Virus record (IMG/VR): IMGVR_UViG_3300046011_007348
Coordinates: 1-64,000 of that record
Source of the DNA: a virus
Strand: one strand, 5' to 3'
DNA: 64,000 nucleotides
In this document: piece by piece, positions 1 through 64,000 of the stretch
Position numbering within the stretch: position 1 is the first letter of the stretch
How the letters are laid out: each line of letters opens with the position of its first letter
Notes under the pieces: model-generated
The model's database searches: none
What the model was told of the DNA's origin: nothing
What the model saw: only the letters and a program-made list of their open reading frames with translations
Program-made: the position numbers and the translations under genes

Positions 1-3000
1 AGCACTATAGTGGCTGGGAACATTAGACGGTGCTTGCCTGGTGATGCGTTAGTGCATACAGAGTCAGGCTTAGTACCTATTGCTAAGATAAGAATAGGAG
101 ATCGTGTTCTCACCAGCAAAGGATTTTACCCTGTAACTAACTTCTTTGATCAAGGTGAGCAATCTCTTTGCAGAATCAAAACTCAAGACGGTAGTTTTGA
201 GTGTACAGCAGAACACAAGATTGCTGTGTTAACAGATGTCTATGGCAACTACAAAATGGTTAAAGCCAAAGACTTGAAGCAAGGTGATAGATTAGTACGT
301 GTTCTAGAAGCCACAGAATTAATACCAGTCAAGTTTGTGGACATTGAATTTGATGTACGAACTGCTCCCACTTACGACATAGAAGTTGCTACTGTGCATG
401 AATTTGTGTGCGAAGGCATCTTAGTTTCAAATAGCGCGGGCATGCGCCAGTTCACTTCTAGTGATAACGTAGCTGCTAACGCTAAAGCAAATCTATGGGA
501 GCAAACACCAACTGGAGAGTGGAGAATAGATCCAGAGAAAGATGCTTTGCGCATGGCAAATCACACCAGAGTTTTTCACCAAAAGCCTACTTATCAGGAA
601 GTATTTGATTCAGTAACGAGTCAATATTGGAGTGGTGAAGGAGCAATACAGTGGGCGGGTGAAGCTGTCGCCAGAGCAAATGCAGATTTATTGATTACCC
701 AAAAGCTAAAAGCAAAGTTTTTGACTGCTTACGAAAATGGTGAAGCTAAAGAATGGATAAGAAAAAATTATCCAGGCATGCCACATGCGGAGATAGAACA
801 TAGAGTAAGTACATATGGATTAAATCCATGTGGTGAAATTATTGGTAGCAATTTCCACTGTGTTAGTGGTGACACGCTGCTAATTACCAAAGATGGATTA
901 CACGCAATCAAAGATGTTGTAGGATGCGATGTTGAGATTTGGAATGGTAGGAATTGGAGTCAAGTACAGCCATTCAAAACTGGCAGTTCTCGCGTTCTTT
1001 ATCGTGTACGATTTGCGGATGGTACGTATTTAGATGCTACCGAATATCATAGATTCTTTGTTAAGGATAGGTTTGGCAAAGAATACAAAGAAGTACAGAC
1101 AAAAGACTTAATGGATGCAAGTAAGTATCGTATTCACACCAAGCCATTTACTATTCAGTATGATGATGGATTGGATATTGATACTAATTATGCTTATAGC
1201 TTGGGAGTAGCCGTAGGAGATGGCACCACAGACAAAGACAACAACGCAAAAATAAGATTGTATGGCAAAAAAATTGCTTTGTCCGTAGCAGGCGATAAGT
1301 CTCCCATCAGGGAATATGAATACGTTACAAACTTCACTGATGTTACAAATTTAAGCTTTTCTGGGGAATTTCTGAAGAGTCTCAAAACCAAACCAGAAGC
1401 ATTAAACATCATAGCAAGTTGGAATCGTGAAGCAATCTTGCATTTTATTGCTGGTTTAGCAGATACAGATGGAACAAATAGTAGCGGCAATGGTATTAGA
1501 ATCTACATCTCTGATTATGACAGAGCGTACAGAATACAATTGTTGCTAATTAAATGTGGTATTCGTTCTTCTGTCAATCTTTGCGCTTATAAAGGAGCAG
1601 TTACAAATTATGGTGTTAGAAGTAAAGATTTGTACTCTGTACAAGTAACTGATTGTGGTAAAATCCCTTGTCAGCGATTAGACGTAAGCCAAGGTAGAGT
1701 ACCTAAATGTAAAGGCAAATGGCAAGTTATCAGGAGTGTGGAGCAATTACCGGGATTGCATGACACTTACTGTTTTAATGAACCACAATATCATGAAGGT
1801 GTATTTGGAAACACGTTGACTGGAAATTGCAATTTGTCAGAAATACACTTAAATCAGCTCAATCCTACTGACTACAAAGAACAAGAAGATGCTTTTAGAG
1901 CAGCTTCACTCTCAGTAGCTGCATTGCTTCACCATAGATTCACCGAGCCTATTTATCAAGAATCTAGAGAGTTAGATCCTATTGTTGGTGTTTCCTTCAC
2001 CGGATTATTTGACTTTTTTGTTCATGCTTTTGGAGCAGAATGGCTTCACTGGTGGCAACAAGAGAGAGAAGACAATGAGCAAGGCAGGATATTTAAACAA
2101 AAAGAACAGGAGTATTTATCTAGATGGAAAGACATAGTACATCAAACTGTTTGGGAATATTGTGATAAACACAATCTTAAACGTCCTAATCGTTGTACTA
2201 CCGTCCAACCCAGTGGGTGTCTAGATCGCACTGCATTAAGAATTTTTGATCAAGGCTTACTTTATGCGGATGAATTGATAGCACCTGGCAGTGGTGAAGC
2301 TACTAATTTGAAACTAAGTGTTCGTGAAGGAGTGTCTGTCACCACTGGAATTGCTAATCAACCATTGCAATTGATTAAAGTTACATTAAACAATGGACGT
2401 GTTTTACGTATGACTCCAAACCATCGTCTTTCTATTGATGGAAACTGGATTTATGCGTCTGACATGACTCCTGGAATGAAGATTGATTTTAGTCTTGGGG
2501 AATATCAAAACAGCCAAGAGACTTCACTACTTGATATAGATCAATTTAGCTATACAAGAGAAGCAAAACAATTAGAGTCTGGGCATAATCGTGGTGGCAT
2601 CACAGCAACTATCATTAAAACGCCCAAGATAATGTCTCCTGACTTAGCTTATTTTATCGGAGCATTATTTGGAAATGGATGTTTAAGTGCAACTGGACAT
2701 CGTATTAGGTTTTCTAGTAATAGTTATAAATTGCTAGAAAGACTACAACAAATAGCACAAAATCTGTTTGTTTTAAATGGGAGAATCAACAAATACTCTG
2801 GCAGAGAAGCTTATGAATTAAGCATTTCTAGTGTTCAGCTTTATGATTGGTTGCAATTGAATGGAATAGCTAAAACAGAGAAAAGTCTAAATCTTGACAG
2901 AATACCATTAGCTATTCGTTGTTCCTCTAAGCAAAGTATTCTATCGTTCTTCTGTGGATTGATTGACACTGATGGATGCATTAGAGTTAATGGCTCAATG

Positions 3001-4011
3001 TCCATTGACAGCGCTAGTGAAGAGTTCATTAGAAACCTTCAACAAATAGGTGAAGCTGTAGGATTGTGTTTCTCCGTATTCCATAACACTGAAGGGGAGA
3101 ACAACCAAACACAGAAAAATATGTGGGGTTTATGTTTAAGCCGCATGTTATCTAAACCTGATGCTTTAGATTATCTAAACGAAAATAGTCAAAAAGCTGA
3201 GATTCGTCCTATTCCTTCACTCAAAAGAAGTTATAAATTTGATCCATATCTCATTGAATCTGTGGTGTGGGAAGAAACTTCTGATTACAGCTACGACTTT
3301 GCGGTGCAAGGAGAGGACGACAATGATTCATGGTATTGGCAAGGAGCGATTAAATCACATAACACAAAGTCTTTGTTAACTGGCGCTTCCCCTGGTTGGC
3401 ATCCTCCCAAAGCACAACAATTTATCCGTCGGATTACTTTCCGTAAGAACGATCCAGTAGCATTGGCATGCATAGACTTTGGATATAACGTAGTTCCATC
3501 ACAATCAGATAAAGATGAAAATGGTAACTTATTAGACAATCCTTTTGATGAACGTTGCACAGAATGGTTAGTAGAAATACCAGTAGCAGTATCTTGGGCA
3601 AATCTACCAGGAGTTGATGTTGATATTTCTAAATTCTCGGTGTTGGCACAGTTTGATTTTTATATGCAAGTGCAGAAGTATTACACAACTCATAATACTT
3701 CAGCCACACTTGAACTACGCCAGAACGAAATTGGTGCTTTAAGTAGAGCTATATATGACTCAATCAAGAACAATGACGGGTATATTTCTGCTGCTATCCT
3801 TAGTCGCTTTGATGATTTCCAGTCTTATCCTAGATTGCCTTTTGAGCCTATTAGCAAGGACAAATACTTGCAGTTGGTAGAAGAAGTAAATCAAAGAAGA
3901 ACTAATGATTCTTTCTTAGATGCTTTGCATAAGTATGATAATGGGTTTGATGAACAATCAGGCCCTGCCCCATGTGATTCAGACAAGTGTCTTTTACCAG
4001 AGTTAAAGTGA
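1..4011 (+). CDS. nrdJ: Class II (adenosylcobalamin-dependent) ribonucleotide reductase, 3' part, with three inteins
   Basis: This enzyme reduces ribonucleotides to deoxyribonucleotides for phage DNA synthesis. The frame is open from base 1, so the 5' end lies outside the window; a GTG at position 10 is an internal valine. With the inteins removed, the extein reads VAGNIRR/SAGMRQF, then NPCGEI with the active-site Cys and Glu, then SNFH/CNLSEIHLNQL, then TTVQPSG/TKSLLTGASPGWHPP, all hallmarks of class II enzymes. The C-terminus carries a Cys pair (CDSDKC) about five residues before the stop, as expected for the cysteines that re-reduce the active site. All three inteins sit in conserved catalytic segments, as is usual for inteins. 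The gene overlaps the next one. Similar intein-rich class II reductases are known from filamentous cyanobacteria. The family call is near certain. Confidence 0.95.
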   Translation, partial: STIVAGNIRRCLPGDALVHTESGLVPIAKIRIGDRVLTSKGFYPVTNFFDQGEQSLCRIKTQDGSFECTAEHKIAVLTDVYGNYKMVKAKDLKQGDRLVRVLEATELIPVKFVDIEFDVRTAPTYDIEVATVHEFVCEGILVSNSAGMRQFTSSDNVAANAKANLWEQTPTGEWRIDPEKDALRMANHTRVFHQKPTYQEVFDSVTSQYWSGEGAIQWAGEAVARANADLLITQKLKAKFLTAYENGEAKEWIRKNYPGMPHAEIEHRVSTYGLNPCGEIIGSNFHCVSGDTLLITKDGLHAIKDVVGCDVEIWNGRNWSQVQPFKTGSSRVLYRVRFADGTYLDATEYHRFFVKDRFGKEYKEVQTKDLMDASKYRIHTKPFTIQYDDGLDIDTNYAYSLGVAVGDGTTDKDNNAKIRLYGKKIALSVAGDKSPIREYEYVTNFTDVTNLSFSGEFLKSLKTKPEALNIIASWNREAILHFIAGLADTDGTNSSGNGIRIYISDYDRAYRIQLLLIKCGIRSSVNLCAYKGAVTNYGVRSKDLYSVQVTDCGKIPCQRLDVSQGRVPKCKGKWQVIRSVEQLPGLHDTYCFNEPQYHEGVFGNTLTGNCNLSEIHLNQLNPTDYKEQEDAFRAASLSVAALLHHRFTEPIYQESRELDPIVGVSFTGLFDFFVHAFGAEWLHWWQQEREDNEQGRIFKQKEQEYLSRWKDIVHQTVWEYCDKHNLKRPNRCTTVQPSGCLDRTALRIFDQGLLYADELIAPGSGEATNLKLSVREGVSVTTGIANQPLQLIKVTLNNGRVLRMTPNHRLSIDGNWIYASDMTPGMKIDFSLGEYQNSQETSLLDIDQFSYTREAKQLESGHNRGGITATIIKTPKIMSPDLAYFIGALFGNGCLSATGHRIRFSSNSYKLLERLQQIAQNLFVLNGRINKYSGREAYELSISSVQLYDWLQLNGIAKTEKSLNLDRIPLAIRCSSKQSILSFFCGLIDTDGCIRVNGSMSIDSASEEFIRNLQQIGEAVGLCFSVFHNTEGENNQTQKNMWGLCLSRMLSKPDALDYLNENSQKAEIRPIPSLKRSYKFDPYLIESVVWEETSDYSYDFAVQGEDDNDSWYWQGAIKSHNTKSLLTGASPGWHPPKAQQFIRRITFRKNDPVALACIDFGYNVVPSQSDKDENGNLLDNPFDERCTEWLVEIPVAVSWANLPGVDVDISKFSVLAQFDFYMQVQKYYTTHNTSATLELRQNEIGALSRAIYDSIKNNDGYISAAILSRFDDFQSYPRLPFEPISKDKYLQLVEEVNQRRTNDSFLDALHKYDNGFDEQSGPAPCDSDKCLLPELK
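31..432 (+). other. Mini-intein 1 in the reductase (134 residues)
   Basis: The segment starts with Cys (CLPGDALV) directly after VAGNIRR and ends in Asn (GILVSN) directly before SAGMRQF. Removing it restores an uninterrupted reductase motif. It has an intein block A (CLPGDALVHT) and a block B with a T-A-E-H core (ECTAEHKI), and the +1 residue is Ser. It is too short for a homing endonuclease and none is visible. The residue before the terminal Asn is Ser instead of the usual His, which should matter for Asn cyclisation. Boundaries come from the extein motif and are precise. Confidence 0.9.
859..1827 (+). other. Intein 2 in the reductase, with LAGLIDADG endonuclease (323 residues)
   Basis: It begins with Cys (CVSGDTLLIT) after GSNFH and ends with Asn (NTLTGN) before CNLSEIHL, so the +1 residue is Cys. 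Two LAGLIDADG-type dodecapeptides are visible: YSLGVAVGDGT and FIAGLADTDGT. Each keeps its acidic residue, so the homing endonuclease could be active. The residue before the last Asn is Gly instead of His. Excision rejoins the conserved segment after the NPCGEI active-site motif. Confidence 0.92.
2218..3363 (+). other. Intein 3 in the reductase, with LAGLIDADG endonuclease (382 residues)
   Basis: It begins with Cys (CLDRTALRIFDQG) after TTVQPSG and ends with the canonical His-Asn (IKSHN) before TKSLLTGASPGW, so the +1 residue is Thr. A TPNHRLSI motif is intein block B. Two dodecapeptides are seen: YFIGALFGNGC and FFCGLIDTDGC. In the first, the acidic residue expected before the final Gly is Asn (codon AAT), so one of the two endonuclease active sites may be lost. 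Splicing motifs look intact. Confidence 0.92.
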
Positions 4012-4553
4012 AAAATAACAGCAAACAATTAGGAGTTTTAGCGGTTCATGATGGAGATCATAAAACTGCTATCAAACACTATTCAGATGCCCTTGCTACT
4101 GAAAAAAGTGTTGATTTATTACGTGAAAGAGCTAAATCCTATGCTGCTTTAAAGAAGCTGGATAGTGCTATCAAAGACTACACTACAGCTATCAATATTC
4201 AGCTAGATAATTCAGCTCTTTATTGTGAGAGAGCTGAACTTTATATCAAAAAAGCTGACTATAATGCTGGATTGGAAGACTGTAATGATGCCTTGGAAAT
4301 TAATCCTAAATGCCCAATTGCTTTGCTACTAAAAGGACTAATACTAGTCAAATTAGGAAGTATTAATGATGGCATGAGTTGCATCAATAATTGTTTACAA
4401 ATCAACAAGTGGTATGCCAGAGCATATTACGAAAGAGCAATATTGATGGAGGGGATTGACAAAGAAAAAGCCAAATTTGATTACTACCAAGCTGCTCATA
4501 TTGGCTATCCAAATGCACTGAAAAGGTACAGAATATTAGCAGGTACTAATTAA
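4008..4553 (+). CDS. Tetratricopeptide-repeat (TPR) protein
   Basis: This all-helical protein of about 181 residues has 34-residue TPR units: A-I-K-H-Y-S-D-A-L, then A-I-K-D-Y-T-T-A-I, then G-L-E-D-C-N-D-A-L-E-I-N-P, with a weaker fourth copy. TPRs are protein-binding scaffolds, so a partner is expected but cannot be named. There is no signal peptide or membrane segment. I chose the GTG at 4008 because it overlaps the reductase stop (GTGA), which implies translational coupling; another GTG in frame at 3987 is possible. A terminator follows directly. A link to the reductase is suggested only by the overlap. Confidence 0.75.
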   Translation: MKNNSKQLGVLAVHDGDHKTAIKHYSDALATEKSVDLLRERAKSYAALKKLDSAIKDYTTAINIQLDNSALYCERAELYIKKADYNAGLEDCNDALEINPKCPIALLLKGLILVKLGSINDGMSCINNCLQINKWYARAYYERAILMEGIDKEKAKFDYYQAAHIGYPNALKRYRILAGTN

Positions 4554-4559
4554 ATTTTT

Positions 4560-4597
4560 ACAGCAAAGACTTAGTTGGATCTTTGCTGTATTTTTTT
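4560..4597 (+). terminator. Rho-independent terminator
   Basis: A perfect 10-bp stem (ACAGCAAAGA / TCTTTGCTGT) with a 10-base loop is followed by A and seven Ts. It closes the reductase-TPR operon. Confidence 0.9.
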
Positions 4598-4639
4598 GGC
4601 AATTGATATACAATAAGAAACATATTGACAGGAGGTAAC

Positions 4640-5311
4640 ATGAAGCTTTTAATAATTGACACAGAGACAACAGGATTATCTGAGGAAGACGCTCCAATTG
4701 AAGTGGCAGGCATCTTCTATTTAGTAGGGCAAGGAATCATAAGTCAAGTTAGCACTATCGTATCTAGTGTTATACCTAACTTTGCTGTTCAAATCAACAA
4801 AATTCAACAGGAGTTGATTGATGTTGGTACAAATAATCAGATAATCACTGTCTTGAATGACATGGCAAATGAATGTGATTATGTATTAGCACACAATGCA
4901 CAGTTTGATAAACAAGCTTGTGCTAAAATTCCTGGTTTAAATATTCACCAAAAGTGGGTGGATAGTCAGTACATAAACTTTCCAAATAGTCAGTACTGCA
5001 AGACTAACGGCTTACACAATTTAGCTATAGCGCACAATGTGCCAGTTATAGATACGCACAGAGCGTTGGATGACTGCAGATTGCTGAGTAAGTTGTTAGA
5101 TACAGTTGCTAATTTAGAACAAGAAATCTTATTAGCAGCAGAACCTAGAGTTTTGGTTAAAAGTCTAGAACCATATCCAGCAACATTGACTAAACAAGCT
5201 GGTTTTAGGTGGAATGCCAATACTAAAACATGGGCAAAACACATTAAAGAAAAAGAGATTGTTGATTTACCTTTTCAAGTTAAAATAATAGGCACAGACA
5301 TAAATGATTGA
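4640..5311 (+). CDS. DnaQ-like DEDDh 3'-5' exonuclease
   Basis: A predicted 223-residue 3'-5' exonuclease of the proofreading (DnaQ / RNase T) superfamily. Motif I is IDTETTGL near residue 6, motif II is AHNAQFDKQA near residue 89, and motif III is THRALDDCRLL near residue 138, where the His and Asp form the DEDDh signature. About 55 residues beyond the nuclease fold (from about 165) end in a Trp-rich segment of unknown role. The ATG at 4640 is preceded by a strong AGGAGGT site. An upstream in-frame TTG lies before that site and is not used here. The next gene starts inside its last codons. It may proofread phage replication or process DNA ends. Confidence 0.85.
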   Translation: MKLLIIDTETTGLSEEDAPIEVAGIFYLVGQGIISQVSTIVSSVIPNFAVQINKIQQELIDVGTNNQIITVLNDMANECDYVLAHNAQFDKQACAKIPGLNIHQKWVDSQYINFPNSQYCKTNGLHNLAIAHNVPVIDTHRALDDCRLLSKLLDTVANLEQEILLAAEPRVLVKSLEPYPATLTKQAGFRWNANTKTWAKHIKEKEIVDLPFQVKIIGTDIND

Positions 5312-5519
5312 ATACAATTCTCGTGTTTACCCAATCAAAAAGCATAAAGTAAGTGCTGCTGATAAAGGCAAGTTATCGGTGTCTTTACCTAAAGCTTTGA
5401 TTGACAGAATTAGATATATCGCTCAGAAAGCAAATGTTGAGCCGTCTAATGTAATGTGGGTTGCTTTTGAAGAATGGCTAACCAATCATCCCGATGCACC
5501 AAATCTCAAAGATGAATAA
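5304..5519 (+). CDS. Small ribbon-helix-helix-like DNA-binding protein
   Basis: This 71-residue protein has a beta-strand-like stretch GKLSVSLPKAL followed by two helices (IDRIRYIAQKA and PSNVMWVAFEEWL), the order seen in Arc/CopG/MetJ-type repressors. It overlaps the exonuclease stop by eight bases, so the two are probably translated together. There is no visible toxin partner. Function is inferred from fold pattern only. Confidence 0.55.
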   Translation: MIEYNSRVYPIKKHKVSAADKGKLSVSLPKALIDRIRYIAQKANVEPSNVMWVAFEEWLTNHPDAPNLKDE

Positions 5520-5787
5520 ATACATCGACATTCTTAAACAGTTTAGATTCCTCCTAGGAATCAATGAGGAATTAGAACAAGTGGAAACATTCTCTGAATT
5601 ATTATCAGAAATGCTTGCTTGTGAAGCAGTGCTATTAGACAAAGATTGTATAACACTTGTGCTGGAAGGAAAGGAAAGTGACAACCCAGAAAGTGTTATT
5701 AAGCAATTGTTGGTTGAACATCTTATCTACTCAAAAGAAGCTGTAGAAAATCCAAGTATTATTGACGCAATTATGCAGCTTGTTTAA
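5512..5787 (+). CDS. Small hypothetical protein
   Basis: About 91 residues, acidic and mostly helical by composition (INEELEQVETFSELLSEML and SVIKQLLVEHLIYSKEAV). I recognise no family. The ATG at 5512 overlaps the previous stop (ATGAATAA); another ATG in frame at 5494 would add six residues. It is the last gene before a terminator, so it belongs to the exonuclease operon. Confidence 0.6.
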   Translation: MNKYIDILKQFRFLLGINEELEQVETFSELLSEMLACEAVLLDKDCITLVLEGKESDNPESVIKQLLVEHLIYSKEAVENPSIIDAIMQLV

Positions 5788-5795
5788 TATTTTGT

Positions 5796-5830
5796 AAAGC
5801 ACTACTATTAACGTAGTGTTTTATTTTTTT
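5796..5830 (+). terminator. Rho-independent terminator
   Basis: A 10-bp stem (AAAGCACTAC / GTAGTGTTTT, one G-U pair) with a 7-base loop is followed by A and seven Ts. It ends the exonuclease operon. Confidence 0.85.
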
Positions 5831-5839
5831 ATATATCCC

Positions 5840-5868
5840 TTGACGTAGTGTTGTCAATAAGTTATAGT
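5840..5868 (+). promoter_or_regulatory. Sigma70-type promoter
   Basis: TTGACG, a 17-base spacer, then TATAGT. It lies between a terminator and the ATG at 5895 and would drive the run of small genes up to 7870. Confidence 0.75.
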
Positions 5869-5894
5869 AAATATTAAAAGTTCACTGATAAAGT

Positions 5895-6113
5895 ATGTAT
5901 TACTTCGCAAATGTAGAAAAAACCAAAGGTAAGAGTCATTTAGTTGACTCTAATTACAACATCAGCCAAGATGCTGCGTTAGCAGTGTTAAGTCTAGGAT
6001 TAGTTGGAGCTATTCCTGACGCTGTTGTATTTAGAGAAGTACTTGATGCTGACACCATTAAGTACCATGTCGAAGCCCCTCAAGAAGAATGGGATAAATG
6101 GAGGAAAATATGA
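5895..6113 (+). CDS. Small hypothetical protein, paralogue of the protein at 7350
   Basis: This 72-residue protein matches no family I know. Its pattern D-x-A-L-A-V-L-S-L-G-L-V-G-A-I-P-D-A, followed near the end by VEAPQEEWDKW, recurs in the 78-residue protein at 7350 (ALNLAKAGKLPNA and IKAPKESWKK) and more weakly at 7586. A helix, a short hinge and a C-terminal Trp helix appear shared. It is first in an operon with a strong promoter 27 bases upstream, and the next gene overlaps its stop (ATGA). Confidence 0.65.
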   Translation: MYYFANVEKTKGKSHLVDSNYNISQDAALAVLSLGLVGAIPDAVVFREVLDADTIKYHVEAPQEEWDKWRKI

Positions 6114-6532
6114 AGTACGTTGTTAATTATGATGATTTACACCTTAAAGATTGGCTAAATGCTAATCCTGATGTGTGGGAACAATTCATCAAGAAACACA
6201 AAAATGGAAAGTTTTTAGCGCTCAAAGACAGATTTGATGCGTGTGTTTTTTATGAAACTAAATCTCAGTGGGGAGATTTTATCTATGGAGTCCAGCTTCA
6301 TCCTCCCCTAAAAGAAAAAGAATTTGGTTTTCTAGATATTGAACAAATAGAAAATCGTTTTCACTCTCATTGCTTAATGCTTATAGAGAAAGCAGCAAAT
6401 CCTGCTTCCAAAGAGCAACAAAAGCAGGAATACATCACTTACATAGAACTCTATGGAGTTGAAAAACTCGCACAAGTGGTGGGAGAAAATAAAGTTAGGC
6501 AAGTTTTAGGAGATTATGCAATTTATTGCTGA
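6110..6532 (+). CDS. Hypothetical protein with DWLNANPDVWEQF domain
   Basis: About 140 residues of unknown function. The N-terminus carries DWLNANPDVWEQFIKKH, repeated nearly identically at the start of the next gene. The ATG at 6110 is chosen because GGAGGA lies just before it and it overlaps the previous stop; an earlier ATG at 6098 precedes that site. The C-terminal part is helical (QQKQEYITYIELYGVEKL). The small size, overlapping packing and duplication are typical of fast-evolving host-interaction genes, but no function can be assigned. Confidence 0.65.
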   Translation: MKYVVNYDDLHLKDWLNANPDVWEQFIKKHKNGKFLALKDRFDACVFYETKSQWGDFIYGVQLHPPLKEKEFGFLDIEQIENRFHSHCLMLIEKAANPASKEQQKQEYITYIELYGVEKLAQVVGENKVRQVLGDYAIYC

Positions 6533-6776
6533 CGATAAAAAAATTCAGGATTGGCTAAATGCTAATCCTGACGTGTGGGAACAGTTCATTAAAGAATATC
6601 CAGAATATTCTCACACAACTTTTGATAAAGCTATTTTCTTTACAGAAGAAATGTCGGAAAATAGCGATTATTCAATGGCAACATTTGTCAGATTTGAACC
6701 AAGAATCAAAACATCTGATGGGTGGTTCTTATCTGATTGTTTCTTAGATTTTTGTAAAAGGAGATGGGATGATTAA
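6516..6776 (+). CDS. Hypothetical protein, tandem paralogue of the previous gene
   Basis: This 86-residue protein starts MQFIADDKKIQDWLNANPDVWEQFIKE, whose core matches the upstream neighbour at both protein and DNA level (about 45 bases with few changes). It then diverges and is acidic and aromatic-rich (FVRFEPRIKTSDGWF). It overlaps the genes on both sides. It probably arose by tandem duplication of the N-terminal domain, followed by loss or replacement of the rest. Confidence 0.65.
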   Translation: MQFIADDKKIQDWLNANPDVWEQFIKEYPEYSHTTFDKAIFFTEEMSENSDYSMATFVRFEPRIKTSDGWFLSDCFLDFCKRRWDD

Positions 6777-7371
6777 AGTAGATTGTTTTGGCACTGAATT
6801 AGTCGTTGATCTTCTAATGGACAAGAATCAAATGGCAATATTAAATCTTTCTCCATTAGAAGATTATATCTGGGCAAAAATATTTTATGAATTTGGATGG
6901 AATGTGCCAGATCCATCCAACATAGCAAAGTCTTGTTTTGCCTATTCAATGGATAAGAAAGAAAGAAGCTTTGTACTCTTTTTGGAGTACAAAGAGGATT
7001 GCCTTAGGCATGTTTACAGTCAACTACAAAGCAAAATGAAACTCTACTTAGAGTACAATCCAAATGAGTTTAGATGGGATTTACCATACGTTAAAGGAAC
7101 GTATGACTACCATTACTTTAGATTACTGGAAACTCCAGCTAGCATGTTTGTTGATGTAAATTACTACAAAGGCTGGGAGACTCAAACGTGGTTTGAGCAG
7201 CTTTCTGAAATCAACGACAACAAGACGAAAGAGCAATCTTTCAAAGAGGAAAAGGAAAAACTAAAACAGTTTTTCCTCAAACTCGCTTCAGACAAGCTAG
7301 ATATTGACTTGTCTAAATATACTTACTTAGACAACGCAAACACTTTGGTATGGACGACATGTACGCAATAA
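6769..7371 (+). CDS. Hypothetical 200-residue protein with strong hairpins in its coding sequence
   Basis: No family recognised. It is rich in aromatic and acidic residues, with no membrane segment or metal motif. A charged helix lies near residues 145-170 (KTKEQSFKEEKEKLKQFF). Start and stop overlap the neighbours, so it is translated within the operon. The DNA holds several perfect inverted repeats in frame, the best being a 10-bp stem at 6969-6994 and an 8-bp stem at 7085-7105. Confidence 0.6.
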   Translation: MIKVDCFGTELVVDLLMDKNQMAILNLSPLEDYIWAKIFYEFGWNVPDPSNIAKSCFAYSMDKKERSFVLFLEYKEDCLRHVYSQLQSKMKLYLEYNPNEFRWDLPYVKGTYDYHYFRLLETPASMFVDVNYYKGWETQTWFEQLSEINDNKTKEQSFKEEKEKLKQFFLKLASDKLDIDLSKYTYLDNANTLVWTTCTQ

Positions 7372-7586
7372 TTGAAAACAAACAACTCAAAGAAGCTAGT
7401 CCTGGCATTACCAGAGACTTAGCTATCATCGCTTTAAATTTGGCAAAAGCAGGTAAATTGCCAAACGCGTCTTTCAAGAAAGACAAAGATGCTTATTTAA
7501 TCAAAGCACCTAAAGAGTCTTGGAAAAAAGCACAGCGTAGATTAGACAGATTTTCGGAAAACTTCAATGGCACCTGGATACCTTAA
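7350..7586 (+). CDS. Small hypothetical protein, paralogue of the protein at 5895
   Basis: A basic protein of 78 residues. It shares with the 5895 protein a helix ending in ALNLAKAGKLPNA and a later KAPKESWKKAQ segment. An in-frame ATG also exists at 7359. The first 22 bases overlap the previous gene in another frame. Function unknown. Confidence 0.6.
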   Translation: MDDMYAIIENKQLKEASPGITRDLAIIALNLAKAGKLPNASFKKDKDAYLIKAPKESWKKAQRRLDRFSENFNGTWIP

Positions 7587-7870
7587 TGCAGCAATACGTT
7601 GAAATCAAAACAAGTGGAGAGTTAGTCAATGGCGCTCTCCAATTAAATCAGCTAGCAATTAAAACGTTGTTAGATTTGATTGGTGATGGCAGTAATCCTG
7701 ATTTACAGACAGAATATGGTTTCTTTCGTGTACTGCCAACAGTGTCTATCAGACAAGACATTCTCTACAAACAAAAAGACAAAATCTGCATGCACGATGC
7801 GGAACTTAGTTACTTTGTTATAGCCAACGACAAAACATGGGATAATTTATTGTCAGAAACGGAACAATAA
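7586..7870 (+). CDS. Small hypothetical protein, possible distant member of the 5895/7350 family
   Basis: This 94-residue protein has a helix LNQLAIKTLLDLIGDGSNPD and a late segment FVIANDKTWDNLL that resemble the two-part pattern at 5895 and 7350 with lower similarity. Its ATG shares one base with the previous stop (TAATG). A terminator follows, making it the last gene of the small-gene operon. Function unknown. Confidence 0.6.
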   Translation: MQQYVEIKTSGELVNGALQLNQLAIKTLLDLIGDGSNPDLQTEYGFFRVLPTVSIRQDILYKQKDKICMHDAELSYFVIANDKTWDNLLSETEQ

Positions 7871-7892
7871 ATACAACTAACACGACTTCAAT

Positions 7893-7925
7893 GCACTTAG
7901 ACTCATCAGCTAAGTGCTTTTTTAT
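7893..7925 (+). terminator. Rho-independent terminator
   Basis: An 8-bp perfect stem (GCACTTAG / CTAAGTGC) with a 9-base loop is followed by six Ts. It ends the small-gene operon. Confidence 0.85.
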
Positions 7926-7952
7926 TTGGTATAAAAATTTTTTGAAAAAAAA

Positions 7953-7985
7953 ACAAAACCAGTGTCCTTTCACTGCTGGTTCTGT
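7953..7985 (+). promoter_or_regulatory. Long imperfect inverted repeat upstream of the replication genes
   Basis: AACA-A-AACCAG pairs with CTGGTT-C-TGTT (one mismatch). The inner part can instead pair CAGTG with CACTG, so two exclusive folds exist. It lies about 40 bases before the ATG at 8024. An operator or a leader RNA switch is possible; no clear -35/-10 pair was found beside it. Confidence 0.45.
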
Positions 7986-8023
7986 TATGATAAATTTATT
8001 CTTTGTTAATGGATATATTATAA

Positions 8024-9223
8024 ATGAGTTTTGTTTTTCCGGGGAGAGTAATTGCATATTCTCCAGAAGTATCAAAAAAATTAGGATCTGTCACCGCTGC
8101 CATTCTAGTAGGACAGCTAGAATTTTGGTTTAGCAAGTATAAGACATTTTGGAAGTTCTTAGAACCAAACAACTCTGAGAACTATAGAGAAGGCGACTCT
8201 TGGACAGAAGAACTAGCGATGTCTAAAGCAGAGTTCAAGACTGCTTTTAGCAAAGTAGGGATAAAGTACGCATCCCAAAAAGAGTATGAAGATGCAGAGA
8301 ATAAGTTCGTTAAAGACGGTAAAGAATATCTTTATTGTTCTTACACGAATAAATTAACGCATATCACCTGGTATGAGCGCAATGATGCCAAGGTGGAAAG
8401 ATTTTGGATAGACACGTTCTTTGTGGATAGAAACACTCTTAAAGAGCGCCCATTTTTGTCTAATGAACTACAAGACAAGAAAGAGACAAGAGCGCTCACA
8501 CCCGTACTTGGTGTGAGGCGGGATTTGCCACAATCACAATCTCGCTTTCCCGAAAGCAAGAAAGTTGATCTCGATTCATATACAGAGATCAATGCAAAGA
8601 AAAAAAATAAATATAAGAAAGATGTTGTGGACAAGACTCAGAATAAGTCTGAGGAAAAGTCGGAAGTCCAAGAAGTAAAAAGTCTTCCTTTGGTAAAAAC
8701 TCAAGAAGATAAGAATGTTGAAAGATTATCCGTTGATCAGGATAAACAAGCGTCGCCCCCGCCCGCGTCTTGTCAAAACGCGGATAGTCTTGGATTAAAA
8801 AATGATTATTATACGCGTCCAACACATCATATAAAAAATACGCCTATGAGCATTGCAACAGATGCTTGGATGGCTGAAAGCAAACAAAATGTTAAAGCTT
8901 CGTTTGCTGAATGGGTGTACAATGAGCGGCGAAAAAGCAACCCTAATGCTAATTTGGCTCATATTGTTGCTGAGATTAAAAACAATGCCGTCGGCGCTGC
9001 TATTTCGTGGAAAGAGTATCTTAAAGAACAAGCCAAGCTAGAACAACTACAACAAGAGAAGTTGAAAGAGAAAACATTGGCTGAAGCCAAAGAAAAGCAA
9101 GCGCAATGGGAGATAGAACAAGAAGCTGAATCTCTTGGCATGACTACCCAGGAGTACATTCTTTACAAAAATAAAAAAGCTGAAAAGGATTTAAAAGCTA
9201 AATTCAATGAGTGGGGTTTCTAA
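8024..9223 (+). CDS. Putative replication initiator or helicase-loader protein
   Basis: A 399-residue protein placed directly before the DnaB helicase gene. Residues 1-140 resemble the winged-helix region of phage and plasmid replication proteins (VTAAILVGQLEFWFSKYKTF, then SWTEELAMSKAEFKTAFSKV, ending FFVDRN). Residues 160-270 are polar, low in complexity and likely disordered. The C-terminal third is a long charged coiled coil (EQAKLEQLQQEKLKEK) after SFAEWVYNERR. That layout of DNA-binding head, linker and helical tail suits a loader that brings the helicase to the origin. The role is inferred from context; a plain DNA-binding protein remains possible. Confidence 0.5.
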   Translation: MSFVFPGRVIAYSPEVSKKLGSVTAAILVGQLEFWFSKYKTFWKFLEPNNSENYREGDSWTEELAMSKAEFKTAFSKVGIKYASQKEYEDAENKFVKDGKEYLYCSYTNKLTHITWYERNDAKVERFWIDTFFVDRNTLKERPFLSNELQDKKETRALTPVLGVRRDLPQSQSRFPESKKVDLDSYTEINAKKKNKYKKDVVDKTQNKSEEKSEVQEVKSLPLVKTQEDKNVERLSVDQDKQASPPPASCQNADSLGLKNDYYTRPTHHIKNTPMSIATDAWMAESKQNVKASFAEWVYNERRKSNPNANLAHIVAEIKNNAVGAAISWKEYLKEQAKLEQLQQEKLKEKTLAEAKEKQAQWEIEQEAESLGMTTQEYILYKNKKAEKDLKAKFNEWGF

Positions 9224-9228
9224 TTCCA

Positions 9229-9257
9229 TTGACAGTGTGTTTTTATTGTGTTAGATT
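9229..9257 (+). promoter_or_regulatory. Sigma70-type promoter for the helicase gene
   Basis: TTGACA, a 17-base spacer, then TAGATT, ending 27 bases before the dnaB start. Confidence 0.75.
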
Positions 9258-9261
9258 GCTG

Positions 9262-9285
9262 GTGGTGTTTACCGTGGTGTTAACA
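9262..9285 (+). repeat. Two 12-base direct repeats between promoter and dnaB start
   Basis: GTGGTGTTTACC is followed at once by GTGGTGTTAACA (9 of 12 bases equal). The second contains TGGTGTTAACA, found again upstream of the dCTP deaminase gene at 53831. Probably a regulator site at the transcript start. Confidence 0.5.
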
Positions 9286-10586
9286 TGGACGTTACAATAA
9301 TAACTTCTCCGGAGTCGGAGAGAGAACTTCTAAGTTATGTGTTAGTGCATGGCTTGGACATAGTTGAGAAGTATGAGATACAGGAAGAAGATTTTTCTGT
9401 GTTGGATTACAAAAAGCTATTTAAAGTATTTAAGACTTTAAATAATCAAGGCAAGCGCATTGACTTGTTGGAAGTCAGCAATTTCCTAACCACAAACTCT
9501 GTCAAGTTAGTGGCAGAGCCAAAAGCATTAATAGCATCTATTCTGGATAGTGCATATTACAATCCAGAGTCAGCAGCATCTATAGTTAAGGACAAATCGC
9601 TCAGGAGGCGAATTATGTCAGCTGCTGAATTCGCAAGGAAAGAGTCCAACAACTTGCTTGTTGAGCCACAGGATTTGTTGGCATCCATGCAAGAGGAGTT
9701 ACTAAAAGTTGAAAGGCAAGTTCATGGGGACAGATATCAGCTGTACTCTGCTAATAAACTTGCTGTAAGCGTGTTTGATTATTTGACTTCAGAGCATCAA
9801 AAATTGCCTAATTTAGGCTGGTATTCACTTGATAATATACTAGAAGGCATTCGTCCGTGCGTGTACCTTGTAGCTGGCGGTACAGGCATGGGGAAAACGT
9901 CTTTTATGTTAGCTATGGCAATGCAATTAATGAAACTGCATGGATTGCCTGCATTGTACTTTACTCCTGAGATGACACAGGAGCAGTTTGCAACGAGAAT
10001 GTTGTCAAACATTACTGGGATAAATTCTAGTGATTTGTTGCAGATTGGGAGAAATGAGCAACATCATAAGTGGGATGCAATTGTTCAAGGCATTGCACAG
10101 TTAGGAGATTTACCATTGTATGTGAACGATAATAGCTCACCTAGCATGGCAATTATTGAGTCAGATATTAGGAAAGTGATAGCTCAGCGTGGTGAGAAGA
10201 TAGCTGTATTTGTGGATTATTTACAGCAATTGCCACCTGTCTCCAAGGACGGTGATTCTGCATCTGAGTTAGGACGACGGATGCAACTACTTGATAATAT
10301 TTCTAAGAAATATCAAGTACCGCTATTTGTTGGTTGTCAGATTAATCGTAGTAACGCTACTACACAGGACAAACGTCCTGATTTGTTTAGTATCCGTGGT
10401 AGTGGAGAAATAGCGGAAAAGGCAGCTGTTATTATTGGATTATTTCGTTCTGCTTATTATAGCAAAGATCCAGGAGACAATAGCTTTGAAGCATTAGTAT
10501 TAAAAAACAGATGGGGAAGGATGGGAGAGACTGCATATTTACGATGTGATTTAGGTACTTCATCTTTCTGGGATGCAACAGTGTAG
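9285..10586 (+). CDS. dnaB: DnaB-like replicative DNA helicase
   Basis: A 433-residue hexameric 5'-3' helicase that unwinds the replication fork. Residues 5-145 form the helical N-terminal domain (SERELLSYVL, then LFKVFKTL). The RecA-like domain has Walker A GGTGMGKTS (about 198-206), the conserved FTPEM strand, Walker B IAVFVDYLQQL with Asp at 311, the QINRS motif and the RGSGEIAEKA segment typical of DnaB. Length is slightly below bacterial DnaB (about 450-470). It has its own promoter and direct repeats upstream. Confidence 0.93.
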   Translation: MDVTIITSPESERELLSYVLVHGLDIVEKYEIQEEDFSVLDYKKLFKVFKTLNNQGKRIDLLEVSNFLTTNSVKLVAEPKALIASILDSAYYNPESAASIVKDKSLRRRIMSAAEFARKESNNLLVEPQDLLASMQEELLKVERQVHGDRYQLYSANKLAVSVFDYLTSEHQKLPNLGWYSLDNILEGIRPCVYLVAGGTGMGKTSFMLAMAMQLMKLHGLPALYFTPEMTQEQFATRMLSNITGINSSDLLQIGRNEQHHKWDAIVQGIAQLGDLPLYVNDNSSPSMAIIESDIRKVIAQRGEKIAVFVDYLQQLPPVSKDGDSASELGRRMQLLDNISKKYQVPLFVGCQINRSNATTQDKRPDLFSIRGSGEIAEKAAVIIGLFRSAYYSKDPGDNSFEALVLKNRWGRMGETAYLRCDLGTSSFWDATV

Positions 10587-10592
10587 CTCCTG

Positions 10593-10645
10593 TTGTTAAA
10601 CCTGCATTACTGTCAATATAATTAAAAAATAATGACAAATGCAGG
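10593..10645 (+). promoter_or_regulatory. Promoter embedded in a 45-base inverted repeat
   Basis: A -35 like TTGTTA (10593) and a perfect TATAAT (10617) are 18 bases apart. CCTGCATT at 10601 and TGTCA at 10611 pair with TGACA at 10633 and AATGCAGG at 10638, so the inverted repeat straddles the -10 box and start point. It ends six bases before the next ATG. This fits an operator or a 5' hairpin covering the ribosome site. Confidence 0.6.
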
Positions 10646-10651
10646 TATCTC

Positions 10652-10942
10652 ATGACAGAAGAAGAAAGAGATTTAAGAAGGCGGGAAGCTCAAAAACGTT
10701 ACTATGAGCGTTCCAAGCGTGGATATAAGCCGTCTAGATGTAGTAAGTGTGGAGCTAGACTTAAAATTGATTCTAAGCACGCTCCTATCTGCTGGGGCTG
10801 TTGGTACAAAACTGACGAAGGCAAAGAGTATTTGCGAGACAAGCAACGTCTTTGCAGAAAGAGAAAAAAGTCAGATAATCTATTGACAATTACTAGAAAA
10901 AATACTATAGTAGATGAAACGATTAGTGTAGGTGTAGTATGA
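10652..10942 (+). CDS. Basic zinc-ribbon protein
   Basis: This 96-residue, strongly basic protein has a four-Cys zinc ribbon: C30-x2-C33 and C47-x2-C50. The N-terminus is a charged helix (EEERDLRRREAQKRYYERSK). Such proteins usually bind nucleic acid. It overlaps the ERF-like gene by four bases (ATGA) and is likely co-translated, so a helper role in recombination or replication is plausible but inferred. Confidence 0.65.
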   Translation: MTEEERDLRRREAQKRYYERSKRGYKPSRCSKCGARLKIDSKHAPICWGCWYKTDEGKEYLRDKQRLCRKRKKSDNLLTITRKNTIVDETISVGVV

Positions 10943-11667
10943 ATGAATTAATAACAGCATTAATTGCAGCGGAAGAGGAATTTGAGACAATCATTAAGGA
11001 TTGTCGCAATAAAGCGCAGAATTTTTCTTATGCTTCTATGGAAGCAATCAATCAGGCTATTAAACCTGCTTTACGCAAGCATGGCTTAAATGTCATGTTT
11101 ATCAATAGTCAAGAAGCGGATGACGAAAATCCTACACTGACGCTTGTGTTAACTCACAAGTCAGGGGAGAAATTAGAGAGTTCTATGAGACTTACGCCGT
11201 CTATCATGAAGAACAAAGATGGCAGGGAAATTCAAACGTACGCTCAAGCTTTGGCTGCTGCTAATACGTCAGCCAAAAGATTACTGCTAACAAGTATGTT
11301 GAATCTTTCTTTGGAGGAAGATGAAGACAGTGTATTCAACCCCGCTGAAATGCAGGCTCACAGAGTTCCGCATCGGGCTTTACCACAGCAGCAGCAAAAA
11401 ACATTCGAGAAAATATCGTCAGAGCAGCTTTTGACGTTGAATAAGCTGCTTTACAAAAAAGGAATGGTGAACGATAAGTTCCAAGCAGACGATGCTCAGA
11501 GAGCAGCTGCGTCTTCTGTCATTAAAGAAGTCTGTGGAGGTATATTTGCAAGAGCTGATATTCCTCAGAAGCATTTTCAGGCATTGCTTACCAAGCTGGA
11601 TGCTATACCAGATGCATTAGAATCTTCTGAAGAGAAAAACACGGAAGATATAAGCAAGTGGATATAG
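10939..11667 (+). CDS. erf: ERF-family single-strand annealing protein
   Basis: A 242-residue recombinase of the ERF superfamily, which anneals complementary single strands in phage recombination. The N-terminal domain has the typical FSYASMEAINQAIKPALRKHG motif, then TLVLTHKSGEKL, and a segment QTYAQALAAANTSAKRLLL matching the family's Tyr-Ala core. After residue 150 lies a Gln-rich linker and a helical C-terminal region ending in an acidic tail with a terminal Trp-Ile, reminiscent of the tips of single-strand-binding proteins. It is cotranscribed with the zinc-ribbon gene, and a terminator follows. Confidence 0.75.
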   Translation: MNELITALIAAEEEFETIIKDCRNKAQNFSYASMEAINQAIKPALRKHGLNVMFINSQEADDENPTLTLVLTHKSGEKLESSMRLTPSIMKNKDGREIQTYAQALAAANTSAKRLLLTSMLNLSLEEDEDSVFNPAEMQAHRVPHRALPQQQQKTFEKISSEQLLTLNKLLYKKGMVNDKFQADDAQRAAASSVIKEVCGGIFARADIPQKHFQALLTKLDAIPDALESSEEKNTEDISKWI

Positions 11668-11672
11668 ATTAA

Positions 11673-11709
11673 TTTTTACCCGCTCTTGTTTAAGAGCGGG
11701 TATTTTTTT
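11673..11709. terminator. Bidirectional terminator between convergent genes
   Basis: A 10-bp GC-rich stem (ACCCGCTCTT / AAGAGCGGGT) with a 4-base loop is flanked by Ts on the right and by a T-rich stretch on the left. It can stop the ERF transcript and possibly the dnaN transcript; its right edge touches the dnaN stop. Confidence 0.85.
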
Positions 11710-12820
11710 AGTTTCTTAATTGAATAGGCATTGTCAATCTGATATTCTTGTCTAAATCGTCTACATTGGTTAAAATTACTGGACTTAACGGCTGATTTAG
11801 CTTAATTAATACTTCCTCCCCATCTAATGATTTTAATCCATCCAGGAGGTATTTTAAATTGAATGCAGTTGTTACAGAGTCGCCAGATATTTGAACTGAC
11901 TCAATAGCATCAACAGCAGAGCCAAGTTGTGGTTCTTCACTACTAATTTCTAATCTTTGATTACCAGCATCAAACACAACTTTAGCTATATTGTTGCGAC
12001 TATCAGCCATAACACTAACTCTCTCTAATGCGCCGATAAAGTCTTTTTTGGGAGCGATAACAAAAGTTGTAAATTCTTTTGGGATTAGTCTTGAGTAGCT
12101 TGGGAATGTGCCTTCTAGAATTTTAGTTACTATTGTTATTTCCGCTGTTTGGAAGTAAGCAATGTAATCTTTGATAGTAAAACTTAGCTCATCATAAGCC
12201 TTAACAATTCTGGAAATTTCTGTTAAGACTTTAGCTGGAATCGTTACTTCCATTGTTTCTAATTCTTTGTCATGAGCAAATTTATGTACAGATAATCTAT
12301 GCCCATCTGTACTAGCTAGTGTGATAAATAAATCAGAGACAGTAATATTTACTCCTTGTAGAATTTGCTTTGTCTCATCTGTTGATGCGGAGAACAGTAC
12401 GGCTTTTAAGCCCTGTAAAAAAGACTCTGCTGGTAATTTAAGTTTGTCATCTTCATCTTGAACCATTGGTATTTCTGGATATTCTGACGCACTTAGTGCG
12501 TTGATTTTCACCTTTCCAGTTTTGTGTTTGATAATTACTGTACTATCATCCAAAGTAACGGATAAATCGCATAATTGAATACGATTTACTGTATCTAACA
12601 ACAAACTTGCTGGTAAGCAAATTGAACCATTTGTATCTGTGCTACAATTGATTCTAGCTGTTATCCCAAAACTTAAATCGAATCCAGTGATAGTAAGCAA
12701 GTCGTCTTTAGCTGTTAACAATACCGTGCCTAGTATTGGATGGGTGGGACGACTTGGGACGGCTTTAGAAACTATTCCTAAAGCATTAGCCAGCATTTTT
12801 TGGTTAACGTGAAATTTCAT
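11708..12820 (-). CDS. dnaN: DNA polymerase III beta sliding clamp
   Basis: The 370-residue length matches bacterial beta clamps (about 366-378). The N-terminus MKFHVNQKMLANALGIVSKAV and the following RPTHPILGTVLL are classic, and the chain ends RLTMPIQLRN as in the clamp C-terminus that lines the protein-binding pocket. Three clamp-fold domains are implied by length and by the spaced SASTDETKQILQGV and FPSYSRLIP motifs. It tethers DNA polymerase and other factors to DNA. It lies alone on the reverse strand between the recombination and head genes and diverges from the terminase gene with about 34 bases between starts. Confidence 0.93.
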   Translation of the reverse strand: MKFHVNQKMLANALGIVSKAVPSRPTHPILGTVLLTAKDDLLTITGFDLSFGITARINCSTDTNGSICLPASLLLDTVNRIQLCDLSVTLDDSTVIIKHKTGKVKINALSASEYPEIPMVQDEDDKLKLPAESFLQGLKAVLFSASTDETKQILQGVNITVSDLFITLASTDGHRLSVHKFAHDKELETMEVTIPAKVLTEISRIVKAYDELSFTIKDYIAYFQTAEITIVTKILEGTFPSYSRLIPKEFTTFVIAPKKDFIGALERVSVMADSRNNIAKVVFDAGNQRLEISSEEPQLGSAVDAIESVQISGDSVTTAFNLKYLLDGLKSLDGEEVLIKLNQPLSPVILTNVDDLDKNIRLTMPIQLRN

Positions 12821-12854
12821 TTTGTGTTAAAAACTAAAGGTGTCATTTAATTAT

Positions 12855-14360
12855 ATGATAAATGTCAAGTTAAATCCTAAAAATAAAACAAAAATTAAAC
12901 AAAAAACTATTGATATCTTGACACAAGATGGGAGATCTAATTCACTGGATAATTTTTACCAAGTCCCTAGGAAGTATGGAGATTTTTTAGAAGAATGTTG
13001 TCGTATACGTTCTGGTAATAAATTTATTCCATTTATGCCATTTGATTATCAAAAAGTTGTTAGTGATTTGATTGATGACTACCGTGGGATAATGATTTTT
13101 AAGACAAGACAATTAGGATTAACAGAATGTATTTCTGCTAAATTCTTACACAAAGCATTATTAAATCCAGCGTATGCTTCTGCTGTTTTATCGTTGGGAC
13201 AAAAAGAGTCGTCTAACATTGCTGTACGTATTCAATCAATGCCTGCTAATGTAAAAGATCTTAAATTTTTAACTAAATCTAAAACTGAAATTCACTTCCA
13301 GAATGCTGGTAAAATATGGTTTCGTCCAGCTACAGATAATGCTACGCGTTCTTTGGAATCTGTTAGTGATATTTTTTATGATGAAGCTGCTTTTCCTCCA
13401 AATTTTAGTGAGATTTATGCCTCATCAACACCATCTCAAGAAGCGGTAGGGGAGAATGCTAGAACTATAATGGCTACTACAATGTCACAACTAGGTAAGT
13501 TATCGACATTTTGGCAAATGTTCAATAGCGCTAATCCTGTGGATGCAGAATCTATAATTCAACGGATAAAGTTGGGGAAAGAAGAGCCATGTTATTGGTG
13601 GATAGATGACAATGGTTGGGCGAAAGTTATTATCCACTGGAAAGCACACCCTATATATTCTTCTGTACCTGACTTCTTAGAGAAAACTAAGAAGAAGCAC
13701 AAGCTAACAGATGATGCTTTGAACAGAGAATATAATTTAGGCATTCCTGACTCAGGTGGTGCATTATTTAGTTATGAATATGTCTCTAAATGCGCAGTCG
13801 GTAGTTGGCAATTACCAAACAAAGATAGATATTATATGGCTGCTTTAGATCCAAATTTTGGTGGTACAGACTATTGGGAATATTTGATTATTGACATTAC
13901 AGAAACTCCTTATCAAGTAGTTGCAGAATATAGAGAAAACTCTAGACAATCTTTGTATTGTATAGACAAAACGCTGGAGTTATCTGATGCCTATAATCCA
14001 GTTTTAACAGTGATAGAACATAATTCAGGTGGTGCTATTATTGCAGCTGAAATCTCCAAATTGAGGCGTAATTTATCAATTGAAACTGTAGCTACTACCA
14101 ACGTATCTAAAGTGCAAAATACAGATAGATTAGCGTTAGCTTTAGAAAAACAAGAAGTTATATTCCCCTACAATTGGGATGGATTAACAGAATTTGGCGC
14201 GTTCTCTTTGCAAAGCAGAAAAGCTATGTACGGACATGACGACTGTGTTATGTGCCTTGCTATTGCTTTTGCTAAATTAGATGTTGCTTTAAGACGCAAA
14301 GGTACTGCCCTAGAAGGAGATCTAGGAACTATCGCGGGACGTAAAAGCAGATTTAGATAA
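12855..14360 (+). CDS. terL: Terminase large subunit
   Basis: A 501-residue DNA-packaging motor. The ATPase part has a deviant Walker A in MIFKTRQLGLTECIS and Walker B in SDIFYDEAAF. The C-terminal nuclease shows MAALDPNFGG with the metal-binding Asp, a middle VIEHNSGG, and a late HDDCVMCLAIAFAK with further acids. The ATG at 12855 is preferred over the GTG at 12840. No small terminase subunit was recognised nearby. Portal and MuF-like genes follow, as expected for a head module. Confidence 0.9.
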   Translation: MINVKLNPKNKTKIKQKTIDILTQDGRSNSLDNFYQVPRKYGDFLEECCRIRSGNKFIPFMPFDYQKVVSDLIDDYRGIMIFKTRQLGLTECISAKFLHKALLNPAYASAVLSLGQKESSNIAVRIQSMPANVKDLKFLTKSKTEIHFQNAGKIWFRPATDNATRSLESVSDIFYDEAAFPPNFSEIYASSTPSQEAVGENARTIMATTMSQLGKLSTFWQMFNSANPVDAESIIQRIKLGKEEPCYWWIDDNGWAKVIIHWKAHPIYSSVPDFLEKTKKKHKLTDDALNREYNLGIPDSGGALFSYEYVSKCAVGSWQLPNKDRYYMAALDPNFGGTDYWEYLIIDITETPYQVVAEYRENSRQSLYCIDKTLELSDAYNPVLTVIEHNSGGAIIAAEISKLRRNLSIETVATTNVSKVQNTDRLALALEKQEVIFPYNWDGLTEFGAFSLQSRKAMYGHDDCVMCLAIAFAKLDVALRRKGTALEGDLGTIAGRKSRFR

Positions 14361-14466
14361 GGAAAGCCCTGTTGAAGAGAAGGGCATAGAGAGGGATAAA
14401 ATTATTGTACCAAAAATTTTCTATATTACAGTTTTGCGTATATGTAACATATAATTAAAATTATAT
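14361..14466 (+). promoter_or_regulatory. Region between terminase and portal genes: hairpin, promoter and palindrome
   Basis: A short GCCCT/AGGGC hairpin at 14366-14385 has no T run and is a weak terminator at best. A promoter follows: TTACAG at 14426, an 18-base spacer, TATAAT at 14450. The -10 box lies inside an 18-base palindrome, ATATAATT-AA-AATTATAT (14449-14466), which could be an operator. The segment is very AT-rich, so chance pairing is possible. Confidence 0.5.
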
Positions 14467-14485
14467 TATTTAATAACATTTTTGT

Positions 14486-15757
14486 ATGGTTAATTACGGA
14501 AAAATATTTAGCAAACTTTGGCAATTTTTTAGAGGCTCTAATAATCTAGAAGGCATTAGGCAATCTGTTATTTATCCGCACACTCAAACTAAAAATTATT
14601 TCGATTTACCAGAAACGCCTATACGTCCGGTACACGGTGATTTGAATATATCTTACGAACTTCTAGAGATGTATTATTGGAGTTATGAATACAGGCACTC
14701 CATTGATACTATCGCATCTGATTGCTTCCAGGAAGTGGAAGGACAAGTCAGCAGTTGGTATGTCAATCCTACTTTAAGTGATGGCACAGTTGTTAGTCCG
14801 GAAGTGCTGGAAATAGCCAAAGAGCTATCAGAGTACAGATATGGTAAAGAACTAGTATTAGGTGGTGATTTCTTAATTAGAGCAGCGATAGAAGCGTTAG
14901 CGTTTGGCGACAGTTTCGTTGAATTAGGCATTGGTAAAACAGGAATTGGTAATAATGATTGGGACATTGTTTCTAGTCAGTATTTACCTACTTTCTCTGT
15001 ATTTGTGGAAAAGACTAGCAGTAATCAAACAGTAAGTTATATTCAACGTACAAGAGTCATGCCATCGGAGGATGATATTCAATTCAATCCTGTTAAAATA
15101 CTGCATTTTAAATACAAATCTAGAGGATTGTATGGCAATTCTATTGGATTTCCTTCTATAGAAACATGGCGTAAATTCAAAGAGTGTTCTGTGGCATTAG
15201 AGACAGCAGCGCGAGATGTGGGGATTACTCCATGGTTGCATATTTTACCAGAAGACAAGACGGAACAAGACAGAATAGATTACATGCAGCGTCATGAATC
15301 TATGTCAGCAAGTGGTATTATTACCAATTTGTATTTACTGTCTGGCTCTGATGTCAAGAAAGCTGCTGGAACAAGTGGTGATTCATTAGCTCCTTTAATT
15401 GATTATTGGCTAAAGCTAAGATATCAATGCATTCCTCCTAGAGTGCCTGCCTGGATATTTCCAGGATTAGCAGAATCCACAGGTTCTAGAGATATTCATG
15501 GACAGCCAGCGTTAACTTATAGTCGTCTGATTGGTGAAGTCCGTTCCTTGATTGGAGAGCAAGTTAGATGGGCGATTTGTCTAAAAATGGTATTAAGATA
15601 TGGATACGATTTTTACATTGCTAACAGGCATTTTGATGTCAAATGGCCTAAGTGGGTATTAACTCCTAACTCTGAATACACACAAGTCATGGGTGAGTTT
15701 GCTTCTCCTACTGATATTCCAACAACTACAGAATCTCCGGAGTCATATGGAAACTAA
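14486..15757 (+). CDS. Portal protein
   Basis: A 423-residue portal, forming the dodecameric ring at the head vertex that the terminase docks on. Typical features are the early SYELLEMYYWSYEYRHSID, the GDSFVELGIG strand, the ILHFKYKSRGLYGNS segment (P-x-x-I-x-H-F plus L-Y-G) and the long stem helix near ETWRKFKECSVALETAARD. The C-terminus is Thr/Ser/Pro-rich. It starts just after an AT-rich promoter and is followed by overlapping head genes. Confidence 0.88.
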   Translation: MVNYGKIFSKLWQFFRGSNNLEGIRQSVIYPHTQTKNYFDLPETPIRPVHGDLNISYELLEMYYWSYEYRHSIDTIASDCFQEVEGQVSSWYVNPTLSDGTVVSPEVLEIAKELSEYRYGKELVLGGDFLIRAAIEALAFGDSFVELGIGKTGIGNNDWDIVSSQYLPTFSVFVEKTSSNQTVSYIQRTRVMPSEDDIQFNPVKILHFKYKSRGLYGNSIGFPSIETWRKFKECSVALETAARDVGITPWLHILPEDKTEQDRIDYMQRHESMSASGIITNLYLLSGSDVKKAAGTSGDSLAPLIDYWLKLRYQCIPPRVPAWIFPGLAESTGSRDIHGQPALTYSRLIGEVRSLIGEQVRWAICLKMVLRYGYDFYIANRHFDVKWPKWVLTPNSEYTQVMGEFASPTDIPTTTESPESYGN

Positions 15758-15920
15758 TTTTATTCCAACTGAACAATCAAATTTAGAGCCGTTAGAAACA
15801 TTGCTAAGACGTGCTTTAATCTTCCCTGAAGATGTTGACAAATACATTGAAGATTGGGACGAAAATAATCCAGATTATGCCGGATTACTCAATGCTGAAA
15901 TTTTACCAGAGGAGACATAA
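15747..15920 (+). CDS. Small acidic head-module protein
   Basis: This 57-residue acidic protein starts at the ATG at 15747, behind a CCGGAG site and overlapping the portal end; a longer reading with an earlier ATG runs through portal sequence and lacks support. It is packed between portal and MuF-like genes (TAATG junction). Sequence such as RRALIFPEDVDKYIEDWDE suggests a single helix. Function unknown. Confidence 0.65.
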   Translation: METNFIPTEQSNLEPLETLLRRALIFPEDVDKYIEDWDENNPDYAGLLNAEILPEET

Positions 15921-16618
15921 TGGATTTTGCGTTTGATCCAAAAACTCAAAGATTTAGATATACTTCTGGTATTTTTGCTGGTAAATTTGTGTCTAGAGCA
16001 GATGTCCAAGAAATTATAGAAAATGGAATTAAACGATTAAAAACTGATATAAAAACTGTAACTGAATTATTATTAAATAATAAAATCAGTGTAAGTACTT
16101 GGGAATCTACTATGGCTGAGATTATCAAGAAAGGAGACACACAATCTTATCTAGCAGGCAAAGGAGGCAAGTACATTTTTAAATCTAGAGACAAAGGCAT
16201 TGTAGGTAAAGCCTTAGCTGAGGAATATGCTTACTTACGTCGTTTCTCTCAAGAAATTAAAAATGGCAATTTATCACCTTCTCAGATAAAAGACAGAGCT
16301 AACAAGTACGGAGATTCTTTCTATAAATTCTATGAAAGAGGACGTGCTGAATCTCATAAAGAAGCTGGATTTAGATGGGAGAAATGGATAATTGGTGCTT
16401 ACAACAATGTTTGTCCAGATTGCATAGCTTATTCATTATCCGGCTGGCAATTAATTGGACACTTCCCATCAATTGGTGTGGCAACAGCATGTAAAATGCG
16501 TTGTAGATGCCATAAAGATTATTCTAGTAATGTTAGTAAACCTGATTTAAATTTATTAAATTCAAGACAAGGATGGATTAATCATGCTGCAAATTATGGA
16601 ACTTACAAAGTCCGCTAA
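15920..16618 (+). CDS. MuF-like minor head protein
   Basis: 232 residues. Its position after the portal and the C-terminal block with C-P-D-C and C-K-M-R-C-R-C-H-K resemble the SPP1 gp7 / Mu gpF family of minor head proteins, which keep a Cys/His-rich end. The N-terminus starts DFAFDPKTQRFRYTSG, followed by a long helical region (VQEIIENGIKRLKTDIKTV). These proteins sit inside the head near the portal and take part in DNA delivery. The family call rests on context and the Cys pattern. Confidence 0.65.
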   Translation: MDFAFDPKTQRFRYTSGIFAGKFVSRADVQEIIENGIKRLKTDIKTVTELLLNNKISVSTWESTMAEIIKKGDTQSYLAGKGGKYIFKSRDKGIVGKALAEEYAYLRRFSQEIKNGNLSPSQIKDRANKYGDSFYKFYERGRAESHKEAGFRWEKWIIGAYNNVCPDCIAYSLSGWQLIGHFPSIGVATACKMRCRCHKDYSSNVSKPDLNLLNSRQGWINHAANYGTYKVR

Positions 16619-17288
16619 ACGTGTTTTATACATGGGAACTCCTATTCCAGAAGATTTGGATAAAATCAAATCATTGACAAAACAAGAATGGGAAGCTGAT
16701 GAATGGTTTATTGTTCCTTTAAGAGCATCTGATAATTTGGTAAGTCGCAATTACAAAGTATGGCATGACAATGTTTTAGAACAAATGCCACAGCAATTAA
16801 TTGGTAAAAGTTTACTTAAAAATCATGATTGGGATAATGTAGAAAATTCTACTGGTTTTATTTTAGATGCTTTTTTGGCTAATGACTCCTTGCCAGAATA
16901 TAGTCAAGATAAAATGTATAAAAACTTATCCTCTATTAAAGATAAAGGATATAAATGTGTTTACTGTATTGCTGCTATCCATGCTTCAAAAGCACAAGAT
17001 ATCATGGATATTAAGACAATGCGGATTAGTAAATGTTCTACTGGTGGTGTCTTATCTGAAGTAGATATTATTTGCCCAAACTGTTCTGCTGAATATGGTA
17101 GAGAAGTTAGCTTTTTTGAAATAGACGAATATGGCAATTATATCTGTCCTCATCAAATACCAGGTGGATACGATTATGATGAGGACGACGAATTAGCTGA
17201 TTACGCTATTTGGAATGGAGTGTTCGATGGAGTCGAATTGTCCTTGGTTGTTTGCGGCAATCTGTTCAAAGCTGAAATCATTAGATAG
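16584..17288 (+). CDS. Putative prohead maturation protease
   Basis: 234 residues. It sits where a head protease is expected, before the capsid gene if the reverse-strand cassette is ignored. The segment FIVPLRASDNLVSRNYKVW, then SLLKNHDWDNVENSTGFI, resembles the strand and His motif of prohead proteases (H-D before a G-x-I/V strand). A later MRISKCSTGGVLSEVD could hold the catalytic Ser. Cys pairs (K-C-V-Y-C and C-P-N-C) add a possible zinc site not usual in the family. It overlaps MuF by 35 bases and the convergent gene on its right by 96 bases. Moderate certainty. Confidence 0.5.
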   Translation: MLQIMELTKSAKRVLYMGTPIPEDLDKIKSLTKQEWEADEWFIVPLRASDNLVSRNYKVWHDNVLEQMPQQLIGKSLLKNHDWDNVENSTGFILDAFLANDSLPEYSQDKMYKNLSSIKDKGYKCVYCIAAIHASKAQDIMDIKTMRISKCSTGGVLSEVDIICPNCSAEYGREVSFFEIDEYGNYICPHQIPGGYDYDEDDELADYAIWNGVFDGVELSLVVCGNLFKAEIIR

Positions 17289-17588
17289 TTCCTCTAATTC
17301 TTCACTAGAGATTAGTTGATAAGTCACAGGCATGATAATCTGTGGTAATATCAAATCTCCTACATCTTCCTGTGTTGGAACTGGGAAGATGTAAAAATCT
17401 TTGAACTCTTTAATCTCCGCCCATGTTGTAGTCTTGGCAGCATTTATATCCGGCTCTCCTGTCTCTGCATTTACAGATATTATGCCTTCCTGCGTGACTA
17501 ATTCTGGTGGAAACATAGATGCTAAAGTGACATTAATATAATCTAATGCCGTCTGTGCGTCTTCTTTGTTTGTGAATTTGTAATACAT
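17193..17588 (-). CDS. Small acidic protein at the end of the fibre cassette
   Basis: 131 residues, last gene in the reverse-strand fibre operon. It starts MYYKFTNKEDAQTALDYINV and has an acidic middle. A position after long fibre genes is typical of fibre-assembly chaperones, which are small and sit last, but no family motif is seen. Its 3' end overlaps the protease gene tail to tail by 96 bases. Confidence 0.55.
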   Translation of the reverse strand: MYYKFTNKEDAQTALDYINVTLASMFPPELVTQEGIISVNAETGEPDINAAKTTTWAEIKEFKDFYIFPVPTQEDVGDLILPQIIMPVTYQLISSEELEELSNDFSFEQIAANNQGQFDSIEHSIPNSVIS

Positions 17589-17589
17589 A

Positions 17590-19311
17590 TTAAACAGCAG
17601 TTAATTGAATGTTGGCGGAAGTTAAGGTATTAGCCGTGTAATTGAACTCTTGGAAACTCCCATAGAATCCTAATCTTGATAATACTTCAGTTTCATTAAC
17701 TGCGGTAGTTGTAACCATAATACTAATTATTGGTAATTCAGTAGTAGTATTTGTGGATATTCTTAGGTTTGTAGCAGTAATCGATATTCTTTTAACATAT
17801 CCATAAAGAGTTCCTATATATACAATAGCATTTGTAACACCATTTATTGAACTAAAATTAAGAGTAATTGTTTTTGTGCTACTGAACATAACACATGTTA
17901 TGCCATTTATTGTCTGAGTTGTTAAACCAGATATTGTTTGATTGCTAGTTCCAGTTACTGGAGTCCATGCATCTACATTGCTACCACTAACAGTTAAACC
18001 ACTATTAGATCTATAACTTCTAGTTACTCCAGTTGTTAAAGTAGTTGGTGCTGCTCCTAATGGAATAGTTAAACTTTTCTTAGCTAAAATCCAGAAAAGT
18101 GCTTTTTGCCCTGACACTGTTCCGTTTGAAAAGTTGTATTGTACTCCATTTAATGATTCATTGGTGTTTCTTAATGTTTGCTCCCATGTCTTCCATTCTT
18201 GGTTGTAATTATCTACTCGTTGTTGTAAAAGTGTTTTTGTTTGATCTTCAGTATTTATCCCATTTTCGTAATCATCTATAATATTATTCCAATCTGGTAT
18301 AGTGTCTTGAATATTAGTAAAGCTAGGTTTTCTTCTGTCAATGTTTGTCAAAGATGCATTAACGTCAGAAGTAGTACGAATGTAAGTAACATTTTTTGAT
18401 AAATTATTTGCAATTCCTGCTGCTATTGATATTATAAAATTATCAAGGCTTAAAGCTGACATTGCGTTGCTTCTTAATGGATCTGTGTACGTAATTGTGT
18501 TTACATGATCAGACGCTGATATGTGTGTAATGTTTATTCCGAATGAATATGGATACAAAAAATTAGTTACAAGAGAAGTGTCAAAAGGTGGTATAATCTC
18601 AAGATTGGTGCAATTTTGGAACATTCCAGAGATACTACTTACTTTATATAATCTTGCAAAGATTAAAAATGTCAATCCAAAAAATGCGTTTGAAAAGCTT
18701 TTGTATGTAGTATTACTTATCGCTGGCGTTGTCTTAACATGTGAAGCAACAGTATTGAGACTATTTTGAGTAAGAAAAAAATGATCTAAAGAATTTAGAT
18801 TGCTGTATTTAAGGTTTTGAGACTTGCTTCCAAAATAATTCTCTATAATATTTTTATGCGTTATTTGAGAAGTTAAAACAATCCCAATTATAGATGTAAA
18901 ATTTTGAACATTTCTGCTAAAATCCCCATCTCTCCAGCATTTCAATACAACATTTTGCGTACTAGGTGGGACAGTTATTACAAATTGCAAAACACCATGT
19001 ATGGCATCAGCAATATACAGAAAGCCATCAAATCCAGCTACTCCAAAGTTTATCAAAAAATTTTTAATTGAACCCATATTTATAGTTCTTAATCCAGTGC
19101 TAGTAGCAGGATTATAAATTGGCTGTTCACTACCAACAGTTTGTGTAGCTGGCACATTATTAACACTCCTATCCCCCCAGCTAGTTATATTATTAGTGCC
19201 AGAAGCTAATGTAATTGTAAAAGTAACTGTAGCATCATAAAATCTTAATACTTCAGGGAGTATTGATGATATATCAGCTGTTGCGTTTGTTTTAATTGCG
19301 ATTTTGCCCAT
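17590..19311 (-). CDS. Fibre or adhesin protein with BspA-like segment
   Basis: 573 residues, Asn/Thr/Ser-rich like fibre proteins. A BspA/DUF285-like element, SGMFQNCTNLEIIPPFDTS followed by LVTNF, lies near residues 225-255; such leucine-rich-like repeats occur in surface adhesins. The C-terminal third is beta-rich and ends in a probable beta-sandwich. Its start is preceded by AGGAG. It probably forms part of the host-recognition apparatus, inferred from composition and its fibre neighbours. Confidence 0.6.
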   Translation of the reverse strand: MGKIAIKTNATADISSILPEVLRFYDATVTFTITLASGTNNITSWGDRSVNNVPATQTVGSEQPIYNPATSTGLRTINMGSIKNFLINFGVAGFDGFLYIADAIHGVLQFVITVPPSTQNVVLKCWRDGDFSRNVQNFTSIIGIVLTSQITHKNIIENYFGSKSQNLKYSNLNSLDHFFLTQNSLNTVASHVKTTPAISNTTYKSFSNAFFGLTFLIFARLYKVSSISGMFQNCTNLEIIPPFDTSLVTNFLYPYSFGINITHISASDHVNTITYTDPLRSNAMSALSLDNFIISIAAGIANNLSKNVTYIRTTSDVNASLTNIDRRKPSFTNIQDTIPDWNNIIDDYENGINTEDQTKTLLQQRVDNYNQEWKTWEQTLRNTNESLNGVQYNFSNGTVSGQKALFWILAKKSLTIPLGAAPTTLTTGVTRSYRSNSGLTVSGSNVDAWTPVTGTSNQTISGLTTQTINGITCVMFSSTKTITLNFSSINGVTNAIVYIGTLYGYVKRISITATNLRISTNTTTELPIISIMVTTTAVNETEVLSRLGFYGSFQEFNYTANTLTSANIQLTAV

Positions 19312-19320
19312 TGGTTTCTC

Positions 19321-21549
19321 CTAATTACCTGGTACTCCATTACGGAAAAATGCAAGCAAAGCTACTATTGAAACTTGACTGCCGTTAGTTCTAATTATTG
19401 TGTTTTGCGGATTAGTTGTGTAATCTGTAGAATTGGTTAACGGACTAGTGGAATTTTCTGCGGGGAATTCATAATTAACTACAACTGAACTAATGCCTGC
19501 TGCAATTCCATCGCTTACATTTCCTTTGGAGATAACTACACTGGTTGCATCAATAATTTCAACAATAATAGAAGGTGTGCTTGTTCTAGAAGCAAAAGGT
19601 ACAGATATTGATGATGATGATAATCTAACCGTGTCTCCTACTAAAAGATTTGTTGTAAGAATATTACTTATTGTAAAAAATGATGTTGTCGTTTCAGTCA
19701 AATAAGTTGTATTTGCAGTTATGGTTACATTAGTAAAAGTACTTCTAGTTTTAATAGGAATTAATTTAAAAGATATAACTAAATTATTCCCAGATACTGT
19801 TCTTGATACTGTATCTCCGCTATAGTTAGAAATTCTTCTTAACTGAATATTGGAGTGAGTGCCAACAAATTGTTGATTCTGAAGGGTTTGTTTTTTAAAA
19901 CAAATAGGCACGCCATTCTGAAAATGATTTGCTATTGTGTTATTAATATTTCCATTTGGTGCGCCGCCTGCAATAGTAATTGTAACAACTTCTCCACTAA
20001 AAGTAAGAGTACTATTGGGTAAATTTCCTCCATCTTGTAGTGACGATGCGCCTCCCACATGAGCTGCGGTGCTGCCATTAAAAGAATACCCGCCAGTTAC
20101 TAGACTGGTTGGCATATAAAATTCAGAATCTGTTCTAACATCTTCTCCCCAAAGCAAAGATGAAGATATTTGAGCTAAAGCTAGATCAAGATACTGAGTT
20201 TCGCTCAAACCACCAGTAAGAAGTCCATGAGTTGTAACAGTTCTAGTAGGGTTAAATAATTCCCTAAATCCTGAAAAACGTATATTTGTGGGAGATACAC
20301 TAGGATTAAAAATAAATTCTTTTAGATTTCTTAATGCACTAAAATTAGGTTTATTCGTATTAGCTAAAAAATATATAACTGTCTCAAGATTCAAACATTT
20401 TGGTACATTTGCGATTGTAGTAGGAATATCAAAACAACCTTCTACAAATAAAGTCTTAAGAGATTGTAATGGTAACGGAAGTTGTCCTATAGCTGGTTTG
20501 AATTGTCTTATAGCATTTACGCTAGGGCTTGTTAAATCATCTACAGATCTAATTTCTAATTCTTGCAAGTTACTTAAGTTTTGTATTGAAGTTGAGTTAA
20601 ATATACTAGTTCCAGTCCCAGTAGATGGATTAACGATTCTAATTCCCAGTAAATCAGTTAAGCTACTGAATGCAATTCTGATAACAATTGGTAATGCTGC
20701 AAAACTTTGACTAGTAATTGTTCTCCAACTAGAAGTTATCGTATTGACATTTTCTATGCTTTCGTTCGGGAAAGTAATCGTGTAATTTTTCCCTGCGTTT
20801 GTTAATAATTCTATTCTAGATAATCTACTTGCTGTTCCAGTTGCGTAATCTCCACTTAATGCAAGTCCATCAAATCTTTGTGCTTGACTGGTAAGTCCAT
20901 TACACAAAATCCAAATTTCTTTGCTGTAATCTATTGAAGGTACAGTAAATCCAGATCCACCTTCCAATCCAATATTAGTTATTGTGTTATTATTAAAACC
21001 ACACACTCCGACTACATATAATGGCATGCTAGTTTGTATTGCAGATGTAAAAACAATAGTTGAGCCTACTTGGTAAGTTGCAACTCCGTTTTTAATTTCT
21101 ATAGACAACACGCTAGATGGAGTGTGTTGAGTCCCAAGCTGTGTTAATGTATTTTCATGAACAACCCATAGTCGGTTTTGATTGTTTGTAATATTAAAAG
21201 GATTGCATATAAATCCATAAGCAATTGATTTAGTAATTGTATTTATATGTGTTGCATATAGAGGGGGAATGCCTAATGTGAAACCACAAGCAGCGCTTAA
21301 CACTGTGCCACCACCGGTTCCCATGCTAAATTCTAATTTTCCAATATAATTTGATGGCAAATTTGATGGCAATCTTAAATTAAGCATTCTCCAACCAGCG
21401 GAAGATACAAATGAATTATTGTATCCAGAAACGCCGTTGACTAAGCTTTCAATAAAACTATCGCTTCCAAGATTAGAATTTGGTTGAGTATATCTATACA
21501 CAAATTGTTCATTTGATGAGCCTTGTCTAAGTAAAACATTTGTAGCCAT
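19321..21549 (-). CDS. Fibre or adhesin protein with leucine-rich-repeat-like middle
   Basis: 742 residues, Asn/Thr-rich. Residues 1-200 look like a beta-sandwich (GWRMLNLRLPSNLPSNYIG and VVHENTLTQLGTQ) of a kind that could bind sugar. Residues 300-430 hold irregular leucine-rich stretches (NLQELEIRSVDDL, then SLKTLFVEGC, then NLKEFIFNPS), resembling BspA-type surface repeats. The rest is beta-rich. Start and stop overlap the neighbour (TAATG). Likely a virion surface protein for host binding; exact role unknown. Confidence 0.6.
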   Translation of the reverse strand: MATNVLLRQGSSNEQFVYRYTQPNSNLGSDSFIESLVNGVSGYNNSFVSSAGWRMLNLRLPSNLPSNYIGKLEFSMGTGGGTVLSAACGFTLGIPPLYATHINTITKSIAYGFICNPFNITNNQNRLWVVHENTLTQLGTQHTPSSVLSIEIKNGVATYQVGSTIVFTSAIQTSMPLYVVGVCGFNNNTITNIGLEGGSGFTVPSIDYSKEIWILCNGLTSQAQRFDGLALSGDYATGTASRLSRIELLTNAGKNYTITFPNESIENVNTITSSWRTITSQSFAALPIVIRIAFSSLTDLLGIRIVNPSTGTGTSIFNSTSIQNLSNLQELEIRSVDDLTSPSVNAIRQFKPAIGQLPLPLQSLKTLFVEGCFDIPTTIANVPKCLNLETVIYFLANTNKPNFSALRNLKEFIFNPSVSPTNIRFSGFRELFNPTRTVTTHGLLTGGLSETQYLDLALAQISSSLLWGEDVRTDSEFYMPTSLVTGGYSFNGSTAAHVGGASSLQDGGNLPNSTLTFSGEVVTITIAGGAPNGNINNTIANHFQNGVPICFKKQTLQNQQFVGTHSNIQLRRISNYSGDTVSRTVSGNNLVISFKLIPIKTRSTFTNVTITANTTYLTETTTSFFTISNILTTNLLVGDTVRLSSSSISVPFASRTSTPSIIVEIIDATSVVISKGNVSDGIAAGISSVVVNYEFPAENSTSPLTNSTDYTTNPQNTIIRTNGSQVSIVALLAFFRNGVPGN

Positions 21550-24080
21550 TATATTTGTCCTGTAATAATAGAAATTGTACCACTACCTATATTAACAACA
21601 TGTAAAGGATTTTGTTCAGTGACGTTTGCTGTTACAGTCATACTACCAAATCCTGAAAGCCATTCAATTTGTTCATTTATCTTACTTGGTAATTCTCCTA
21701 AATGCTTCATATAAAATAAAACAAGATCTTGTGATGACAAAGAATTATTAAAGGTGTCGTAAGTTGTAGTAAAAAACTCTCTGTAATCCTGAAATAAATC
21801 AGCTATTTTTAATTGCTTGCTACCATTTCCAATAATCATACTTGCTATAATATCACCAATAGGATTATATCCATCATTTTGGATTAACGCTGTTATTCCA
21901 GCTGCCAACAAGTTGCCTTTTAAAAATGCCCCAGGAGCTAATAAATCTATAAATGTTGTCTGAGAATTAAGTTCCATTAATATGGGTGATGTGTTGTACA
22001 GAATTGTTTTTAAATCAGCATCTACTGAAATACCAATAGTTGGGAAAGTTGTATTAATTGTCGTTACACTATTTAGTCCATCATAATTACGTCTTCTTAC
22101 TACGCCAGCTGTTGTACTACTAGCAACATATACAACGTCAACTGCATCTACAGATGTAATTATATCCGGGTTGGCTAAGCTAATATTAAATGTAAATTGA
22201 TTATCAAGTGTGTATGCAGTAGCTGTGCCAAATCTAGTATAAGCTCGAACAACTCCTGCGAATGTTGCGAATAATTTTAATTGGCTGTACGTTATTGCAA
22301 GTGGAACTTCAAACTGTTGGCTAATAGTCTGTAGTAAACTAACGGCTGAAGTAGTAGCACTATAAACTAAAATAGAAGTTGAGGTTAAAACAAAAAATCT
22401 ATTATCAGCTGCTAATACAGAAGCATTTGGTGGTATTATTAGCCCAGATTCAGAATAAAGCAAGACTGGTTCTAACCAATTTGTTATATTCCAAACTGTA
22501 AATCCTGTTGAGTTTGTAATAATTAATCTATCTTGAGCTGGACTGGTAATTGTTATGATTGCTAAATCTATTGAATCAGGCACGCTAGGAGGGATAAAAC
22601 TTGTAATAGTATCTCCTGTTATTCCATTCAATATTAGTATTGTAGATGAATTGTCTTCAGCAACATAAAGTACATCGTTTTTAGTAAAATAAGCAATATT
22701 TCTAGCGTTTCTATCTATTCTTCTAACAACATTTTGCAAGGTTGTTGATACAATCAATACATCTTTTGATGAAGGCTCAATTAAATAAACTAAATTATTT
22801 GGATCATATTGTTCTTGTACTGATGGATTTAGATTAATTGTTGCAGAATTAGCAGGAGTAACTCTAAATCTTCTAGCTACTATTTCCGTGGGGACATTGC
22901 TGATTGCATTTAAATATTTAGGATAGTGTTTAGTATAGTTAAATCTAGAATTAAATAGTTCTTTTGTTAGCATTCCAAATAAAAATATCTCTTTAGCTGG
23001 TGTTAAATTCTGGAATTGTCCAGCAGCAGAAAACATTTTTACTACTGAATTAGTTGATCCTATTTTTGTGACAGAAGTTCCATATTTTTTTAATTTACTA
23101 TACCCACTTGTTATTTTAGTTCGATGTATAAAAGTTACTGGTAACGCAGATGCATTACGCTCTGGGAAATCTAAAGTGTCTGAAATATTTATTTTATGGA
23201 ACATTACCCATGTAGTTGATCCGCCTGCTCTTGCATCTGGGACGTAAGCGTAAAATTTTACGGCACTACCATCGTAACTGCCAATTTCAATTCCAAGCAT
23301 GACTACGCGAGAAAAATTTATAGTATGCCCAGATATTCCTGTTCCATCTAATTTGTCAACAAACGAACTTCTATTATAAACGATATTTGTAACAATATTT
23401 GAAGAGTCAGTGTATCTTCTAACTACTCTAAAATTATTACCTGAACCATCGCCTTGAATTTCTATATACCATCCAGAAGTAGATGAGAACAATCCACATT
23501 GAGAGATGCAATTATCGCTAACACTTTCTCTGACAATACCAAAAGATGCAAACGTGTTGGCAGCAACGTCGCAATCAAAAACTTGCTTGGTTGAACAAGC
23601 TGCGTTTCGTGGTGGATCACTTGGATTATTTGGATCATTGTCATATTGAGTGTCAATAGTTAATTCAACAGCTGAGTTTTCGTACTTGGCATAAGTTACA
23701 ATTCCAGCATATAAATCAAGCATTATGCTTTGACTAGGAGAGTTGTCTAACCAAATACCTTGATAATCAGATGTTAAAGGGGCATTTTGTAAAAGTGTTT
23801 TTTTAATGCCACCTCCACTAACAAGTCCTAAGACTATATCCCAGTCATTTTTATCTATTCCGTATTGGTGTGTGTCTGCAAACAATATTTGGCGTTTATC
23901 TTCAATAGGAAAGCCAAACATTGTAGTTTCAATGTCTTCTGGTAATGACTTGTTTACTCTATTTACTTGGTAAACTGGATCATTAGCTAAAGTGACAGAA
24001 TAAGAAGTTGCCGCAGGTTTTTGTCCATAGTCCGCAGCATTTTCCCCCAATGAATCCGGTATATATATGTAGTCTGCCAT
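21549..24080 (-). CDS. Large tail-fibre protein with beta-propeller-like repeats
   Basis: 843 residues. The N-terminus shares TTMFGFPIEDKRQILF and YGIDKNDWD with the next protein upstream (SSMFGFPITEQRQFLL, YGIDSSVWE), suggesting a common virion-attachment domain. Residues 430-700 contain repeated units such as DVLIVSTTLQNVVRRI, DVLYVAEDNSSTILIL and FFVLTSTSILVYS, the look of a beta-propeller. It is packed with TAATG junctions in the fibre operon. Probably a receptor-binding fibre. Confidence 0.65.
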   Translation of the reverse strand: MADYIYIPDSLGENAADYGQKPAATSYSVTLANDPVYQVNRVNKSLPEDIETTMFGFPIEDKRQILFADTHQYGIDKNDWDIVLGLVSGGGIKKTLLQNAPLTSDYQGIWLDNSPSQSIMLDLYAGIVTYAKYENSAVELTIDTQYDNDPNNPSDPPRNAACSTKQVFDCDVAANTFASFGIVRESVSDNCISQCGLFSSTSGWYIEIQGDGSGNNFRVVRRYTDSSNIVTNIVYNRSSFVDKLDGTGISGHTINFSRVVMLGIEIGSYDGSAVKFYAYVPDARAGGSTTWVMFHKINISDTLDFPERNASALPVTFIHRTKITSGYSKLKKYGTSVTKIGSTNSVVKMFSAAGQFQNLTPAKEIFLFGMLTKELFNSRFNYTKHYPKYLNAISNVPTEIVARRFRVTPANSATINLNPSVQEQYDPNNLVYLIEPSSKDVLIVSTTLQNVVRRIDRNARNIAYFTKNDVLYVAEDNSSTILILNGITGDTITSFIPPSVPDSIDLAIITITSPAQDRLIITNSTGFTVWNITNWLEPVLLYSESGLIIPPNASVLAADNRFFVLTSTSILVYSATTSAVSLLQTISQQFEVPLAITYSQLKLFATFAGVVRAYTRFGTATAYTLDNQFTFNISLANPDIITSVDAVDVVYVASSTTAGVVRRRNYDGLNSVTTINTTFPTIGISVDADLKTILYNTSPILMELNSQTTFIDLLAPGAFLKGNLLAAGITALIQNDGYNPIGDIIASMIIGNGSKQLKIADLFQDYREFFTTTYDTFNNSLSSQDLVLFYMKHLGELPSKINEQIEWLSGFGSMTVTANVTEQNPLHVVNIGSGTISIITGQI

Positions 24081-26062
24081 TATTGAACTCCAAATACAAG
24101 ACTACAAGATGCTGTTGTGCTACTTGTTGAAAGACTTCTTGCTATAACAAGCAAGATGTCTCCAGGAACATTGTTAGCTACGCCTTCAGCGCGTCCTAAC
24201 AACTCTCTTTGGGGATCGAAAATTTCTGTTAAGTCAAATTCAGTGCCTTCGTTTGCACCACAGTAAAAAGCTCCAATTACTTTAGTCGCTCCATTAATAC
24301 TAGGATATCCGTTCAATGTTTGAATTGTACTAGAATTCCAGTATGGTGGGTTAATAATTGCTACCGCATCTAATGACACAGCTGCGTTTTGAGCTGTTAA
24401 TATATTTGAACCTTCTGGTGTTAAATAACTATTAAGCCAACTACCAGCCGCTTTAACTAAATAAAATTCTGTATTTTGCGTTGAACTAATATATAACTTA
24501 TATGGGTATGCTCTAGATTTCTGAGGACGAGATTGACTTATATCGTTGTTCCATATATATGGACGCATGACTATAGCAAGCATTGGTAAGTAGTTAGTGT
24601 TGGCAATACTAACGCTAGTTGCTGAACCTGTTTTAACAATTGCTGGGCGAGGATCTCCTCCATCAATCCAAATAGATACGCCGAATCTTCTTAGTAATCC
24701 TGGGATTGTTGAACTAGTAAATCCGCCGAGAGAAAAATCAGATTGGAAACTGTTACTAGAATTAATTTGTTTTCCGTACAAATAAGTTACAGGCATATCT
24801 GGATTAGACATACTTGGAACTGGCAAAGTATCTCCCACTCTTATTTCATGTCCGGTAACCCATCTTGTTGCTCCATTAAAAGGCACGTTTCTATCAGGAA
24901 TGTAAGCTAATCCTTTACCACCAGATCCGCCGTACCAGCTTCTTTGTATAAGAAACATGCATAAATTAGAGCGCTCATTGATATAAATTGTTCCATTTAA
25001 TGCTCCTCCTGTTATTGCTTGGTTTATAGTAATAGCTGTAATATTTCCCGAAGTAATTGTTACTGCTGTAATTCTTGTGTCTGCCGGGATATTAGTACCA
25101 CGCACTGTCATTCCTATTGCTAAAGGGGCGGAAGTACTAGGGACAGGACTACCAAAATTTATTGCCGAGCTATTATTATTACCTGTGCAACTAGCTATCT
25201 CATAGCTGTCAGTAATAAAACTAATTTGCTTAGCAGAGTTGCCAGCTGTTCCATCTATTTGTGGACTGCCTTCTTGATTTCTTCCTGTGTATTTATCTCT
25301 GTTAAAATTACTGCCTACCATAGAAGTGTAAGCTATTTCTTCCCAGGTGTTACTTCCTATGTAGTTGGTGTTGGTTCCATTCCCAACTAAATATTCTGGG
25401 CGAAACATTAAGCTATTCCCGACTTGAACTCCTTGGCTAGTATTTCCTTGTTCATAAAAATCTTTTTTTACTTGGTTAGAAGCAGTCCCTGGTGGTACAG
25501 CAGAAGTGCGTCTAAAAAACAATAAATAATTACGCCATATTCTTAAATTACCAGTGGCATCACCTCTTTTTGTTAGAACTCGCCAACCATAGCCATCGAA
25601 TTTAGTAAATTCTCCCCACTGGACAAAGCAATTATGAATAGCAGGCCCAATAGCACATTGAATAGCTTGTGATACTGAAATTTGTTTACCAGGCTGATAT
25701 TTATAGGCGAATTTAGTTTGATGTGTTGAAAAATCATTTGTTCCTAAACTTAATTGTACACAGCTTCTATTTGGATCGTATGTAAAAGTGCCTGTGCTTT
25801 CCCAAACAGATGAGTCTATACCATAGCTTGGTAATTCTTGTAATAAAAATTGTCTTTGTTCTGTGATTGGAAAACCAAACATTGATGATTTAACATCGCT
25901 GACTATAGATGTTGCATCTTGAATATTTAATGATGCTTGATCTGATGCTAAAACTACAGAAATTGAGTTAGCAGCTGTTTGTCTCCCTGGTTGGATAGGA
26001 ACACTTCTAGACACAGATACTGCATTATCTGTTTGTTCTCCGGTTATTATAATATCACTCAT
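24080..26062 (-). CDS. Tail-fibre protein, paralogue of the next fibre at its N-terminus
   Basis: 660 residues. It shares the MFGFPI-x3-RQ-x2-L and YGID-x3-W signature (about residues 60-90) with the 843-residue fibre, then has a unique beta-rich body. A segment GMTVRGTNIPADTRITAVT is a small beta-domain also seen in many phage structural proteins, and a related G-D-x-V unit occurs in the 375-residue neighbour and in the first tail-tube protein. The ATGA overlap implies coupled translation. Confidence 0.65.
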   Translation of the reverse strand: MSDIIITGEQTDNAVSVSRSVPIQPGRQTAANSISVVLASDQASLNIQDATSIVSDVKSSMFGFPITEQRQFLLQELPSYGIDSSVWESTGTFTYDPNRSCVQLSLGTNDFSTHQTKFAYKYQPGKQISVSQAIQCAIGPAIHNCFVQWGEFTKFDGYGWRVLTKRGDATGNLRIWRNYLLFFRRTSAVPPGTASNQVKKDFYEQGNTSQGVQVGNSLMFRPEYLVGNGTNTNYIGSNTWEEIAYTSMVGSNFNRDKYTGRNQEGSPQIDGTAGNSAKQISFITDSYEIASCTGNNNSSAINFGSPVPSTSAPLAIGMTVRGTNIPADTRITAVTITSGNITAITINQAITGGALNGTIYINERSNLCMFLIQRSWYGGSGGKGLAYIPDRNVPFNGATRWVTGHEIRVGDTLPVPSMSNPDMPVTYLYGKQINSSNSFQSDFSLGGFTSSTIPGLLRRFGVSIWIDGGDPRPAIVKTGSATSVSIANTNYLPMLAIVMRPYIWNNDISQSRPQKSRAYPYKLYISSTQNTEFYLVKAAGSWLNSYLTPEGSNILTAQNAAVSLDAVAIINPPYWNSSTIQTLNGYPSINGATKVIGAFYCGANEGTEFDLTEIFDPQRELLGRAEGVANNVPGDILLVIARSLSTSSTTASCSLVFGVQ

Positions 26063-27186
26063 TGTAAATCACTCCAACTATCTGTAAATGTACAATTCCC
26101 TTCCATAACTCTAACAGTGTCTCCGTTATTCAATCTAACTAATATTTCATATCCATATTCTCCATCCATATCGTAAAATTCAGCGCTGTTTACGTATAAT
26201 TCTAAACTAATTGTGTTGAATGGTATTACTCCAACCATGAATTTGGAATAAGGAGGGATGATAACATTACCTTCGGGTGCCAAAAGTTTTACTGTTGGTG
26301 TAGTTAATGCAGTAGGAGGGATTCCTACAAAATTTTCCTTGAAAGCTACTGCTCCTACATATTTCCATTCTTTATCAACATTAGAATAAGATTGAACATA
26401 CAATCTTGTATTTGCAGTCATTGCGGGTAAACCTAAATACCAGCCTTGGATGCTTACATCTACTCCTGTTGTATTAGTTGAGTTAATCGCTATATCCGCA
26501 CTTCCGTTGTTTAAGTAACCATGACTATTTGTAACATAACAGTTGTAGCCATTAAGAGTGCCAGCGACAACTGTTTCTCTAATTTCAATACTTGTTTGTC
26601 CAGCATTTACAGTGTTTGCTACTGTAACTCCTGTTACTAATGTACCACTTGTAAAAGCAAGTATACTGCCAGCGGGGATTTGTTGAGTTACGCCTGTTAC
26701 ATTTAATGTATTTGATGTATTGCTAGTTACATTTACAGTAAAGCTGCTTGCTACATTAGCATGAAACGCAGCCACTGATGCAGAACGATTAAATATTCTA
26801 GCTTCACTAACTGTTTTAGTTGCATTAGAACTTAAAACAAGAGTAGAGTCAGTAACAGCGTCTACTTTAGCAATTGCAACAGCGCCTTCAATAATTACTT
26901 TATCCCCAACTCTAACAGGCAGTAAAGACAATATTTTACTTTTGTCAGCTGTAGCAGGATATGCTTTAATTTGTACATTTGGGGTGTTAATTGTAGTAGA
27001 TGCAGTAAATCGTTTAACTAAACTAAATCCCGGAGATTTACGTCGAACTTCTCCAAATACCAAAGCATTTGCAAAGTTCATGCCATAACTACCTGTTACA
27101 GTTAAATTAAATCTAGCTGTCTCACCTTTTTTAAGTAATAAATCTAATTTTTGTGTATTAAACTGAGGTTTAAATGGTTCAGTCAT
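26059..27186 (-). CDS. Virion structural protein heading the fibre operon
   Basis: 375 residues, beta-rich (LVLSSNATKTVSEARI, VRVGDKVIIEGAVAIAKVD). The end, GYEILVRLNNGDTVRVMEG, looks like a compact beta-domain. It is first of the structural genes in the reverse cassette and overlaps the XRE gene by eight bases. It may connect fibres to the tail or coat the particle, but no family match is recognised. Confidence 0.55.
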   Translation of the reverse strand: MTEPFKPQFNTQKLDLLLKKGETARFNLTVTGSYGMNFANALVFGEVRRKSPGFSLVKRFTASTTINTPNVQIKAYPATADKSKILSLLPVRVGDKVIIEGAVAIAKVDAVTDSTLVLSSNATKTVSEARIFNRSASVAAFHANVASSFTVNVTSNTSNTLNVTGVTQQIPAGSILAFTSGTLVTGVTVANTVNAGQTSIEIRETVVAGTLNGYNCYVTNSHGYLNNGSADIAINSTNTTGVDVSIQGWYLGLPAMTANTRLYVQSYSNVDKEWKYVGAVAFKENFVGIPPTALTTPTVKLLAPEGNVIIPPYSKFMVGVIPFNTISLELYVNSAEFYDMDGEYGYEILVRLNNGDTVRVMEGNCTFTDSWSDLQ

Positions 27187-27385
27187 AATCTAATTCCAAT
27201 AAATAAGACGGACTAATTTCCAATACTTTAGCTATTTTTTTAATTAAGCAAGCACGTTTAATTCCATTACTTTCCGCCCTAACGAGAGTCATGCGGCTAA
27301 CTCCAATACAATTTGCTAGTTGTTGGCAACTAAAACCTTTTTCAATTCTACATTTTTTTAAATAGCTTCCCTGCCTTTTGGACAT
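27179..27385 (-). CDS. XRE/Cro-CI type DNA-binding protein
   Basis: A 68-residue single helix-turn-helix protein: RIEKGFSCQQLANCIGVSR is the first two helices with the recognition helix after GVSR, and the chain ends in a helix (SPSYLLELD). It heads the reverse-strand fibre operon and faces the capsid gene across 95 bases that hold a TATAAT box and an 11-bp inverted repeat, a possible target. It likely controls the fibre cassette, the capsid gene or both; this is inferred from position. Confidence 0.75.
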   Translation of the reverse strand: MSKRQGSYLKKCRIEKGFSCQQLANCIGVSRMTLVRAESNGIKRACLIKKIAKVLEISPSYLLELDYD

Positions 27386-27428
27386 AATTTAATACCATAA
27401 AAGATACAGCTACAATAATTATTGCCAT

Positions 27429-27476
27429 TATAATTAGCGAGAATAGTTTAAGCTAAAAACAAGTGTTTTAGCTTAA
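27429..27476 (+). promoter_or_regulatory. Promoter -10 and inverted repeat next to the capsid start
   Basis: A TATAAT box at 27429-27434 has only a weak -35 candidate (TACAGC, 27405). About 14 bases downstream, TTAAGCTAAAA (27448-27458) pairs perfectly with TTTTAGCTTAA (27466-27476), four bases before the capsid ATG, and no ribosome site lies between. It could be an operator for the divergent XRE protein or a 5' hairpin in the capsid mRNA. Confidence 0.6.
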
Positions 27477-27480
27477 TTGT

Positions 27481-29229
27481 ATGTCACGGAAATTTATAAA
27501 AGAATTATCAGAACAGCAAGTCATAGATTCAATTAATCAAGCAAAAAGAGAAAAAATGTCAGACAAACCAAAAGGATTTGCTATTGCCAACTCCGTCAAG
27601 ATTCAAGACAGCGTATCAGTAGAATCTACTACAGATGTTTCAGCTCCTGCACCTACTCCTGCTCCTGAGCATGATGCGCCCAAGCCTTTGTCTTTAGACG
27701 ACGTTGAACGTGTTTTATCTGTTCATTTAGATAAAATGCAATCTTCTTTAGAAGCGGAAAAACAAGCTAAAGCAGAATTAGAAGCTGCTTTACAAAAAGA
27801 ACGTGCTGAAAAGGACGCTCTTAAGTCTCAACTAGATACAGCGAGATTAGCTGAAAAAGTATTAAATGATATTGGTAGAATGCAAGGAAAAACTGAAAAC
27901 GTTTCTGTTCCTAATGTTAATAGAGTAATAACATCTAAAGCAGATGCGCCACAAGGTGCTTTAAAAGATTGGTTTAACATTTTTGATGACTGCTCCAAAG
28001 TTATCAAAGTACGCGCCAATGGCTCCCAGTATGTTACTCAAGACAACAGGCAGTTGAATCAATTTGTTAAAGAAAACAAAGCAGCTGTTATTAAAGACTT
28101 AGAGTCTTGGGCAAAAGCCAATGGTATGTTGCGTGGTTCTTCTACCATTTCCAAGGATGCTGCAACAGTTGGTGGAGACATCCAAGGCGGATTTTTGTCT
28201 GTTTTGTCATCGATTATGCGTACCAACAATCGTCAAGGATTTATCTTTTGGCAATTTGCTAATACTGTAATTGATTTTGGTAAAGGATTGGGAGACAACA
28301 TTAAGATTCCTAGAGCGGCTTATTTACCTGCTCCTAACGCTCCTGAGGACAGATTATTGTCAAGTGCTGGTGCGTATACTCGTATTGACTCTGGTAATCA
28401 AAATTTATCCACTGGAGTTGTAACAGCTCAGTTAAGTGAATGGGGTTTAGGACGTAATTCCCAATATCCTCCTGTTACTTTAGTTAGCTTTGTAACTGCC
28501 TATTCAATGATTGAATTGTTGTCAATTTTGAATAGAAACTTAATGCGAGATTACTACGCATGGGAAGATTTGCAGATTAGAAGCTTGTGGACTGGCACAA
28601 CTCGTGTTGTTTACAATGATAAAAACGCTGTTACCACTGCGATTGGTGATGTTGCTACTGCTGGAGATGATGGAACTTTATCTCGCAAATTCTTAGCGTC
28701 TCTGTATGGTTACATGAAAGAGCTACAGATTCCTCCATTTGCTGGTAACAAGTATGGCTTGGTAGTTAACAGCACAGCTTTGACTCAATTAAAAATTAGC
28801 TATGACACTTTGTGGCATGCTGCTAGTCCTAGCGAATTGCAAGCCTTGACAGAGTTCTTAAATCCTGTTCTAATCTCTCCTGGTGAGACAGATAAGCTAA
28901 CTGGATATTGTGGAGATTTTGAGAACTTCATGATTTTCGAGACTAATGCTTATGGTGTTGGTGGTAGCGGCGCTCCCGGCGTTCAAACAGAAAGCAGCAA
29001 AGTCACTCACACTAGCTTTGCTTTTGGTTCTGACACAATCGGACGTGGCATCGGCACTGAAATGGAAGTTCGCTTTGATGATGACACTGATTTTGGACGT
29101 GCTACTAGAACTATCTGGCGCTCTGAAGAAGGATTTGTTCAAATGGATGTTGATGGTGCAGGAGACAGTAGTGCTGTCCCACAACAACTTAGAGTTATCA
29201 AAGTTAACACACTCAAAACCGCAGTTTAA
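27481..29229 (+). CDS. Major capsid protein with N-terminal scaffold-like region
   Basis: 582 residues, HK97-like in layout. Residues 1-135 are a charged coiled coil (DVERVLSVHLDKMQSSLEAE, then EAALQKERAEKDALKSQLD), similar to the delta-domain that acts as internal scaffold and is cut off by the prohead protease. From about 160 the body contains GGDIQGGFLSVLSSIM, DYYAWEDLQIRSLWTG, FAGNKYGLVVNSTALT and a late FGRATRTIWRSEEGFV, typical of major capsid folds. The ATG abuts a hairpin and lacks a Shine-Dalgarno site. Its normal partner, the protease, lies across the reverse-strand cassette. Confidence 0.85.
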   Translation: MSRKFIKELSEQQVIDSINQAKREKMSDKPKGFAIANSVKIQDSVSVESTTDVSAPAPTPAPEHDAPKPLSLDDVERVLSVHLDKMQSSLEAEKQAKAELEAALQKERAEKDALKSQLDTARLAEKVLNDIGRMQGKTENVSVPNVNRVITSKADAPQGALKDWFNIFDDCSKVIKVRANGSQYVTQDNRQLNQFVKENKAAVIKDLESWAKANGMLRGSSTISKDAATVGGDIQGGFLSVLSSIMRTNNRQGFIFWQFANTVIDFGKGLGDNIKIPRAAYLPAPNAPEDRLLSSAGAYTRIDSGNQNLSTGVVTAQLSEWGLGRNSQYPPVTLVSFVTAYSMIELLSILNRNLMRDYYAWEDLQIRSLWTGTTRVVYNDKNAVTTAIGDVATAGDDGTLSRKFLASLYGYMKELQIPPFAGNKYGLVVNSTALTQLKISYDTLWHAASPSELQALTEFLNPVLISPGETDKLTGYCGDFENFMIFETNAYGVGGSGAPGVQTESSKVTHTSFAFGSDTIGRGIGTEMEVRFDDDTDFGRATRTIWRSEEGFVQMDVDGAGDSSAVPQQLRVIKVNTLKTAV

Positions 29230-29243
29230 TATTGATATTTCCT

Positions 29244-29474
29244 ATGACAGAACAAGATGAAAATAAGGAAATAATCAAAGAAGCCAAAGAGGTAAAGGAG
29301 TCAAGGAAAAAAACATCTACGGCTCCTACCCCAGCTTTTCAGCATCCTGGCTTTGACTCACAGTTCAAATGTTTGTTGTGTGGGCAATTTAGAACTAATT
29401 TGGTTGGTACAATATTTTGCCCAGAGTATTTAAAAGAATGTCCTAGATTTGTGGAGGATAGACGCAATGCCTAA
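29244..29474 (+). CDS. Small zinc-finger-like protein
   Basis: 76 residues with C43-x2-C46, C59 and C66, a likely four-Cys metal site, after a Lys/Glu-rich N-terminus. It lies between the capsid gene and the next structural gene, overlapping the latter. The ATG at 29244 is chosen; an earlier TTG in frame is less likely. Function unknown; a head-associated or regulatory role is possible. Confidence 0.6.
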   Translation: MTEQDENKEIIKEAKEVKESRKKTSTAPTPAFQHPGFDSQFKCLLCGQFRTNLVGTIFCPEYLKECPRFVEDRRNA

Positions 29475-29886
29475 GTTGAATACAATACCAGCTAGAGTTC
29501 AAACTGACTCTGTTGGTGGAATCGTTAAAGTTATTTATGATTTTGCTGATGTAGGCGGGAAAATTGGGAACATTCCATTAGAGCTAGAATTACCCCCTGG
29601 CTCCATTATTCATCGTGGTTTTATAGACGTTGTCACTACTATAACAAGTGGTGGTAGCGCTACAGTTGGATTAAGTTTCATCAATAATGCGTCATCTCCA
29701 GTGGCGCAATCTATCTATACTGCTACAGCAATTGCTTCTGTAACAGGAGTTGTAGCTTTAACTGCTAACACTACACCAGTTAAATTAGCTGGCGGTACTA
29801 AATCTGCGCTTAATTTAGTAGTAGCTACTGCTGATTTAACCGCTGGCAAAGCTAACATTTATTTGCAATACTTCGGGGTTGCTTAA
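29467..29886 (+). CDS. Probable capsid decoration or other head structural protein
   Basis: 139 residues, Thr/Ala/Gly-rich and beta-patterned (GFIDVVTTITSGGSATVGLS), the composition of head decoration or stabilisation proteins that follow the capsid gene. The ATG at 29467 is preceded by GGAGGA and overlaps the upstream gene. It resembles in style the 172-residue protein at 43955 (Thr/Ala-rich, I-x-V strands), but no clear homology is seen. Confidence 0.55.
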   Translation: MPKLNTIPARVQTDSVGGIVKVIYDFADVGGKIGNIPLELELPPGSIIHRGFIDVVTTITSGGSATVGLSFINNASSPVAQSIYTATAIASVTGVVALTANTTPVKLAGGTKSALNLVVATADLTAGKANIYLQYFGVA

Positions 29887-29887
29887 T

Positions 29888-30601
29888 ATGCCGTGGCTCT
29901 CTAATCAAGACTGTATTAGTTATGCTCCCAGCATTACTTTGACTGGAGAGCCATTGACTACTGCAATAACTTTAGCTCAAAGTTTAGTGGAAGGAGTTAA
30001 TGGCTCTAACCGTCCATTAGCTCTAACAGAATTTACTAAAATTTTGTCTATACCAAATACTGGAAGAGTGATTGTGCCAATACGTCCACTACTTCCTTCT
30101 CCTGCTCCTGTAATAGAATTAAGAGGGAGTGATACTCCGCCTCGCTTTGGTGTTTATTCTTTACAAGAATGGGAATTACTTACTTTAGATAAAGATTATA
30201 TTATTGATTACGATAACAATGAAGTTGGCTTATTGTCTCTTAGTCGAGTGTTAAGACATGAATATTTTTATCACACTGGATTTAGGAGATATAGTCGCAG
30301 TCCAACAGTTCCTAGACTAAAAAAACAACTTAAAATTACTTATTATTCTGGTTTTAATTTTACAACTAACACAGAGGAAGTTGTAATACTAAAACGTGCT
30401 TTAGCTAGTATTGTGGCTATGAGAATTTCTCCTCAATCACAGGGAGTAAAATCTGTAGATGTTTCTGACGAGAAGTACAAAGTAGAGTATGCATCACAGT
30501 CAGATTATCTTGGAATAAGTGGCAACAAAACTAGTGGTAGCCCAATAAATGAGTTATTATCAATATTTAGAAAATATCGCCCAAGTGAGTACACGTCATG
30601 A
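29888..30601 (+). CDS. Head-tail connector protein (gp6/gp15-like position)
   Basis: 237 residues. The later helical part (EEVVILKRALASIVAMRISP) after a beta-rich Tyr-laden segment (KDYIIDYDNNEVGLLSLSR, LKITYYSGFNF) is typical of connector proteins that follow the capsid gene. The ATG at 29888 is taken over a TTG nine bases upstream. It overlaps the next gene (ATGA), as connector genes do. Assignment is from order and secondary-structure pattern. Confidence 0.6.
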   Translation: MPWLSNQDCISYAPSITLTGEPLTTAITLAQSLVEGVNGSNRPLALTEFTKILSIPNTGRVIVPIRPLLPSPAPVIELRGSDTPPRFGVYSLQEWELLTLDKDYIIDYDNNEVGLLSLSRVLRHEYFYHTGFRRYSRSPTVPRLKKQLKITYYSGFNFTTNTEEVVILKRALASIVAMRISPQSQGVKSVDVSDEKYKVEYASQSDYLGISGNKTSGSPINELLSIFRKYRPSEYTS

Positions 30602-31038
30602 ATATTGAGCAACTTGTCAGTGGCGCGTTAGAACATTTGCCCGATAATTATTTTAGTACAGTTAATTTAGAGTTAAAATTCAACGTTGGCAGTGGTAGTT
30701 TTACAGTAGATCCAGAGACTGGGAATTATGTTCAATCATCTACTCCTACTACACTATTAGTTTCTGCAACTGAATACAAAGATCCAAAAGTGCTGCAAAT
30801 GCCTGGCAGCTACAGTACTAGCTTAATCCAAGTCGAAGGACGGCTGAGTAATCCAAAATTGATGCCAACTACAATCACTGTTCAATCTGTTGGTACAGCT
30901 AAACTAACTAATAACGATGGTTCTATATTTCAAGGAACTTGGAAGTTCATAGCTATTACACAGAACAGAATAAATGCTTACACAACTAAAAGAGGTACGT
31001 TAATACGAGGTACTATAACGCTGCCAACAGCAGTCTAA
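30598..31038 (+). CDS. Head-tail joining protein
   Basis: 146 residues, beta-rich (VQSVGTAKLTNNDGSIF then GTWKFIAITQNRINAYT). Following the connector in an ATGA overlap, and preceding gp10-like and tail-completion genes (after the reverse-strand sigma gene), it fits the head-tail stopper position. No family motif is recognised, so the role is inferred from order. Confidence 0.5.
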   Translation: MNIEQLVSGALEHLPDNYFSTVNLELKFNVGSGSFTVDPETGNYVQSSTPTTLLVSATEYKDPKVLQMPGSYSTSLIQVEGRLSNPKLMPTTITVQSVGTAKLTNNDGSIFQGTWKFIAITQNRINAYTTKRGTLIRGTITLPTAV

Positions 31039-31057
31039 ATAATTTTTCAGAAAACTA

Positions 31058-31086
31058 TTGACAGGGATAAAATAGGATGCTATATT
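31058..31086 (+). promoter_or_regulatory. Strong sigma70-type promoter
   Basis: TTGACA, a 17-base spacer, then TATATT. It lies after the joining gene and reads into the leader of the DUF3310 gene. Confidence 0.85.
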
Positions 31087-31117
31087 AATTTTATTCGATA
31101 AGCAATAGGCAAATTCT

Positions 31118-31165
31118 ATGTTTGATTACGATTATCCCGAACGGGATAAAAAAGACAAACAGTAA
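31118..31165 (+). CDS. Possible 15-residue leader peptide
   Basis: ATG at 31118 opens a 15-codon frame (MFDYDYPERDKKDKQ) that ends at 31165 inside the leader between the promoter and a terminator hairpin. It is Asp/Lys/Tyr-rich and has no strong ribosome site. A leader peptide is only one option; it may be chance. Confidence 0.3.
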   Translation: MFDYDYPERDKKDKQ

Positions 31166-31210
31166 GCTCTAACTTACTAACTTGCAATAGCTACACCACA
31201 ACACAAATGG

Positions 31211-31233
31211 GGCCTCCGCAAGGAGGTTTTTTT
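31211..31233 (+). promoter_or_regulatory. Terminator-like hairpin that also covers the ribosome site
   Basis: A stem of CCTCC/GGAGG (31213-31217 / 31222-31226) with a GCAA loop, extendable by two G-U pairs, is followed by seven Ts. The GGAGG arm is the Shine-Dalgarno site for the ATG at 31237. So folding both ends transcription and hides the ribosome site: an attenuator or translational switch. Confidence 0.65.
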
Positions 31234-31236
31234 ATT

Positions 31237-31455
31237 ATGTCAAACGTAGATCACCCACAGCATTACACAGCAAGTTCAGTTGAATGCATTGATGCAATTG
31301 CAGCAGCTTTATCTCCGGAAGAGCTAAGAGGATTCATCAAAGGCAATGTCATCAAATACTTATGGAGAAGCGAACACAAGAATGGTAATGAAGATTTACA
31401 GAAAGCTTTATGGTACTTAAATTGGTATGTCAATAAAATCAAAAATCCATCATAG
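31237..31455 (+). CDS. DUF3310-family protein
   Basis: 72 residues. The start SNVDHPQHYTASSVECIDAI and end GNVIKYLWRSEHKNGNEDLQKALWYLNWYV match the DUF3310 family, widespread small phage proteins of unproven function sometimes annotated as nucleotide kinase-like. The ATG at 31237 has a GGAGG site ten bases upstream, which sits in a terminator-like hairpin. It converges with the sigma gene, overlapping its end by 17 bases. Confidence 0.8.
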   Translation: MSNVDHPQHYTASSVECIDAIAAALSPEELRGFIKGNVIKYLWRSEHKNGNEDLQKALWYLNWYVNKIKNPS

Positions 31456-32395
31456 AGTTTTTGTGTAATTTTCCATTTACCACCTTATATTGCTTTAGCC
31501 AGTTATAGGCAGTAGATTGGCAAACACCTAAATAGAGTTTGCACCATGCGAATGATTTGCCATTAGAAAGTGCGTTTAAGACTGTTATCTTGACATTGTC
31601 ATCGTAAGAAGGCCTGCCAATTTGTAATGGATTTTCAACAAACTGACTTTGGCAACTTTTGCATAAATATTGCTGCCTATTTCCTCTTTTCCCGTTCTTG
31701 ACAACATTTTTGCTTAAACAGCTAGGACAAACAACAATATCGTTGACTACATTTTTAAGTAGTTCTATACCTTCAGATTCTAGTTGTTTAATTTGGTATA
31801 CTGACAAATTTAATAATGACTTAATATCTTGTATTTTATAATCTTCAATATAAATTAATCTAAGTATTTGTGCGTGCTTGCTTGGAATTTTAGCTAGTAT
31901 TATCTCTAATTCATCGATAGTAGAGTTATCAAAGTAACTGATTTCAGGAAGTTCTATGTGAATTTTATCATGAGCTATCGCAGCTTCTTTGGCGGTTAAT
32001 TCTGAAATAGTCAAGTCCCTAGCTGATTGTTCATAAGTAATGCCTTTCTTTTTAGCATTACGCATTATTTTCTGATAAATGTCTTGGATATTCCTAGGGA
32101 TTTTAACTAATCTGTCCTTGTCCCGCAGGAACATTAGCATATATCCATTTATAAAAGGAACAGCAAAGCTGGACAACTTTTTAGACTTTTCAGGATTATA
32201 TCTTTCAATAGCTTGAATTAATCCTAGACACCCAATTTGTACTAAATCCTCTAATGGAACAGAGCAAGACTTCTGGACTTTTTGAGCAACAGAGTAGACA
32301 AGTCCTAAATTCTTTTCTACAATCTTATTTCTTATTTTTATGTCTTTACTCTCGTAGTATTTGATTAGCAGCTGTTGGTTAACATCAAAATTCAT
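31439..32395 (-). CDS. Sigma-70 family factor fused to an InsA-like zinc ribbon and helix-turn-helix
   Basis: 318 residues. Residues 1-110 carry sigma region 2 (NLGLVYSVAQKVQ, LEDLVQIGCLGLIQAIERYN, FAVPFINGYMLMFL, VKIPRNIQDIYQKI) and residues 110-215 regions 3 and 4 (ILRLIYIEDYKIQDIKSLL). From 220 on, C223-x2-C226 with C245-x2-C248 in V-x-K-N-G-K and Y-L-C-K-S-C matches the zinc ribbon of IS1-family InsA, and SNGKSFAWCKLYLGVCQST then AYNWLKQY is its helix-turn-helix. No sigma factor with this tail is known to me. GTG at 32398 precedes ATG at 32395; ATG is chosen. It probably directs RNA polymerase to phage promoters. Confidence 0.85.
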   Translation of the reverse strand: MNFDVNQQLLIKYYESKDIKIRNKIVEKNLGLVYSVAQKVQKSCSVPLEDLVQIGCLGLIQAIERYNPEKSKKLSSFAVPFINGYMLMFLRDKDRLVKIPRNIQDIYQKIMRNAKKKGITYEQSARDLTISELTAKEAAIAHDKIHIELPEISYFDNSTIDELEIILAKIPSKHAQILRLIYIEDYKIQDIKSLLNLSVYQIKQLESEGIELLKNVVNDIVVCPSCLSKNVVKNGKRGNRQQYLCKSCQSQFVENPLQIGRPSYDDNVKITVLNALSNGKSFAWCKLYLGVCQSTAYNWLKQYKVVNGKLHKNSMMDF

Positions 32396-32469
32396 CACAT
32401 TAACACAAATGTTACATATTTATGTTACTTTAAAAATGGCAACTTTATAGGTAAACTATTCAGGAAACT

Positions 32470-32877
32470 ATGAAAGCTATTTGGAATAAAAATATTAATA
32501 TTTCTCCTAAGACTGCTACTTATACTTGGAGTGCAAATTACGCTCCTATTGTTCATGAAGGCGGTACGAGAAAGGATGGAAGTGATTTACCTGCTCGTCC
32601 CTGGGTTTGGAGAACCGTAGGATTAAATGGACAGGAAAGACGTTATGATATTGTACAGGATTTCAATGATAAAATACGTACAGCAAATAGTTTCGATGAA
32701 TTGTTTGAGGACATTGCAACTGAACTTAATAGTGAATTTAGGAAGACTATAGAAGCTGAAATATTTGCATGGGATGCAACGACAAAAAGGAAAAATAGCT
32801 CTACAGTTACGTCTCCAAGAAATATTGTTGATTTAGGAAATTTAAGAAACTCTCAATCTATGTCTATACAGCCATGA
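32470..32877 (+). CDS. HK97 gp10-like tail completion protein
   Basis: 135 residues. YAPIVHEGGTRKDGSDLPAR followed by PW is the signature of the HK97 gp10-like family, in which a Y-A-x-x-V-H-E-G strand precedes a loop and R-P-W. These proteins act at the tail end that joins the head. It follows the sigma gene divergently and overlaps the next gene (ATGA). The N-terminal strand and C-terminal helix fit the fold. Confidence 0.75.
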   Translation: MKAIWNKNINISPKTATYTWSANYAPIVHEGGTRKDGSDLPARPWVWRTVGLNGQERRYDIVQDFNDKIRTANSFDELFEDIATELNSEFRKTIEAEIFAWDATTKRKNSSTVTSPRNIVDLGNLRNSQSMSIQP

Positions 32878-33248
32878 ATGTAGCTGAATTAAACACACAA
32901 CTAAGAACGCTATTAAGCACAGAGTTAGGAGTATACAGCAACGGTACTCCTAGTATTTGGGTGTATGGTTCAACAAGCAGTCCACCATCTGTAAGTAATG
33001 GATTGGAGTGCTTAATACGTCAGAATCCGATTGGATATGCCGGCGGATCTAGTGCTGGGCAAAGATATAAACCGCAGCAGTGGGAGATAATTCTTAAGAA
33101 TTGGAAGCGAGATTCTAATTTAATAAAAGCAATATCTAAAATAGAGCAACGTTATTGTGTTATGTCTTTGACACACATACCATTTAGCAATGAATTTATA
33201 GAACAGGCAACTATTTTTATTAAAGATCCAATTTTTATTAACACTTAG
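32874..33248 (+). CDS. Tail terminator / tail completion protein
   Basis: 124 residues. The early helix (NVAELNTQLRTLLSTE) and the strand QQWEIILKNWKRD fit the small alpha/beta tail terminator that caps the tube. It overlaps the gp10-like gene and comes just before the tail-tube genes, the expected order. No single diagnostic residue is visible. Confidence 0.6.
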   Translation: MNVAELNTQLRTLLSTELGVYSNGTPSIWVYGSTSSPPSVSNGLECLIRQNPIGYAGGSSAGQRYKPQQWEIILKNWKRDSNLIKAISKIEQRYCVMSLTHIPFSNEFIEQATIFIKDPIFINT

Positions 33249-33286
33249 TCTTGGCAACTATTACAAAAGAAGTATAGGGGATTTAT

Positions 33287-34495
33287 ATGCCTTTAGCAAC
33301 TAGTTCTTTAATATTACAGAATACAAGCTTAGATTTAATTTTATTACCTACAAGAGACGCGCTTTTTGGTGCAGTAGATAGATCTGTATCAACAGTCAAA
33401 ATTAAAGCTGGGACTACAGCTACTACAGTTGACATAGGCGCTACTAGTTTAAGCTTGCAATCTGACAGCCCAATTTTTGTAAAGCAGGGAACGTCATTAT
33501 CTTTCTCTGGAGACTCAACTAACAAATTTAGAAGACAAGTAATTATCAATGAAGATGTTTTACTGAATAATACTCCAAAAGCTGTTAGGGTATATCCTTT
33601 ATTGCGCCCAATAGTTTCTACTGCTGCTTTAATAGATGCTGAAACAGTTGGTGTGGCTAACTTACGGTTTGCTAAAAATTATAAAAATAGCAGCACTATT
33701 TCAGTTACGAGTTCTTCTACATTATTAACGGCGAGTACAGGCAATTTTGCAGCAGTAGAAGTTGGAGATACAGTATCTCAAGGTGCCTTTGTTGCCACTG
33801 TAGTGTCTAAGAGAAGTAATACTGTATTAACAATTAGCACAGCTCCAGCCACTGCTTTTTCAAATACATCAGTAGTATTCGCTTCTAACTCGGCAGCTCC
33901 TCTTCTTTCTAGTATTAGTTCTATAACAAACACTTCAGGTAGTGCAAGTTTAAGCGGTTCAAACGATCTTTTTGCTTTGGTAGAGGTTGGAGATTTAGTA
34001 AGTGGGACAGGTGTGGCTGATGATACTTATGTATTATCAAAGCAAAGTAATAACTCTATAACTCTTAATAAAGCATCTACTAGTGGAATTACTAGTGCAA
34101 CTTTTATTTCTCGTATTGCTTCAACACCATTAACTGGTATCCAAACACTTGATTTGAATAATCAAGAAACTCAAGTTGATACTACTCACTTTGGCTCTGG
34201 CGCTGGCACTGAAGCTGCAATTGTTAGATTTAATAGAAGCTACTCTGCATCTGGCATTGCGTTAATTGGTGATGAAGCATTAGAAAGAATTGTAAAAAGA
34301 GTAGCTGGATTTGACAATGCTTTCTTGGGCAGAGAAGTATATGCTATTGCAACTACGTCCGATGGAGAAGCTATCGAAGGTGCTGCAAAAATCATGGCAT
34401 TAAACTTGCCTGCCAACCAAAACGAAGTTAAGAAATACTCTTTCACTCTTATGTATCAAGGCAATGCTGCTTGGGTACAACCTTACTCTTATTAG
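33287..34495 (+). CDS. Tail tube protein, large version with inserted repeats
   Basis: 402 residues. Residues 285-402 share with the two downstream paralogues the core LTGIQTLDLNNQETQVDTTH, then AAIVRFNRSYSASGIALIG, then LPANQNEVKKYSFTLMYQG. Between a short N-terminus and this core lies an extra region of about 130 residues with two G-D-x-V units (VEVGDTVSQGAFVATVVS and VEVGDLVSGTGVADD). The core probably builds the tail tube and the insert may project outward. It is first of three tandem copies. Confidence 0.75.
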   Translation: MPLATSSLILQNTSLDLILLPTRDALFGAVDRSVSTVKIKAGTTATTVDIGATSLSLQSDSPIFVKQGTSLSFSGDSTNKFRRQVIINEDVLLNNTPKAVRVYPLLRPIVSTAALIDAETVGVANLRFAKNYKNSSTISVTSSSTLLTASTGNFAAVEVGDTVSQGAFVATVVSKRSNTVLTISTAPATAFSNTSVVFASNSAAPLLSSISSITNTSGSASLSGSNDLFALVEVGDLVSGTGVADDTYVLSKQSNNSITLNKASTSGITSATFISRIASTPLTGIQTLDLNNQETQVDTTHFGSGAGTEAAIVRFNRSYSASGIALIGDEALERIVKRVAGFDNAFLGREVYAIATTSDGEAIEGAAKIMALNLPANQNEVKKYSFTLMYQGNAAWVQPYSY

Positions 34496-34506
34496 GAGAA
34501 TAAATC

Positions 34507-35295
34507 ATGCCTTTAGCTACCGCGTCTCAGATTTTACAGTCTTTTTCTCTTGAAATGATGCTTTTGCCATTAGATGCTTTTGGTGCTGCCGATAGATCTT
34601 CTACTGGGTATTCAACTGCAACTATTAGCACAACTGGTGCTGCTGTAGGTGCTACGTCTTTAAGCATAACTACTAGTTCCGCTGTTACTGGTACTTCAAC
34701 AAACTTTGCTATTAATGCTGGGACAGCTTTATCTTTTGCTGCTAGCGGCGCAAAATCTAGGCAACAAGTCGTAGTAACCCAAGATCTTCAAAGTATTTTA
34801 ACTACATCTACGACAATTTCTATTTCCCCATTACTTCGCCCAATAGCAGCATCATCAACTGCTACTTTGATTTATCAATCATCAACTAATATTACTGATA
34901 AGGGCGCTACAAAGCTATTGCCATTAAGTGGTATTCAAACACTTGATTTGAATAATCAAGAAACTCAAGTTGATACTACTCATTTTGGCTCTGGCGCTGG
35001 CACTGAAGCTGCAATTGTTAGATTCAATAGAAGTTATTCTGTATCTGGAATTGCATTAATTGGTGATGAATGCTTAGAAACTGTTGTTAAAAGAGCAGCT
35101 GGTTTTGATAACGCTAGACTTGGCAGAGAAGTGTATGCAATTACAACAATGCCTGATGGCGAAAGAATTGCTGGTGTTGCAAAAATCATGGCACTAAACT
35201 TGCCTGCTAACCAAAACGAAGTTAAGAAATACTCTTTTACATTAATGTATCAAGGTTCTATTTACGAATGGACTGCTCCTTACTCTAATTTTTAG
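34507..35295 (+). CDS. Tail tube protein, paralogue 2
   Basis: 262 residues, the same core as paralogue 1 without the inserted units. The shared core is nearly identical at DNA level to that of the first copy over some 100 bases (for example around 34933-35025), pointing to recent duplication or gene conversion. It has a GGAG site just before the ATG. Either copy could be the main tube subunit. Confidence 0.8.
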   Translation: MPLATASQILQSFSLEMMLLPLDAFGAADRSSTGYSTATISTTGAAVGATSLSITTSSAVTGTSTNFAINAGTALSFAASGAKSRQQVVVTQDLQSILTTSTTISISPLLRPIAASSTATLIYQSSTNITDKGATKLLPLSGIQTLDLNNQETQVDTTHFGSGAGTEAAIVRFNRSYSVSGIALIGDECLETVVKRAAGFDNARLGREVYAITTMPDGERIAGVAKIMALNLPANQNEVKKYSFTLMYQGSIYEWTAPYSNF

Positions 35296-35323
35296 TATGG
35301 CTTACTAAAAGCTAGGGGGATAA

Positions 35324-36052
35324 ATGGCTTCTACTTCGCAACCACTAAGAAGTTGCTGCTTAGAAATATTGCTGCTTGACGTTAATTCTGATGGCAGCAC
35401 TATTACTGATTTATTTAAGACAGAAATAGAAGTAGTAGAGACGGCAAACATCTCTGCTACTTCTGTTAAACTGCGCAGTTATACTGATGTATTCTTACCT
35501 GCTGGCACTTCTCTATCTTTTGTTAATCCAGACGCTGACGGCATAAATACATACAGAAAGCAAATTATATTAACAGAAGACACAACGATAGAAGAATTTA
35601 CTACAACTGTTAAAATCTATCCTTTACCTTATTTTTTGCGGCAAGGTGATATAGCAGAAGCCATAGAAGGAATTTTGCCATTATTTGGATTGCAAACAAT
35701 TGATTTATCTTCTCAGGAAACTCAAGTAGAAACAACAAATTTTCGCTCTGGAAAAGGCGTAAATAATGCTTTTGTAAGATTAGCTAAAACATGTAATGTT
35801 ACTGGCATAGCATTGGCAGGAGACAGAGCATTAGAAACTATAGTAAAACCAGTTGGTATTTTCTCTAGTGAACTATTTGGCAGGGACGTATATGTAGCTG
35901 TTACAATGCCAAATGGCGAGCGATTTGAAGGTATAGCTAAAATAGGATCTATGGCATTACCAGCTAATCAAAATGATGTTCAAAAATTTAGCTTTACTTT
36001 ACTATTCCAAGGTGAAGATTTTGTTTGGCATCCTCCCTTCATTTTTAGTTAA
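35324..36052 (+). CDS. Tail tube protein, paralogue 3
   Basis: 242 residues, more diverged: LFGLQTIDLSSQETQVETTN and LPANQNDVQKFSFTLLFQG align with paralogues 1 and 2. It may be a minor tube protein, perhaps at one end of the tail. A GGGGGA stretch precedes the ATG. It ends the tube-gene run. Confidence 0.75.
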   Translation: MASTSQPLRSCCLEILLLDVNSDGSTITDLFKTEIEVVETANISATSVKLRSYTDVFLPAGTSLSFVNPDADGINTYRKQIILTEDTTIEEFTTTVKIYPLPYFLRQGDIAEAIEGILPLFGLQTIDLSSQETQVETTNFRSGKGVNNAFVRLAKTCNVTGIALAGDRALETIVKPVGIFSSELFGRDVYVAVTMPNGERFEGIAKIGSMALPANQNDVQKFSFTLLFQGEDFVWHPPFIFS

Positions 36053-36063
36053 TCCATGATATT

Positions 36064-36096
36064 ATTATTGTGCAACTAATTTGGTACAACAATAAT
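36064..36096 (+). promoter_or_regulatory. Hairpin ending on a TTG start codon
   Basis: ATTATTGT (36064-36071) pairs with ACAATAAT (36089-36096) over a 17-base loop that may pair further. Its last base is the T of the TTG start of the next small gene. No ribosome site is seen there. Confidence 0.4.
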
Positions 36097-36338
36097 TGAA
36101 AATACTAACTGATAACACACGAGTGCTAGCAATTCTGGTAAACTGTAGACAAAACGGCAATAAATTATTGTGTGGAGCAGCAGTTTTTAAGGGCGGATTA
36201 TCAGGAAACATAAAAGTATACGATATATCAGATCCTTCTGTGTCGTTTACTATCAAAGTCCCGGAGTCAGTTGCTTTAGTTGCTACAACAGAAACATTTG
36301 CTGATTACTACGATTCGTTTGAACTATTATTGGTGTAA
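36096..36338 (+). CDS. Small hypothetical protein before the tail assembly chaperone
   Basis: Up to 80 residues. An in-frame stop at 36093 forces the start to TTG 36096 or GTG 36123. Beta-rich (LAILVNCRQNGNKLLCGAAVFK and FTIKVPESVALVATTETF). It lies just upstream of the chaperone. Function unknown. Confidence 0.5.
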   Translation: MKILTDNTRVLAILVNCRQNGNKLLCGAAVFKGGLSGNIKVYDISDPSVSFTIKVPESVALVATTETFADYYDSFELLLV

Positions 36339-36343
36339 TAAAC

Positions 36344-37108
36344 ATGCTGCCATTAATTCAAAAAAAAAGTTTACCAGAAATTATCAAAGTCGGAACTGAT
36401 GAATCTGGATATTTGTATTTAGCTAAAACAAAATCTATCACAGTTGGGGAGAGGCAAGAACTATCTGAACACGAAAGAAAGCGTGGGCAAGGTAGCGTAA
36501 TGGCATCAAATCTAATTAACAAAATTGCCAAAGAAAAAAGCATCAGCACAGTTGAAGCACGTAATCTACTTGGTGGTATTGATAACTTAGATAATAGTCA
36601 AATTGTGGAAGAATATGCCAAAGAATTTTACGATTTGTCTACATTTATTGGCTCTGCTGACTTAGATATTAAAGTTGCTGTAGCGCATATCATTATTAAG
36701 AATAGAGTTGCTTACCCAATCAAAGTTGCTGTAGATGGCAACATAAATGACAAGAAGTTAACAGTTGAACCATTAACAGTTAATTTAACACATAGGCAAG
36801 GCATTAGAATAGGCAGTAGCTACATTATTGCTGAAGGAAATTATGAAATAGATAACACGTTGATTAAAACGCAGCCATTACCAGCTTCTATTAAAGCAGG
36901 CAGTGTTGGATTTTTGTCCTCTAATTATTTCTATGTGCTTGGAAGTTCTGAGTGGACACTAGAAATGACTAAGCAGCTAGATGAAATTCTTATTAACGAT
37001 ATTTATGACTTCTTCCAAAATGAATCTAACAGATGGGAATCTGTAGAGACAGTTGTACAAGATGAGCCGGGGGAGGACAAGACTCAACTAGCGTTACCGA
37101 TGGAATAG
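36344..37108 (+). CDS. Tail assembly chaperone, short form (gpG-like)
   Basis: 254 residues read straight to a TAG at 37106. Position after the tail-tube genes, with a -1 frame continuing without a start codon, is the classic tail assembly chaperone setting (lambda G/GT), where the short form binds the tape measure during tail building. Helices cluster at both ends (QIVEEYAKEFYDLSTF, KQLDEILINDIYDFFQNE). The tail chaperone role is inferred from order and frameshift; the tape measure itself lies far away on the reverse strand here. Confidence 0.65.
   Translation: MLPLIQKKSLPEIIKVGTDESGYLYLAKTKSITVGERQELSEHERKRGQGSVMASNLINKIAKEKSISTVEARNLLGGIDNLDNSQIVEEYAKEFYDLSTFIGSADLDIKVAVAHIIIKNRVAYPIKVAVDGNINDKKLTVEPLTVNLTHRQGIRIGSSYIIAEGNYEIDNTLIKTQPLPASIKAGSVGFLSSNYFYVLGSSEWTLEMTKQLDEILINDIYDFFQNESNRWESVETVVQDEPGEDKTQLALPME
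37069..37073 (+). promoter_or_regulatory. Candidate -1 frameshift site
   Basis: In zero frame the codons are CCG GGG GAG. A GGG tRNA in the P site can re-pair with GGG one base back within the run of five Gs. No obvious downstream stem was found. Confidence 0.55.
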
Positions 37109-37479
37109 ATTGGAAAAAACTGTATTGGCGTATTCAATCTTATCAAATCAAAGATAGAAGATTTAGTGACTGGGAAACTTATTTGCAGCAGCCAGATTAT
37201 GTAGTATTTGAATGTATTACTGAGATGGAATCTTTACGCATGGCTCAGTCAAACATTGACTCTAGAGTTCATGCAATTGGCTGGGCTGGACTATTCAATG
37301 GATTCAAAGGAAAGGAAGATCCATCTATTGATTACACTGAATTGTTGCCTTTTCCAAATCAAGCCCACAATCCAAAATGCAAATTGAGTGATGTCACAAA
37401 AGCGATTATTAACGAAGCTATACGTAAAAAAGATTTACCATTGATTTCGTTGACTAGCTTAGCTCTACTGTTAAATTAA
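37072..37479 (+). CDS. Tail assembly chaperone, frameshifted C-terminal extension (gpGT-like)
   Basis: From the GGGGG run at 37069-37073 the -1 frame is open for 135 codons to the stop at 37479, but has no ATG or GTG and opens just after a stop at 37063. The first TTG is at 37183, inside what is clearly the same domain: the codons before it read DWKKLYWRIQSYQIKD then RRFSDWETYL, protein-like and joined in frame to QQPDYVVFECITEMES. So the extension should be made by frameshifting at P-site GGG, giving a fusion of about 378 residues. Confidence 0.7.
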   Translation, partial: GGQDSTSVTDGIDWKKLYWRIQSYQIKDRRFSDWETYLQQPDYVVFECITEMESLRMAQSNIDSRVHAIGWAGLFNGFKGKEDPSIDYTELLPFPNQAHNPKCKLSDVTKAIINEAIRKKDLPLISLTSLALLLN

Positions 37480-37510
37480 AAAGCACTGCTGATAAATGCA
37501 GTGCTTTTTA
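37478..37510 (+). terminator. Rho-independent terminator
   Basis: An 11-bp stem (AAAAGCACTGC / GCAGTGCTTTT) with an 8-base loop, ending in a T-rich arm. It ends the tail-tube to chaperone operon and may also serve the reverse-strand gene at 37514. Confidence 0.85.
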
Positions 37511-37513
37511 GTG

Positions 37514-37672
37514 TTATATAATTATTGCTCCAAACATCAATGCTGCTGCTTCTAGCGATGACTCAATTGTTAGTTTTTTGCCATCGCTAGCGTAGATTTT
37601 TCCACCAACACTCCTGACATAATCAATGAAAGCATTTAGGCTTTCTTTGTGTTCAAATATAACCTGAGTCAT
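37514..37672 (-). CDS. Small hypothetical protein (52 residues)
   Basis: A 52-codon frame starting MTQVIFEHKESLNAFIDYV and continuing RSVGGKIYASDGKKLT with a helical end. It lies in an otherwise empty reverse-strand gap, has the same direction as the genes to its right, and ends against the terminator. No clear ribosome site. Function unknown. Confidence 0.5.
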   Translation of the reverse strand: MTQVIFEHKESLNAFIDYVRSVGGKIYASDGKKLTIESSLEAAALMFGAIII

Positions 37673-37688
37673 TACATTTGATGCCCAC

Positions 37689-38024
37689 TTAGAAATAGAA
37701 TTTTAACGCCCACTCTAGAAAGTTGTAAACAACGTTTCTAGTAGTTTCCTGATTGCTTCTTTGTTCAGGAGATAATGTCTCTCCCCCAAAGAAAGAAAGA
37801 GTCTCCTCAGAGAAATTTTGCCATGGTGAGATGGCGTGATCGAATTCCTTGTCAGAATCAATGCCAATTCTGACGTTTTGTCTGATTTGTTGAACTATTA
37901 AGCTATCCAAATCGGACGTTAATTCGGCAAATTGTTCCTCTTCAGTATATCTTTGCCACAAATTATCTGACTTGATTATCTCTCCAAAGTCAAACGAATC
38001 TAGCTCAGTGACTACTTCAATCAT
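37689..38024 (-). CDS. Hypothetical acidic protein
   Basis: 111 residues, Glu/Asp/Gln-rich, probably helical (EEEQFAELTSDLDSLIVQQI). It overlaps the next upstream gene by eight bases in a run of four reverse-strand small genes. No family recognised. Confidence 0.55.
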   Translation of the reverse strand: MIEVVTELDSFDFGEIIKSDNLWQRYTEEEQFAELTSDLDSLIVQQIRQNVRIGIDSDKEFDHAISPWQNFSEETLSFFGGETLSPEQRSNQETTRNVVYNFLEWALKFYF

Positions 38025-38394
38025 ACAATTTCCCTCCTTTATTTGTTCTCTTTGTACGACTTGTTTGAATTACTTCTCCATCATGAAGCACTACTAAACA
38101 TGCTTCATCTGTTGAGTATATGGTTTTGCCCCCAGTGGCAGGGCATAACAACAACACAAGAATATCAGTGCTGTTGTCTTTGGCTAGCACAATTTCATCA
38201 CCTACTAGCTCAACTCCTCCTTGTGTCCAGCCGACTCCATCAGGAAGAACTCCTTTGGGGACGAAGTCGTCGTACCCATGATACGAAACTTGAATTTCTG
38301 GCGATACATTGATGCCCGTCCCTTGACATTTGCCATCCAGCGTCTGTATGCCGGAAAATTTAATTCCAAATTCATCAATAGTATATGTGTTCAT
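38017..38394 (-). CDS. Hypothetical beta-rich protein
   Basis: 125 residues, Gly/Val/Thr-rich with strand-like segments (VELVGDEIVLAKDNSTDILV, LLLCPATGGKTIYS). It overlaps its neighbours by four and eight bases, so it belongs to a coupled operon. Function unknown. Confidence 0.55.
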   Translation of the reverse strand: MNTYTIDEFGIKFSGIQTLDGKCQGTGINVSPEIQVSYHGYDDFVPKGVLPDGVGWTQGGVELVGDEIVLAKDNSTDILVLLLCPATGGKTIYSTDEACLVVLHDGEVIQTSRTKRTNKGGKLYD

Positions 38395-38582
38395 TCCTCC
38401 TCCTCCTTCAATATTGTTTGTGCTACCATTAGCAGCGAATATGCTTGCTGCTGAATCTCCTGTTCATCTGTAAACAGATGTTTACAGTATGCGTAGGCAA
38501 GTGAGCCACCTTGCTCACTGCTTACATCAATCCCTTGCTCTTTAGCAAAGTTAACGAATAGATATACATCTCCCAAGTCCAT
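38391..38582 (-). CDS. Small hypothetical protein
   Basis: 63 residues, helical, ending in an acidic run (TILKEEEE). First gene of a coupled group of three on the reverse strand. Function unknown. Confidence 0.5.
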   Translation of the reverse strand: MDLGDVYLFVNFAKEQGIDVSSEQGGSLAYAYCKHLFTDEQEIQQQAYSLLMVAQTILKEEEE

Positions 38583-38647
38583 GCCAAAATTTAAAACTCA
38601 ATCTATCTAATAGTAGATGATTTTCAGGATAATGTCAATAGATTATC

Positions 38648-38962
38648 TTATTTTTTCTTATGCAATTGCTTATAATTACGCTGTAGCATTTTAGTGAAAG
38701 CTGGAGTATTTTTATTTTTCCAGACTGGATTATCTTTATTGGTTAACCAGTTAGTAGCAGAGTGGCATATATTCTTATGACAGTATTTGCATACGGGGAA
38801 GATGTTAATTCCGTACCTGTCTCCGGATTTTCTATAGCTAGAATGATGTATTTCTTGACTATCATTGATTTTGCAGCAACAACACTTACCACCAACATTG
38901 CTATGTGCTATTGCTGCTTTCTTTTTATACTTCTTTAGATTGCCATATCTTTGCTGATACAT
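38648..38962 (-). CDS. HNH endonuclease-like protein
   Basis: 104 residues. C-C-C-C-K after VGGK supplies a C-x2-C, IHHSSYRKSGDRYGINIFPV carries the paired His, and CKYCHKN then ICHS gives the second zinc pair and the final His, together an HNH nuclease fold. Such short free HNH proteins are often homing nucleases or packaging helpers in phages. It follows the endolysin gene with an overlapping TAATG. The fold call is good; the biological role is open. Confidence 0.7.
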   Translation of the reverse strand: MYQQRYGNLKKYKKKAAIAHSNVGGKCCCCKINDSQEIHHSSYRKSGDRYGINIFPVCKYCHKNICHSATNWLTNKDNPVWKNKNTPAFTKMLQRNYKQLHKKK

Positions 38963-39702
38963 TAATAGGGGAATATTACTCTACCACTTGGGCGTATATC
39001 AGCATGGAAAAATCCTTTATTTCTTCCCATGAATACGGCATCTCCTAGTCCTGTAAAATTGGAGGACAAAAGCACTTGCCAAAGTCTTCTAAAATCACCA
39101 TTAACTGGTTGCATATCTAATGCTTTGAAATAAATATGCTGACTATTCCTAGCTCCACCAATAGATTTATTTACAGCAGGTGGGCGATAGCCGGAAGTAA
39201 TTCTAATTGGTGAGCCAAATTTATCTCTGACTTCTCCCCATGTTCTAGCTAATCTGATAGCGTTTGCCACATGCTCCGACGATATAGGAACTCTTGTGCA
39301 GTCTTTAGTAGCTTCTCCCCAAGTCAGTGGAACATTATCAACAATTAATGTATTTGCATACACTGTTTTCCCACCTGGCAGCATCATACTTGGTTGACTA
39401 TCGACTTTGTCTGTCTCATTTGCCGAGCATTCTTCTTTATCTTGAAGTTCTAATAGTTCCTTTGCAGTTGTAGCACCAAGAAATAGAGGATACTCAAGAT
39501 TTTTATCAGATTTAAAATCTATAAATGCTTGCTTGGTGTTGCTCCCGACAATGCCATCTACAGTAATTTTAAGTAAAGATTGAATTTCTTTAACTAATTC
39601 TACTGGTAATTCGGAAATATGAATTGCAGTAGAATTAGTGCTTATGAATTTCTCAAGATTTTGCATGACTGGTAAAGATAAGATCAATACCAATCTTAGC
39701 AT
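38962..39702 (-). CDS. Peptidoglycan-binding and M15 peptidase protein (endolysin candidate)
   Basis: 246 residues. Residues 30-85 look like a peptidoglycan-binding domain (PVELVKEIQSLLKITVDGIV then GSNTKQAFIDF). Residues 140-246 are an M15A-type D-Ala-D-Ala peptidase: SGYRPPAVN, then S188-H189 with D196 in ARNSQHIYFKALDMQ, then FFHADIR with H233 and D235. These fit the zinc ligands and catalytic Asp of the family. It cuts cell-wall peptides at lysis. A hydrophobic start (LRLVLILSL) could be a short export signal or the true start may be Met13. Confidence 0.8.
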   Translation of the reverse strand: MLRLVLILSLPVMQNLEKFISTNSTAIHISELPVELVKEIQSLLKITVDGIVGSNTKQAFIDFKSDKNLEYPLFLGATTAKELLELQDKEECSANETDKVDSQPSMMLPGGKTVYANTLIVDNVPLTWGEATKDCTRVPISSEHVANAIRLARTWGEVRDKFGSPIRITSGYRPPAVNKSIGGARNSQHIYFKALDMQPVNGDFRRLWQVLLSSNFTGLGDAVFMGRNKGFFHADIRPSGRVIFPY

Positions 39703-40317
39703 TTAAACTTTGGGGCGGCCTTGTATTTTACTTGCCCAACTGATTTCATATACCGCCTTCTCTAATTGTTCAGAAGTACCGTATATGTTATTCCTACTGT
39801 CAAATGTCTTGATATATCTTACAGCAGTGTCAAAGTCGTGCTGGAATAATTGCCATGCTTGTTTTGTTCCTGCCTCTCCAAGATTTAAGTTAGTATCACA
39901 TAAATTCTTGAGTTCTATTGCTTTCGCTCTAATACCTTCTTCTAAAAGCATTATAGAAGAAATTGGATTGTACACAAAAATTTCCCATGCTAATCCATCA
40001 TTGATTAATAGATTAATGTATCTTAATGCTTTATTGCTGTCTTGATAAAATATTTTCCAGACATATTTTATAGCATTTTCTCCAACAGGAAATGCTTCAT
40101 AGACTTGCTTAATATCTAAAGCAACACTCCTGGTTTTTTCGTTAATTGCAAAAACTGATGCAGCAGGGGGAAAATATTCAAAAATCTCCCATACCAATTT
40201 GTTTTTTCTCAGCCCTTCTTTGATTATTTCAGTCTTAATCTCCTCAGAATCGTAGGAGAAGTAATACGGATCTTGTAAATTAATAGCTTCTAACAGCTTC
40301 TGTATCCCTCTAGTCAT
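39703..40317 (-). CDS. Hypothetical helical repeat protein
   Basis: About 204 residues from the ATG at 40317. An earlier GTG-type start would lie upstream of the mapped promoter start point, so this ATG is used. Four repeat-like units share a (V/A)-W-x-(I/L)-F core: VWEIFEYFP, VWKIFYQD, AWEIFVYNP, AWQLFQHDF, spaced about 25-40 residues. This suggests a helical solenoid of unknown family. It has its own promoter. Its stop touches the endolysin gene start. Confidence 0.6.
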   Translation of the reverse strand: MTRGIQKLLEAINLQDPYYFSYDSEEIKTEIIKEGLRKNKLVWEIFEYFPPAASVFAINEKTRSVALDIKQVYEAFPVGENAIKYVWKIFYQDSNKALRYINLLINDGLAWEIFVYNPISSIMLLEEGIRAKAIELKNLCDTNLNLGEAGTKQAWQLFQHDFDTAVRYIKTFDSRNNIYGTSEQLEKAVYEISWASKIQGRPKV

Positions 40318-40343
40318 GCGTTTATATCCAAAACAATTAGTTA

Positions 40344-40372
40344 ATAATACAGCAAAAAACACATAACGTCAA
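40344..40372 (-). promoter_or_regulatory. Sigma70-type promoter (reverse)
   Basis: Reverse strand TTGACG (40372-40367), a 17-base spacer, then TATTAT (40349-40344). It serves the repeat-protein and endolysin operon and supports the start at 40317. Confidence 0.75.
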
Positions 40373-40398
40373 TAGTTTTAGGAATAGTGATATATCTA

Positions 40399-40427
40399 TT
40401 GACAAAGTAGCCAAAATGCTTTACTGT
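40399..40427 (+). promoter_or_regulatory. Promoter for the helicase gene
   Basis: TTGACA at 40399 with a 17-base spacer to TACTGT, a weak -10, ending four bases before the ATG at 40432. If right, the mRNA would be nearly leaderless. Confidence 0.5.
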
Positions 40428-40431
40428 TAGA

Positions 40432-42174
40432 ATGTGTAGCTATTTTCCATTTATGCTAAGAGACTATCAACAGTCAGCAATTAACCGGATATACCAGTTA
40501 TTCAGAAACAACATAACCAGTGTTATGTTGTACGCTCCTACGGGTGCAGGCAAAACGCATATCAGCAGCAAGATTATCGCTGATTGCTTGTCTAAGAACA
40601 GGAGAATTTTATTTTTAGTCCACAGGACTAAGTTAATTGAACAGACAATATCTACTCTGGTAAAAAGCTATGGAGTGAAACTAGAGCAGATAGGCGTTAT
40701 AGCGCCTAATTACAAGTCGGATTACAAATGTCCGGTTCAGATATCCATGGTGCAAACTATCCAAAACAGACAATATCCAGAAGACATCGGATTACTAATT
40801 GTGGATGAAGCCCATACCACTGCTTATTTCAGTGTGTTTGAAAAGTTACTAAATCATTACAGTGGTGGCATTTGGACACAATCTAAATGCTTTGTACTTG
40901 GTTTATCTGCTTCACCATGGAGAACTAAAAAGAGAGAAGGTTTTTGTAGATTCTTCCAAGCGATGGTACGCGCGCCATATCCAGAAGAATTGATTAAGCA
41001 AGGACATTTATGCAGCGCTAGACATTTTGGCTGGGGTGGATTAATTGATTACTCTAAACTCGATGTTGGAGCAGCTGGAGATTTTACCCAAAACAGTTTA
41101 GAGGTTGTTTGTAATAGCGAATATAACAAAGTTATTATAGACAAATTTCTTGAGTTATGCCCCACCAGGAAGACGATAGCTTTCTGCGCTGGTGTTAAAC
41201 AATCCATAGATTTAGCTGAACAATTCAATAGTGCTGGCATTAAAGCTAGTGTTGTTACCGGTGAAACTCCGGAATTTGTCCGGAAAGACATCTACAATCA
41301 ATTTAAACGTGGAGACATCCAAGTTATTAGTAGCGTATCTGTATTGTGTGAGGGCTTTGATGAGACTAGCTGTAATGCTGCAATTATTGCCCGTCCTACT
41401 AAATCTAGAGCATTATTGGTGCAGATGTGTGGTAGAGCATTGAGATTGCATCCTGATAAACAAGATGCTTATTTATTAGACTTTGGGGATAATTTTAAAC
41501 GACTTGGATTACCTGTCTCTAAATTCCCCACACCATTGTGTCCAACGTTTAAGAAAGCAGAAGAAATGCCAGTTAAAGAATGTCCTAACTGTTCTGCAAT
41601 ACTGCCAATTTTTGCTATGATTTGTCCTGATTGTGGACACTTGTTTGTGAAAGAGGAAGAAGAAGACACTCCAGACACTTTGCCTGAGTTTGGAGAGATA
41701 TTCTCCAAAGAACAACAAGAACAAATATCTTATCTAAGAGGACAACTACTACGTGCTTACAAAGCTGAAAGAGATATTGGGAGAGTCACGTGGTTGTTCA
41801 CAGAAAGATATAATTTTTTGCCTCCACAGCATTGGTATTTAGACGCTATTTTTAGACGTGGTAGAAATGTCCATCCCACAGTCAGAAAGACAGATGAACA
41901 AGCATTACTACGTTTCTTTAAGAAGACTAAACCCACCGCTAACTCTGGTTGGTTAGGAGAACAATTTAGGCGAGAATTTGGCAAAGGATATTATGACTTT
42001 GATGCAATCAACTGGAAAGATGTTTTAGGAGTTCCTGAGCATAGTAATTACAGTTACAAAGACGTAACTGATTTGTATAGACAAAAAATAGTACAAGCCT
42101 CTCCAGAAGATGCTTCGCTCTTAAACTTCTGCCTGGAAGAGGCATTGAAAATATTGAATTCGTCAGTCTATTAA
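40432..42174 (+). CDS. Superfamily 2 DNA/RNA helicase with zinc ribbon
   Basis: 580 residues. Motif I is APTGAGKT (35-42), motif II VDEAHTT (Asp125-His128), motif III LSASPWR, motifs V-VI VSVLCEGFDE and MCGRALRLHP, as in type I restriction or SSL2-like helicases. A four-Cys zinc ribbon (C-P-N-C and C-P-D-C) follows at about 383-402. The remaining 170 residues match nothing I know and may guide the enzyme to its target. It probably remodels DNA in replication or repair. Confidence 0.85.
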   Translation: MCSYFPFMLRDYQQSAINRIYQLFRNNITSVMLYAPTGAGKTHISSKIIADCLSKNRRILFLVHRTKLIEQTISTLVKSYGVKLEQIGVIAPNYKSDYKCPVQISMVQTIQNRQYPEDIGLLIVDEAHTTAYFSVFEKLLNHYSGGIWTQSKCFVLGLSASPWRTKKREGFCRFFQAMVRAPYPEELIKQGHLCSARHFGWGGLIDYSKLDVGAAGDFTQNSLEVVCNSEYNKVIIDKFLELCPTRKTIAFCAGVKQSIDLAEQFNSAGIKASVVTGETPEFVRKDIYNQFKRGDIQVISSVSVLCEGFDETSCNAAIIARPTKSRALLVQMCGRALRLHPDKQDAYLLDFGDNFKRLGLPVSKFPTPLCPTFKKAEEMPVKECPNCSAILPIFAMICPDCGHLFVKEEEEDTPDTLPEFGEIFSKEQQEQISYLRGQLLRAYKAERDIGRVTWLFTERYNFLPPQHWYLDAIFRRGRNVHPTVRKTDEQALLRFFKKTKPTANSGWLGEQFRREFGKGYYDFDAINWKDVLGVPEHSNYSYKDVTDLYRQKIVQASPEDASLLNFCLEEALKILNSSVY

Positions 42175-42335
42175 CATTTCTCCCAAAGTATGTTTGCTTT
42201 AAGCAGATTCACAGCTTGCAATTTACTTAATGCAGTAGTAACGACTGCAGGAGGATAAGTTGAAAATTGTTTAAGAATCTCGCCGTAATTGCGAGGTTCA
42301 TTACAAAATTTGACTAGCTCTTGTTCTAAATCCAT
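42171..42335 (-). CDS. Small hypothetical protein, possible winged helix (54 residues)
   Basis: 54 residues: MDLEQELVKFCNEPRNYGEI, then LKQFSTYPPAVVTTALSKL, then QAVNLLKANILWEKC. Helix, helix and strand order resembles a small winged helix. It has a consensus promoter directly upstream and its stop overlaps the helicase stop by four bases. Not verified by family. Confidence 0.55.
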   Translation of the reverse strand: MDLEQELVKFCNEPRNYGEILKQFSTYPPAVVTTALSKLQAVNLLKANILWEKC

Positions 42336-42361
42336 AACAATGGTAAAAATGGTACTCTAAA

Positions 42362-42389
42362 ATTATACTATAATCCATTGACATGTCAA
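42362..42389 (-). promoter_or_regulatory. Sigma70-type promoter (reverse) with palindromic -35
   Basis: Reverse strand TTGACA, a 16-base spacer, TATAAT. The -35 forms part of a 12-base palindrome TTGACATGTCAA (42378-42389), a likely repressor site. Confidence 0.75.
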
Positions 42390-42410
42390 ATTTAAAATTT
42401 ATTTAAAGCA

Positions 42411-42436
42411 AAGCCTGTGTTGATTGGCACAGGCTT
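42411..42436 (-). terminator. Terminator hairpin (reverse)
   Basis: A 9-bp stem (AAGCCTGTG / CACAGGCTT) with an 8-base loop. The reverse strand reads into TTTGCTTTAAA, a weak T tract. It would end the tail-tip operon. Confidence 0.6.
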
Positions 42437-42439
42437 AAA

Positions 42440-42820
42440 TTATTTAACATCATAGACTAAAAAGTTAGAACTCCATTCCAAAATGGATAGCAACATCTTT
42501 TGAAAAAAAATTATAAATAATGATTTGACTTTTACTACTGACTTAAAGATATTGATTTTAATGTTCCTGATTTCAAAAGTAACTGCATGAGATGCATCAT
42601 CAACTGAAACCAAGACAATTGATTTGATTTTAGATGGTTCAAATTTATCTGTCTGCATGTTATTAGAGCGTAAAAAAGCAATAAATCTAGGATAATGTTC
42701 AGTTATCAATATCCAGATATCGTCTTGACAAGATATAAATAAATCATATCCTTCTTCACTTTGAAAACCTGAGATTGAGCAATATTCAAGTATTTCTTTG
42801 ATAGGATTAAGATTATTCAT
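42440..42820 (-). CDS. Hypothetical protein at the end of the tail-tip operon
   Basis: 126 residues, Ile/Val/Phe-rich. A hydrophobic, partly basic stretch (VVKVKSLFIIFFQKMLLSIL) could be a membrane or buried helix. It overlaps the gpK-like gene by four bases. No family recognised; a holin-like or tail accessory role cannot be told apart. Confidence 0.5.
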   Translation of the reverse strand: MNNLNPIKEILEYCSISGFQSEEGYDLFISCQDDIWILITEHYPRFIAFLRSNNMQTDKFEPSKIKSIVLVSVDDASHAVTFEIRNIKINIFKSVVKVKSLFIIFFQKMLLSILEWSSNFLVYDVK

Positions 42821-43587
42821 TCAAAACTCCTGTGTCTGCATATATATCGTGTTGCATGTTTCCAGTAAGTGCCACCATAAACAAACAATTCGCTAGTTCT
42901 TTCACCTCCTAGATTATGTAAACCAGTGTTATTGTCATCAATTATTATGCTTACATGGTGAGGTTGTATGTTGTTTAAGCTCATAACAATGACATCATTT
43001 TTTTGATGTAATTCTCCAAATTCTAACTTACGGAAATTAGCTTTTTGGAAATTCTCTTCTATTAGATTCCAAGAAGAAGATGTTGTTTCTTGCAAAGAAA
43101 ACCCACGGGGAAAATCAGGTAAAGATATATCTAACATTCCTTTATAATAAGCTCTAAGCAAGCTAAAGCAGTCAGTCCTATTGTAAACAAATGGCCACTT
43201 TAAATAATAGTTGACTTCTTTAGGGGAACCGTCAATGAACAAAGGAAATGGATTAGCTAAATTTGCTGGATCAAACAAGTCCCAGGATTCAAAAGCAGAA
43301 TGGTACAGAATATATTTTATCTTACTGGATTTTGCATTACAAATATCTGGCGGGCTTAGATATTCGCTTTGTTCTGTCTTCCAGTGAGTGTGGTAAACAC
43401 CTTGGATGTCATTGTATCCAACTATTAAATCTAGTTCGTCCGGTTCAATAACAAATGCTTCATGCTTGTTCTCAGCAGCATTTGTACATCTATACGGCAC
43501 GTCTTCCACAATGACACCGCAAACTTCTTGTTCTGGAAACTCCTTTGCGTGTTCAATTATATGCTCTTTTATGTAAGCAGATATCAT
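42817..43587 (-). CDS. gpK-like tail-tip peptidase (JAMM + NlpC/P60)
   Basis: 256 residues with two domains as in lambda gpK. The JAMM/MPN part has E21-x-C-G and G-V-Y-H66-T-H68 with S78 and D81 as likely zinc ligands. The NlpC/P60 part has the Cys in NRTDCFSLLR (C140) and His in PHHVSII (H210/H211). Both cut peptidoglycan or tail precursors at infection or assembly. The gene follows gpM/gpJ-like genes, as in lambda. Spacing in the JAMM motif differs slightly from the usual, so the first domain may be weak. Confidence 0.8.
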   Translation of the reverse strand: MISAYIKEHIIEHAKEFPEQEVCGVIVEDVPYRCTNAAENKHEAFVIEPDELDLIVGYNDIQGVYHTHWKTEQSEYLSPPDICNAKSSKIKYILYHSAFESWDLFDPANLANPFPLFIDGSPKEVNYYLKWPFVYNRTDCFSLLRAYYKGMLDISLPDFPRGFSLQETTSSSWNLIEENFQKANFRKLEFGELHQKNDVIVMSLNNIQPHHVSIIIDDNNTGLHNLGGERTSELFVYGGTYWKHATRYICRHRSFE

Positions 43588-43958
43588 ACTCTTGGTGGGT
43601 AAACTTTAGAAATTATGCTGGCGTTAGATCTTACTTGAGTACTTGTTATTTTAGTAGAGATTGTGTATTGATTTTCTCCAACTGTGGTTACAGTCCATTC
43701 ATCACAAACACACTCTTTAAGATCTTCTCCTGTAGGACTCCATTCAAAAGAAGATAAAGAGTACTGTCGTAAATCAGCTAAAATAACATCTAATTCAGGC
43801 TTGCTATACACTGGACTGCGCACATCCCATTCACAATATGGTGATATGCCCTGCGTTAAGATTTGGCTGTAATTATCCCCTAATCTTGTTTTAATAGTTG
43901 GGATAATTGTGTTTTTAGATAACTGCCACAATGGCGATAATTCCAGCACTAAACTCAT
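43584..43958 (-). CDS. Second gpM-like minor tail protein
   Basis: 124 residues. The segment KECVCDEWTVTTVGENQYTI and following ISTKITSTQV match the end of the forward-strand gpM-like protein at 47897 (EWTIQALGEGIDLFSATFEQ), so the two look like distant paralogues. It lies between a fibre-like gene and the gpK-like gene with ATGA overlaps. Role in the tail tip is likely, exact place unknown. Confidence 0.55.
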   Translation of the reverse strand: MSLVLELSPLWQLSKNTIIPTIKTRLGDNYSQILTQGISPYCEWDVRSPVYSKPELDVILADLRQYSLSSFEWSPTGEDLKECVCDEWTVTTVGENQYTISTKITSTQVRSNASIISKVYPPRV

Positions 43959-44473
43959 AAGACAAAATATCCGATTGTGTAATTAAACGCAGAAGCAGCA
44001 CTTGAGACAATATTCAAAGCAGTGTTAGCTGTTAGCTTAAATTCTCTATTTGCTGCAAGACTTATATCTTTGACAGAACCTTGAGAGGACAAATAAAAGC
44101 GAATTCTGTCTGTAGATCCATCTCGAATAGTAATAGTCTGAGCGGTAGTACCTTCTAATTCAACTCTAATGAAAGACACATAAATACTTACTCCCGCTCC
44201 TGGCGCTGCTATTGCTGCTGTGGTAGTAGCAGTACTTGCAGTACCAGTTACAAATAGCATTGTTGGCGATACATTAGTTTTTACTAGTAATCTTTTTGCT
44301 AAAGAGATTAAACTTGCTGATGCAGTGTCTGATGTAGCAGCAGTGTCATCTTTAGTCCCAATAGCTGTTGATTCAAATTGCATCACATCTGGATTATTGG
44401 CAGTCCCAGCCCCTGAAGTTGTAGCTCTTTCCCGTAGTTGTCCGGCTCCGTCGATATATTTAACGCTTGGCAT
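43955..44473 (-). CDS. Tail-tip structural protein, Thr/Ala-rich
   Basis: 172 residues. MPSVKYIDGAGQLRERATT starts it; the middle is Ala/Thr/Gly-rich beta (TAAIAAPGAGVSIYVSFIRV) and it ends LTANTALNIVSSAASAFNY. This resembles small phage receptor- or fibre-binding proteins, but no family is firm. It is between the FN3-like gene and the gpM-like gene, overlapping the latter. Confidence 0.5.
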   Translation of the reverse strand: MPSVKYIDGAGQLRERATTSGAGTANNPDVMQFESTAIGTKDDTAATSDTASASLISLAKRLLVKTNVSPTMLFVTGTASTATTTAAIAAPGAGVSIYVSFIRVELEGTTAQTITIRDGSTDRIRFYLSSQGSVKDISLAANREFKLTANTALNIVSSAASAFNYTIGYFVL

Positions 44474-44474
44474 A

Positions 44475-44948
44475 TTAAAAATCTAAAGCAATGAATGAGT
44501 TTATTTTAGCACTTAACTTTAAGCTGTACGTTGTGTAATCCACAATAATAAATGACTCAGCCCAATCAGATGGATTTGTGTTGCTAAAAAATGTTGCCTT
44601 GACTCTTGCATAATAAGTAGTCTTAGGCATATTTGAAAACATGGCAAATGTCTCTATTGTGTTTTGAGCCATTTCCCATGCTCCTGTCAATCCTTTCTTA
44701 ATCTCTACAACATATCCAATTGTCCATGGAGAATTTTGCAAAGAACCATTGATTGTCTGTTGAGGTGGAAGCCAAGAAACATAAATATCAAAAAAGTTTG
44801 CTCCTTCCGTGATTGGAATACCATCAGCTGATAGTTTACCAATTGGATTAGTTGATACTGTAACTTCTCTTGGAACTACATTAACGTTGGGAGCATTAGA
44901 AGACACTCGTTGAGGCAACGAATCAAAAGCCCATTGTACTGGTGTCAT
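44475..44948 (-). CDS. Fibronectin-type-III-like tail-tip protein (gpJ continuation)
   Basis: 157 residues. FFDIYVSWLPPQQTINGSLQ followed by WTIGYVVEIKKG and YYARVKATFFSNTN is the look of a FN3 domain, usually found in the C-terminal part of central tail-tip proteins of the gpJ type. Here it is a separate gene overlapping the gpJ-like gene by four bases, as if gpJ had been split. Confidence 0.65.
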   Translation of the reverse strand: MTPVQWAFDSLPQRVSSNAPNVNVVPREVTVSTNPIGKLSADGIPITEGANFFDIYVSWLPPQQTINGSLQNSPWTIGYVVEIKKGLTGAWEMAQNTIETFAMFSNMPKTTYYARVKATFFSNTNPSDWAESFIIVDYTTYSLKLSAKINSFIALDF

Positions 44949-46879
44949 ATTGTTGACATACTATCAATAAAACTATATTTAGTACTATCATATTCTGATG
45001 CAGTAATTTCATGCATACCTTCAATCGTTTCTGAAACAGGCACTCTATTTATTACTCGATATTGTTTAGGAACAACAGAATTGCCGGATAATATCCAGTT
45101 AGATTCAGGTGGTGGTGCTGCACTAAAAGCAGAAGTTACTGTGACAACTGAAGTTGTATTAGCAGTGTTTTGTATTGTTTTTTGTTGCCAAGTACCATCA
45201 CTCAAAGTAACACTAATTTGATATGTTTGCCCTACCACTAACGTCACTGGACTATCTAGATTAATTGTGGTTGTAGTAGCTGAAATAATTAATCCTCCAG
45301 CACGCATTTCTAATCGTTCAGAGTCAGATACAGCAATAATATCTCCTGGTTTTATAAAAGCTGCATAAGCTCTAGCTTTAAATGTTACTGTCTCTTGTTC
45401 TAATCTATCAGAAATTAAAGCTGCCACTCCTGCTCGTCTTGCTTGTCCTCTGCTAGTGCATGCAATAGCTTCTAATTCTAATTCTTTAATTCCCCATTTT
45501 TGTATAGCAATTGGATCTTCTACCATCTCAACTGTTTTGCGGTAAAAATCAGCTGGATTTAGCCAACTTACTAATGCTACAGTTTTTTTGGATTTTAGCC
45601 CAACTCTGCTATATATAAAAACCCCATCTTCAACATCTGCTTGCGTAAATTGGTATTTAATAGCATCTGGTTTATCTGCAATAAATGTTATTGTTCCAGC
45701 CTGCCAATAAGCAAATCCTCTAAATATTGATATTAAAGATTCCAGTACTTGATATGCTTCTGTTTTAGATTGTAAGACAATATTACATTGAAATCTTGGC
45801 TCATAAATTGGGCTACCATTTGTGCTATATCCGCTTGGAACTAATTCATTACAGTATTTACTAATTTCGTATAATCCCCATTTATCTATTTGTTTAGTAT
45901 CAATATACTTGCCAAGTCCATATCTAGTATTTGTAATTAAATCATATAAAATCCATGCTGGATCTGAAACAGCTACGTTTGGCGTTTGGAAAACTCCATT
46001 CCAAACACCTTCGTAAAGAATACGTCTATTCAATCCATCTATTATGGCATTACTTGGAACTTGTACTAATCTCCCAAAAACTTCAAATAAGACATTTGGG
46101 ACTGAGCTAAACCCAGATGTGTCAAATGAAAAAGCTGTTAAAGCTGTATTTGGATAATTTAATTTTTTGTTTGTAATTTTTGCGTAAGAAACAAACGACA
46201 TACTGCGTTGATATCCAGTCTTTTCAGTTTCTGCATTATCTAAAGTAAGTTTGATAACTTTAATAGATAAATTACCCAACCCAGTAACTGGAGGAAATCT
46301 AAATCTATAATCAAATTCTGTTGGGCTTGAATAACGCCCAGAAACTACATTGTAATAAGTAAATAATGTTTCATAAGCATTATTTACTTCTCGTTGTATA
46401 ATAATTTGAAATTCTATATTAGTTGTTTCAATATTACCATTATCTGGATTCTGTCTTTGCATTTGAAAAGACAATTTTACTTTAACTTCATCAGGAATAC
46501 CACCTTGAATTTGTTGAGTAACACCAAGATTATTTCCTTCTCCATTCCATTCTACTGCTGCATTTACAGATATTTCGTTTGAAATAGTATCTCCAAATCC
46601 AAATAATTCAATTGGTGGTTGAATTTGAGTTCCTGCACGATAGTCAAATTGAACATTCTTGAAATTATCACTATTATCTTCATTTTTGACTGGAGTTTCA
46701 TCTAGATAAACTCTAGTCAATGGATTTGTCCCAAAACCTTGTATTGGGCCTTCTGAGATTGCTCCTAAAATGTAAGCAATCGAAGTACTTGTCCCTGTCA
46801 CTCTAGCAACATTAGGAGTTCCTCTTCCTCCTTTACCGCCGCCACTTCCTTGGATTTTTTTATGTTTTTTGTGTTTCAT
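44945..46879 (-). CDS. Central tail-tip protein (gpJ-like)
   Basis: 644 residues. RVTGTSTSIAYILGAISEGP then IQGFGTNPLTRVYLDETPV is the classic gpJ-type start, with YRAGTQIQPP later. The middle has strands like GRLVQVPSNAI and YEGVWNGVFQTPNVAVSDPA, WILYDLITNTRYGLGKYIDT, and LKSKKTVALVSWLNPADFYR, all typical of the gp27-like hub domain of these proteins. It is shorter than lambda J because the FN3 region sits in the next gene. It forms the tail tip and touches the receptor. Basic, Gly-rich N-terminus. Confidence 0.85.
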   Translation of the reverse strand: MKHKKHKKIQGSGGGKGGRGTPNVARVTGTSTSIAYILGAISEGPIQGFGTNPLTRVYLDETPVKNEDNSDNFKNVQFDYRAGTQIQPPIELFGFGDTISNEISVNAAVEWNGEGNNLGVTQQIQGGIPDEVKVKLSFQMQRQNPDNGNIETTNIEFQIIIQREVNNAYETLFTYYNVVSGRYSSPTEFDYRFRFPPVTGLGNLSIKVIKLTLDNAETEKTGYQRSMSFVSYAKITNKKLNYPNTALTAFSFDTSGFSSVPNVLFEVFGRLVQVPSNAIIDGLNRRILYEGVWNGVFQTPNVAVSDPAWILYDLITNTRYGLGKYIDTKQIDKWGLYEISKYCNELVPSGYSTNGSPIYEPRFQCNIVLQSKTEAYQVLESLISIFRGFAYWQAGTITFIADKPDAIKYQFTQADVEDGVFIYSRVGLKSKKTVALVSWLNPADFYRKTVEMVEDPIAIQKWGIKELELEAIACTSRGQARRAGVAALISDRLEQETVTFKARAYAAFIKPGDIIAVSDSERLEMRAGGLIISATTTTINLDSPVTLVVGQTYQISVTLSDGTWQQKTIQNTANTTSVVTVTSAFSAAPPPESNWILSGNSVVPKQYRVINRVPVSETIEGMHEITASEYDSTKYSFIDSMSTI

Positions 46880-46881
46880 GG

Positions 46882-47898
46882 TTAAGAACCACCATGCTCA
46901 TATTCTGAAGCACCATACTCATATCCTACATTCCAATGTATTTCTAGTTTTTGAGAATAATCGTAATTTTGAGATAATCCAGATGTTACTGCTCTAACAC
47001 GAATTGTCCAAGGGTTGACATTTGTATTGATATAAAAAGAACTGCACACAACAAAACCAGCCCCATCGTCTAAAGAGCAATTATATCCAGTTGAATATAG
47101 ATCCTCTGTCAAAAATCCTTGTGGGTTAAAAATTAATTTATTTCCAGATATTATAAACCGAGAATTATAAGTATCTCCATCCCCTTGCACTAAAGAGAAA
47201 GTAACAGGAGAGTTATTTGGATCTCCCAAGAATTGAAGAGTAGCAAGTTCACTATTTGCTTGGTATGAATCAGGATCAAATGAAGTTTGATTTTGAAATC
47301 TTATCTGAAGTGGATTACCACTAATTGAACTATCCACTCTACTTGAAATAACATACATACCTGTTTGTATTCTTCCGTATACAACAGGCATTCTACCGCC
47401 TTCTTGTGTGTTGTTAGGCAATCCTCCTATCGTTTTACTCGTTGGCTCCTCTTCCGGCTTGGCTGGCTTAAATAAAGAGCTAATACCAGCAAGTAGTAAA
47501 ATACTTCCTAATAAAATTGTGGTGCTAGATGTAAGTAGTGGAGTTCCCCAAATAGTTATTCCACCTGGAACCCAAATAGCTAAAGCAAACATTGCAGCAG
47601 CGCCGAGCCACATCCACCAATTATCTCCGCTACCAGCAAGCACAGGGACAATTCTAATGTTACGTACTTTCTTAGATATTGGGCAGCTAAGCTTGTCAAT
47701 TTTATCGTTAGTTATGTTTTCATGTCCAACAACTATGCGATATCTTACGCCACGATTTTCAGCATCTTGTAAATAACTTAAAAAATTGCTAAAATTAGCT
47801 TTTAAAGCACGAAGTACTTCAGCAACTGATTCTACCGCTAAATCAAGTTTGCTTGTAAATAAATCGCCTAATTCACCTTCTAGGAAGACAGAGATCAT
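46882..47898 (-). CDS. Tail assembly protein I-like (gpI)
   Basis: 338 residues. The start, MISVFLEGELGDLFTSKLDL then AVESVAEVLRALKANFS, matches lambda gpI, as does VLAGSGDNWWMW and a hydrophobic middle (about 100-140) with two membrane-like stretches. GGRMPVVYGRIQTG near 170-185 is a common motif. The C-terminal half is beta-rich and larger than usual, resembling cadherin-like or Ig-like strands. Its ATG shares bases with the oppositely directed gpM-like ATG (CATG). Confidence 0.8.
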   Translation of the reverse strand: MISVFLEGELGDLFTSKLDLAVESVAEVLRALKANFSNFLSYLQDAENRGVRYRIVVGHENITNDKIDKLSCPISKKVRNIRIVPVLAGSGDNWWMWLGAAAMFALAIWVPGGITIWGTPLLTSSTTILLGSILLLAGISSLFKPAKPEEEPTSKTIGGLPNNTQEGGRMPVVYGRIQTGMYVISSRVDSSISGNPLQIRFQNQTSFDPDSYQANSELATLQFLGDPNNSPVTFSLVQGDGDTYNSRFIISGNKLIFNPQGFLTEDLYSTGYNCSLDDGAGFVVCSSFYINTNVNPWTIRVRAVTSGLSQNYDYSQKLEIHWNVGYEYGASEYEHGGS

Positions 47899-48226
47899 GA
47901 GTTATCCTATTATTCCTTTGGTTCCAAATTGGGACAGCACAAAGTCAGAGCAATCAAATATTATTGTAACTAAATACCAGCCTAACACAATTGAGGCAAG
48001 ATCATCAAGAACTAAAATCAATACCACAAATGTTACTTTCTCTGTGTCTGTTAATATAACTAATGGAACTGCTGTAGACACATTCTTGAGAGAACGTAAT
48101 GGCAAAGCATTTAGAGTGGAAAATGACACTATGCTTTACTCTTGTACAGAATGGACTATACAAGCATTGGGAGAAGGTATTGATTTATTCTCAGCTACAT
48201 TTGAACAAGTTAGGAGATTTTTATGA
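47897..48226 (+). CDS. gpM-like minor tail protein
   Basis: 109 residues. FSVSVNITNGTAVDTFLRER and the end EWTIQALGEGIDLFSATFEQ match the gpM family, which joins tape measure and tail tip. The ATG at 47897 lies on the palindromic CATG shared with the reverse-strand gpI-like start; a longer reading into the gpI gene has no support. It overlaps the gpL-like gene by four bases (ATGA). Confidence 0.7.
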   Translation: MSYPIIPLVPNWDSTKSEQSNIIVTKYQPNTIEARSSRTKINTTNVTFSVSVNITNGTAVDTFLRERNGKAFRVENDTMLYSCTEWTIQALGEGIDLFSATFEQVRRFL

Positions 48227-48954
48227 TTCCAAATTTATTAAGTTTGAATCCAGATTCATTTATAGAATTATATGAAATATATAAATACAGAGTGGAAGAT
48301 ATAAATAAAGATGAAGCTGCACAAAATCCTAACGTGCCATCAACAATGATTGAAACAATTAGGATTGGTAGTATAGCTATTGATGAAAACACACCATGGG
48401 TTGTCTTTGAAGGCAAAACTTATTATGCAGTTGGATGCCAAGGAGAAGGATTTGATTTAATCGGACGTGGTACTATTCCTACTCCAACATTAACTGTATC
48501 TAACGTTGGTGGTATTTTAACTAAATGGCTAAAAGACAGTAGAGATCCAGCATACAGACTGGAAGGCACACACGTCAAAAGGCGCGTGACTCAAAAAAGA
48601 TTTTTAGATGGACAAGTAGATGCTAATGCTGGGGTAAAAGAACTGCCAATACAAATTTATGTTATTGAACAGCTAGTAGAAGAGAACTATACTAACGCAA
48701 AATTCAGACTTGGATCTGCCTTTGACGTTGAGGGAATAACATTGCCAGCTAGAGTAATGGTGCGTAGCTGCACTTGGGTATATCGTAGTCCAGAATGCAG
48801 TTACGCTAATCCTGCAAAATTTACAATAAATAATGAGCCAACCCAAAATGCAAGTGAAGATTTCTGTGCAAAAACTATTGCAGCTTGTGAAACAAGATTT
48901 GGTGCAGGCAGTATATTACCATTTGGTGGATTCCCAGGATTAAATACTTACTAA
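48223..48954 (+). CDS. gpL-like minor tail protein with iron-sulphur Cys set
   Basis: 243 residues. The C-terminal domain has C183-x8-C192 and C215-x6-C222, the spacing of the four cysteines that bind an Fe-S cluster in lambda gpL, plus R-F near 225 and FGGFPG at the end. The N-terminal part has the gpL-style start (NPDSFIELYEIY) and GDSR-like strand order. It sits in the tail tip. The gene is on the forward strand with gpM, opposite to gpI, J and K. Confidence 0.8.
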   Translation: MIPNLLSLNPDSFIELYEIYKYRVEDINKDEAAQNPNVPSTMIETIRIGSIAIDENTPWVVFEGKTYYAVGCQGEGFDLIGRGTIPTPTLTVSNVGGILTKWLKDSRDPAYRLEGTHVKRRVTQKRFLDGQVDANAGVKELPIQIYVIEQLVEENYTNAKFRLGSAFDVEGITLPARVMVRSCTWVYRSPECSYANPAKFTINNEPTQNASEDFCAKTIAACETRFGAGSILPFGGFPGLNTY

Positions 48955-49139
48955 ACCTCGGATTCGTTGCGTTTTAATTTCATGTATATCTTTATCTTGT
49001 TCCGTAGTTCTAGCTCCTGTATTAATCCACTAACAACTAATCTATTCACAATTGAACTGATAGATTCTTCTGTTTCTTGATGGATTGATTGTAAAACAGC
49101 AAAAACATCAGTTGATACAGACACGGAAACTTGTTTCAT
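48951..49139 (-). CDS. Ribbon-helix-helix DNA-binding protein
   Basis: 62 residues from the ATG at 49139, which is preceded by AGAGG. KQVSVSVSTDVFAVLQSI is the ribbon and first helix, ISSIVNRLVVSGLIQELE the second. It diverges from the helix-turn-helix gene at 49235, with an 18-base palindrome between. It probably represses one or both. Its end overlaps the gpL-like gene by four bases. Confidence 0.75.
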   Translation of the reverse strand: MKQVSVSVSTDVFAVLQSIHQETEESISSIVNRLVVSGLIQELELRNKIKIYMKLKRNESEV

Positions 49140-49154
49140 ATTACCTCTCATTGC

Positions 49155-49187
49155 TTACTAAATTAACTATACATTATGTATAATGTA
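49155..49187 (+). promoter_or_regulatory. Promoter over an 18-base operator palindrome
   Basis: TTACTA (49155), an 18-base spacer and TATAAT (49179). The -10 box lies in TACATTAT-GT-ATAATGTA (49170-49187), a perfect palindrome placed between the divergent RHH and HTH genes. Confidence 0.65.
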
Positions 49188-49198
49188 CATAGCAAAAA

Positions 49199-49218
49199 AG
49201 TCCGACTTTTGTCGGACT
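49199..49218 (+). promoter_or_regulatory. GC-rich hairpin in the leader of the HTH gene
   Basis: AGTCCGAC/GTCGGACT with a TTTT loop, then an unpaired GGAGGT site and ATG. On the reverse strand it is followed by six Ts and so would be a good terminator in front of the RHH gene. Confidence 0.65.
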
Positions 49219-49234
49219 AATGGAGGTAACATAC

Positions 49235-49516
49235 ATGGAAATTATAACTAAATTTAAGCCTATCCCAGACAAATATTCCTCTTTGGATAGACTCATGTGT
49301 CCACTAGAATTTAAACAAAAGTGGAAATTAACGATAGACGAGATGTCTTGGGTGCTGCAAATTAGTCCGGATACTTTTAAATCTTGGGCTGTACCTGAGA
49401 CAAGTGCCAAAAGCAGAAAAACACCTTTAATTGCTTTTGTTGCTTGCAAAGCATTAGACACTCTTTGGGAGCAGCAAGGTATGCCCAACGTTAGAGTTTT
49501 GATGAATTTACATTAA
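49235..49516 (+). CDS. Small helix-turn-helix protein
   Basis: 93 residues from the ATG at 49235, seven bases after GGAGGT; an earlier ATG at 49220 overlaps that site. KLTIDEMSWVLQISPDTFKS reads as a helix-turn-helix with TFKSW in the recognition helix. It likely binds the operator shared with the divergent RHH gene. No effector domain is seen. Confidence 0.7.
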   Translation: MEIITKFKPIPDKYSSLDRLMCPLEFKQKWKLTIDEMSWVLQISPDTFKSWAVPETSAKSRKTPLIAFVACKALDTLWEQQGMPNVRVLMNLH

Positions 49517-49539
49517 AAACTAATTTAATTACAAAAACT

Positions 49540-49605
49540 GTGTACTTTGTCCACGCTATTTGTGTACAGAGTACACTTGCTTTATATATACTTTATTCTT
49601 ATAGT
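49540..49605 (+). promoter_or_regulatory. Operator and promoter of the FtsK operon
   Basis: GTGTAC occurs at 49540 and 49562 and as GTACAC at 49571; the last two form GTGTAC-AGA-GTACAC (49562-49576) abutting the -35. The promoter is TTGCTT (49577), a 17-base spacer, TATAGT (49600). Confidence 0.65.
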
Positions 49606-49615
49606 TTAAGCATAG

Positions 49616-49661
49616 TTCCAGAAACATTCCAGAAATAGTTCGGAAGTAAGACGGAAGTAAG
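49616..49661 (+). repeat. Four tandem 11-12 base iteron-like repeats
   Basis: TTCCAGAAACA, TTCCAGAAATA, GTTCGGAAGTAA and GACGGAAGTAAG follow each other between the promoter start point and the ribosome site, about one helical turn apart. They may bind the operon's own HTH protein. Confidence 0.65.
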
Positions 49662-49669
49662 GAGGAAAA

Positions 49670-50044
49670 ATGGATACAGACATCTTGTATCCTGTTAAAC
49701 ACAAAAGACAGTATAGGAGGAAAACTCAGTCATCGGTGGTGCTATCTGATTGCACCAGAGAAGCAATTGCACTTGAGCTGGAAGTATCTACTAGAACTGT
49801 TCAAGAGTTAATCAGAATTGCATCAACGTATATTGATTTGTTTAATGAGTATACAGATGACAATTACAGATTAAATGGTTTGCCGATAGATTCAAAACAA
49901 CAAGTTGAAGTGTTAAGGCAAATTAGACAAGTTAGACAAAAGTACAGACACGTCAAAGACAAGTCCTTTATTAAGAAGGAGTATCAAAAAATCAACCAAA
50001 GAGTTAAGGAGGAACAAAATGGCAGTCAAGAAAGCAACAGTTAA
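49670..50044 (+). CDS. DNA-binding protein, first gene of the FtsK operon
   Basis: 124 residues. A helix-turn-helix is visible in DCTREAIALELEVSTRTVQE (about 27-46) with a following helix LIRIASTYIDLF. The basic C-terminal half (QIRQVRQKYRHVKDKSFIKK) may wrap DNA or bind partners. A strong AAGGAGG precedes the ATG, and direct repeats and an operator lie just before it, so self-control is likely. It resembles plasmid control or partition proteins in layout. No family is assigned. Confidence 0.6.
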   Translation: MDTDILYPVKHKRQYRRKTQSSVVLSDCTREAIALELEVSTRTVQELIRIASTYIDLFNEYTDDNYRLNGLPIDSKQQVEVLRQIRQVRQKYRHVKDKSFIKKEYQKINQRVKEEQNGSQESNS

Positions 50045-50621
50045 AGATGTCGCAGCATCAATTGGCTGGACAGTCAAAGAGTTGGTAACAAGACTAAATC
50101 AAGAGCCTGGCATTAATGTCGCTCCTAGTGAAGCTTTTCCGACTTTGTCAGAGGACAGCGAGTTGTGGAAGCAAATCCAAGCTGCTGCTCAAAAAAGTCA
50201 AGTTAGTCAAGAGCCAGTTAAGGAGTCTGTCGCTATTGGAGAAGGCGAGATTAGTCCATACCAAGCGCCAATAGAAACAGTTGAGACATTAGCTGAAGCT
50301 CAGAAAGTATTAGCAGAAGAGACAACTGGCATTCAAGTAGAACAAGCTCGTATACTTGGCTCTGTTGCTGGCATTAATGAAACCATTACATATTTTACAG
50401 CACGCCAACAAGTCACTGAAGCATTGCTTAGACATCATATTGAGCAACAAACTAATCTCACAGATAGTTTAATCGGAAAAGCCAAAGAATCTTCATTTGA
50501 ACTGCACAAGCAGACAAGGAACAGCTTGTCAGGAGCCTATGAATTAAAAAAAACTCTAGAAGAGCAAAAAGCCAGGTTGAAAAACATAGTGACGCAAATG
50601 ACACAATCATTTGGGATGTAA
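50019..50621 (+). CDS. Helix-turn-helix and coiled-coil protein
   Basis: 200 residues. Residues 5-50 resemble a small winged/IF2-N-like DNA-binding head (ATVKDVAASIGWTVKELVTR); 70-200 are helical, with long coiled-coil stretches (TLAEAQKVLAEETTGIQVEQ, then ELKKTLEEQKARLKNIVTQM). The start follows AGGAGGA and overlaps the previous gene. A perfect A-AAA-AAA slippery stretch at residues 176-178 may shift some ribosomes into the -1 frame that contains the membrane-protein gene at 50687. Confidence 0.6.
   Translation: MAVKKATVKDVAASIGWTVKELVTRLNQEPGINVAPSEAFPTLSEDSELWKQIQAAAQKSQVSQEPVKESVAIGEGEISPYQAPIETVETLAEAQKVLAEETTGIQVEQARILGSVAGINETITYFTARQQVTEALLRHHIEQQTNLTDSLIGKAKESSFELHKQTRNSLSGAYELKKTLEEQKARLKNIVTQMTQSFGM
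50546..50552 (+). promoter_or_regulatory. Candidate -1 frameshift heptamer A-AAA-AAA
   Basis: In frame TTA AAA AAA ACT. After slipping, the -1 frame stays open through the stop at 50621 and reaches the membrane protein (stop 50917). Frame -1 has no ATG, GTG or TTG between 50549 and 50687. Confidence 0.5.
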
Positions 50622-50686
50622 TCAGACTGGTTAATGAATCGACTTTAGCGCAAATAGAGTTAGCAATATCGATTGGGCAAATTGAG

Positions 50687-50917
50687 ATGCTTCAGCAAAT
50701 TCTAAAAAGAAGAAAGGAGTTAATTAAAATCATGATTGACACATTGTTAGGAGTATCAAGTGTAGCAGGAGTAGCGACTATAGCAAGTTATTTTGCTGTT
50801 GCCACTGCTGTAGTCAATCCAGTTGTATTAACGGCATTAGGTGCAGCTGCTTTTTTAAGTGGTGTCTATATGCAATTTTCATCATCTAATTCAATTCAAA
50901 TTACCCGGAGAAAATAA
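50687..50917 (+). CDS. Small membrane protein (possible frameshift product)
   Basis: 76 residues from ATG 50687, or from ATG 50732 with two membrane helices only. Two hydrophobic helices (LLGVSSVAGVATIASYFAVA and TALGAAAFLSGVYMQF) follow a basic head (QQILKRRKELIKIM). Codons before the ATG read TIIWDVIRLVNESTLAQIEL in frame without a start, so translation may begin upstream by frameshift or at a non-standard codon. Function unknown. Confidence 0.6.
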   Translation: MLQQILKRRKELIKIMIDTLLGVSSVAGVATIASYFAVATAVVNPVVLTALGAAAFLSGVYMQFSSSNSIQITRRK

Positions 50918-50918
50918 C

Positions 50919-51176
50919 ATGTTTAACGGAAAAGAACAAATCACAAGTCGTGTAGTAACTCAGATTACTAATACTAAGTTGGAAAATGGTGGTACTTTGC
51001 ATGACAAAATAGAAACGCATTATTCACCAATTAATTCACACGTTGACAACGCGCTGTCCGGTGTCCTTGTGCCTTTATCGATTGCTGCTGGCTTGTGTGC
51101 ATTTGTTGCAGTATCTAACTGGACAGCACCATCACAGTGTCAAAGTCAGGCACAAGTTCAATCTGCTCATAAGTAA
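50919..51176 (+). CDS. Small single-pass membrane protein
   Basis: 85 residues from the ATG at 50919 behind a CGGAG site; a longer frame with an upstream ATG runs through the previous gene. Polar head (FNGKEQITSRVVTQITNTKL) then one hydrophobic helix (LSGVLVPLSIAAGLCAFVAV) and a Ser/Gln tail. In the FtsK operon. Function unknown. Confidence 0.6.
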   Translation: MFNGKEQITSRVVTQITNTKLENGGTLHDKIETHYSPINSHVDNALSGVLVPLSIAAGLCAFVAVSNWTAPSQCQSQAQVQSAHK

Positions 51177-51184
51177 GGTGACAC

Positions 51185-51595
51185 ATGCTTAGCACATTGA
51201 AAGGATTTTTCTCTAACACAGGAGACAAATTAGAAAACATTTTGTATGGAGTCAATAAGCCAATTTTCCCATACGTTTACGAAGTAAGTGAGGAGGAAGT
51301 GAAGCAAATTACTGAAGACGCAACTGCGACAGAACAAATGGCTGCAAGAGTAAAAACATATCTAAAAGCAGTGGAAAGAAAAACCAAAAGTGTTGAAGAA
51401 ATGTTTAATGCAAACAATGCTTTTGAAAAGTCAATGATGGCAACTGCTGAAAGATTAAATGACAAGAACAAGATGATGTATGCCGCTCGAAAGGAATACA
51501 AAAAACAATTGCCTTTTAGCGTCAAAAGGTACTTGCACCCAGCAAGGATTGTAGGCGATTCTACAGCAAACATTATCAAAGGAATTTGTCAATGA
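51185..51595 (+). CDS. Hypothetical helical protein of the FtsK operon
   Basis: 136 residues, mixed charge and mainly helical (TYLKAVERKTKSVEEMF, KSMMATAERLNDKNKMM), with a Tyr-rich stretch near the start (PIFPYVYEVSEEEVKQI). No membrane segment. Nine bases separate it from its upstream neighbour, and the next ATG overlaps its stop. Unknown family; perhaps a partner of the translocase. Confidence 0.55.
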   Translation: MLSTLKGFFSNTGDKLENILYGVNKPIFPYVYEVSEEEVKQITEDATATEQMAARVKTYLKAVERKTKSVEEMFNANNAFEKSMMATAERLNDKNKMMYAARKEYKKQLPFSVKRYLHPARIVGDSTANIIKGICQ

Positions 51596-51849
51596 TGGAA
51601 GACGAAAGAATGACAGATATTCAGAATTCAGCAAGGTGGATGTTAGGAGCCAATCAAATACTAATCGTCATAGCTTTTGGTGCTTTTACTGGCTATTTAT
51701 CCCGCTATTATCCACCTTCTAGTTCTGTCACGATAACAGTAATTACGTTTGCATGTATTTGTGGATTTCTGTTTCCAGCTACAAGAAAAATACTACTTTT
51801 AGTTGGAATATTTTATGGACTAGGACTTGTCCTTAGTCATTTGAATTAA
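51592..51849 (+). CDS. Small polytopic membrane protein
   Basis: 85 residues from ATG 51592, which overlaps the previous stop (ATGATG). Three hydrophobic stretches (ILIVIAFGAFTGYLSRY, VTITVITFACICGFLF, ILLLVGIFYGLGLVLSHL). The gene directly precedes the FtsK gene. A membrane anchor or pore component is plausible; not a recognised holin. Confidence 0.6.
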   Translation: MMEDERMTDIQNSARWMLGANQILIVIAFGAFTGYLSRYYPPSSSVTITVITFACICGFLFPATRKILLLVGIFYGLGLVLSHLN

Positions 51850-51867
51850 TTGTTTGGGAGGTGCCAA

Positions 51868-51927
51868 GTGGATACCATTACTTGCCTCCTTATTCATTTT
51901 AAAGGGAGGTATTATGTTCTTTTTTAA
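51868..51927 (+). CDS. Possible 19-residue peptide overlapping the FtsK start
   Basis: GTG at 51868 lies six bases after GGGAGGT and opens a 19-codon frame (MDTITCLLIHFKGRYYVLF) that ends inside the FtsK gene. Translation would bring ribosomes to the FtsK start at 51914, which has its own GGGAGG. It may be a coupling peptide or chance. Confidence 0.35.
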   Translation: MDTITCLLIHFKGRYYVLF

Positions 51928-53746
51928 ATCAAAAGCAAAGCCTAAAGTTGTACACAAGAAATTTGAATTAAGTCCAGTTGTGTTGTACAACTTAATTGGA
52001 GTAACAATTTTAGTTTTTACACCTGCAATGATTAGCTGGAAAAATGCTAAAGAGTTGCGAGTAGCAAGTAGTGCCGTAGCAGTAATGTACTCTATGGTAT
52101 TGTTAAAATATGCCCAAAACAATATTGATGAAGCTGATAGACTTGCCATAGAAAAAGAGCATTACTTTACGGCTTATGCTAATGCTTCTGGGGATGTTTA
52201 TTTAAATTCAGAACAACAAATCAAAAATGCTTTGCTGCCTCCTGCTTCTAGTCCAGAAGTAGACTTAGAAGTTCTGCATCCATTAGAAGATACACTCTTA
52301 AAATTAGGCATCAAAGCAACAATAGATGGAGAGCCAATAGATTCTCCTACGTTTACTAGATTCAAGATAGTGCCTGACAAAGGAGTGCATTATCAAAAAT
52401 TTAATAATTTGTCAGATACTCTAAAAGTTCATATGGGGTATGATACACCTCCACTGATTTCATGTCAAAGCAAGTATGTCTCGATTGATGTAGCAAAGAC
52501 AGACTCAGAAAGACGTTTTTGTGAATATCAAGAATACTCAAACAATTTGAATTATTCTCTTGAGAAGTTCACTGTTCCTATTGGAGTTGACATCAACAAC
52601 AATCTTGTTGAAGTGTCGTTATCAGATGCTAACTCCCCTCATTTATTGATTGCTGGAACTACTGGTAGTGGCAAGAGTGGTTGGTTAGTAGCTTGCATAA
52701 CTAGTTTGCTGGATAGATTTCCTGCTGATAAATGCAGACTATTTTTGATTGATCCAAAGCTAGTTGAGTTTGATATTTTTGAAAAATACAAACAAGTTGA
52801 GTTGGTAACAAAACAAGAAGACGCTCTTACTTTGTTGCACAATTTACTTAACACAATGGAAAGTAGATATGAGCTATTCAAAAAACATAAAGCACGGGAT
52901 TTATCTCAATACAATAGAGAAAATCCTAAGAATATTATGCCACGAGTTGTGGTGTGTTTTGATGAATACGCAACATTCATGGTAGGAGACAGTAAAGATG
53001 ATTTTAACGATTGTTTATCTCAACTAGCACAGAGAGCGAGAAGTGCTGGAATACACCTTGTATTAGCTACTCAGCGTCCTGATGCGACAATTGTCACGCC
53101 TAGGATACGCTCTAACATACCTGCTCGCATTGCATTAAAGACTATCCAACACCAGGATAGTGCTATAATTTTAGGAGTAGAAGATGGCACTTTAAACTCC
53201 AAGAATTTGTGTGGTAAAGGTGACTTAATTGCTAATTACAATGGCAAGCTAGAAAGACTGCAAGGATTGTATGTCAAAGATGTAGATTACACGTTATCAA
53301 ATACTGAAATCAAGGAGTTAACAAATGTAGATTCACCTTACCAAAATGACGAAATTGCCTATAGCTATAGTGAAGCACAAGATAGCGAGAAAGGTGAAGT
53401 GTATACTCACTTCTCCAAAACAGCTCAAAAGGATAGTGTACAAGCATTTGAGTCTAAAAACAAATTTGTAACTAGCTTAGTGAAGCTAAAAATCGCTGCC
53501 TTAATGTCTGGGGATATAGACGAAACTGAGCCGTTATTTGATGATAGTTATGGGCTGTCATCAGAGCAGCAGCTTTTAGTGTTGAAGTTTTTTCTAGACA
53601 AAAACATAGGCAAAGAACGCACAATTAAAGCTCTATGGGGAACAAGTTCTGGTGGTAAAAATCATCATAAATATCAAAAATCAAGTGCTATTTATGATGA
53701 CATGATATCTAAAATAAAAGAACTTGAATACTTAACACAAGTGTAA
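51914..53746 (+). CDS. Membrane-anchored FtsK/SpoIIIE-type DNA translocase
   Basis: 610 residues. The ATG at 51914 follows GGGAGG; an in-frame TTG at 51854 is not needed. Two membrane helices (about 20-41 and 50-67) are followed by a linker, then the RecA-like motor with Walker A GTTGSGKS (248-255), Walker B VVVCFDEYATF (Asp350-Glu351), then LATQRPDATIVTPRIRSN and IPARIALKT, characteristic of FtsK/SpoIIIE. The last 60 residues form a winged-helix-like domain (ERTIKALWGTSSGGK), like the gamma domain or plasmid TraB end. A double-strand DNA pump at the membrane is predicted. Unusual in a phage. Confidence 0.85.
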   Translation: MFFFKSKAKPKVVHKKFELSPVVLYNLIGVTILVFTPAMISWKNAKELRVASSAVAVMYSMVLLKYAQNNIDEADRLAIEKEHYFTAYANASGDVYLNSEQQIKNALLPPASSPEVDLEVLHPLEDTLLKLGIKATIDGEPIDSPTFTRFKIVPDKGVHYQKFNNLSDTLKVHMGYDTPPLISCQSKYVSIDVAKTDSERRFCEYQEYSNNLNYSLEKFTVPIGVDINNNLVEVSLSDANSPHLLIAGTTGSGKSGWLVACITSLLDRFPADKCRLFLIDPKLVEFDIFEKYKQVELVTKQEDALTLLHNLLNTMESRYELFKKHKARDLSQYNRENPKNIMPRVVVCFDEYATFMVGDSKDDFNDCLSQLAQRARSAGIHLVLATQRPDATIVTPRIRSNIPARIALKTIQHQDSAIILGVEDGTLNSKNLCGKGDLIANYNGKLERLQGLYVKDVDYTLSNTEIKELTNVDSPYQNDEIAYSYSEAQDSEKGEVYTHFSKTAQKDSVQAFESKNKFVTSLVKLKIAALMSGDIDETEPLFDDSYGLSSEQQLLVLKFFLDKNIGKERTIKALWGTSSGGKNHHKYQKSSAIYDDMISKIKELEYLTQV

Positions 53747-53763
53747 TATTAAATATTGTGTTA

Positions 53764-53841
53764 GTTCCGTTTTACTTCTGTTGTAGTTCTGCTTTACTGC
53801 TGAAGTATTACCGGAATTTAACCGGTATTTTGGTGTTAACA
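53764..53841 (+). repeat. Iteron-like repeats, palindrome and shared motif after the FtsK operon
   Basis: Two 17-mers, GTTCCGTTTTACTTCTG and GTTCTGCTTTACTGCTG (14 of 17 equal), are 22 bases apart. Their complement contains AGAAGTAA and CGGAAC, like the repeats at 49616 but inverted. Next come TACCGG-N7-CCGGTA (53809-53827) and TGGTGTTAACA (53831), which also occurs before dnaB. The 176-base gap holds no gene. Confidence 0.5.
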
Positions 53842-53922
53842 CATTGCCAATACTGTAAGTAGCTGGGAACAGCAAACAGTCTTAATAGTTCACTCACGTC
53901 AAACAAATCCAGTAAGCAAATT

Positions 53923-54501
53923 ATGATTAAAAACGATAAGTGGATTCTAGAAGAATGTAAAAAAGGGATGATTCAACCATATGAAACACAACTTGTTAAA
54001 TACAACAATGGCAAGCGAATTAGTTATGGATTATCTTCTTATGGTTATGATATTAGTTTGTCTGACACAGAATTCTGGGTGTTTAGAAATGATAACAATA
54101 CTGTTGTCAACCCCAAGAATTTTATTAGAACAAATCTAGAATCTGTGCCTTTGCAAAAAGATGAATATGGAGAGTTTTTTGTAATTCCAGCCCACTCTTA
54201 TGGATTGGGAGTTGCACTAGAGAAAATTACAATGCCTGACAATGTAACTGCTGTTTGTGTTGGTAAAAGCACTTATGCCAGAGTTGGATTGATTGCTAAC
54301 ATCACTCCTGTTGAAGCTGGATGGAGTGGACATTTAACATTAGAATTTAGCAATTCTTCCGGTGCTGACTGCCGAATTTATGCAAATGAGGGAATAGCAC
54401 AATTACTGTTTTTTGAAGGTGAGACTTGCTCTACAAGCTATAGTCAAAGACAAGGCAAGTATCAAGATCAGCCTGAGAAAGTGGTATTCGCTAAAGTCTA
54501 A
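53923..54501 (+). CDS. dcd: dCTP deaminase
   Basis: 192 residues, normal length for this trimeric enzyme, which converts dCTP to dUTP as a step to dTTP. SYGLSSYGYDISLSD matches the N-terminal motif, GKSTYARVGLIANITP and VEAGWSGHLTLEFSN the catalytic strand and Glu (Glu in P-V-E-A-G-W), and GIAQLLFFEG the late strand. Supplies thymidine nucleotides with the reductase. Its stop overlaps the convergent membrane-protein gene by four bases. Confidence 0.93.
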   Translation: MIKNDKWILEECKKGMIQPYETQLVKYNNGKRISYGLSSYGYDISLSDTEFWVFRNDNNTVVNPKNFIRTNLESVPLQKDEYGEFFVIPAHSYGLGVALEKITMPDNVTAVCVGKSTYARVGLIANITPVEAGWSGHLTLEFSNSSGADCRIYANEGIAQLLFFEGETCSTSYSQRQGKYQDQPEKVVFAKV

Positions 54502-55148
54502 GATTGTTGGATTACATTCTCTATAAGAGCAGCAATCTCCGCTGCTTTTTTAACTTGTGGGCATTTAATAATATGGCAACATACTCTTTCTAATAACAAA
54601 AATCCAACATACTTGCCTTCAATTAAGTAAAACATATAGCTATAAGTCTTCCTCGACTCTAACCATGTTTGGCATACCTTGCCATTTTTGACATTAGAAA
54701 ACACATATTTATCACCAGATTCTAATAAAAAATTAACTTGCAATGATACGTAAGAATAAATACATTTATTGTCTAAAACTTGCATTTTTTTTGTTTTAGC
54801 ACATACTTCTATCCAGGTGGAAAAGCTATCTGCAAATATGCCTTTATCAGTCCTCTTTGTCTGATCCAAAAAGAATAATGTAACTCTATTAAATCCTGCA
54901 CTTATCAGCTCTTGTAAATATGATTTAATGTATTCCTCCTCTTTAGTGGTAAAGGATGGTGTATTTAATGTGTTCATGGAATTTATTCTGTCATTTAATG
55001 TTTTTACACTTTTCTTAATCAAGTAAATTATCCATGCACTTATTAAAGAAAATAAGATAGGAAATGCGTCTATAATCAATTGAGACGCGACAGATGACAC
55101 TAAAGATAAATCGTTATTTTGAGAAGGAACTTCTTTGTATTCAGCCAT
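54498..55148 (-). CDS. Membrane protein downstream of the tape measure
   Basis: 216 residues. One hydrophobic helix at about 25-46 (LIIDAFPILFSLISAWIIYL) then a cytoplasmic domain with strands such as VTLFFLDQTKRTDKGIFADS that may be GAF/PAS-like. It lies 40 bases after the tape measure and on the same strand, where lysis or tail accessory genes often lie, but a single helix with a large soluble domain is not a typical holin. Function unknown. Confidence 0.5.
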   Translation of the reverse strand: MAEYKEVPSQNNDLSLVSSVASQLIIDAFPILFSLISAWIIYLIKKSVKTLNDRINSMNTLNTPSFTTKEEEYIKSYLQELISAGFNRVTLFFLDQTKRTDKGIFADSFSTWIEVCAKTKKMQVLDNKCIYSYVSLQVNFLLESGDKYVFSNVKNGKVCQTWLESRKTYSYMFYLIEGKYVGFLLLERVCCHIIKCPQVKKAAEIAALIENVIQQS

Positions 55149-55188
55149 TTTTTTGCTCCCTAGCTGCTCTTAAATAAAAGTTGCCAAT

Positions 55189-58100
55189 CTATCTTTTAAG
55201 TATTCCACCCTGTCTTTGTTGACGTTGTATTTCTACTATTACTGCTGTTTTAATAGCACTCTGCATCGCATTTGGATCTATGGACGGTGATTTGTCACCA
55301 TCTTGACTTTCAATCGTTATAGGCACATTTACAGTTGTATTTGTTGTTGGTTGATTAATATTTCCTAGTCCAGGAGATGGGGGAATAACTCCACCACTTG
55401 CAAAGTTCATTATGTTTCTTACTTTTAATTCGCTATTGCTTACGTTGCCTCCCATGGCATAGTTCATTACGGATTCAATATTGTTGTTTTTAATTGCTTT
55501 ATCTAATCCCATCGACTGGAACTTAGCATTGTCAGCAACACTCAACACTCTTTCTCCTGGCGTTAATACTGCTACTACTGGTGTTATTCCTCCATTTGCA
55601 GCTTTCTCTCTGACAATTGCTTCATTTAATGATTGAATTATGCCTCCACCAGCATAGTTCTTGATTACTCCTCCTTTGTATTGGCTGGATACTTCGCCTC
55701 CATCGTTGGCACTTGGGACTTCGCCGCCGCTATTTCCTCCAAATATTCCTCCAATTGATTTGAATAATGAATCAAGAATCCCTCCTGCTCCTACTAATGA
55801 TTGCATTAATGATTTGATAGCTATGTTGATAAGTCCGTTTAGCATGTTTTTAGCTAGGTTGTTTAAGACATCGTCTAGTTTTTGGACACCCATTATTACG
55901 TCTGTAAGCCCAGCTGATAAATCATTGATCAAAGAATCTCTAACCATTTGACGGATTGTCGAAACTACATCCTTAGCTGCGTTTTTAGACTCTTCTAGTT
56001 TTGCTTTGTATTTTTCTTCAATCTCCTTAGTTCTTTCTTCATATTCCTTGTCATCTATATCCCCCCCCTCTTTTTCTTTCTTTGCTTTATCTAGTTCGTC
56101 TTGTTTCTCTTTTTTTAAACGCTCTTCATCCATCCTCCGTTGTTCTGCATTTATTTGAAACTGATTGCCACCTTTGTCTCTATATATATTTAATCTTGTT
56201 TGAGCCGTTTCTTGTTTCATGGCAATGACAGTTTGCTTAATATCTTTTGTTAAATCTGTCATTAACTTGGTTTGCATTTCTTGGTTTTTCCGTACAAGAT
56301 CTGTTCTTTGTTCCTCATTCAACAAAACGCTTGCATTAATTTGAGCCTCACGCAAAGCAGTTGCTTTCTCGATTTCATACCGTCTTGATGCAAATTCACT
56401 TTTAGAAAAATTATAGTCAACAGAGTTCATTAAATCTCTTCTTTCAAACCTCCTGTCTACTTCTGTTTTAGTTTCGTTAGCTTTATCAATTTCAAGCTGA
56501 GATTGGTTTTGTATTCTTTTTATTCTAGTAATTTCTCTATATTTTTCTATTCTTGCCTCTGCGTCTACTGAGGTTAATAGTCCTTTTGCTACTAACTCCT
56601 TTGTGTTTAATTCATATTGTGATAAAGCATCTTCAATTTGAAGTTTTCTCTCTTCAAATTGCAACTCTGGCACTGAACGGATATTTAATAACTGCATTTG
56701 GTTAAATGGCATAAGTCCTTCAGCGAAAGAATTTTGTATTTGCGAATCTTGTGTTACAGGGAAATAAGTATTGCCTTCCAATTTGTATTCATCCATACCA
56801 CCAAATCCAAATTTGCTTCTAGGCTTCATTAGTTCCGTTAAATTATTAAATCTTGGTTCATTGGGGTTTGCTGTTGGCTTTTTCAGCTCTTCAATTAACC
56901 GTAAACCCTTCAATTCATCTACTAATTTAGCATTCTCCTTAATACTTTGATTAAACTTTGGTATATCTGAATGCAATTTATCAACATCTATGTTATATTG
57001 CTTAATGTCTGAGTCAGTCATCTGGATTGCTTTAGGATATATTTCCTGTAGCCTTAAGACTTCTTTGTCCAATCTTTGTCCTTCCGTCTTTTGCTTTTGA
57101 AAGATTTCTTCTAGGTATCCCTTTTGTTGTTCTGGTGTCGTAAAATCAATTGTCCCTACTCGTTTGATACTAAACTTTGGATCTACTTGTTCTTGGAATT
57201 TTATTTTCCCCCCAGAATACTCTCCTATCTCTCTACCCTTTTGACTTATATCTAATTCAGCTTGTCTTAAAACATTATCCGAATCTCTTATTTTAGATCT
57301 ATTCTCATACTCTCTTCTAAGCCTAGACATTGCTTTAGTTAATTTAATCCTTTCTTCAATTTCTTTCTTTTGAACGTCTATCGACTTCAAGGTAGTATCT
57401 AAAGTTGCTATATCCACTTTGAATCGAGAGGCTAATCGTTGTTCGTCTTTGTTAAGGCGATCTAGATATTTCTCTCTTTGTTTTACATCTGTGATTTGCT
57501 CAAGCCCTTTCCTGAGTGGGTTAAACAAAGCTAACGTATCAGTTAGTTTACCATCGGTTCCTTTTACAAAGGATTGTCTAAGAGAATTTAATCTCTCTTG
57601 GATATCTTGTCTTGTATCATTTAACTTATTAAGAGTGTCGGTTAACTTTATGCTTTCGGGTGTTAGTGGATCGGGTAATTTATCAGGAGAATATTCGTTA
57701 AGTATGTCAGAAAACGATCTTACTAAACTATTAGTGGAATCCCTAGACTCTCTGATTGTTTTTTTAGTATTTTTAAAGAAATTATCAAGATTACGAATAA
57801 CTGATGCTTCGTTTTGTTTTCTTAAAGCTTCAGCACGCTTTTTGTTTGCTTCATCTTGTTGTTTAAGAATCTCTTCCCTTTGTTTTTGAGAATCTGCGAT
57901 AGCACCAGTGTTTACGCCAGCAGATGGAGAAGTAGAGCCAGTATTAGCAGCGCCAGTATTGGCAGTCTCAGGATTATAGCTTCTAGCTCTCTGGAAAGTT
58001 TTCATGCTATCGCTATCTCCTACAAATCGCCAGTGCCATGGTTCATAATCTATACCTTGACGATTATTCTGAGGAAAAGATAATTCAAAGCCAAAACGAG

Positions 58101-61100
58101 CAGCGTTAGATTGTAACCATGAAAATGCTTTTGTTTTTTCAAATGTGGAATTGAGATTAGTTCCTGGTGCTGCTTTATCACCAATATCGACAGCATATCC
58201 TGTATGATGCTCACTATAACCCGGAGGAGCGCTAACTTTTGCTCTTTGTTCTGGAGTTTGATTGCGTTGGGCAGCTACTCCAAAAAACAATTGTCGTTGC
58301 TGTTGAATGGAACGAAAACCAGAAATAGGAACTAGAACTACACCTTCCTCTTTAGCTCTTCGTGCCATGTATTCAAATTTTTCAGCAGCAATTTGCCGTA
58401 GTTTAATTTTCCCGTCAGTTGTGATAGGACTTAGCTCTTTCAGAGGTGCTTCGTTATAAGCTAAATGCCCATACTTGCTTTCATTGTTACTTGATGTGGT
58501 GTTTGACGCACTCCCTGCTCTAGCAGAAGCTGATGGCACAACAGCAGATATTGGCGTTTGCCCAGTTATAAAAGGTGTAGGATCTATTGCCCGTCCATTA
58601 ACCCTTATCTCAAAATGCAAATGAGGGCCGGTGCCTACTCCTGTATTGCCTAATTTTCCTATTTGTTGTCCAGCTTGAACAACGTCCCCAACCCGAACCA
58701 ACATTTCAGATAAGTGTGCATATCGCGTTTCAAGTTTTTTATTGTCTGGTGTTGTATGTTCTATGTAAATTACCTTTCCATAGGCACCCTGAGTTTTAGC
58801 AATTTTTACTATGCCAGGTAAGCTAGAAACAATAGGTTCCCCAATTTGTCCAGCAAAATCCCTTCCTGCATGCCTTCTACCAGGACGAGGATCTCCAAAG
58901 TGCCCCCCGGGTACAGTCCTTCCTCTGTTTGGGTGCGGATGCACAAAACTACTAACGCTAGATGGTGGGTTTTGTGATGCACCGAAAAAACTAAATAAAG
59001 AAGAAAACACGCCTTGAACACCGTTAGAGTTAGATGAATTACTAGATGTCGAAGAGTTGTTAGTAGGAGTTGATGGAGCCGGTGTTGCATTAGAATAAGG
59101 ATCTATTTTTATGCCCGCAGATCTCTCTAATAAATCAACAGTTTGTTGCAAGCTAACATTCATATTAGAAACAGATTCATTAGCTTTTACCATATTTTCA
59201 TTTAATTTTTCGGTGTTTTTATTAGCCTCCCCCGACTCTTTAACAGTTTGTTGAGTCTGTTGAGTTACTTTTGCCGCTGATGCTCTAACTGCATTTATTA
59301 AAGCCTCTAGTTCTTTGCTTGATTGTGTAAAAGCTTGTTTCATATCAGACTCAATATCTTCTGTGACTCCAATAATGTCTTTACCAGAAGGCAATGTCCT
59401 TATAAGTTCTCTTGCTTCTATTTGGCTATCTTTAATTCTATTTTTAAAATCTAAGCTAGTTCTTTCAGTATCTATTTGACTTAAAGCGGTTTGGTTTAAT
59501 TGTTCTATGATAGATACCAACCCATCTATATATCTAGTAAATTCAGTGTCTCCTAATCCGGTTAACGCTTCATTAATTTTGGTTTTAAAGTTAGCGTTTT
59601 GTATTTCTTGGTTAGCTTTTTTAATCTCTAATCGCCCTTGATCTATCTCTTTAGTAACAGAACGAACGTAATCATCTACCTGTTTTTGTTGTTGTCTTAA
59701 AGACTCTTTTAAATCATATCTGCTTTTAGCTAATGAACTGCGAGCGGTAGCAAGGCTCGTGGCATCATCTTGAGTTTGTTTTCTTAATTCAGTTATTTTA
59801 TCTTTAGCTTCAGTATTAAGATTGCTATCAGGTATTGTACTGAGTAAATCCAAAGCTGCCTTTCTCATTGTGAATAAACGAGACAACCCAGACACTCTTT
59901 GTTCTTGTGATATTATCCCAGATCTCCGTGTTGCATAATCAACATCCCCAGGATTAGCACCGGAGCTATATATCCTTTCCTCTCTAAGTGCAGTAGATCT
60001 ATCAATGTTTGCAGAAAACCTGTCGTAAGCAGCTTGAAATCTATTTAATGCAGATAAAGTATCTTTGTAAACTTGTTCTAAAGGATTAACAGGGACACTT
60101 TTTTCAATGATTTGCTTTGCTTCCTGTGCAAAATCTTTCATCTCTTTAGCTATTTGCAGATAAGCACCTCTCACGGGTGCTGGAACAGTTTTTGCCGCAT
60201 CCTCTAGTTTTTTCGCTTCTTCCAGTAAAACATTAGCCGAATTAGCGTTGGCTTCTACATCCTTAGCCAACTCTTTTCTTAATGCAAGTCTCTGAACTAT
60301 TTGTTTAGATAAATCCGCAGCCCTCTTTTTTGACTCTGGGGTATTTTGTTGAGTTGCTTTTGATTTTTCAACAGATAAACCTAATACTTCTATGTCAATT
60401 TGTTTTAATCTATCAGCAACGTCTTTTACCCTAGCTTTATATTTGTTTTGAGTTTCCTTGGTTAACCCTAAGTTACCAAATTCTTTTTTGCTACTTTGTA
60501 AAACAGAATCAAAGTAATCTAAATTATCAATTACCTGTTTAACTCCAAGTGTAATATCGTAATCAGTATCAGATACAAGTCCTTTTATATCATATTTTTT
60601 AAGAATTGCTTTTTGTTTAGGAGAGATTTTATCAGTTGCATATTCTCCCCCGAATCCAGTATTAATATTTTTATCAAGGCCACGCCTCCTGTTTTCCCCT
60701 TCTCTCTGCGCTACAATCTCTTCGTATTTGTTGTACTCCATTAACCCCAAACTGTTTTTATCTATTTCACCTCTTAATGCTTTATTTACATTTTTGACAA
60801 AATCGTCTGTAGTATATCCTTCTTCTTTCATCCCAAAAACATAAAAAATATCAAGCTGAAGCCCTTTTGAGGGAATAGAATCAGCAACGTTTTTATATCC
60901 TTTAGCCAACTCCTTGCTGCTTTTTTGGTTAACTTTAGAAGCTTCATCAACTTTTGCTAATGAATTACTAATACTTCCCAAAGCTCCATTAACAGATCTA
61001 GCCATTTCGCTAATGCTTTTCTGCATGGGGTTAGAAAAATCACTTCTAGCTAAAAACATAAAGGCTAGTGCTATACCAGCTTCTATCCCAATTTTTGCTA

Positions 61101-63978
61101 AGCTTTTTAATGATTTCATTAAACCTGCAAGCATTTGAGACAAAGCTTGTCCCCATGCTGCTCTAGCGCTACTTGCAAGCATTCCATCGGAGCTAAATAA
61201 AAGAGTAAATGCTTTTATAATTCCAACAGATGTAATTGTTTTCCCCAGTGAAGTAAGTGATGCTCCAATTGCGTTTAAGCCTCCAACAACACCTTGAGTC
61301 CATGCAAAATTTAGAGCAGCTTTTAGCCCTTTAAAACCATTTCCTACAAGTTGGAATAATCCAACAAAAGAAGCCCCAATTCCTTGCCAAAATCCAGCCT
61401 TAAAGCCAGCTGTTATATTTGCCATAAAACCTGCAAACGCTGCTTTTGTTGCGCTAATTCCATCTATAAAACCACCAAATATTGCAGATGCCCCGATTGT
61501 GGCTGGAAGCTGCTTAAAAAATCCAGTAAAAGAAGCCCATAGCCCTTTCATCTGAGTAGCTATTGTTGTTTTGGCAGAATAAAAAGCATATGCTATTTCA
61601 TCTTGTAATCTAGTTCCTATGGGTGAACGTTGTTTAGACTCGACTTGAGCAGATAAGTCAAAAGTGTTTGTGAATAAAGACTGTATTCCTTTTGGAGAAA
61701 TTGCTTCATTTTTCATCCCTACTAAAGACACTCTTATCCCATTAAGTCCCTGTAATAACCCCTTAAACATTGGCATCCCAAAATGTTTTGTAAGGGTAAT
61801 TAATTGCTCAAACATTAAAACTAAAGCAAGCAGTTCAATTACACCAGAAGGAATAACTTTAGTTATATTGCCGATTCCATCAATAAAAGACTTAAAGGGG
61901 TTTTCACTTGGCTTTCCTACAATAGTATCAAACAACCCTTTCCCAGTAATTTTTCGTTTTACACTATCCAAACTACTTAAAAACCATAGAATTCCATTAC
62001 TTACGCCTTCATACATGTTTTGCATTAATGTCTTCTGAGCGCCTAAAAAATCATCTAAAACATCAGCTAAAATGCCTAAGAAAAATGGCCCTAACGCACC
62101 CATAAGCGCGGCAATACCCGCCGTTAACAAACCAGATATATTCATTAAAAAAGTTTTTACTGGGTTCATTTTTAATAAGAAAACTAACCCAACTCCAAGA
62201 GTGGCAGTTACACCAATAACAAAGGAGCTAAAAATTTTGATTATATCGTCTAGGATTGCATTTATTGCGGACGCTATGTTTGAAAAGATATCAACTACAA
62301 ACGAAAATAATCCACCAAAAGCATTGACTAATTTAATAGACATTTCCATCCCAATGTTTTGCAATCTAGTTAGTGAGATAGAAAACCCTTCAGCTCCTTT
62401 TGCCGCCCCGCTATAGTCTATTTTTAATTGTTTTGCAACTTTGGGTAATACTTCTTCTGCTAGCAAACTACCTGCTGAGGACATTTCTATTAATTGGGGT
62501 ATAGAAATGTCTAGTGCCTTTGCAAATATACCCATAGCGGGAGGGAATCTTTCACCCAGCTGCTGTCTTAATTCTTCCATGGAAATTTTGCCCTTGGACA
62601 GCATTTGAGTATAAGCCATAAATACTAACTCAGCGTCTTGCCCAGATATTCCTAGCGCGCCTAGTGATGCACTAATACCTTCAAATAAATCCCTAGCGCC
62701 TTCACCTTCTAATTTTGTTCCTCTAGCTGCAATAGCAATTTGGCTGTAAGCCTGAGTAGCTGCTTTAGCTGGAACGTTTAAGGCTTTGGCTGTGTTCATT
62801 GCATAATTAAGCTCTGCTTTCCCGCCTTCTTTTGAGCCACCCAAAAAGTTTAATCGCCTTTGTAATGGCTCTAACTCCAGCATGGCCTTAACAAGAGACT
62901 GTATTTGATTTCTAACCATAAATACAGCCCCACCAATAGCTCCAAATAACGGAAGCAAAGGTGTTACCAATGGTAATAAAGTTGTGGCAAAAGTTGTGAT
63001 AGGAGCAAATACACTAGCGGCAGAAACAATAAATGAAAGCATATTCTTTTGAATATCCTCCCTTTCGTCTGGCGCAAAGTTTTTCATTTTATCTCGCTTG
63101 AATTGAGCGCCAATTGCATTCCAGAAATCTTTAAAAACGTTTTTAGGTACGACTATACCTCTTTTCCATTGAGTAACTATCTGATCCCAAATTTCTTTTG
63201 GGTTTTCAGCTCCTAATGCTTTTCTAACTTCTCTTTTAACGTCAGAACCAACATTTTTCCAGTTGGCAACAGCTTCATTAAACCCTTTAATTATGGCTTT
63301 ACCAATATTTAACCCTTCCTGAGTAAATGCTTTGTGAAAAGCAGATATACCCAAAAGCAGAGCTGTTATTGCCATTTTTACCTGAGCTGTGTCTATTTTT
63401 ATCCCCATAGTTGCGGCAACGTTTTGAAGCCCACTCGTCTTAAATAACTGTTGGGCTGTACGTGCTGTCATATTAACAGCGCCTTCAACATTCCCAGACG
63501 CATAAGCATTGGCTATCCTAACAGCTCTACCACCCAATCCATTGGTAGCAGAAAGCATTCCAGAATCAACAATTTTATTTATTAAAAAGTCTCTAATACT
63601 GTTAACAATCTTGCTATTTTTTTCTAAAATCCCTCTCAATAAATTACTATTCCCAGGGTTTTTAATAGTAAAACTATCAAACAGTGTTCTTAAAACTTGT
63701 CTAGCTAAGTCTTTAGCACCTGTTCCTTCTATACCAATAGAACTTATGTTTGTTTTAATTTGATTTTGAAGAGTTTGGGTTAAATTTTCCCTAGGGACAT
63801 TTTCCCCAAGTGCTGGTAATTTATCGCCATACACAGAACTAGCAAAACCAGCTACTTTTCGTCCAGCTTGCGCTAAAAAGGGTATGCTAGACAACGTTTT
63901 AAAAAATGGGTTTTCGCTACCTATAAACAATCTAAATAGCTTGCTTATTCCAAAAGCTTGTCCCCCTTTATCTCCCAT
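55189..63978 (-). CDS. Tail tape measure protein with M23 and M15 peptidase domains
   Basis: At least 2,929 residues, implying a very long tail. Residues 300-560 are the tape-measure region (FGAIGGAVFMVRNQIQSLVK, then GISASLGALGISGQDAELVF, then LRQQLGERFPPA). Several hydrophobic stretches follow (500-900). Residues 1690-1800 are an M23 endopeptidase (RRHAGRDF with zinc His and Asp, GPHLHFEIR). Residues 1840-2000 are an M15B VanY-like D,D-carboxypeptidase (SGFRSIQQQR, SEHHTGYAVDIGD, EPWHWRF). Long coiled coils fill the rest. The frame stays open to the window edge, so the start could lie upstream of the ATG at 63978; an AGGGA site favours 63978. Confidence 0.92.
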   Translation of the reverse strand: MGDKGGQAFGISKLFRLFIGSENPFFKTLSSIPFLAQAGRKVAGFASSVYGDKLPALGENVPRENLTQTLQNQIKTNISSIGIEGTGAKDLARQVLRTLFDSFTIKNPGNSNLLRGILEKNSKIVNSIRDFLINKIVDSGMLSATNGLGGRAVRIANAYASGNVEGAVNMTARTAQQLFKTSGLQNVAATMGIKIDTAQVKMAITALLLGISAFHKAFTQEGLNIGKAIIKGFNEAVANWKNVGSDVKREVRKALGAENPKEIWDQIVTQWKRGIVVPKNVFKDFWNAIGAQFKRDKMKNFAPDEREDIQKNMLSFIVSAASVFAPITTFATTLLPLVTPLLPLFGAIGGAVFMVRNQIQSLVKAMLELEPLQRRLNFLGGSKEGGKAELNYAMNTAKALNVPAKAATQAYSQIAIAARGTKLEGEGARDLFEGISASLGALGISGQDAELVFMAYTQMLSKGKISMEELRQQLGERFPPAMGIFAKALDISIPQLIEMSSAGSLLAEEVLPKVAKQLKIDYSGAAKGAEGFSISLTRLQNIGMEMSIKLVNAFGGLFSFVVDIFSNIASAINAILDDIIKIFSSFVIGVTATLGVGLVFLLKMNPVKTFLMNISGLLTAGIAALMGALGPFFLGILADVLDDFLGAQKTLMQNMYEGVSNGILWFLSSLDSVKRKITGKGLFDTIVGKPSENPFKSFIDGIGNITKVIPSGVIELLALVLMFEQLITLTKHFGMPMFKGLLQGLNGIRVSLVGMKNEAISPKGIQSLFTNTFDLSAQVESKQRSPIGTRLQDEIAYAFYSAKTTIATQMKGLWASFTGFFKQLPATIGASAIFGGFIDGISATKAAFAGFMANITAGFKAGFWQGIGASFVGLFQLVGNGFKGLKAALNFAWTQGVVGGLNAIGASLTSLGKTITSVGIIKAFTLLFSSDGMLASSARAAWGQALSQMLAGLMKSLKSLAKIGIEAGIALAFMFLARSDFSNPMQKSISEMARSVNGALGSISNSLAKVDEASKVNQKSSKELAKGYKNVADSIPSKGLQLDIFYVFGMKEEGYTTDDFVKNVNKALRGEIDKNSLGLMEYNKYEEIVAQREGENRRRGLDKNINTGFGGEYATDKISPKQKAILKKYDIKGLVSDTDYDITLGVKQVIDNLDYFDSVLQSSKKEFGNLGLTKETQNKYKARVKDVADRLKQIDIEVLGLSVEKSKATQQNTPESKKRAADLSKQIVQRLALRKELAKDVEANANSANVLLEEAKKLEDAAKTVPAPVRGAYLQIAKEMKDFAQEAKQIIEKSVPVNPLEQVYKDTLSALNRFQAAYDRFSANIDRSTALREERIYSSGANPGDVDYATRRSGIISQEQRVSGLSRLFTMRKAALDLLSTIPDSNLNTEAKDKITELRKQTQDDATSLATARSSLAKSRYDLKESLRQQQKQVDDYVRSVTKEIDQGRLEIKKANQEIQNANFKTKINEALTGLGDTEFTRYIDGLVSIIEQLNQTALSQIDTERTSLDFKNRIKDSQIEARELIRTLPSGKDIIGVTEDIESDMKQAFTQSSKELEALINAVRASAAKVTQQTQQTVKESGEANKNTEKLNENMVKANESVSNMNVSLQQTVDLLERSAGIKIDPYSNATPAPSTPTNNSSTSSNSSNSNGVQGVFSSLFSFFGASQNPPSSVSSFVHPHPNRGRTVPGGHFGDPRPGRRHAGRDFAGQIGEPIVSSLPGIVKIAKTQGAYGKVIYIEHTTPDNKKLETRYAHLSEMLVRVGDVVQAGQQIGKLGNTGVGTGPHLHFEIRVNGRAIDPTPFITGQTPISAVVPSASARAGSASNTTSSNNESKYGHLAYNEAPLKELSPITTDGKIKLRQIAAEKFEYMARRAKEEGVVLVPISGFRSIQQQRQLFFGVAAQRNQTPEQRAKVSAPPGYSEHHTGYAVDIGDKAAPGTNLNSTFEKTKAFSWLQSNAARFGFELSFPQNNRQGIDYEPWHWRFVGDSDSMKTFQRARSYNPETANTGAANTGSTSPSAGVNTGAIADSQKQREEILKQQDEANKKRAEALRKQNEASVIRNLDNFFKNTKKTIRESRDSTNSLVRSFSDILNEYSPDKLPDPLTPESIKLTDTLNKLNDTRQDIQERLNSLRQSFVKGTDGKLTDTLALFNPLRKGLEQITDVKQREKYLDRLNKDEQRLASRFKVDIATLDTTLKSIDVQKKEIEERIKLTKAMSRLRREYENRSKIRDSDNVLRQAELDISQKGREIGEYSGGKIKFQEQVDPKFSIKRVGTIDFTTPEQQKGYLEEIFQKQKTEGQRLDKEVLRLQEIYPKAIQMTDSDIKQYNIDVDKLHSDIPKFNQSIKENAKLVDELKGLRLIEELKKPTANPNEPRFNNLTELMKPRSKFGFGGMDEYKLEGNTYFPVTQDSQIQNSFAEGLMPFNQMQLLNIRSVPELQFEERKLQIEDALSQYELNTKELVAKGLLTSVDAEARIEKYREITRIKRIQNQSQLEIDKANETKTEVDRRFERRDLMNSVDYNFSKSEFASRRYEIEKATALREAQINASVLLNEEQRTDLVRKNQEMQTKLMTDLTKDIKQTVIAMKQETAQTRLNIYRDKGGNQFQINAEQRRMDEERLKKEKQDELDKAKKEKEGGDIDDKEYEERTKEIEEKYKAKLEESKNAAKDVVSTIRQMVRDSLINDLSAGLTDVIMGVQKLDDVLNNLAKNMLNGLINIAIKSLMQSLVGAGGILDSLFKSIGGIFGGNSGGEVPSANDGGEVSSQYKGGVIKNYAGGGIIQSLNEAIVREKAANGGITPVVAVLTPGERVLSVADNAKFQSMGLDKAIKNNNIESVMNYAMGGNVSNSELKVRNIMNFASGGVIPPSPGLGNINQPTTNTTVNVPITIESQDGDKSPSIDPNAMQSAIKTAVIVEIQRQQRQGGILKR

Positions 63979-64000
63979 TTTATCTTCCCTGCCTAAATCA

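Follow-up and report, generated by a model that had tools for sequence, protein, structure and literature searches.

The window analysed here is a stretch of 64,000 nucleotides from a 72,023-base virus record, which has long frames on both strands, including those of a terminase large subunit and a Neck1-like gene; its source is a virus of freshwater cyanobacteria. The original prediction, which gave no strand, placed sigma-70 regions, a zinc ribbon and a helix-turn-helix (HTH) in one frame, and this is borne out by a single open frame on the minus strand that starts at an ATG (32395) or possibly one codon upstream at a GTG (32398) (Table 1). The encoded protein is a SigF-like sigma-70 factor joined to a zinc ribbon plus HTH, the last two being referred to below as the tail.

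Table 1. Features at and around the fusion gene; positions refer to the window unless a contig is named.
Feature	Position	Strand	Observation
Neighbouring gene, no PHROG match	30598–31038	+	Homologues adjoin the sigma gene: Cr-LKS4 67%; L082, G309 and G630 31–33%
Fusion gene, 318 residues	31439–32395	-	Frame shared with eight IMG/VR contigs, of which one is partial
HTH of IS1 transposase type, residues 257–304	31484–31627	-	Predicted helices 266–277, 282–289 and 293–302
InsA-type zinc ribbon, residues 218–256	31628–31744	-	PF03811 at E 0.01 or better in 2/4 aligned tailed proteins, the window's among them
Sigma-70 region 4, residues 167–214	31754–31897	-	Pfam PF04545, E 9.6e-7; 3/4 tailed proteins at E 0.01
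Sigma-70 region 2, residues 25–95	32111–32323	-	Pfam PF04542, E 3.1e-17; 4/4 tailed proteins match
Gap from sigma start to next structural gene	32396–32469		Likely place of the sigma-gene promoter; no significant motif found
Tail completion / Neck1-like neighbour	32470–32877	+	phrog_222, E 1.5e-4; Cr-LKS4 39%, G309 32%
Conserved neighbour	32874–33248	+	Homologues near the sigma gene: Cr-LKS4 68%; L082, G309 and G630 27–29%
Further C-terminal extension	about L082 8931–9092	+	
Further C-terminal extension	about L074 9073–9234	-	
Further C-terminal extension	about L104 10341–10502	+	

Both sigma regions score above their Pfam cut-offs (Sigma70_r2, 62.6 bits against 24; Sigma70_r4, 28.7 bits against 24.1). 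None of the Pfam sigma models extends into the tail, and the alignment to PHROG 351 (RNA polymerase sigma factor) reaches residue 260. In the tail, Zn_ribbon_InsA (PF03811) matches residues 221–249 with an E value of 5.5e-6 and 26.5 bits, barely above the gathering cut-off of 26.1, and a match to HTH_23 at residues 289–303 falls below the Pfam threshold. The translation contains C223-x2-C226, C245-x2-C248, V-V-K-N-G-K and Y-L-C-K-S-C, so that each element of the predicted InsA-like pattern (C-x2-C / C-x2-C, V-x-K-N-G-K and Y-x-C-K-x-C) is present.

Eight other IMG/VR contigs carry the fusion; the gene is complete in all but L008, which has residues 117–318 only. Among the nine rows (the window, seven full and one partial) there are 17 variable codons, of which 16 are silent: all 14 in the sigma part and two of the three in the tail, the remaining one being a conservative Asp–Glu change at residue 266. 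Over the fusion gene the contig L004 does not differ from the window at all, and the two may be the same phage. A fusion unique to one read error, which the original prediction had named as a possible pitfall, or a chance frame is thus ruled out by the eight contigs, by the mostly silent variation and by the divergent homologues described below.

Genomic setting and related proteins

Searching virus and cyanobacterial genomes for the same domain pair, as had been proposed, yielded three divergent proteins with this architecture, which are 43–47% identical to that of the window: one in the viral contig L082 (47%) and two in phage regions of the cyanobacterial genomes G309 (45% over residues 6–313) and G630. 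When 386 cyanobacterial genomes were searched with the window protein, G309 alone spanned sigma part and tail among the matches listed. With the G309 protein as the query, 29 matches at E 1e-30 or better were obtained in 388 genomes of the order of G309, two of which span the tail (G309 itself and G630), and when 388 genomes of the order of G293 were searched with a profile, 21 matched at E 1e-40, the tail again being present in those two. The three genome sets overlap and five candidates were scored per genome, so weakly matching fusions may be missed. A scan of viral sequences with a pair of the proteins found ten loci (eight of the window type, L082 and L083), and the same ten contigs were returned when the four-sequence and tail-only alignments were used as queries. 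L083 looks like the G309 prophage, with equal protein length and start and shared neighbours. In all, the distinct tailed proteins thus number four: those of the window, L082, G309 and G630.

Several further candidates were rejected upon reading the frames. The tail match in L014 lies beyond two stops and no ribbon or HTH remains; the tblastn matches in L011 and L013 extend as far as residue 250, yet both open frames (of 256 and 236 residues) stop without a ribbon; and the 261-residue frame of G017 has no ribbon either. The window protein lacks an additional C-terminal extension of about 50 residues (Table 1) that the three other tailed proteins have in common: 69–70 residues follow the last Trp of the HTH in these proteins and 19 in the window protein.

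In the window, in L082, in G309, in G630 and in the isolated, infectious Cylindrospermopsis phage Cr-LKS4, the sigma gene is found amid structural genes of the phage and runs against the adjoining gene of the 30598–31038 type. No homologue of the gene at 32470–32877 was detected in L082 or G630 at E 1e-3. The sigma gene and the gene that follows it on its strand share 4 bases in L082, G309 and G630 (the following gene is ParB-like in G309); the terminase large subunit gene lies farther on in L082 and G309, with opposite-strand genes intervening. G309 has homologues of the window genes at 42817–48954 (38–53% identical) and of the long frame at 55189–63978 (30%), and G630 has homologues of the genes at 44945–48954 (41–52%). 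The other tailed members are the same kind of phage as that of the window, and the G309 region looks like a prophage because its phage genes are followed by a frame that is glmS-like by eye.

Cr-LKS4 provides one of the closest comparisons. Its g25 and the matching RM-2018a factor are 46% identical to the window protein over residues 1–217, and its sigma gene is also antisense among the same structural genes, the adjoining genes being 39–68% identical. The g25 protein, however, has 225 residues and stops just past region 4, without ribbon or HTH. As this infectious phage has a tailless orthologue in the syntenic position, the tail is not needed by every member of the family. The sigma factor is not discussed in the portion of the Cr-LKS4 isolation paper that was available (PMC10811720).

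The claim that known phage sigma factors lack such a tail holds, at 80% coverage of the query, for the records searched, with one caveat. None of the 216 phage records matching the window protein has a place covering 80% of the query, and with a G309-type prophage protein as the query this coverage was reached in 0/18 phage and 0/25 plasmid records (E 1e-10). The tail alone gave eight weak matches in phage records (E 0.02–0.6), annotated as hypothetical, transposase or terminase small subunit. The caveat is gp165 of Bacillus phage Moonbeam (L012, 1459–3003), a SigF-like protein of 514 residues with about 270 residues behind region 4; this extension has an HTH_23 match below the Pfam cut-off and no zinc ribbon match, and may be a parallel case of an extra HTH behind region 4. 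Our literature search on phage sigma factors with a zinc ribbon, phage sigma extensions and domesticated InsA did not find the architecture among the papers listed; the text seen of a jumbo-phage review covers two sigma types and separate zinc-ribbon factors and names no such fusion (PMC7824862). ECF sigma factors with C-terminal extensions likewise have a domain added behind region 4, but those described in the sections consulted are sensory or inhibitory rather than transposase DNA-binding modules, and they belong to the ECF class, unlike the window protein (PMC8999054).

Other features of the window were observed. The 3' end of the sigma gene overlaps that of a convergent DUF3310 gene by 17 bases (31439–31455). 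Ahead of the latter, 31058–31240 holds a strong sigma-70-like promoter (11/12, with TG before the second hexamer) followed by a leader that folds better than most shuffles (z = -2.63; 4/200 as good) and has no match in Rfam. The last, terminator-like hairpin of the leader holds AGGAGG ahead of the likely ATG (31237) of the DUF3310 gene, and a 15-residue leader frame, found by eye, contains DYPER, as does g24 of Cr-LKS4. At 33287–36052 there are three tandem paralogous genes, with a 300-base segment 61–86% identical to the reference copy, and Cr-LKS4 also has three genes matching them. An open frame of 1333 residues at 10–4011, ribonucleotide-reductase-like by eye, matches Hint / intein-splicing and LAGLIDADG homing-endonuclease domains and appears by eye to hold up to three inteins. 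The best 20 of 41 families of direct repeats are, by eye, paralogous genes or chance.

Origin, conservation and predicted structure of the tail

The tail is homologous to the N-terminus of IS1 transposases. Compared by hhalign with six cyanobacterial IS1 N-termini, it aligns over 81 columns through both ribbon and HTH (probability 99.5, E 4.5e-23), which supports the InsA relationship originally proposed. The tail differs from IS1 transposases in being joined to a sigma-70 factor, in its HTH core, which now reads GKS-x2-WC-x2-YLG, and in that no DDE part is seen: no Pfam transposase catalytic domain (InsB) was found in the four tailed proteins at E 0.01. When plasmids were searched by tblastn with the tail alone, 423 records had matches with E values of 1 or less. 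Two Nostoc places, both 39% identical, came first: one is unannotated (E 2e-9), the other annotated as an IS1 family transposase (E 4e-9). Specific binding of IS1 proteins to the inverted repeats depends on both the zinc finger and the HTH (PMC12428005).

In a tree of the tails with 16 IS1-type frames (ten from the plasmid matches and six from the searched genomes), the four tails are split from the IS1-type frames with a support of 100, which fits a single capture. Branching among the tails has weak support (59 and 84) and does not match that of the sigma tree (27 rows, 250 columns). Although the sigma part scores best in NCBIfam with cyanobacterial SigF (PRK07408; 139.7 bits, short of the curated cut-off of 261), the seven phage proteins in the sigma tree form a clade of their own (support 100) apart from the cyanobacterial SigF-like factors. 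Within it, the window protein groups with the tailless Cr-LKS4 type (98), and L082, G309 and G630 form a clade (92). The neighbouring genes agree with this: between the window and Cr-LKS4 the capsid gene is 56% identical and two sigma-adjoining genes are 67–68% identical, and between the window and L082, G309 and G630 the sigma-flanking genes are 27–33% identical where homologues were detected. One gain, with one loss in the Cr-LKS4 lineage as the sigma tree suggests, is the simplest account of the tail; two gains, or recombination, would be less simple alternatives. In the genome G004 (contig C198, L110), an IS1 InsA-like ribbon and HTH form the end of a frame that looks TetR-like by eye, perhaps because an IS1 inserted at the 3' end of the gene; this illustrates how such a fusion can begin.

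Cys223, Cys226, Cys245 and Cys248, the predicted zinc ligands, are invariant in the four aligned proteins, as are the HTH core GKS-x2-WC-x2-YLG and, further on, ST and W. Invariant columns number 35/87 in the tail and 66/217 in the sigma part; by part they number 43/110 around region 2, 11/57 in region 4, 19/39 in the ribbon and 16/48 in the HTH, so the tail is no less conserved than the sigma part as a whole and more so than region 4. Between region 4 and the first Cys the four proteins align without gaps. For G309 and G630, the one unsaturated pair (for the tail all other pairs are saturated), dN/dS is about 0.07 in the tail and 0.12 in the sigma part, values that are rough because dS is high (0.94 and 1.73). 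These figures show that the tail is kept under purifying selection.

The full-length AlphaFold2 model has a helical sigma part, a β-ribbon at 231–245 and three helices at 266–302; the tail was also modelled alone. The full-length model is modest (pLDDT 74.7, pTM 0.35) and silent on DNA. Using Foldseek, the top matches to the whole model are sigma factors of the SigB, RpoS and WhiG types, with TM-scores of at most 0.34 by query length; the tail fold returned nothing at E 0.001 (best E 0.16), and a sequence search of the PDB with the tail gave a best E of only 0.51. The HTH of the tail is weakly like the DNA-bound HTHs of Pax, IstA and resolvase (VIA-align, Z 5.0–5.9).

Possible role of the tail

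A binding site for the tail was sought among words of 7–9 bases in 23 intergenic gaps (2231 bases), compared with 20 random sets from an order-2 model, and no word rose above the random maxima. ATTGACA occurs in 8/23 gaps, where 0.7 would be expected of it, but the most frequent 7-mers in the random sets reached 8–9; and TATGTAACAT with one mismatch was found 11 times against 9.48 expected, which is the chance level. Only a promoter pattern of host type is in excess, with 14 occurrences against 7.53 expected; 3/100 shuffles had as many.

In sigma factors, region 4 contacts the -35 element and the β flap. The tail begins about ten residues past region 4, which would place it beside both and let it reach the DNA just upstream. 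From this position, the fixed spacing, the retained zinc ligands and the DNA binding of the IS1 module, we infer an extra promoter contact. In the ancestor of the phage family a SigF-like sigma-70 factor would have gained the N-terminal module of an IS1 transposase, without the catalytic DDE part, and the captured ribbon and HTH would then have been retained by purifying selection. Regions 2 and 4 would recruit the core of the host RNA polymerase, and the tail would add a sequence-specific contact just upstream of the promoter, giving in effect a sigma factor with its own activator domain and steering the holoenzyme to phage promoters (probably late ones, for head, tail and packaging) and away from those of the host. 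We lean, if only slightly, towards a domesticated transposon module that gives the holoenzyme a second promoter contact beside region 4. More tentatively, the repressor/transposase module of IS1 may have been turned into a reader of an upstream promoter element, so that one polypeptide is both sigma factor and activator and brings host polymerase to phage promoters without a host activator.

Other roles for the tail have to be weighed. The ribbon of TFIIB docks on its polymerase, and the tail could similarly be a protein-contact domain, its ribbon attaching it to RNA polymerase or to a further phage protein and coupling transcription to late development, with DNA binding lost after capture. 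The ribbon is indeed the most conserved part of the tail by the counts above, and two of the four proteins weakly match the Pfam TFIIB ribbon Zn_Ribbon_TF (best E 4e-4); the HTH is kept as well, however, with its invariant core, ST and W, and ribbon and HTH alike align with the half of IS1 transposase that binds DNA; we consider such a role unlikely. It is improbable that the tail is a regulatory lid or sensor that inhibits or activates the sigma factor according to zinc, redox state or a partner, in the manner of CorE. C-terminal extensions, including the cysteine-rich domain of CorE, do regulate ECF sigma factors, but in the sections consulted the extensions described are not transposase ribbon–HTH modules (PMC8999054), and a lid or sensor would leave the HTH spare and unexplained. 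The window protein is also not CorE-like in sequence: factors of that kind have a CXC motif in the sigma linker and a cysteine-rich C-terminal domain, and here the translation has no C-x-C and the tail is an InsA-type ribbon.

Two further readings keep the tail closer to its transposon past. It might still bind the ends of host IS1 elements and block them, shielding the phage from insertion with the sigma factor as a mere carrier. InsA represses the IS1 promoter and transposition (PMC12428005), and IS1-like frames are present in G309, the genome that holds one of the prophages; the tails are nevertheless split in the tree from the IS1-type frames, two from G309 included, which makes it unlikely that the old IS1 site is retained, and a sigma factor would be a strange carrier for such a defence. 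We regard this as very improbable. That an IS1-like N-terminus can land on a host gene, as in the TetR-like frame of G004, would allow the tail to be a functionless remnant read through in frame, but four divergent proteins retain it, dN/dS is 0.07 in the one pair and a single conservative change is seen in the 17 variable codons of the population, so that this hardly deserves credence.

Returning to the extra promoter contact, the retention of this piece in related viruses suggests a role in choosing which genes are read. Phage sigma factors are well known, but the phage and plasmid records searched and the papers listed contained none whose DNA-reading surface has seemingly been enlarged by a domesticated transposase domain that is conserved across a phage family. 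Since a natural tailless orthologue exists, what the domain does can be tested directly in vitro by comparing the factors with and without it. If the proposed contact is true, it would show one way in which insertion sequences give rise to new regulators.

Follow-up and report, generated by a model that had tools for sequence, protein, structure and literature searches.

What use would a phage have for a membrane-anchored DNA motor of the FtsK/SpoIIIE family, encoded among small membrane proteins and putative DNA-binding proteins? The question is raised by a 64,000-nt window (positions 1 to 64,000 of the 72-kb virus record IMGVR_UViG_3300046011_007348), in which a sequence-only reading had noticed such a gene set and supposed that it might help a phage of a filamentous host to pass between cells, or to segregate as a plasmid.

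Gene content and control sites

Eight plus-strand genes, from a Cro-like regulator (starting at 49235) to an FtsK-type motor (ending at 53746), form a compact unit with its own operators and terminator. The regulator, a HTH protein (49235–49516, +; 93 aa, or 98 aa from an ATG at 49220), has GGAGGT ahead of its ATG at 49235 and homologs in the Cylindrospermopsis phage CrV-01T, hereafter CrV (gp046, “Cro/C1-type”), and in the Aphanizomenon phage CL131 (gp118). Divergent from it lies a gene for a ribbon-helix-helix (RHH, CopG-like) protein of 66 aa (48951–49151, −; Pfam RHH_7 at E 0.002, short of the cut-off), which is homologous in pairwise BLAST to CrV gp045 and to the RHH gene that precedes a type-2 operon (see below) in the virus L067. 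The seven-gene operon originally described stands as a compact run, to which the Cro-like gene and the divergent RHH gene have to be added.

From the 124-aa gene through the motor, neighbouring ORFs are spaced by −25 to +65 nt, with good ribosome-binding sites at most of them, and all the ORFs listed by the sequence-only reading (124, 200, 85, 136, 84 and 610 aa, plus a hydrophobic ORF ending at 50917) are present. The 124-aa product (49670–50044, +) is a HTH protein homologous to CrV gp047 (32%) and, in a search of the whole collection, to CL131 gp116 (E 1e-8). The next one (50019–50621, +; 200 aa, homolog of CrV gp048) is a soluble helical protein of the coiled-coil type with a weakly IF2_N-like N-terminus (E 0.017); the two DNA-binding proteins announced are one HTH protein and this coiled-coil-type one. 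Then come a single-TM protein of 85 aa (50919–51176, +; from hydropathy), which corresponds to CrV gp050 in position and weakly in sequence, the one helical protein that had been expected (51185–51595, +; 136 aa, homolog of CrV gp051) and a small membrane protein of 84 aa with about two TM segments by hydropathy (51595–51849, +; 42% to CrV gp052). Hydropathy does give three hydrophobic products beside the motor, in line with the earlier count of three small membrane proteins, but the 76-aa one most likely has no gene of its own, being the part that a −1 frameshift adds to the 200-aa product.

Ahead of the 124-aa gene, two operator-like palindromes are predicted, GTGTACTTTGTCCAC (49540–49554) and GTGTACAGAGTACAC (49562–49576); the 72-kb record holds no other full match to them, and a single site with two mismatches at 1630. 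The second overlaps a promoter-like site (TGTACA-18-TATACT, 49563–49592, +) that is weak as a lone motif, such motifs being no more frequent than expected by chance (14 found vs. 17.6 expected). The single promoter proposed for the operon gains weight from the two palindromes placed over it. Between this site and the first gene, a leader element, AAGACGGAAGTA (49648–49659, +), is kept in all sequence groups of the cassette; it was rejected as a segregation or translocation signal scattered over the genome, with only weak matches outside the leader in either genome. The unit is closed by a terminator-like hairpin (53809–53827) with a T-rich tail (53809–53841 in all, +), as read from the sequence.

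A probable frameshift and an FtsK-type motor

The 200-aa gene and the following hydrophobic ORF are probably joined by a programmed −1 frameshift (A_AAA_AAA/G) in all four sequence groups; comparison strongly supports the view that one protein is made in this way in a soluble and a membrane-anchored form. In the window, the slippery heptamer A_AAA_AAA (50546–50552, +) sits inside an A8 run, with an SD-like AGGAG upstream and an RNA stem downstream, while the −1 frame ORF (50543–50917, +), which includes the 76-aa ORF (50687–50917), encodes a hydrophobic hairpin extension and would yield a fusion of about 299 aa. The equivalent sites read A_AAA_AAG in CrV and in the viral contigs L015–L019. In each group, the −1 frame opens 1–5 codons ahead of the sole shared A-run and runs on without a stop into the membrane segment. 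Taken by itself, the open −1 frame gains little from a synonymous-shuffle test (P 0.06–0.44 per lineage), and the case is built on its combination with L018, where the extension is devoid of a start codon for 42 codons beyond the upstream stop and, judging from pN/pS values of 0.39 and 0.29 there, is under purifying selection. Moreover, synonymous-site conservation peaks after the slip site (0.74 vs. about 0.5), at the highest level within the gene. The RNA stem is significant in the window (z −3.1) and in L015, but not in CrV or L018.

The last gene (51914–53746, +) encodes a membrane-anchored FtsK-type dsDNA translocase of 610 aa (630 aa only if an upstream TTG starts translation), with TM segments at about residues 17–67, an alpha domain at 113–200, a beta domain at 217–457 and a C-terminal helical domain at 549–606. 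By its sequence, this motor belongs to the FtsK alpha/beta translocases proper: Pfam FtsK_SpoIIIE matches at E 1.9e-33 (FtsK_alpha at 5e-4, just short of the cut-off), the PDB entries that it matches best are FtsK hexamers on DNA (2iuu, E 1e-48), and the Walker A (GTTGSGKS), Walker B (FDE) and QRP motifs are retained, with G251, S252, G253, K254, D350, E351, Q387, R388 and P389 invariant. Together with its N-terminal anchor (hydropathy peak of 2.11 at 17–41; helices at 21–39 and 42–67 in a low-confidence model), this makes it an active-looking dsDNA pump. The AlphaFold model itself is poor (pLDDT 45) and served for Foldseek only. The FtsK/SpoIIIE motor recognised at the outset is thus borne out, whereas its supposed winged-helix end is not, since the C-terminus is helical (low-confidence model) and matches no FtsK_gamma (the KOPS/SRS-reading winged helix) at E up to 1.

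A kinship with terminase or VirB4-like packaging ATPases had been named among the outcomes that would refute the sequence-only reading; the alpha and beta domains match FtsK instead (PHROG scores of 7e-72 for FtsK vs. 1.7e-08 for terminase), and because the phage has its own packaging ATPase in a separate terminase large subunit gene (12840–14360), a packaging role is rejected. A specific kinship with Streptomyces TraB is not supported either: the NCBIfam plasmid_TraB model scores 60.6 bits (cut-off 800) against 131 bits for the FtsK model, the motor lies at a much smaller distance from FtsK and from a Pseudanabaena plasmid FtsK than from TraB, and in the tree of motors pIJ101 Tra sits apart on a very long branch.

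Related and parallel cassettes in phages and plasmids

This gene set is not a chance assembly, since the same order and homologous proteins recur in the Cylindrospermopsis phages CrV-01T (gp046–gp053) and Cr-LKS4 and in the viral contigs L015–L019 (four sequence groups), across which all slots are homologous, the 85-aa slot weakly. For this type-1 cassette, a search of 386 cyanobacterial genomes with the helical protein returned chance-level matches in long coiled-coil ORFs only, and a first motor-based scan of genome contigs gave no match.

A search for a parallel gene order in cyanobacterial phages and plasmids, as advised by the sequence-only reading, was rewarded: a second (type-2) cassette, with the order soluble, 1-TM, helical, 2/3-TM and membrane ATPase, is carried by CL131, the Leptolyngbya phage yong5, 11 viral contigs and plasmids of Nostoc and Halotia. 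In Nostoc, these cassettes lie on large plasmids, with up to four per genome, and the separate plasmids of one strain bear one copy each. The two types are alike in slot order and TM layout, and Cro, RHH and HTH genes are common to both in some members. However, the CL131-type cassette has no frameshift and uses another P-loop ATPase, fused in CL131 to a PD-(D/E)XK nuclease-like domain, while the remaining slots are weakly similar (hhalign probability of 7–15% for the small membrane and helical slots) and the N-terminal regions of the two motors could not be aligned. The type-2 ATPase is tentatively assigned to the FtsK/HerA kind, the structure matches of its model (pLDDT 59) being limited to generic RecA-like folds.

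As for the host, the terminase and J proteins of our phage are 71% and 48% identical to those of a Cylindrospermopsis phage, and the filamentous host presumed earlier is therefore likely. No par, relaxase or integrase gene and no clt-like repeat was found in the parts examined, nor a ParA among the subset of ORFs scanned with PHROGs. In CrV, one ParB-like protein adjoins the terminase.

Possible roles and known systems

We give about an even chance to the view that the operon is a repressor-controlled, self-contained membrane DNA-translocation cassette, found in phages of filamentous cyanobacteria and serving the element's own DNA, through segregation, positioning or spread. In such a machine, the HTH and coiled-coil proteins would mark or collect this DNA, which the membrane-anchored form of the 200-aa protein would fasten to the inner membrane. 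The small membrane proteins, two or three in number, would serve as a scaffold, and the motor would push the DNA along the membrane site or across it. The parallel Nostoc plasmid cassette, with its different ATPase, argues for service to the replicon rather than to the virion, and the gene set may be a means by which mobile DNA travels, or takes up its place, at the membranes of filament-forming cells. CL131 is reported to be virulent in culture, so that a segregation role is not obvious in a lytic phage.

A narrower version, put forward tentatively, is that the pump passes phage or plasmid dsDNA through filament septa without virions, after the manner of TraB and Spd. Every named host of both cassette types is filamentous (Cylindrospermopsis, Aphanizomenon, Leptolyngbya, Nostoc, Halotia), although phages of filamentous hosts are sparsely sampled and our searches reach recognisable relatives only. 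The Streptomyces analogues follow the same logic, a repressor-controlled FtsK motor with small spread proteins, one of which is a DNA-binding membrane protein (PMC4170104). Against this, the cassette is absent from most cyanobacterial genomes, the motor is not close to TraB, the operon flanks hold no tandem TRS/clt-like repeat family, and a literature search found no documented DNA passage through cyanobacterial septa. It is likewise possible, if doubtful, that a dedicated machine for moving their own dsDNA between filament cells is common to the phages and plasmids of filamentous cyanobacteria, with exchangeable motors and, in the phage, a frameshift that fixes how much of the DNA-handling protein is free and how much is membrane-anchored.

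The main rival, superinfection exclusion or defence, appears unlikely. Here, a membrane-tethered machine that binds, pumps or cuts DNA would block the incoming DNA of competitors, whether the carrier is a phage or a plasmid, which would suit carriers that are competing elements, the nuclease-like domain of the CL131-type ATPase and the known use of FtsK/HerA motors in defence systems (motor-domain matches to PADLOC SspH, mad8 and HerA). Yet the PADLOC matches span the motor domain only, the other operon proteins do not rise above noise (weak coiled-coil-type matches for the 136-aa protein), and no nuclease domain is attached to the motor of the window.

A role in tail assembly is improbable. 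Siphophage G/GT tail assembly chaperone pairs have a −1 frameshift close to the end of G, as the 200-aa gene probably does, and no other G/GT pair was recognised in the phage; moreover, the operon sits with the tail genes to one side and the tape measure gene (55189–68553, −; start at about 68.55 kb) to the other, and on this reading would aid building of, or ejection through, a very long tail. However, the tape measure gene is on the opposite strand, with the operon beyond its 3′ end rather than co-directional upstream, the operon has its own operators, and the extension is a hydrophobic hairpin. In CL131, the structural genes cluster at ORF012–059, far from the related cassette at ORF108–118 (PMC6293099), and the plasmid cassettes have no virion context. 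Strand, operators and plasmid relatives together disfavour the chaperone reading of the frameshift. Finally, host takeover, in which the phage FtsK would compete with the host FtsK or divisome and so block cell division or the resolution of chromosome dimers, is very improbable, for although PHROGs places phage FtsK-like proteins in that category, it leaves the membrane and DNA-binding partners, the frameshift and the plasmid-borne cassette unexplained.

If the translocation reading is right, genes so far recorded singly, as “FtsK” or “hypothetical”, would together encode a DNA-handling membrane machine that is borne by replicons and has parallel forms in lytic phages as well as in the large plasmids of multicellular cyanobacteria. 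It would also be a case in which a programmed frameshift supplies a DNA-handling protein in a soluble as well as a membrane-tethered form. The phage motor resembles FtsK/SpoIIIE in its TM anchor, in its alpha and beta motor domains and in carrying Walker A/B and QRP motifs, but is short, without a recognisable gamma domain, and encoded in an operon with dedicated partners. TcpA of pCW3, a conjugation coupling protein, is matched in its FtsK/VirD4-like fold, but no relaxase or secretion channel genes were found in the phage operon neighbourhood. Mycobacteriophages of cluster J also bear an FtsK-like motor, of unknown function (PMC3706429), but this protein has no membrane domain, no comparable operon and a separate branch in the tree. 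The Streptomyces TraB/Spd systems (pIJ101 tra-spd, where the spd genes adjoin tra, and pSVH1) differ in that the phage motor is nearer to FtsK and its partners are unrelated; they are alike in combining a membrane FtsK-type motor and small membrane proteins with a dedicated repressor in a multicellular host. The cassette would thereby offer a testable route to the question of whether DNA crosses the septa of cyanobacterial filaments and, if such movement between cells is true, a virus could spread along a filament without particles.

Layout and conservation of the operon

The compact operon proposed by the sequence-only reading at 49540–53841 was confirmed and extended by our ORF and profile analysis of the window. 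On the + strand, it encodes in order an HTH protein (124 aa), a soluble protein (200 aa), a hydrophobic ORF, a single-TM protein (85 aa), a helical protein (136 aa), a small membrane protein (84 aa) and, last, an FtsK-type ATPase (610 aa; hereafter the motor). Just 5' of this unit lies a Cro-like gene (49235–49516), preceded by a divergent ribbon-helix-helix (RHH) gene (48951–49151, − strand). Palindromes at 49540 and 49562 overlap a promoter-like site and are the only two full matches in the 72,023-base virus record, of which the window covers 64 kb; beyond the motor gene, a hairpin leads into a T-rich tail. A near copy of the operator, TTGTACTCTGTACAA, is located at 1630, inside the ribonucleotide reductase gene (10–4011; 1333 aa), of which residues 873–1013 match endonuclease families, as an intein would.

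Eight genes in identical order are found in the Cylindrospermopsis phages CrV-01T (gp046–gp053) and Cr-LKS4 and in the viral contigs L015–L019. Identity to the window reaches 32–47% for the HTH, membrane and motor slots and about 20–28% for the 200- and 136-aa slots, while the 85-aa single-TM slot has no clear alignment. Further proteins of the window phage also match CrV-01T (terminase: 71% identity; tail protein L: 59%; helicase: 56%; J-type tail protein: 48%; tape measure protein: 39%). From these five protein matches, we infer that both phages belong to the same broad group, a filamentous cyanobacterium being the probable host. The window phage itself encodes a terminase, a DnaB helicase, a sliding clamp, a ribonucleotide reductase, an Erf-type protein and a sigma factor, and no integrase was seen among its scanned genes. 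The tape measure gene (55189 to 68553 of the record, − strand, ~13.4 kb) encodes segments that, by eye, resemble peptidoglycan-peptidase domains, and three tandem genes (33287–36052) all match the major tail protein family PHROG 820.

Probable frameshifting from the 200-aa gene

In every sequence group, the hydrophobic ORF lies in the −1 frame relative to the 200-aa gene, and this frame opens 1–5 codons 5' of an in-frame A-run. The slip site reads TTA-AAA-AAA-ACT in the window and CAA-AAA-AAG-TTG in CrV-01T, L015, L017, L018 and L019; A_AAA_AAG is the classic slippery heptamer of the dnaX type. In L018, ATG, GTG and TTG are all absent between the upstream stop (residue 25) and residue 67, and this start-free stretch is under purifying selection (pN/pS: 0.39 vs. 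the compared locus L008, 0.29 vs. L015). Moreover, the start codons of the hydrophobic ORF differ in position between groups, and synonymous sites of the 200-aa gene are more conserved in the overlap than elsewhere in the gene. Translation of the extension from the upstream gene by −1 frameshifting is thus well supported by sequence comparison, the expected products being a soluble protein of ~200 aa and a protein of ~299 aa with a hydrophobic hairpin; in the window, an internal start at 50732 may yield an additional product. The window site has an AGGAG 5' and a significant RNA stem 3', an arrangement not found at the CrV-01T site. Across the whole 72-kb record, few slippery heptamers lead into a long −1 extension, and that of the 200-aa gene is the clearest within a real gene. 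A second possible −1 site (AAATTTA, 32838) joins overlapping neck/tail genes (32470–32877 and 32874–33248). The frameshift is limited to the window/CrV cassette type and absent from the CL131 type described below.

A parallel cassette in phages and plasmids

Used as a query, the 124-aa HTH protein led to the Aphanizomenon phage CL131, a link recovered independently by searching the whole phage collection (E 1e-8); our pairwise BLAST E-values come from tiny databases and do not express database-wide significance. The CL131 operon starts with homologs of the window Cro and HTH genes and goes on to encode one soluble, one single-TM and one helical protein, a pair of multi-TM proteins and a membrane ATPase of 641 aa (gp108, 12802–14727 of locus L022). 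The latter ends in a PD-(D/E)XK nuclease-like domain, which its plasmid relatives (~510 aa) do not have. Searches with this ATPase in turn retrieved plasmids of Nostoc and Halotia as well as the Leptolyngbya phage yong5. The cassette proteins of all these elements are homologous to one another and are encoded in one order: soluble, 1-TM, helical, 2/3-TM, ATPase (the 2/3-TM gene is not listed for the Halotia copy). A genome scan returned 36 loci distributed over 19 genomes, all from Nostoc or its close relatives (at most four per genome), and several completely sequenced plasmids from one strain carry one cassette each. The CL131-type ATPase also occurs on 11 viral contigs, with the cassette present on those inspected. 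Across the phylum, two of 386 genomes have the CL131-type helical protein, and none gave a credible match to the window-type one. In two further loci (L068, 5188–5873; L070, 4900–5594), the single-TM slot consists of two or three related tandem genes.

The RHH proteins of the window and CrV-01T have a homolog adjoining the CL131-type operon of virus L067. Together, the shared Cro, HTH and RHH homologs and the slot order indicate that the two types have regulators and layout in common but different motors, the remaining slots being weakly similar, below the level for a homology claim.

Motor relationships and possible function

Among PDB relatives, FtsK motor structures come first (E 1e-48, alpha and beta domains), then EccC and TcpA, in agreement with Foldseek on a low-confidence model; NCBIfam scores (FtsK: 131 bits; EccC: 103; TraB: 61) are all below cut-offs. 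In a tree of 14 sequences, the phage motors form a single clade grouped with a Pseudanabaena plasmid FtsK (83/87 support), separate from chromosomal-type FtsK, mycobacteriophage FtsK, whose function is described as unclear (PMC3706429), and pIJ101 Tra, the placement of which is unsure (very long branch). No relationship to terminases or VirB4 emerged, consistent with the lack of packaging kinship on which the sequence-only reading depended. Two other plasmid FtsK loci have M23 peptidase genes as neighbours (Calothrix, L089, 2829–6602; Paenibacillus, L088, also with DUF87 and secretion-type ATPase genes), which suggests a different, conjugation-like system.

The layout would fit a machine tying DNA to the inner membrane and pumping it, made up of a dsDNA translocase, a membrane scaffold, regulators that bind DNA and an adaptor in paired soluble and anchored forms. 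The plasmid-borne copies favour a role that benefits the replicon over one in the virion, and in CL131 the cassette lies well outside the structural gene cluster (PMC6293099). That role may be segregation, spreading along the filament or the exclusion of competitors. The named hosts are all filamentous, but this is suggestive only, owing to few samples and to FtsK-like proteins in phages of unicellular hosts (e.g., mycobacteria, Bacillus).

In the open-access literature, our searches on phage-encoded FtsK operons and on the crossing of cyanobacterial septa by phages or DNA turned up no account of the cassette. The most interesting additions to the earlier proposal are the well-supported frameshift and the parallel plasmid cassette. 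In Streptomyces plasmids, TraB, which is FtsK-like, acts together with Spd membrane proteins, among them the DNA-binding SpdB2, and the system is controlled by Kor repressors (PMC4170104). Of the TraB idea put forward initially, kinship fails, because the motor differs and no clt repeats (the TraB recognition locus) were found in the operon flanks; what stands is a possible working analogy between TraB/Spd and the membrane FtsK motor of the window operon with its partners.

Follow-up and report, generated by a model that had tools for sequence, protein, structure and literature searches.

Probable programmed -1 ribosomal frameshifting at a slippery site subject to turnover in a coiled-coil and membrane protein gene pair of phages and Nostocales plasmids

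A pair of overlapping reading frames, the first encoding a soluble coiled-coil protein and the second a hydrophobic protein, was analysed in a viral DNA and its relatives, and comparison of the sequences makes it probable that the two are joined by programmed -1 ribosomal frameshifting in the viral DNA itself, in a second clade of phages and in plasmids of Nostocales, that the slippery site has turned over among them, and that a third clade of phages starts the second protein separately. The DNA analysed (the window) comprises positions 1 to 64,000 of the 72,023-base IMG/VR virus record IMGVR_UViG_3300046011_007348, and the features of the pair described below lie on its + strand.

According to the proposed scheme, most ribosomes translating the gene at 50019-50621 would terminate at 50621, yielding a soluble coiled-coil protein of 200 amino acids. 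A fraction, probably helped by the sequence AGGAG 10 nt upstream, would slip back one base on A_AAA_AAA at 50546-50552 and continue as far as 50917; their product of 299 amino acids would share its first 178 residues with the soluble protein and carry a membrane anchor at its C terminus. In related phages and in plasmids of cyanobacteria the shift would take place on A_AAA_AAG or, a few codons further upstream, on G_GGR_RAG, one phage lineage would use an ATG of its own in place of slippage, and an internal ATG at 50732 may add a short form consisting of the membrane part only. Slippage itself and its rate are what we infer from these patterns.

The coordinates given in the original prediction were reproduced. 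The heptamer is in phase with the ORF 50019-50621 (GAA TTA AAA AAA ACT) and lies within a run of eight A residues at 50546-50553; it is kept in clade 1, the group of close relatives of the window, and is A_AAA_AAG in clade 2. The -1 frame (50552-50917) extends over 121 codons before its stop at 50915-50917, and its first ATG, GTG or TTG is ATG 50687, so that the startless open frame was as predicted; 178 and 121 residues add up to the 299 that had been proposed for the fusion. The stretch from the 0-frame stop to that first canonical start codon (50622-50686) is conserved and aligns across clades, with a pN/pS of 0.47 in clade 1 (15 pooled pairwise changes). The 121-residue extension ends in a hydrophobic membrane segment, and a homologous protein is present in all family members read.

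The proposal that the upstream protein is a DNA-binding protein of the helix-turn-helix type was not supported, as no family was matched in Pfam, NCBIfam, PHROGs or PADLOC and the only hint was IF2_N below the cut-off (E 0.017). No family was assigned to either part, 0-frame or -1, by the protein family libraries searched, and the PDB fold search with the 0-frame protein yielded 39 matches, none with an E value below 1. An AlphaFold2 model of the 0-frame protein from an eight-row alignment (mean pLDDT 72.8, pTM 0.28) predicts a small helical domain at the N terminus and, behind it, one helix some 115 residues long (residues 85-199). The model of the -1 product (mean pLDDT 45) was used only for noting helices; strongly hydrophobic stretches were found in the -1 part.

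The A-run of the window is unremarkable by itself, and the comparative evidence therefore carries the case. Nine in-phase A_AAA_AAR heptamers occur in the 54 genes (19,280 codons) of the window, and at only one of them, 50546-50552, does the -1 frame outrun the 0-frame stop (123 open codons); at the other eight it is open for 4-19 codons. Given the Lys-Lys pair, local codon usage and the open -1 frame, a heptamer of one of four tested types arises in 52% of simulations (P 0.52). The three strongest heptamers were found in four of seven lineages, for which a rough P of 7e-4 was obtained by counting the A_AAA_AAA of clade 1 as a miss and taking the lineages as independent; this value is not the main evidence.

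The expectation that homologues retain the A-run and the open -1 frame was borne out in clades 1 and 2, with an in-frame A_AAA_AAR in 12/12 loci, the window included. Four further clade 1 contigs, with -1 products 96-100% identical, retain the A8 run and are too close to the window to say much about conservation. Clade 2 consists of the Cylindrospermopsis phage genomes OQ625504 and MH636380 and five IMG/VR contigs (L019-L023); the phage records show about 21-22% identity to the window in the 0-frame protein and 34-36% in the -1 protein. A_AAA_AAG is in phase in all seven clade 2 loci; when the proteins are aligned it falls one codon off the site of the window, and the open part of the -1 frame begins just upstream of it. 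Two more clade 2 loci, L041 and L043, were read as ORFs and excluded from the heptamer count.

Selection on the peptide encoded before any start codon was seen in clade 2. L022 does not have the start deposited for the Cylindrospermopsis phage gene (TTG, L008:3498), and its first -1 ATG, GTG or TTG is ATG 2269, 63 codons past the heptamer. For the 26 codons from the TTG position to this ATG the pooled clade 2 pN/pS was 0.25, and L022 gave 0.31 when compared with L008 (P 0.022) and 0.26 when compared with L019 (0/2000 simulations as low), these P values being relative to random substitution on one sequence, with no transition bias, and the pairs not being independent. In the stretch leading from the 0-frame stop to the TTG position, the pooled pN/pS was 0.56 and indels were whole codons, and inside the overlap the -1 frame of clade 2 was unconstrained (2.26). 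The -1 peptide upstream of the start codons aligns between phage clades. The motif, the open -1 frame, their conservation and the selection on the -1 peptide are thus evident from the sequences.

A search with the 0-frame protein of clade 2 retrieved nine plasmids of Nostoc, Aulosira, Tolypothrix, Microchaete and Calothrix (24-27% identity over 94%), and two further searches added plasmids of Nostoc HK-01 and Fischerella NIES-4106. Nine of the 11 plasmids were read; the remaining two, H90 and H91, had match values identical to those of the Tolypothrix PCC 7712 hit. A hydrophobic protein follows in the -1 phase in 9/9, and G_GGR_RAG is found at Leu-Gly-(Glu/Lys) codons of the overlap in 9/9, which are not nine independent events because the plasmids form roughly four lineages. 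The motif occurs once per locus and nowhere else (nine in total in ORFs of at least 100 aa of these loci, 25,303 codons, partly inter-homologous); with the amino acids fixed, the probability of finding it in a locus by chance is 0.065-0.095. Five of the nine plasmids carry a perfect heptamer of any kind, namely A_AAA_AAG in L064 and L066, A_AAA_AAA in L067 and G_GGA_AAG in L071 and L072; in L065, L068, L069 and L070 there is only G_GGG_GAG, which departs from the perfect X_XXY_YYZ pattern.

In the plasmids too, the peptide past the 0-frame stop is conserved. The pN/pS of the first 28 codons was 0.45 among seven plasmids and 0.42 within the four lacking a perfect heptamer, and comparison of L064 with L065, L068, L069 and L070 gave P values of 0.012, 0.010, 0.034 and 0.087 for these codons, by the same simulation on non-independent pairs. 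Inside the overlap the 0 frame is constrained (pN/pS 0.17), whereas the -1 frame is not (1.56). The plasmid of Nostoc HK-01 has 78 codons of open -1 frame with no start codon, and its -1 peptide YKTITQILTIQNQTTATLAEIRLL matches that of L064 (pN/pS 0.43, P 0.0045). L072 is an exception, with an ATG 6 nt past the 0-frame stop. Annotators of several plasmids placed the start at the Met equivalent to ATG 50732, and the data suggest that the deposited starts, a TTG or a late ATG, are wrong in the two phage genomes and in several plasmids.

Clade 3 (L031-L035) is the counter-example. All five contigs lack an in-phase heptamer in the open overlap and have an ATG in the -1 frame within it (L031:4027), and yet the -1 phase and the downstream frame are kept, with an overlap of 79 bases. 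This clade is nearer to the window than clade 2, at 64-65% identity in a neighbouring gene and 40% in the -1 product. A canonical start codon (ATG, GTG or TTG) for the second protein, within or close to the overlap, is present in clade 3 and absent in the window and clade 1. Clade 3 most simply would start the second protein separately, so that frameshifting does not extend to the whole family. The situation named beforehand as contrary to slippage, loss of the A-run with the downstream frame kept and an own start, was found here and not in clades 1 and 2; the frameshift reading is accordingly favoured in clades 1 and 2 and in the plasmids, where motifs accompany a selected -1 peptide with no conserved start, and disfavoured in clade 3.

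Clade 3 also bears on the best of the alternatives, which we nevertheless regard as unlikely, that no fusion is made and that coupled reinitiation gives the downstream protein a start of its own, on a non-canonical codon (ATT, ATC or CTG) within the overlap or close to the stop. The separate start of clade 3 at its overlap ATG indicates that a free protein can function, and suitable codons exist, such as ATC 50621 overlapping the stop of the window and ATT 3447 in L008, but none of them is conserved, and the -1 frame of L019 contains no ATT, ATC, ATA or CTG between 5649 and 5721. Such a start would moreover leave the A_AAA_AAR and G_GGR_RAG motifs of the overlaps unexplained.

A_AAA_AAG and G_GGA_AAG are listed among the three most efficient heptamers of Escherichia coli in the portion of PMC4066793 covered here, and the corresponding portion of PMC5009743 describes A_AAA_AAA as much less shifty than A_AAA_AAG in that organism; 10% frameshifting is given for one A_AAA_AAA cassette in the portion of PMC3711429 covered. 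The AGGAG at 50531-50535 (-6.6 kcal/mol to the anti-Shine-Dalgarno) is a possible stimulator, and its distance of 10 nt from the heptamer in clade 1 is within the 9-14 nt published for -1 sites (same portion of PMC5009743). Using the Shine-Dalgarno motif list of PMC4066793, as far as the covered portion gives it, a stimulator-like sequence was detected in 5/10 phage loci tested, comprising 4/4 of clade 1 and 1/6 of clade 2 (L019), at a background of about 12%. No downstream hairpin clearly below shuffled sequences was obtained when the 70 nt after the site were folded in ten loci (z from -0.8 to -1.1 in clade 1 and from -0.2 to +1.5 in clade 2).

Runs of A can slip in transcription as in translation (PMC3711429, portion covered), and RNA polymerase slippage on the A8 of clade 1, adding an A to some transcripts, would also join the two frames. 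We judge this to be very improbable, since clade 2 has only A7, the G_GGA_AAG of L071 and L072 is not a homopolymer, and the motifs keep codon phase.

The third alternative is that only a short membrane protein starting at ATG 50732 (or 50687) is real and that the open -1 frame upstream of it is due to chance. In the window, AAAGGAG followed after 12 nt by this ATG (50713-50734) forms a good Shine-Dalgarno and start combination (-7.4 kcal/mol) that is the same in clade 3; the Met is conserved in the three phage clades, and several plasmid annotations use its equivalent. The Shine-Dalgarno is weaker in clade 2 and in the plasmids L064 and L065, and absent in L071. These features are consistent with a short membrane-only form that may be made in addition, but as the sole product it would leave the conserved upstream peptide (pN/pS 0.25 in pooled clade 2, 0.42-0.45 in the plasmids), which aligns across phage clades, to coincidence, and we regard this alternative as very improbable. 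Homopolymer runs are prone to sequencing error, and a base missing from the assembly of what is really a single ORF can practically be dismissed, as the -1 phase is the same in clade 1 contigs from four metagenomes and in both Cylindrospermopsis phage genomes deposited.

The gene neighbourhood was compared between phages and plasmids. In the window an FtsK/SpoIIIE-family ATPase is encoded nearby at 51914-53746 (+; Pfam PF01580, E 1.7e-33), and it is the order of genes in the phages that suggests a membrane tether working with this FtsK-like neighbour. A small gene lies directly upstream of the pair in both phages and plasmids (window 49670-50917; L064-L072). The 638-aa protein of the plasmids showed no BLASTP similarity to the phage FtsK beyond a possible Walker A stretch, and their 136-aa neighbours had no match either; since the plasmid neighbours compared are not recognisably related, the gene pair is all that the phage and plasmid modules have in common with certainty. 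A scan of genome contigs by FtsK for chromosomal copies returned a single locus, which lies in an unplaced MAG and holds an FtsK relative at 29%.

The GGGGGAG of the plasmids was also noticed at another gene of the window. The gene at 36344-37108 lies directly after the major tail protein genes, and its -1 frame runs to 37479 and is startless before 37183; GGGGGAG heads this overlap in the window, in L075, in the Cylindrospermopsis phages L073 and L074 and in L077 of clade 3, that is, in three phage clades, and L076 gave no ORF under the script filter. No family was matched by 36344-37479, which by its position probably is the tail assembly chaperone with a non-standard frameshift site. The presence of GGGGGAG at the head of this startless overlap suggests that the hosts concerned can use G_GGG_GAG for -1 slippage. 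Elsewhere in the window, a 1333-aa ORF at 10-4011 resembles by eye a ribonucleotide reductase broken by intein-like stretches, and 31439-32398 (-) resembles by eye a sigma factor with a C-terminal zinc-finger/HTH-like part.

A wider picture can be offered only tentatively, and taken as a whole it is more doubtful than probable: the pair might belong to a DNA-handling module of phages and plasmids of filamentous cyanobacteria, in which frameshifting would set the ratio of free to membrane-anchored coiled-coil protein and a P-loop DNA motor for moving or segregating DNA would thereby be brought to the membrane, perhaps where septa separate neighbouring cells in the filament, and G_GGG_GAG would be a programmed -1 site of cyanobacteria, in the plasmid gene as well as in the phage tail gene.

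Three known systems resemble the pair. In the tail assembly chaperone G/GT of lambda type, a short upstream protein likewise receives a startless -1 extension by slippage, and the lambda site, G_GGA_AAG, is the motif of L071 and L072; here, however, the extension is a membrane segment and the gene adjoins an FtsK-like gene. A tail assembly chaperone was considered for 50019-50917 and rejected, since it does not lie just after the major tail protein gene, a place occupied by 36344-37479. The dnaX gene of E. coli shares the A-run heptamer (A_AAA_AAG with an upstream Shine-Dalgarno), comparable to the Shine-Dalgarno-like sequence 10 nt upstream in clade 1, but its shift shortens the product, whereas the shift proposed here lengthens it and is accompanied by no strong downstream hairpin. 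The -1 fusions of IS3/IS911-type transposases also join a 0-frame protein to a -1 domain at A-rich sites, but no transposase family was matched here. No description of the gene family was found in the literature searched, which included portions of PMC5009743, PMC4066793, PMC3711429 and PMC10811720 and covered few subscription journals; the class of decoding mechanism is already known, and the gene family and the type of product appear to be new. The visible turnover of the shift site, together with one lineage that has its own start codon, would provide a natural experiment on the purpose of a frameshift fusion. If the proposed reading is true, the pair would represent a conserved -1 frameshift family outside the tail, transposase and dnaX genes that is common to phages and plasmids.
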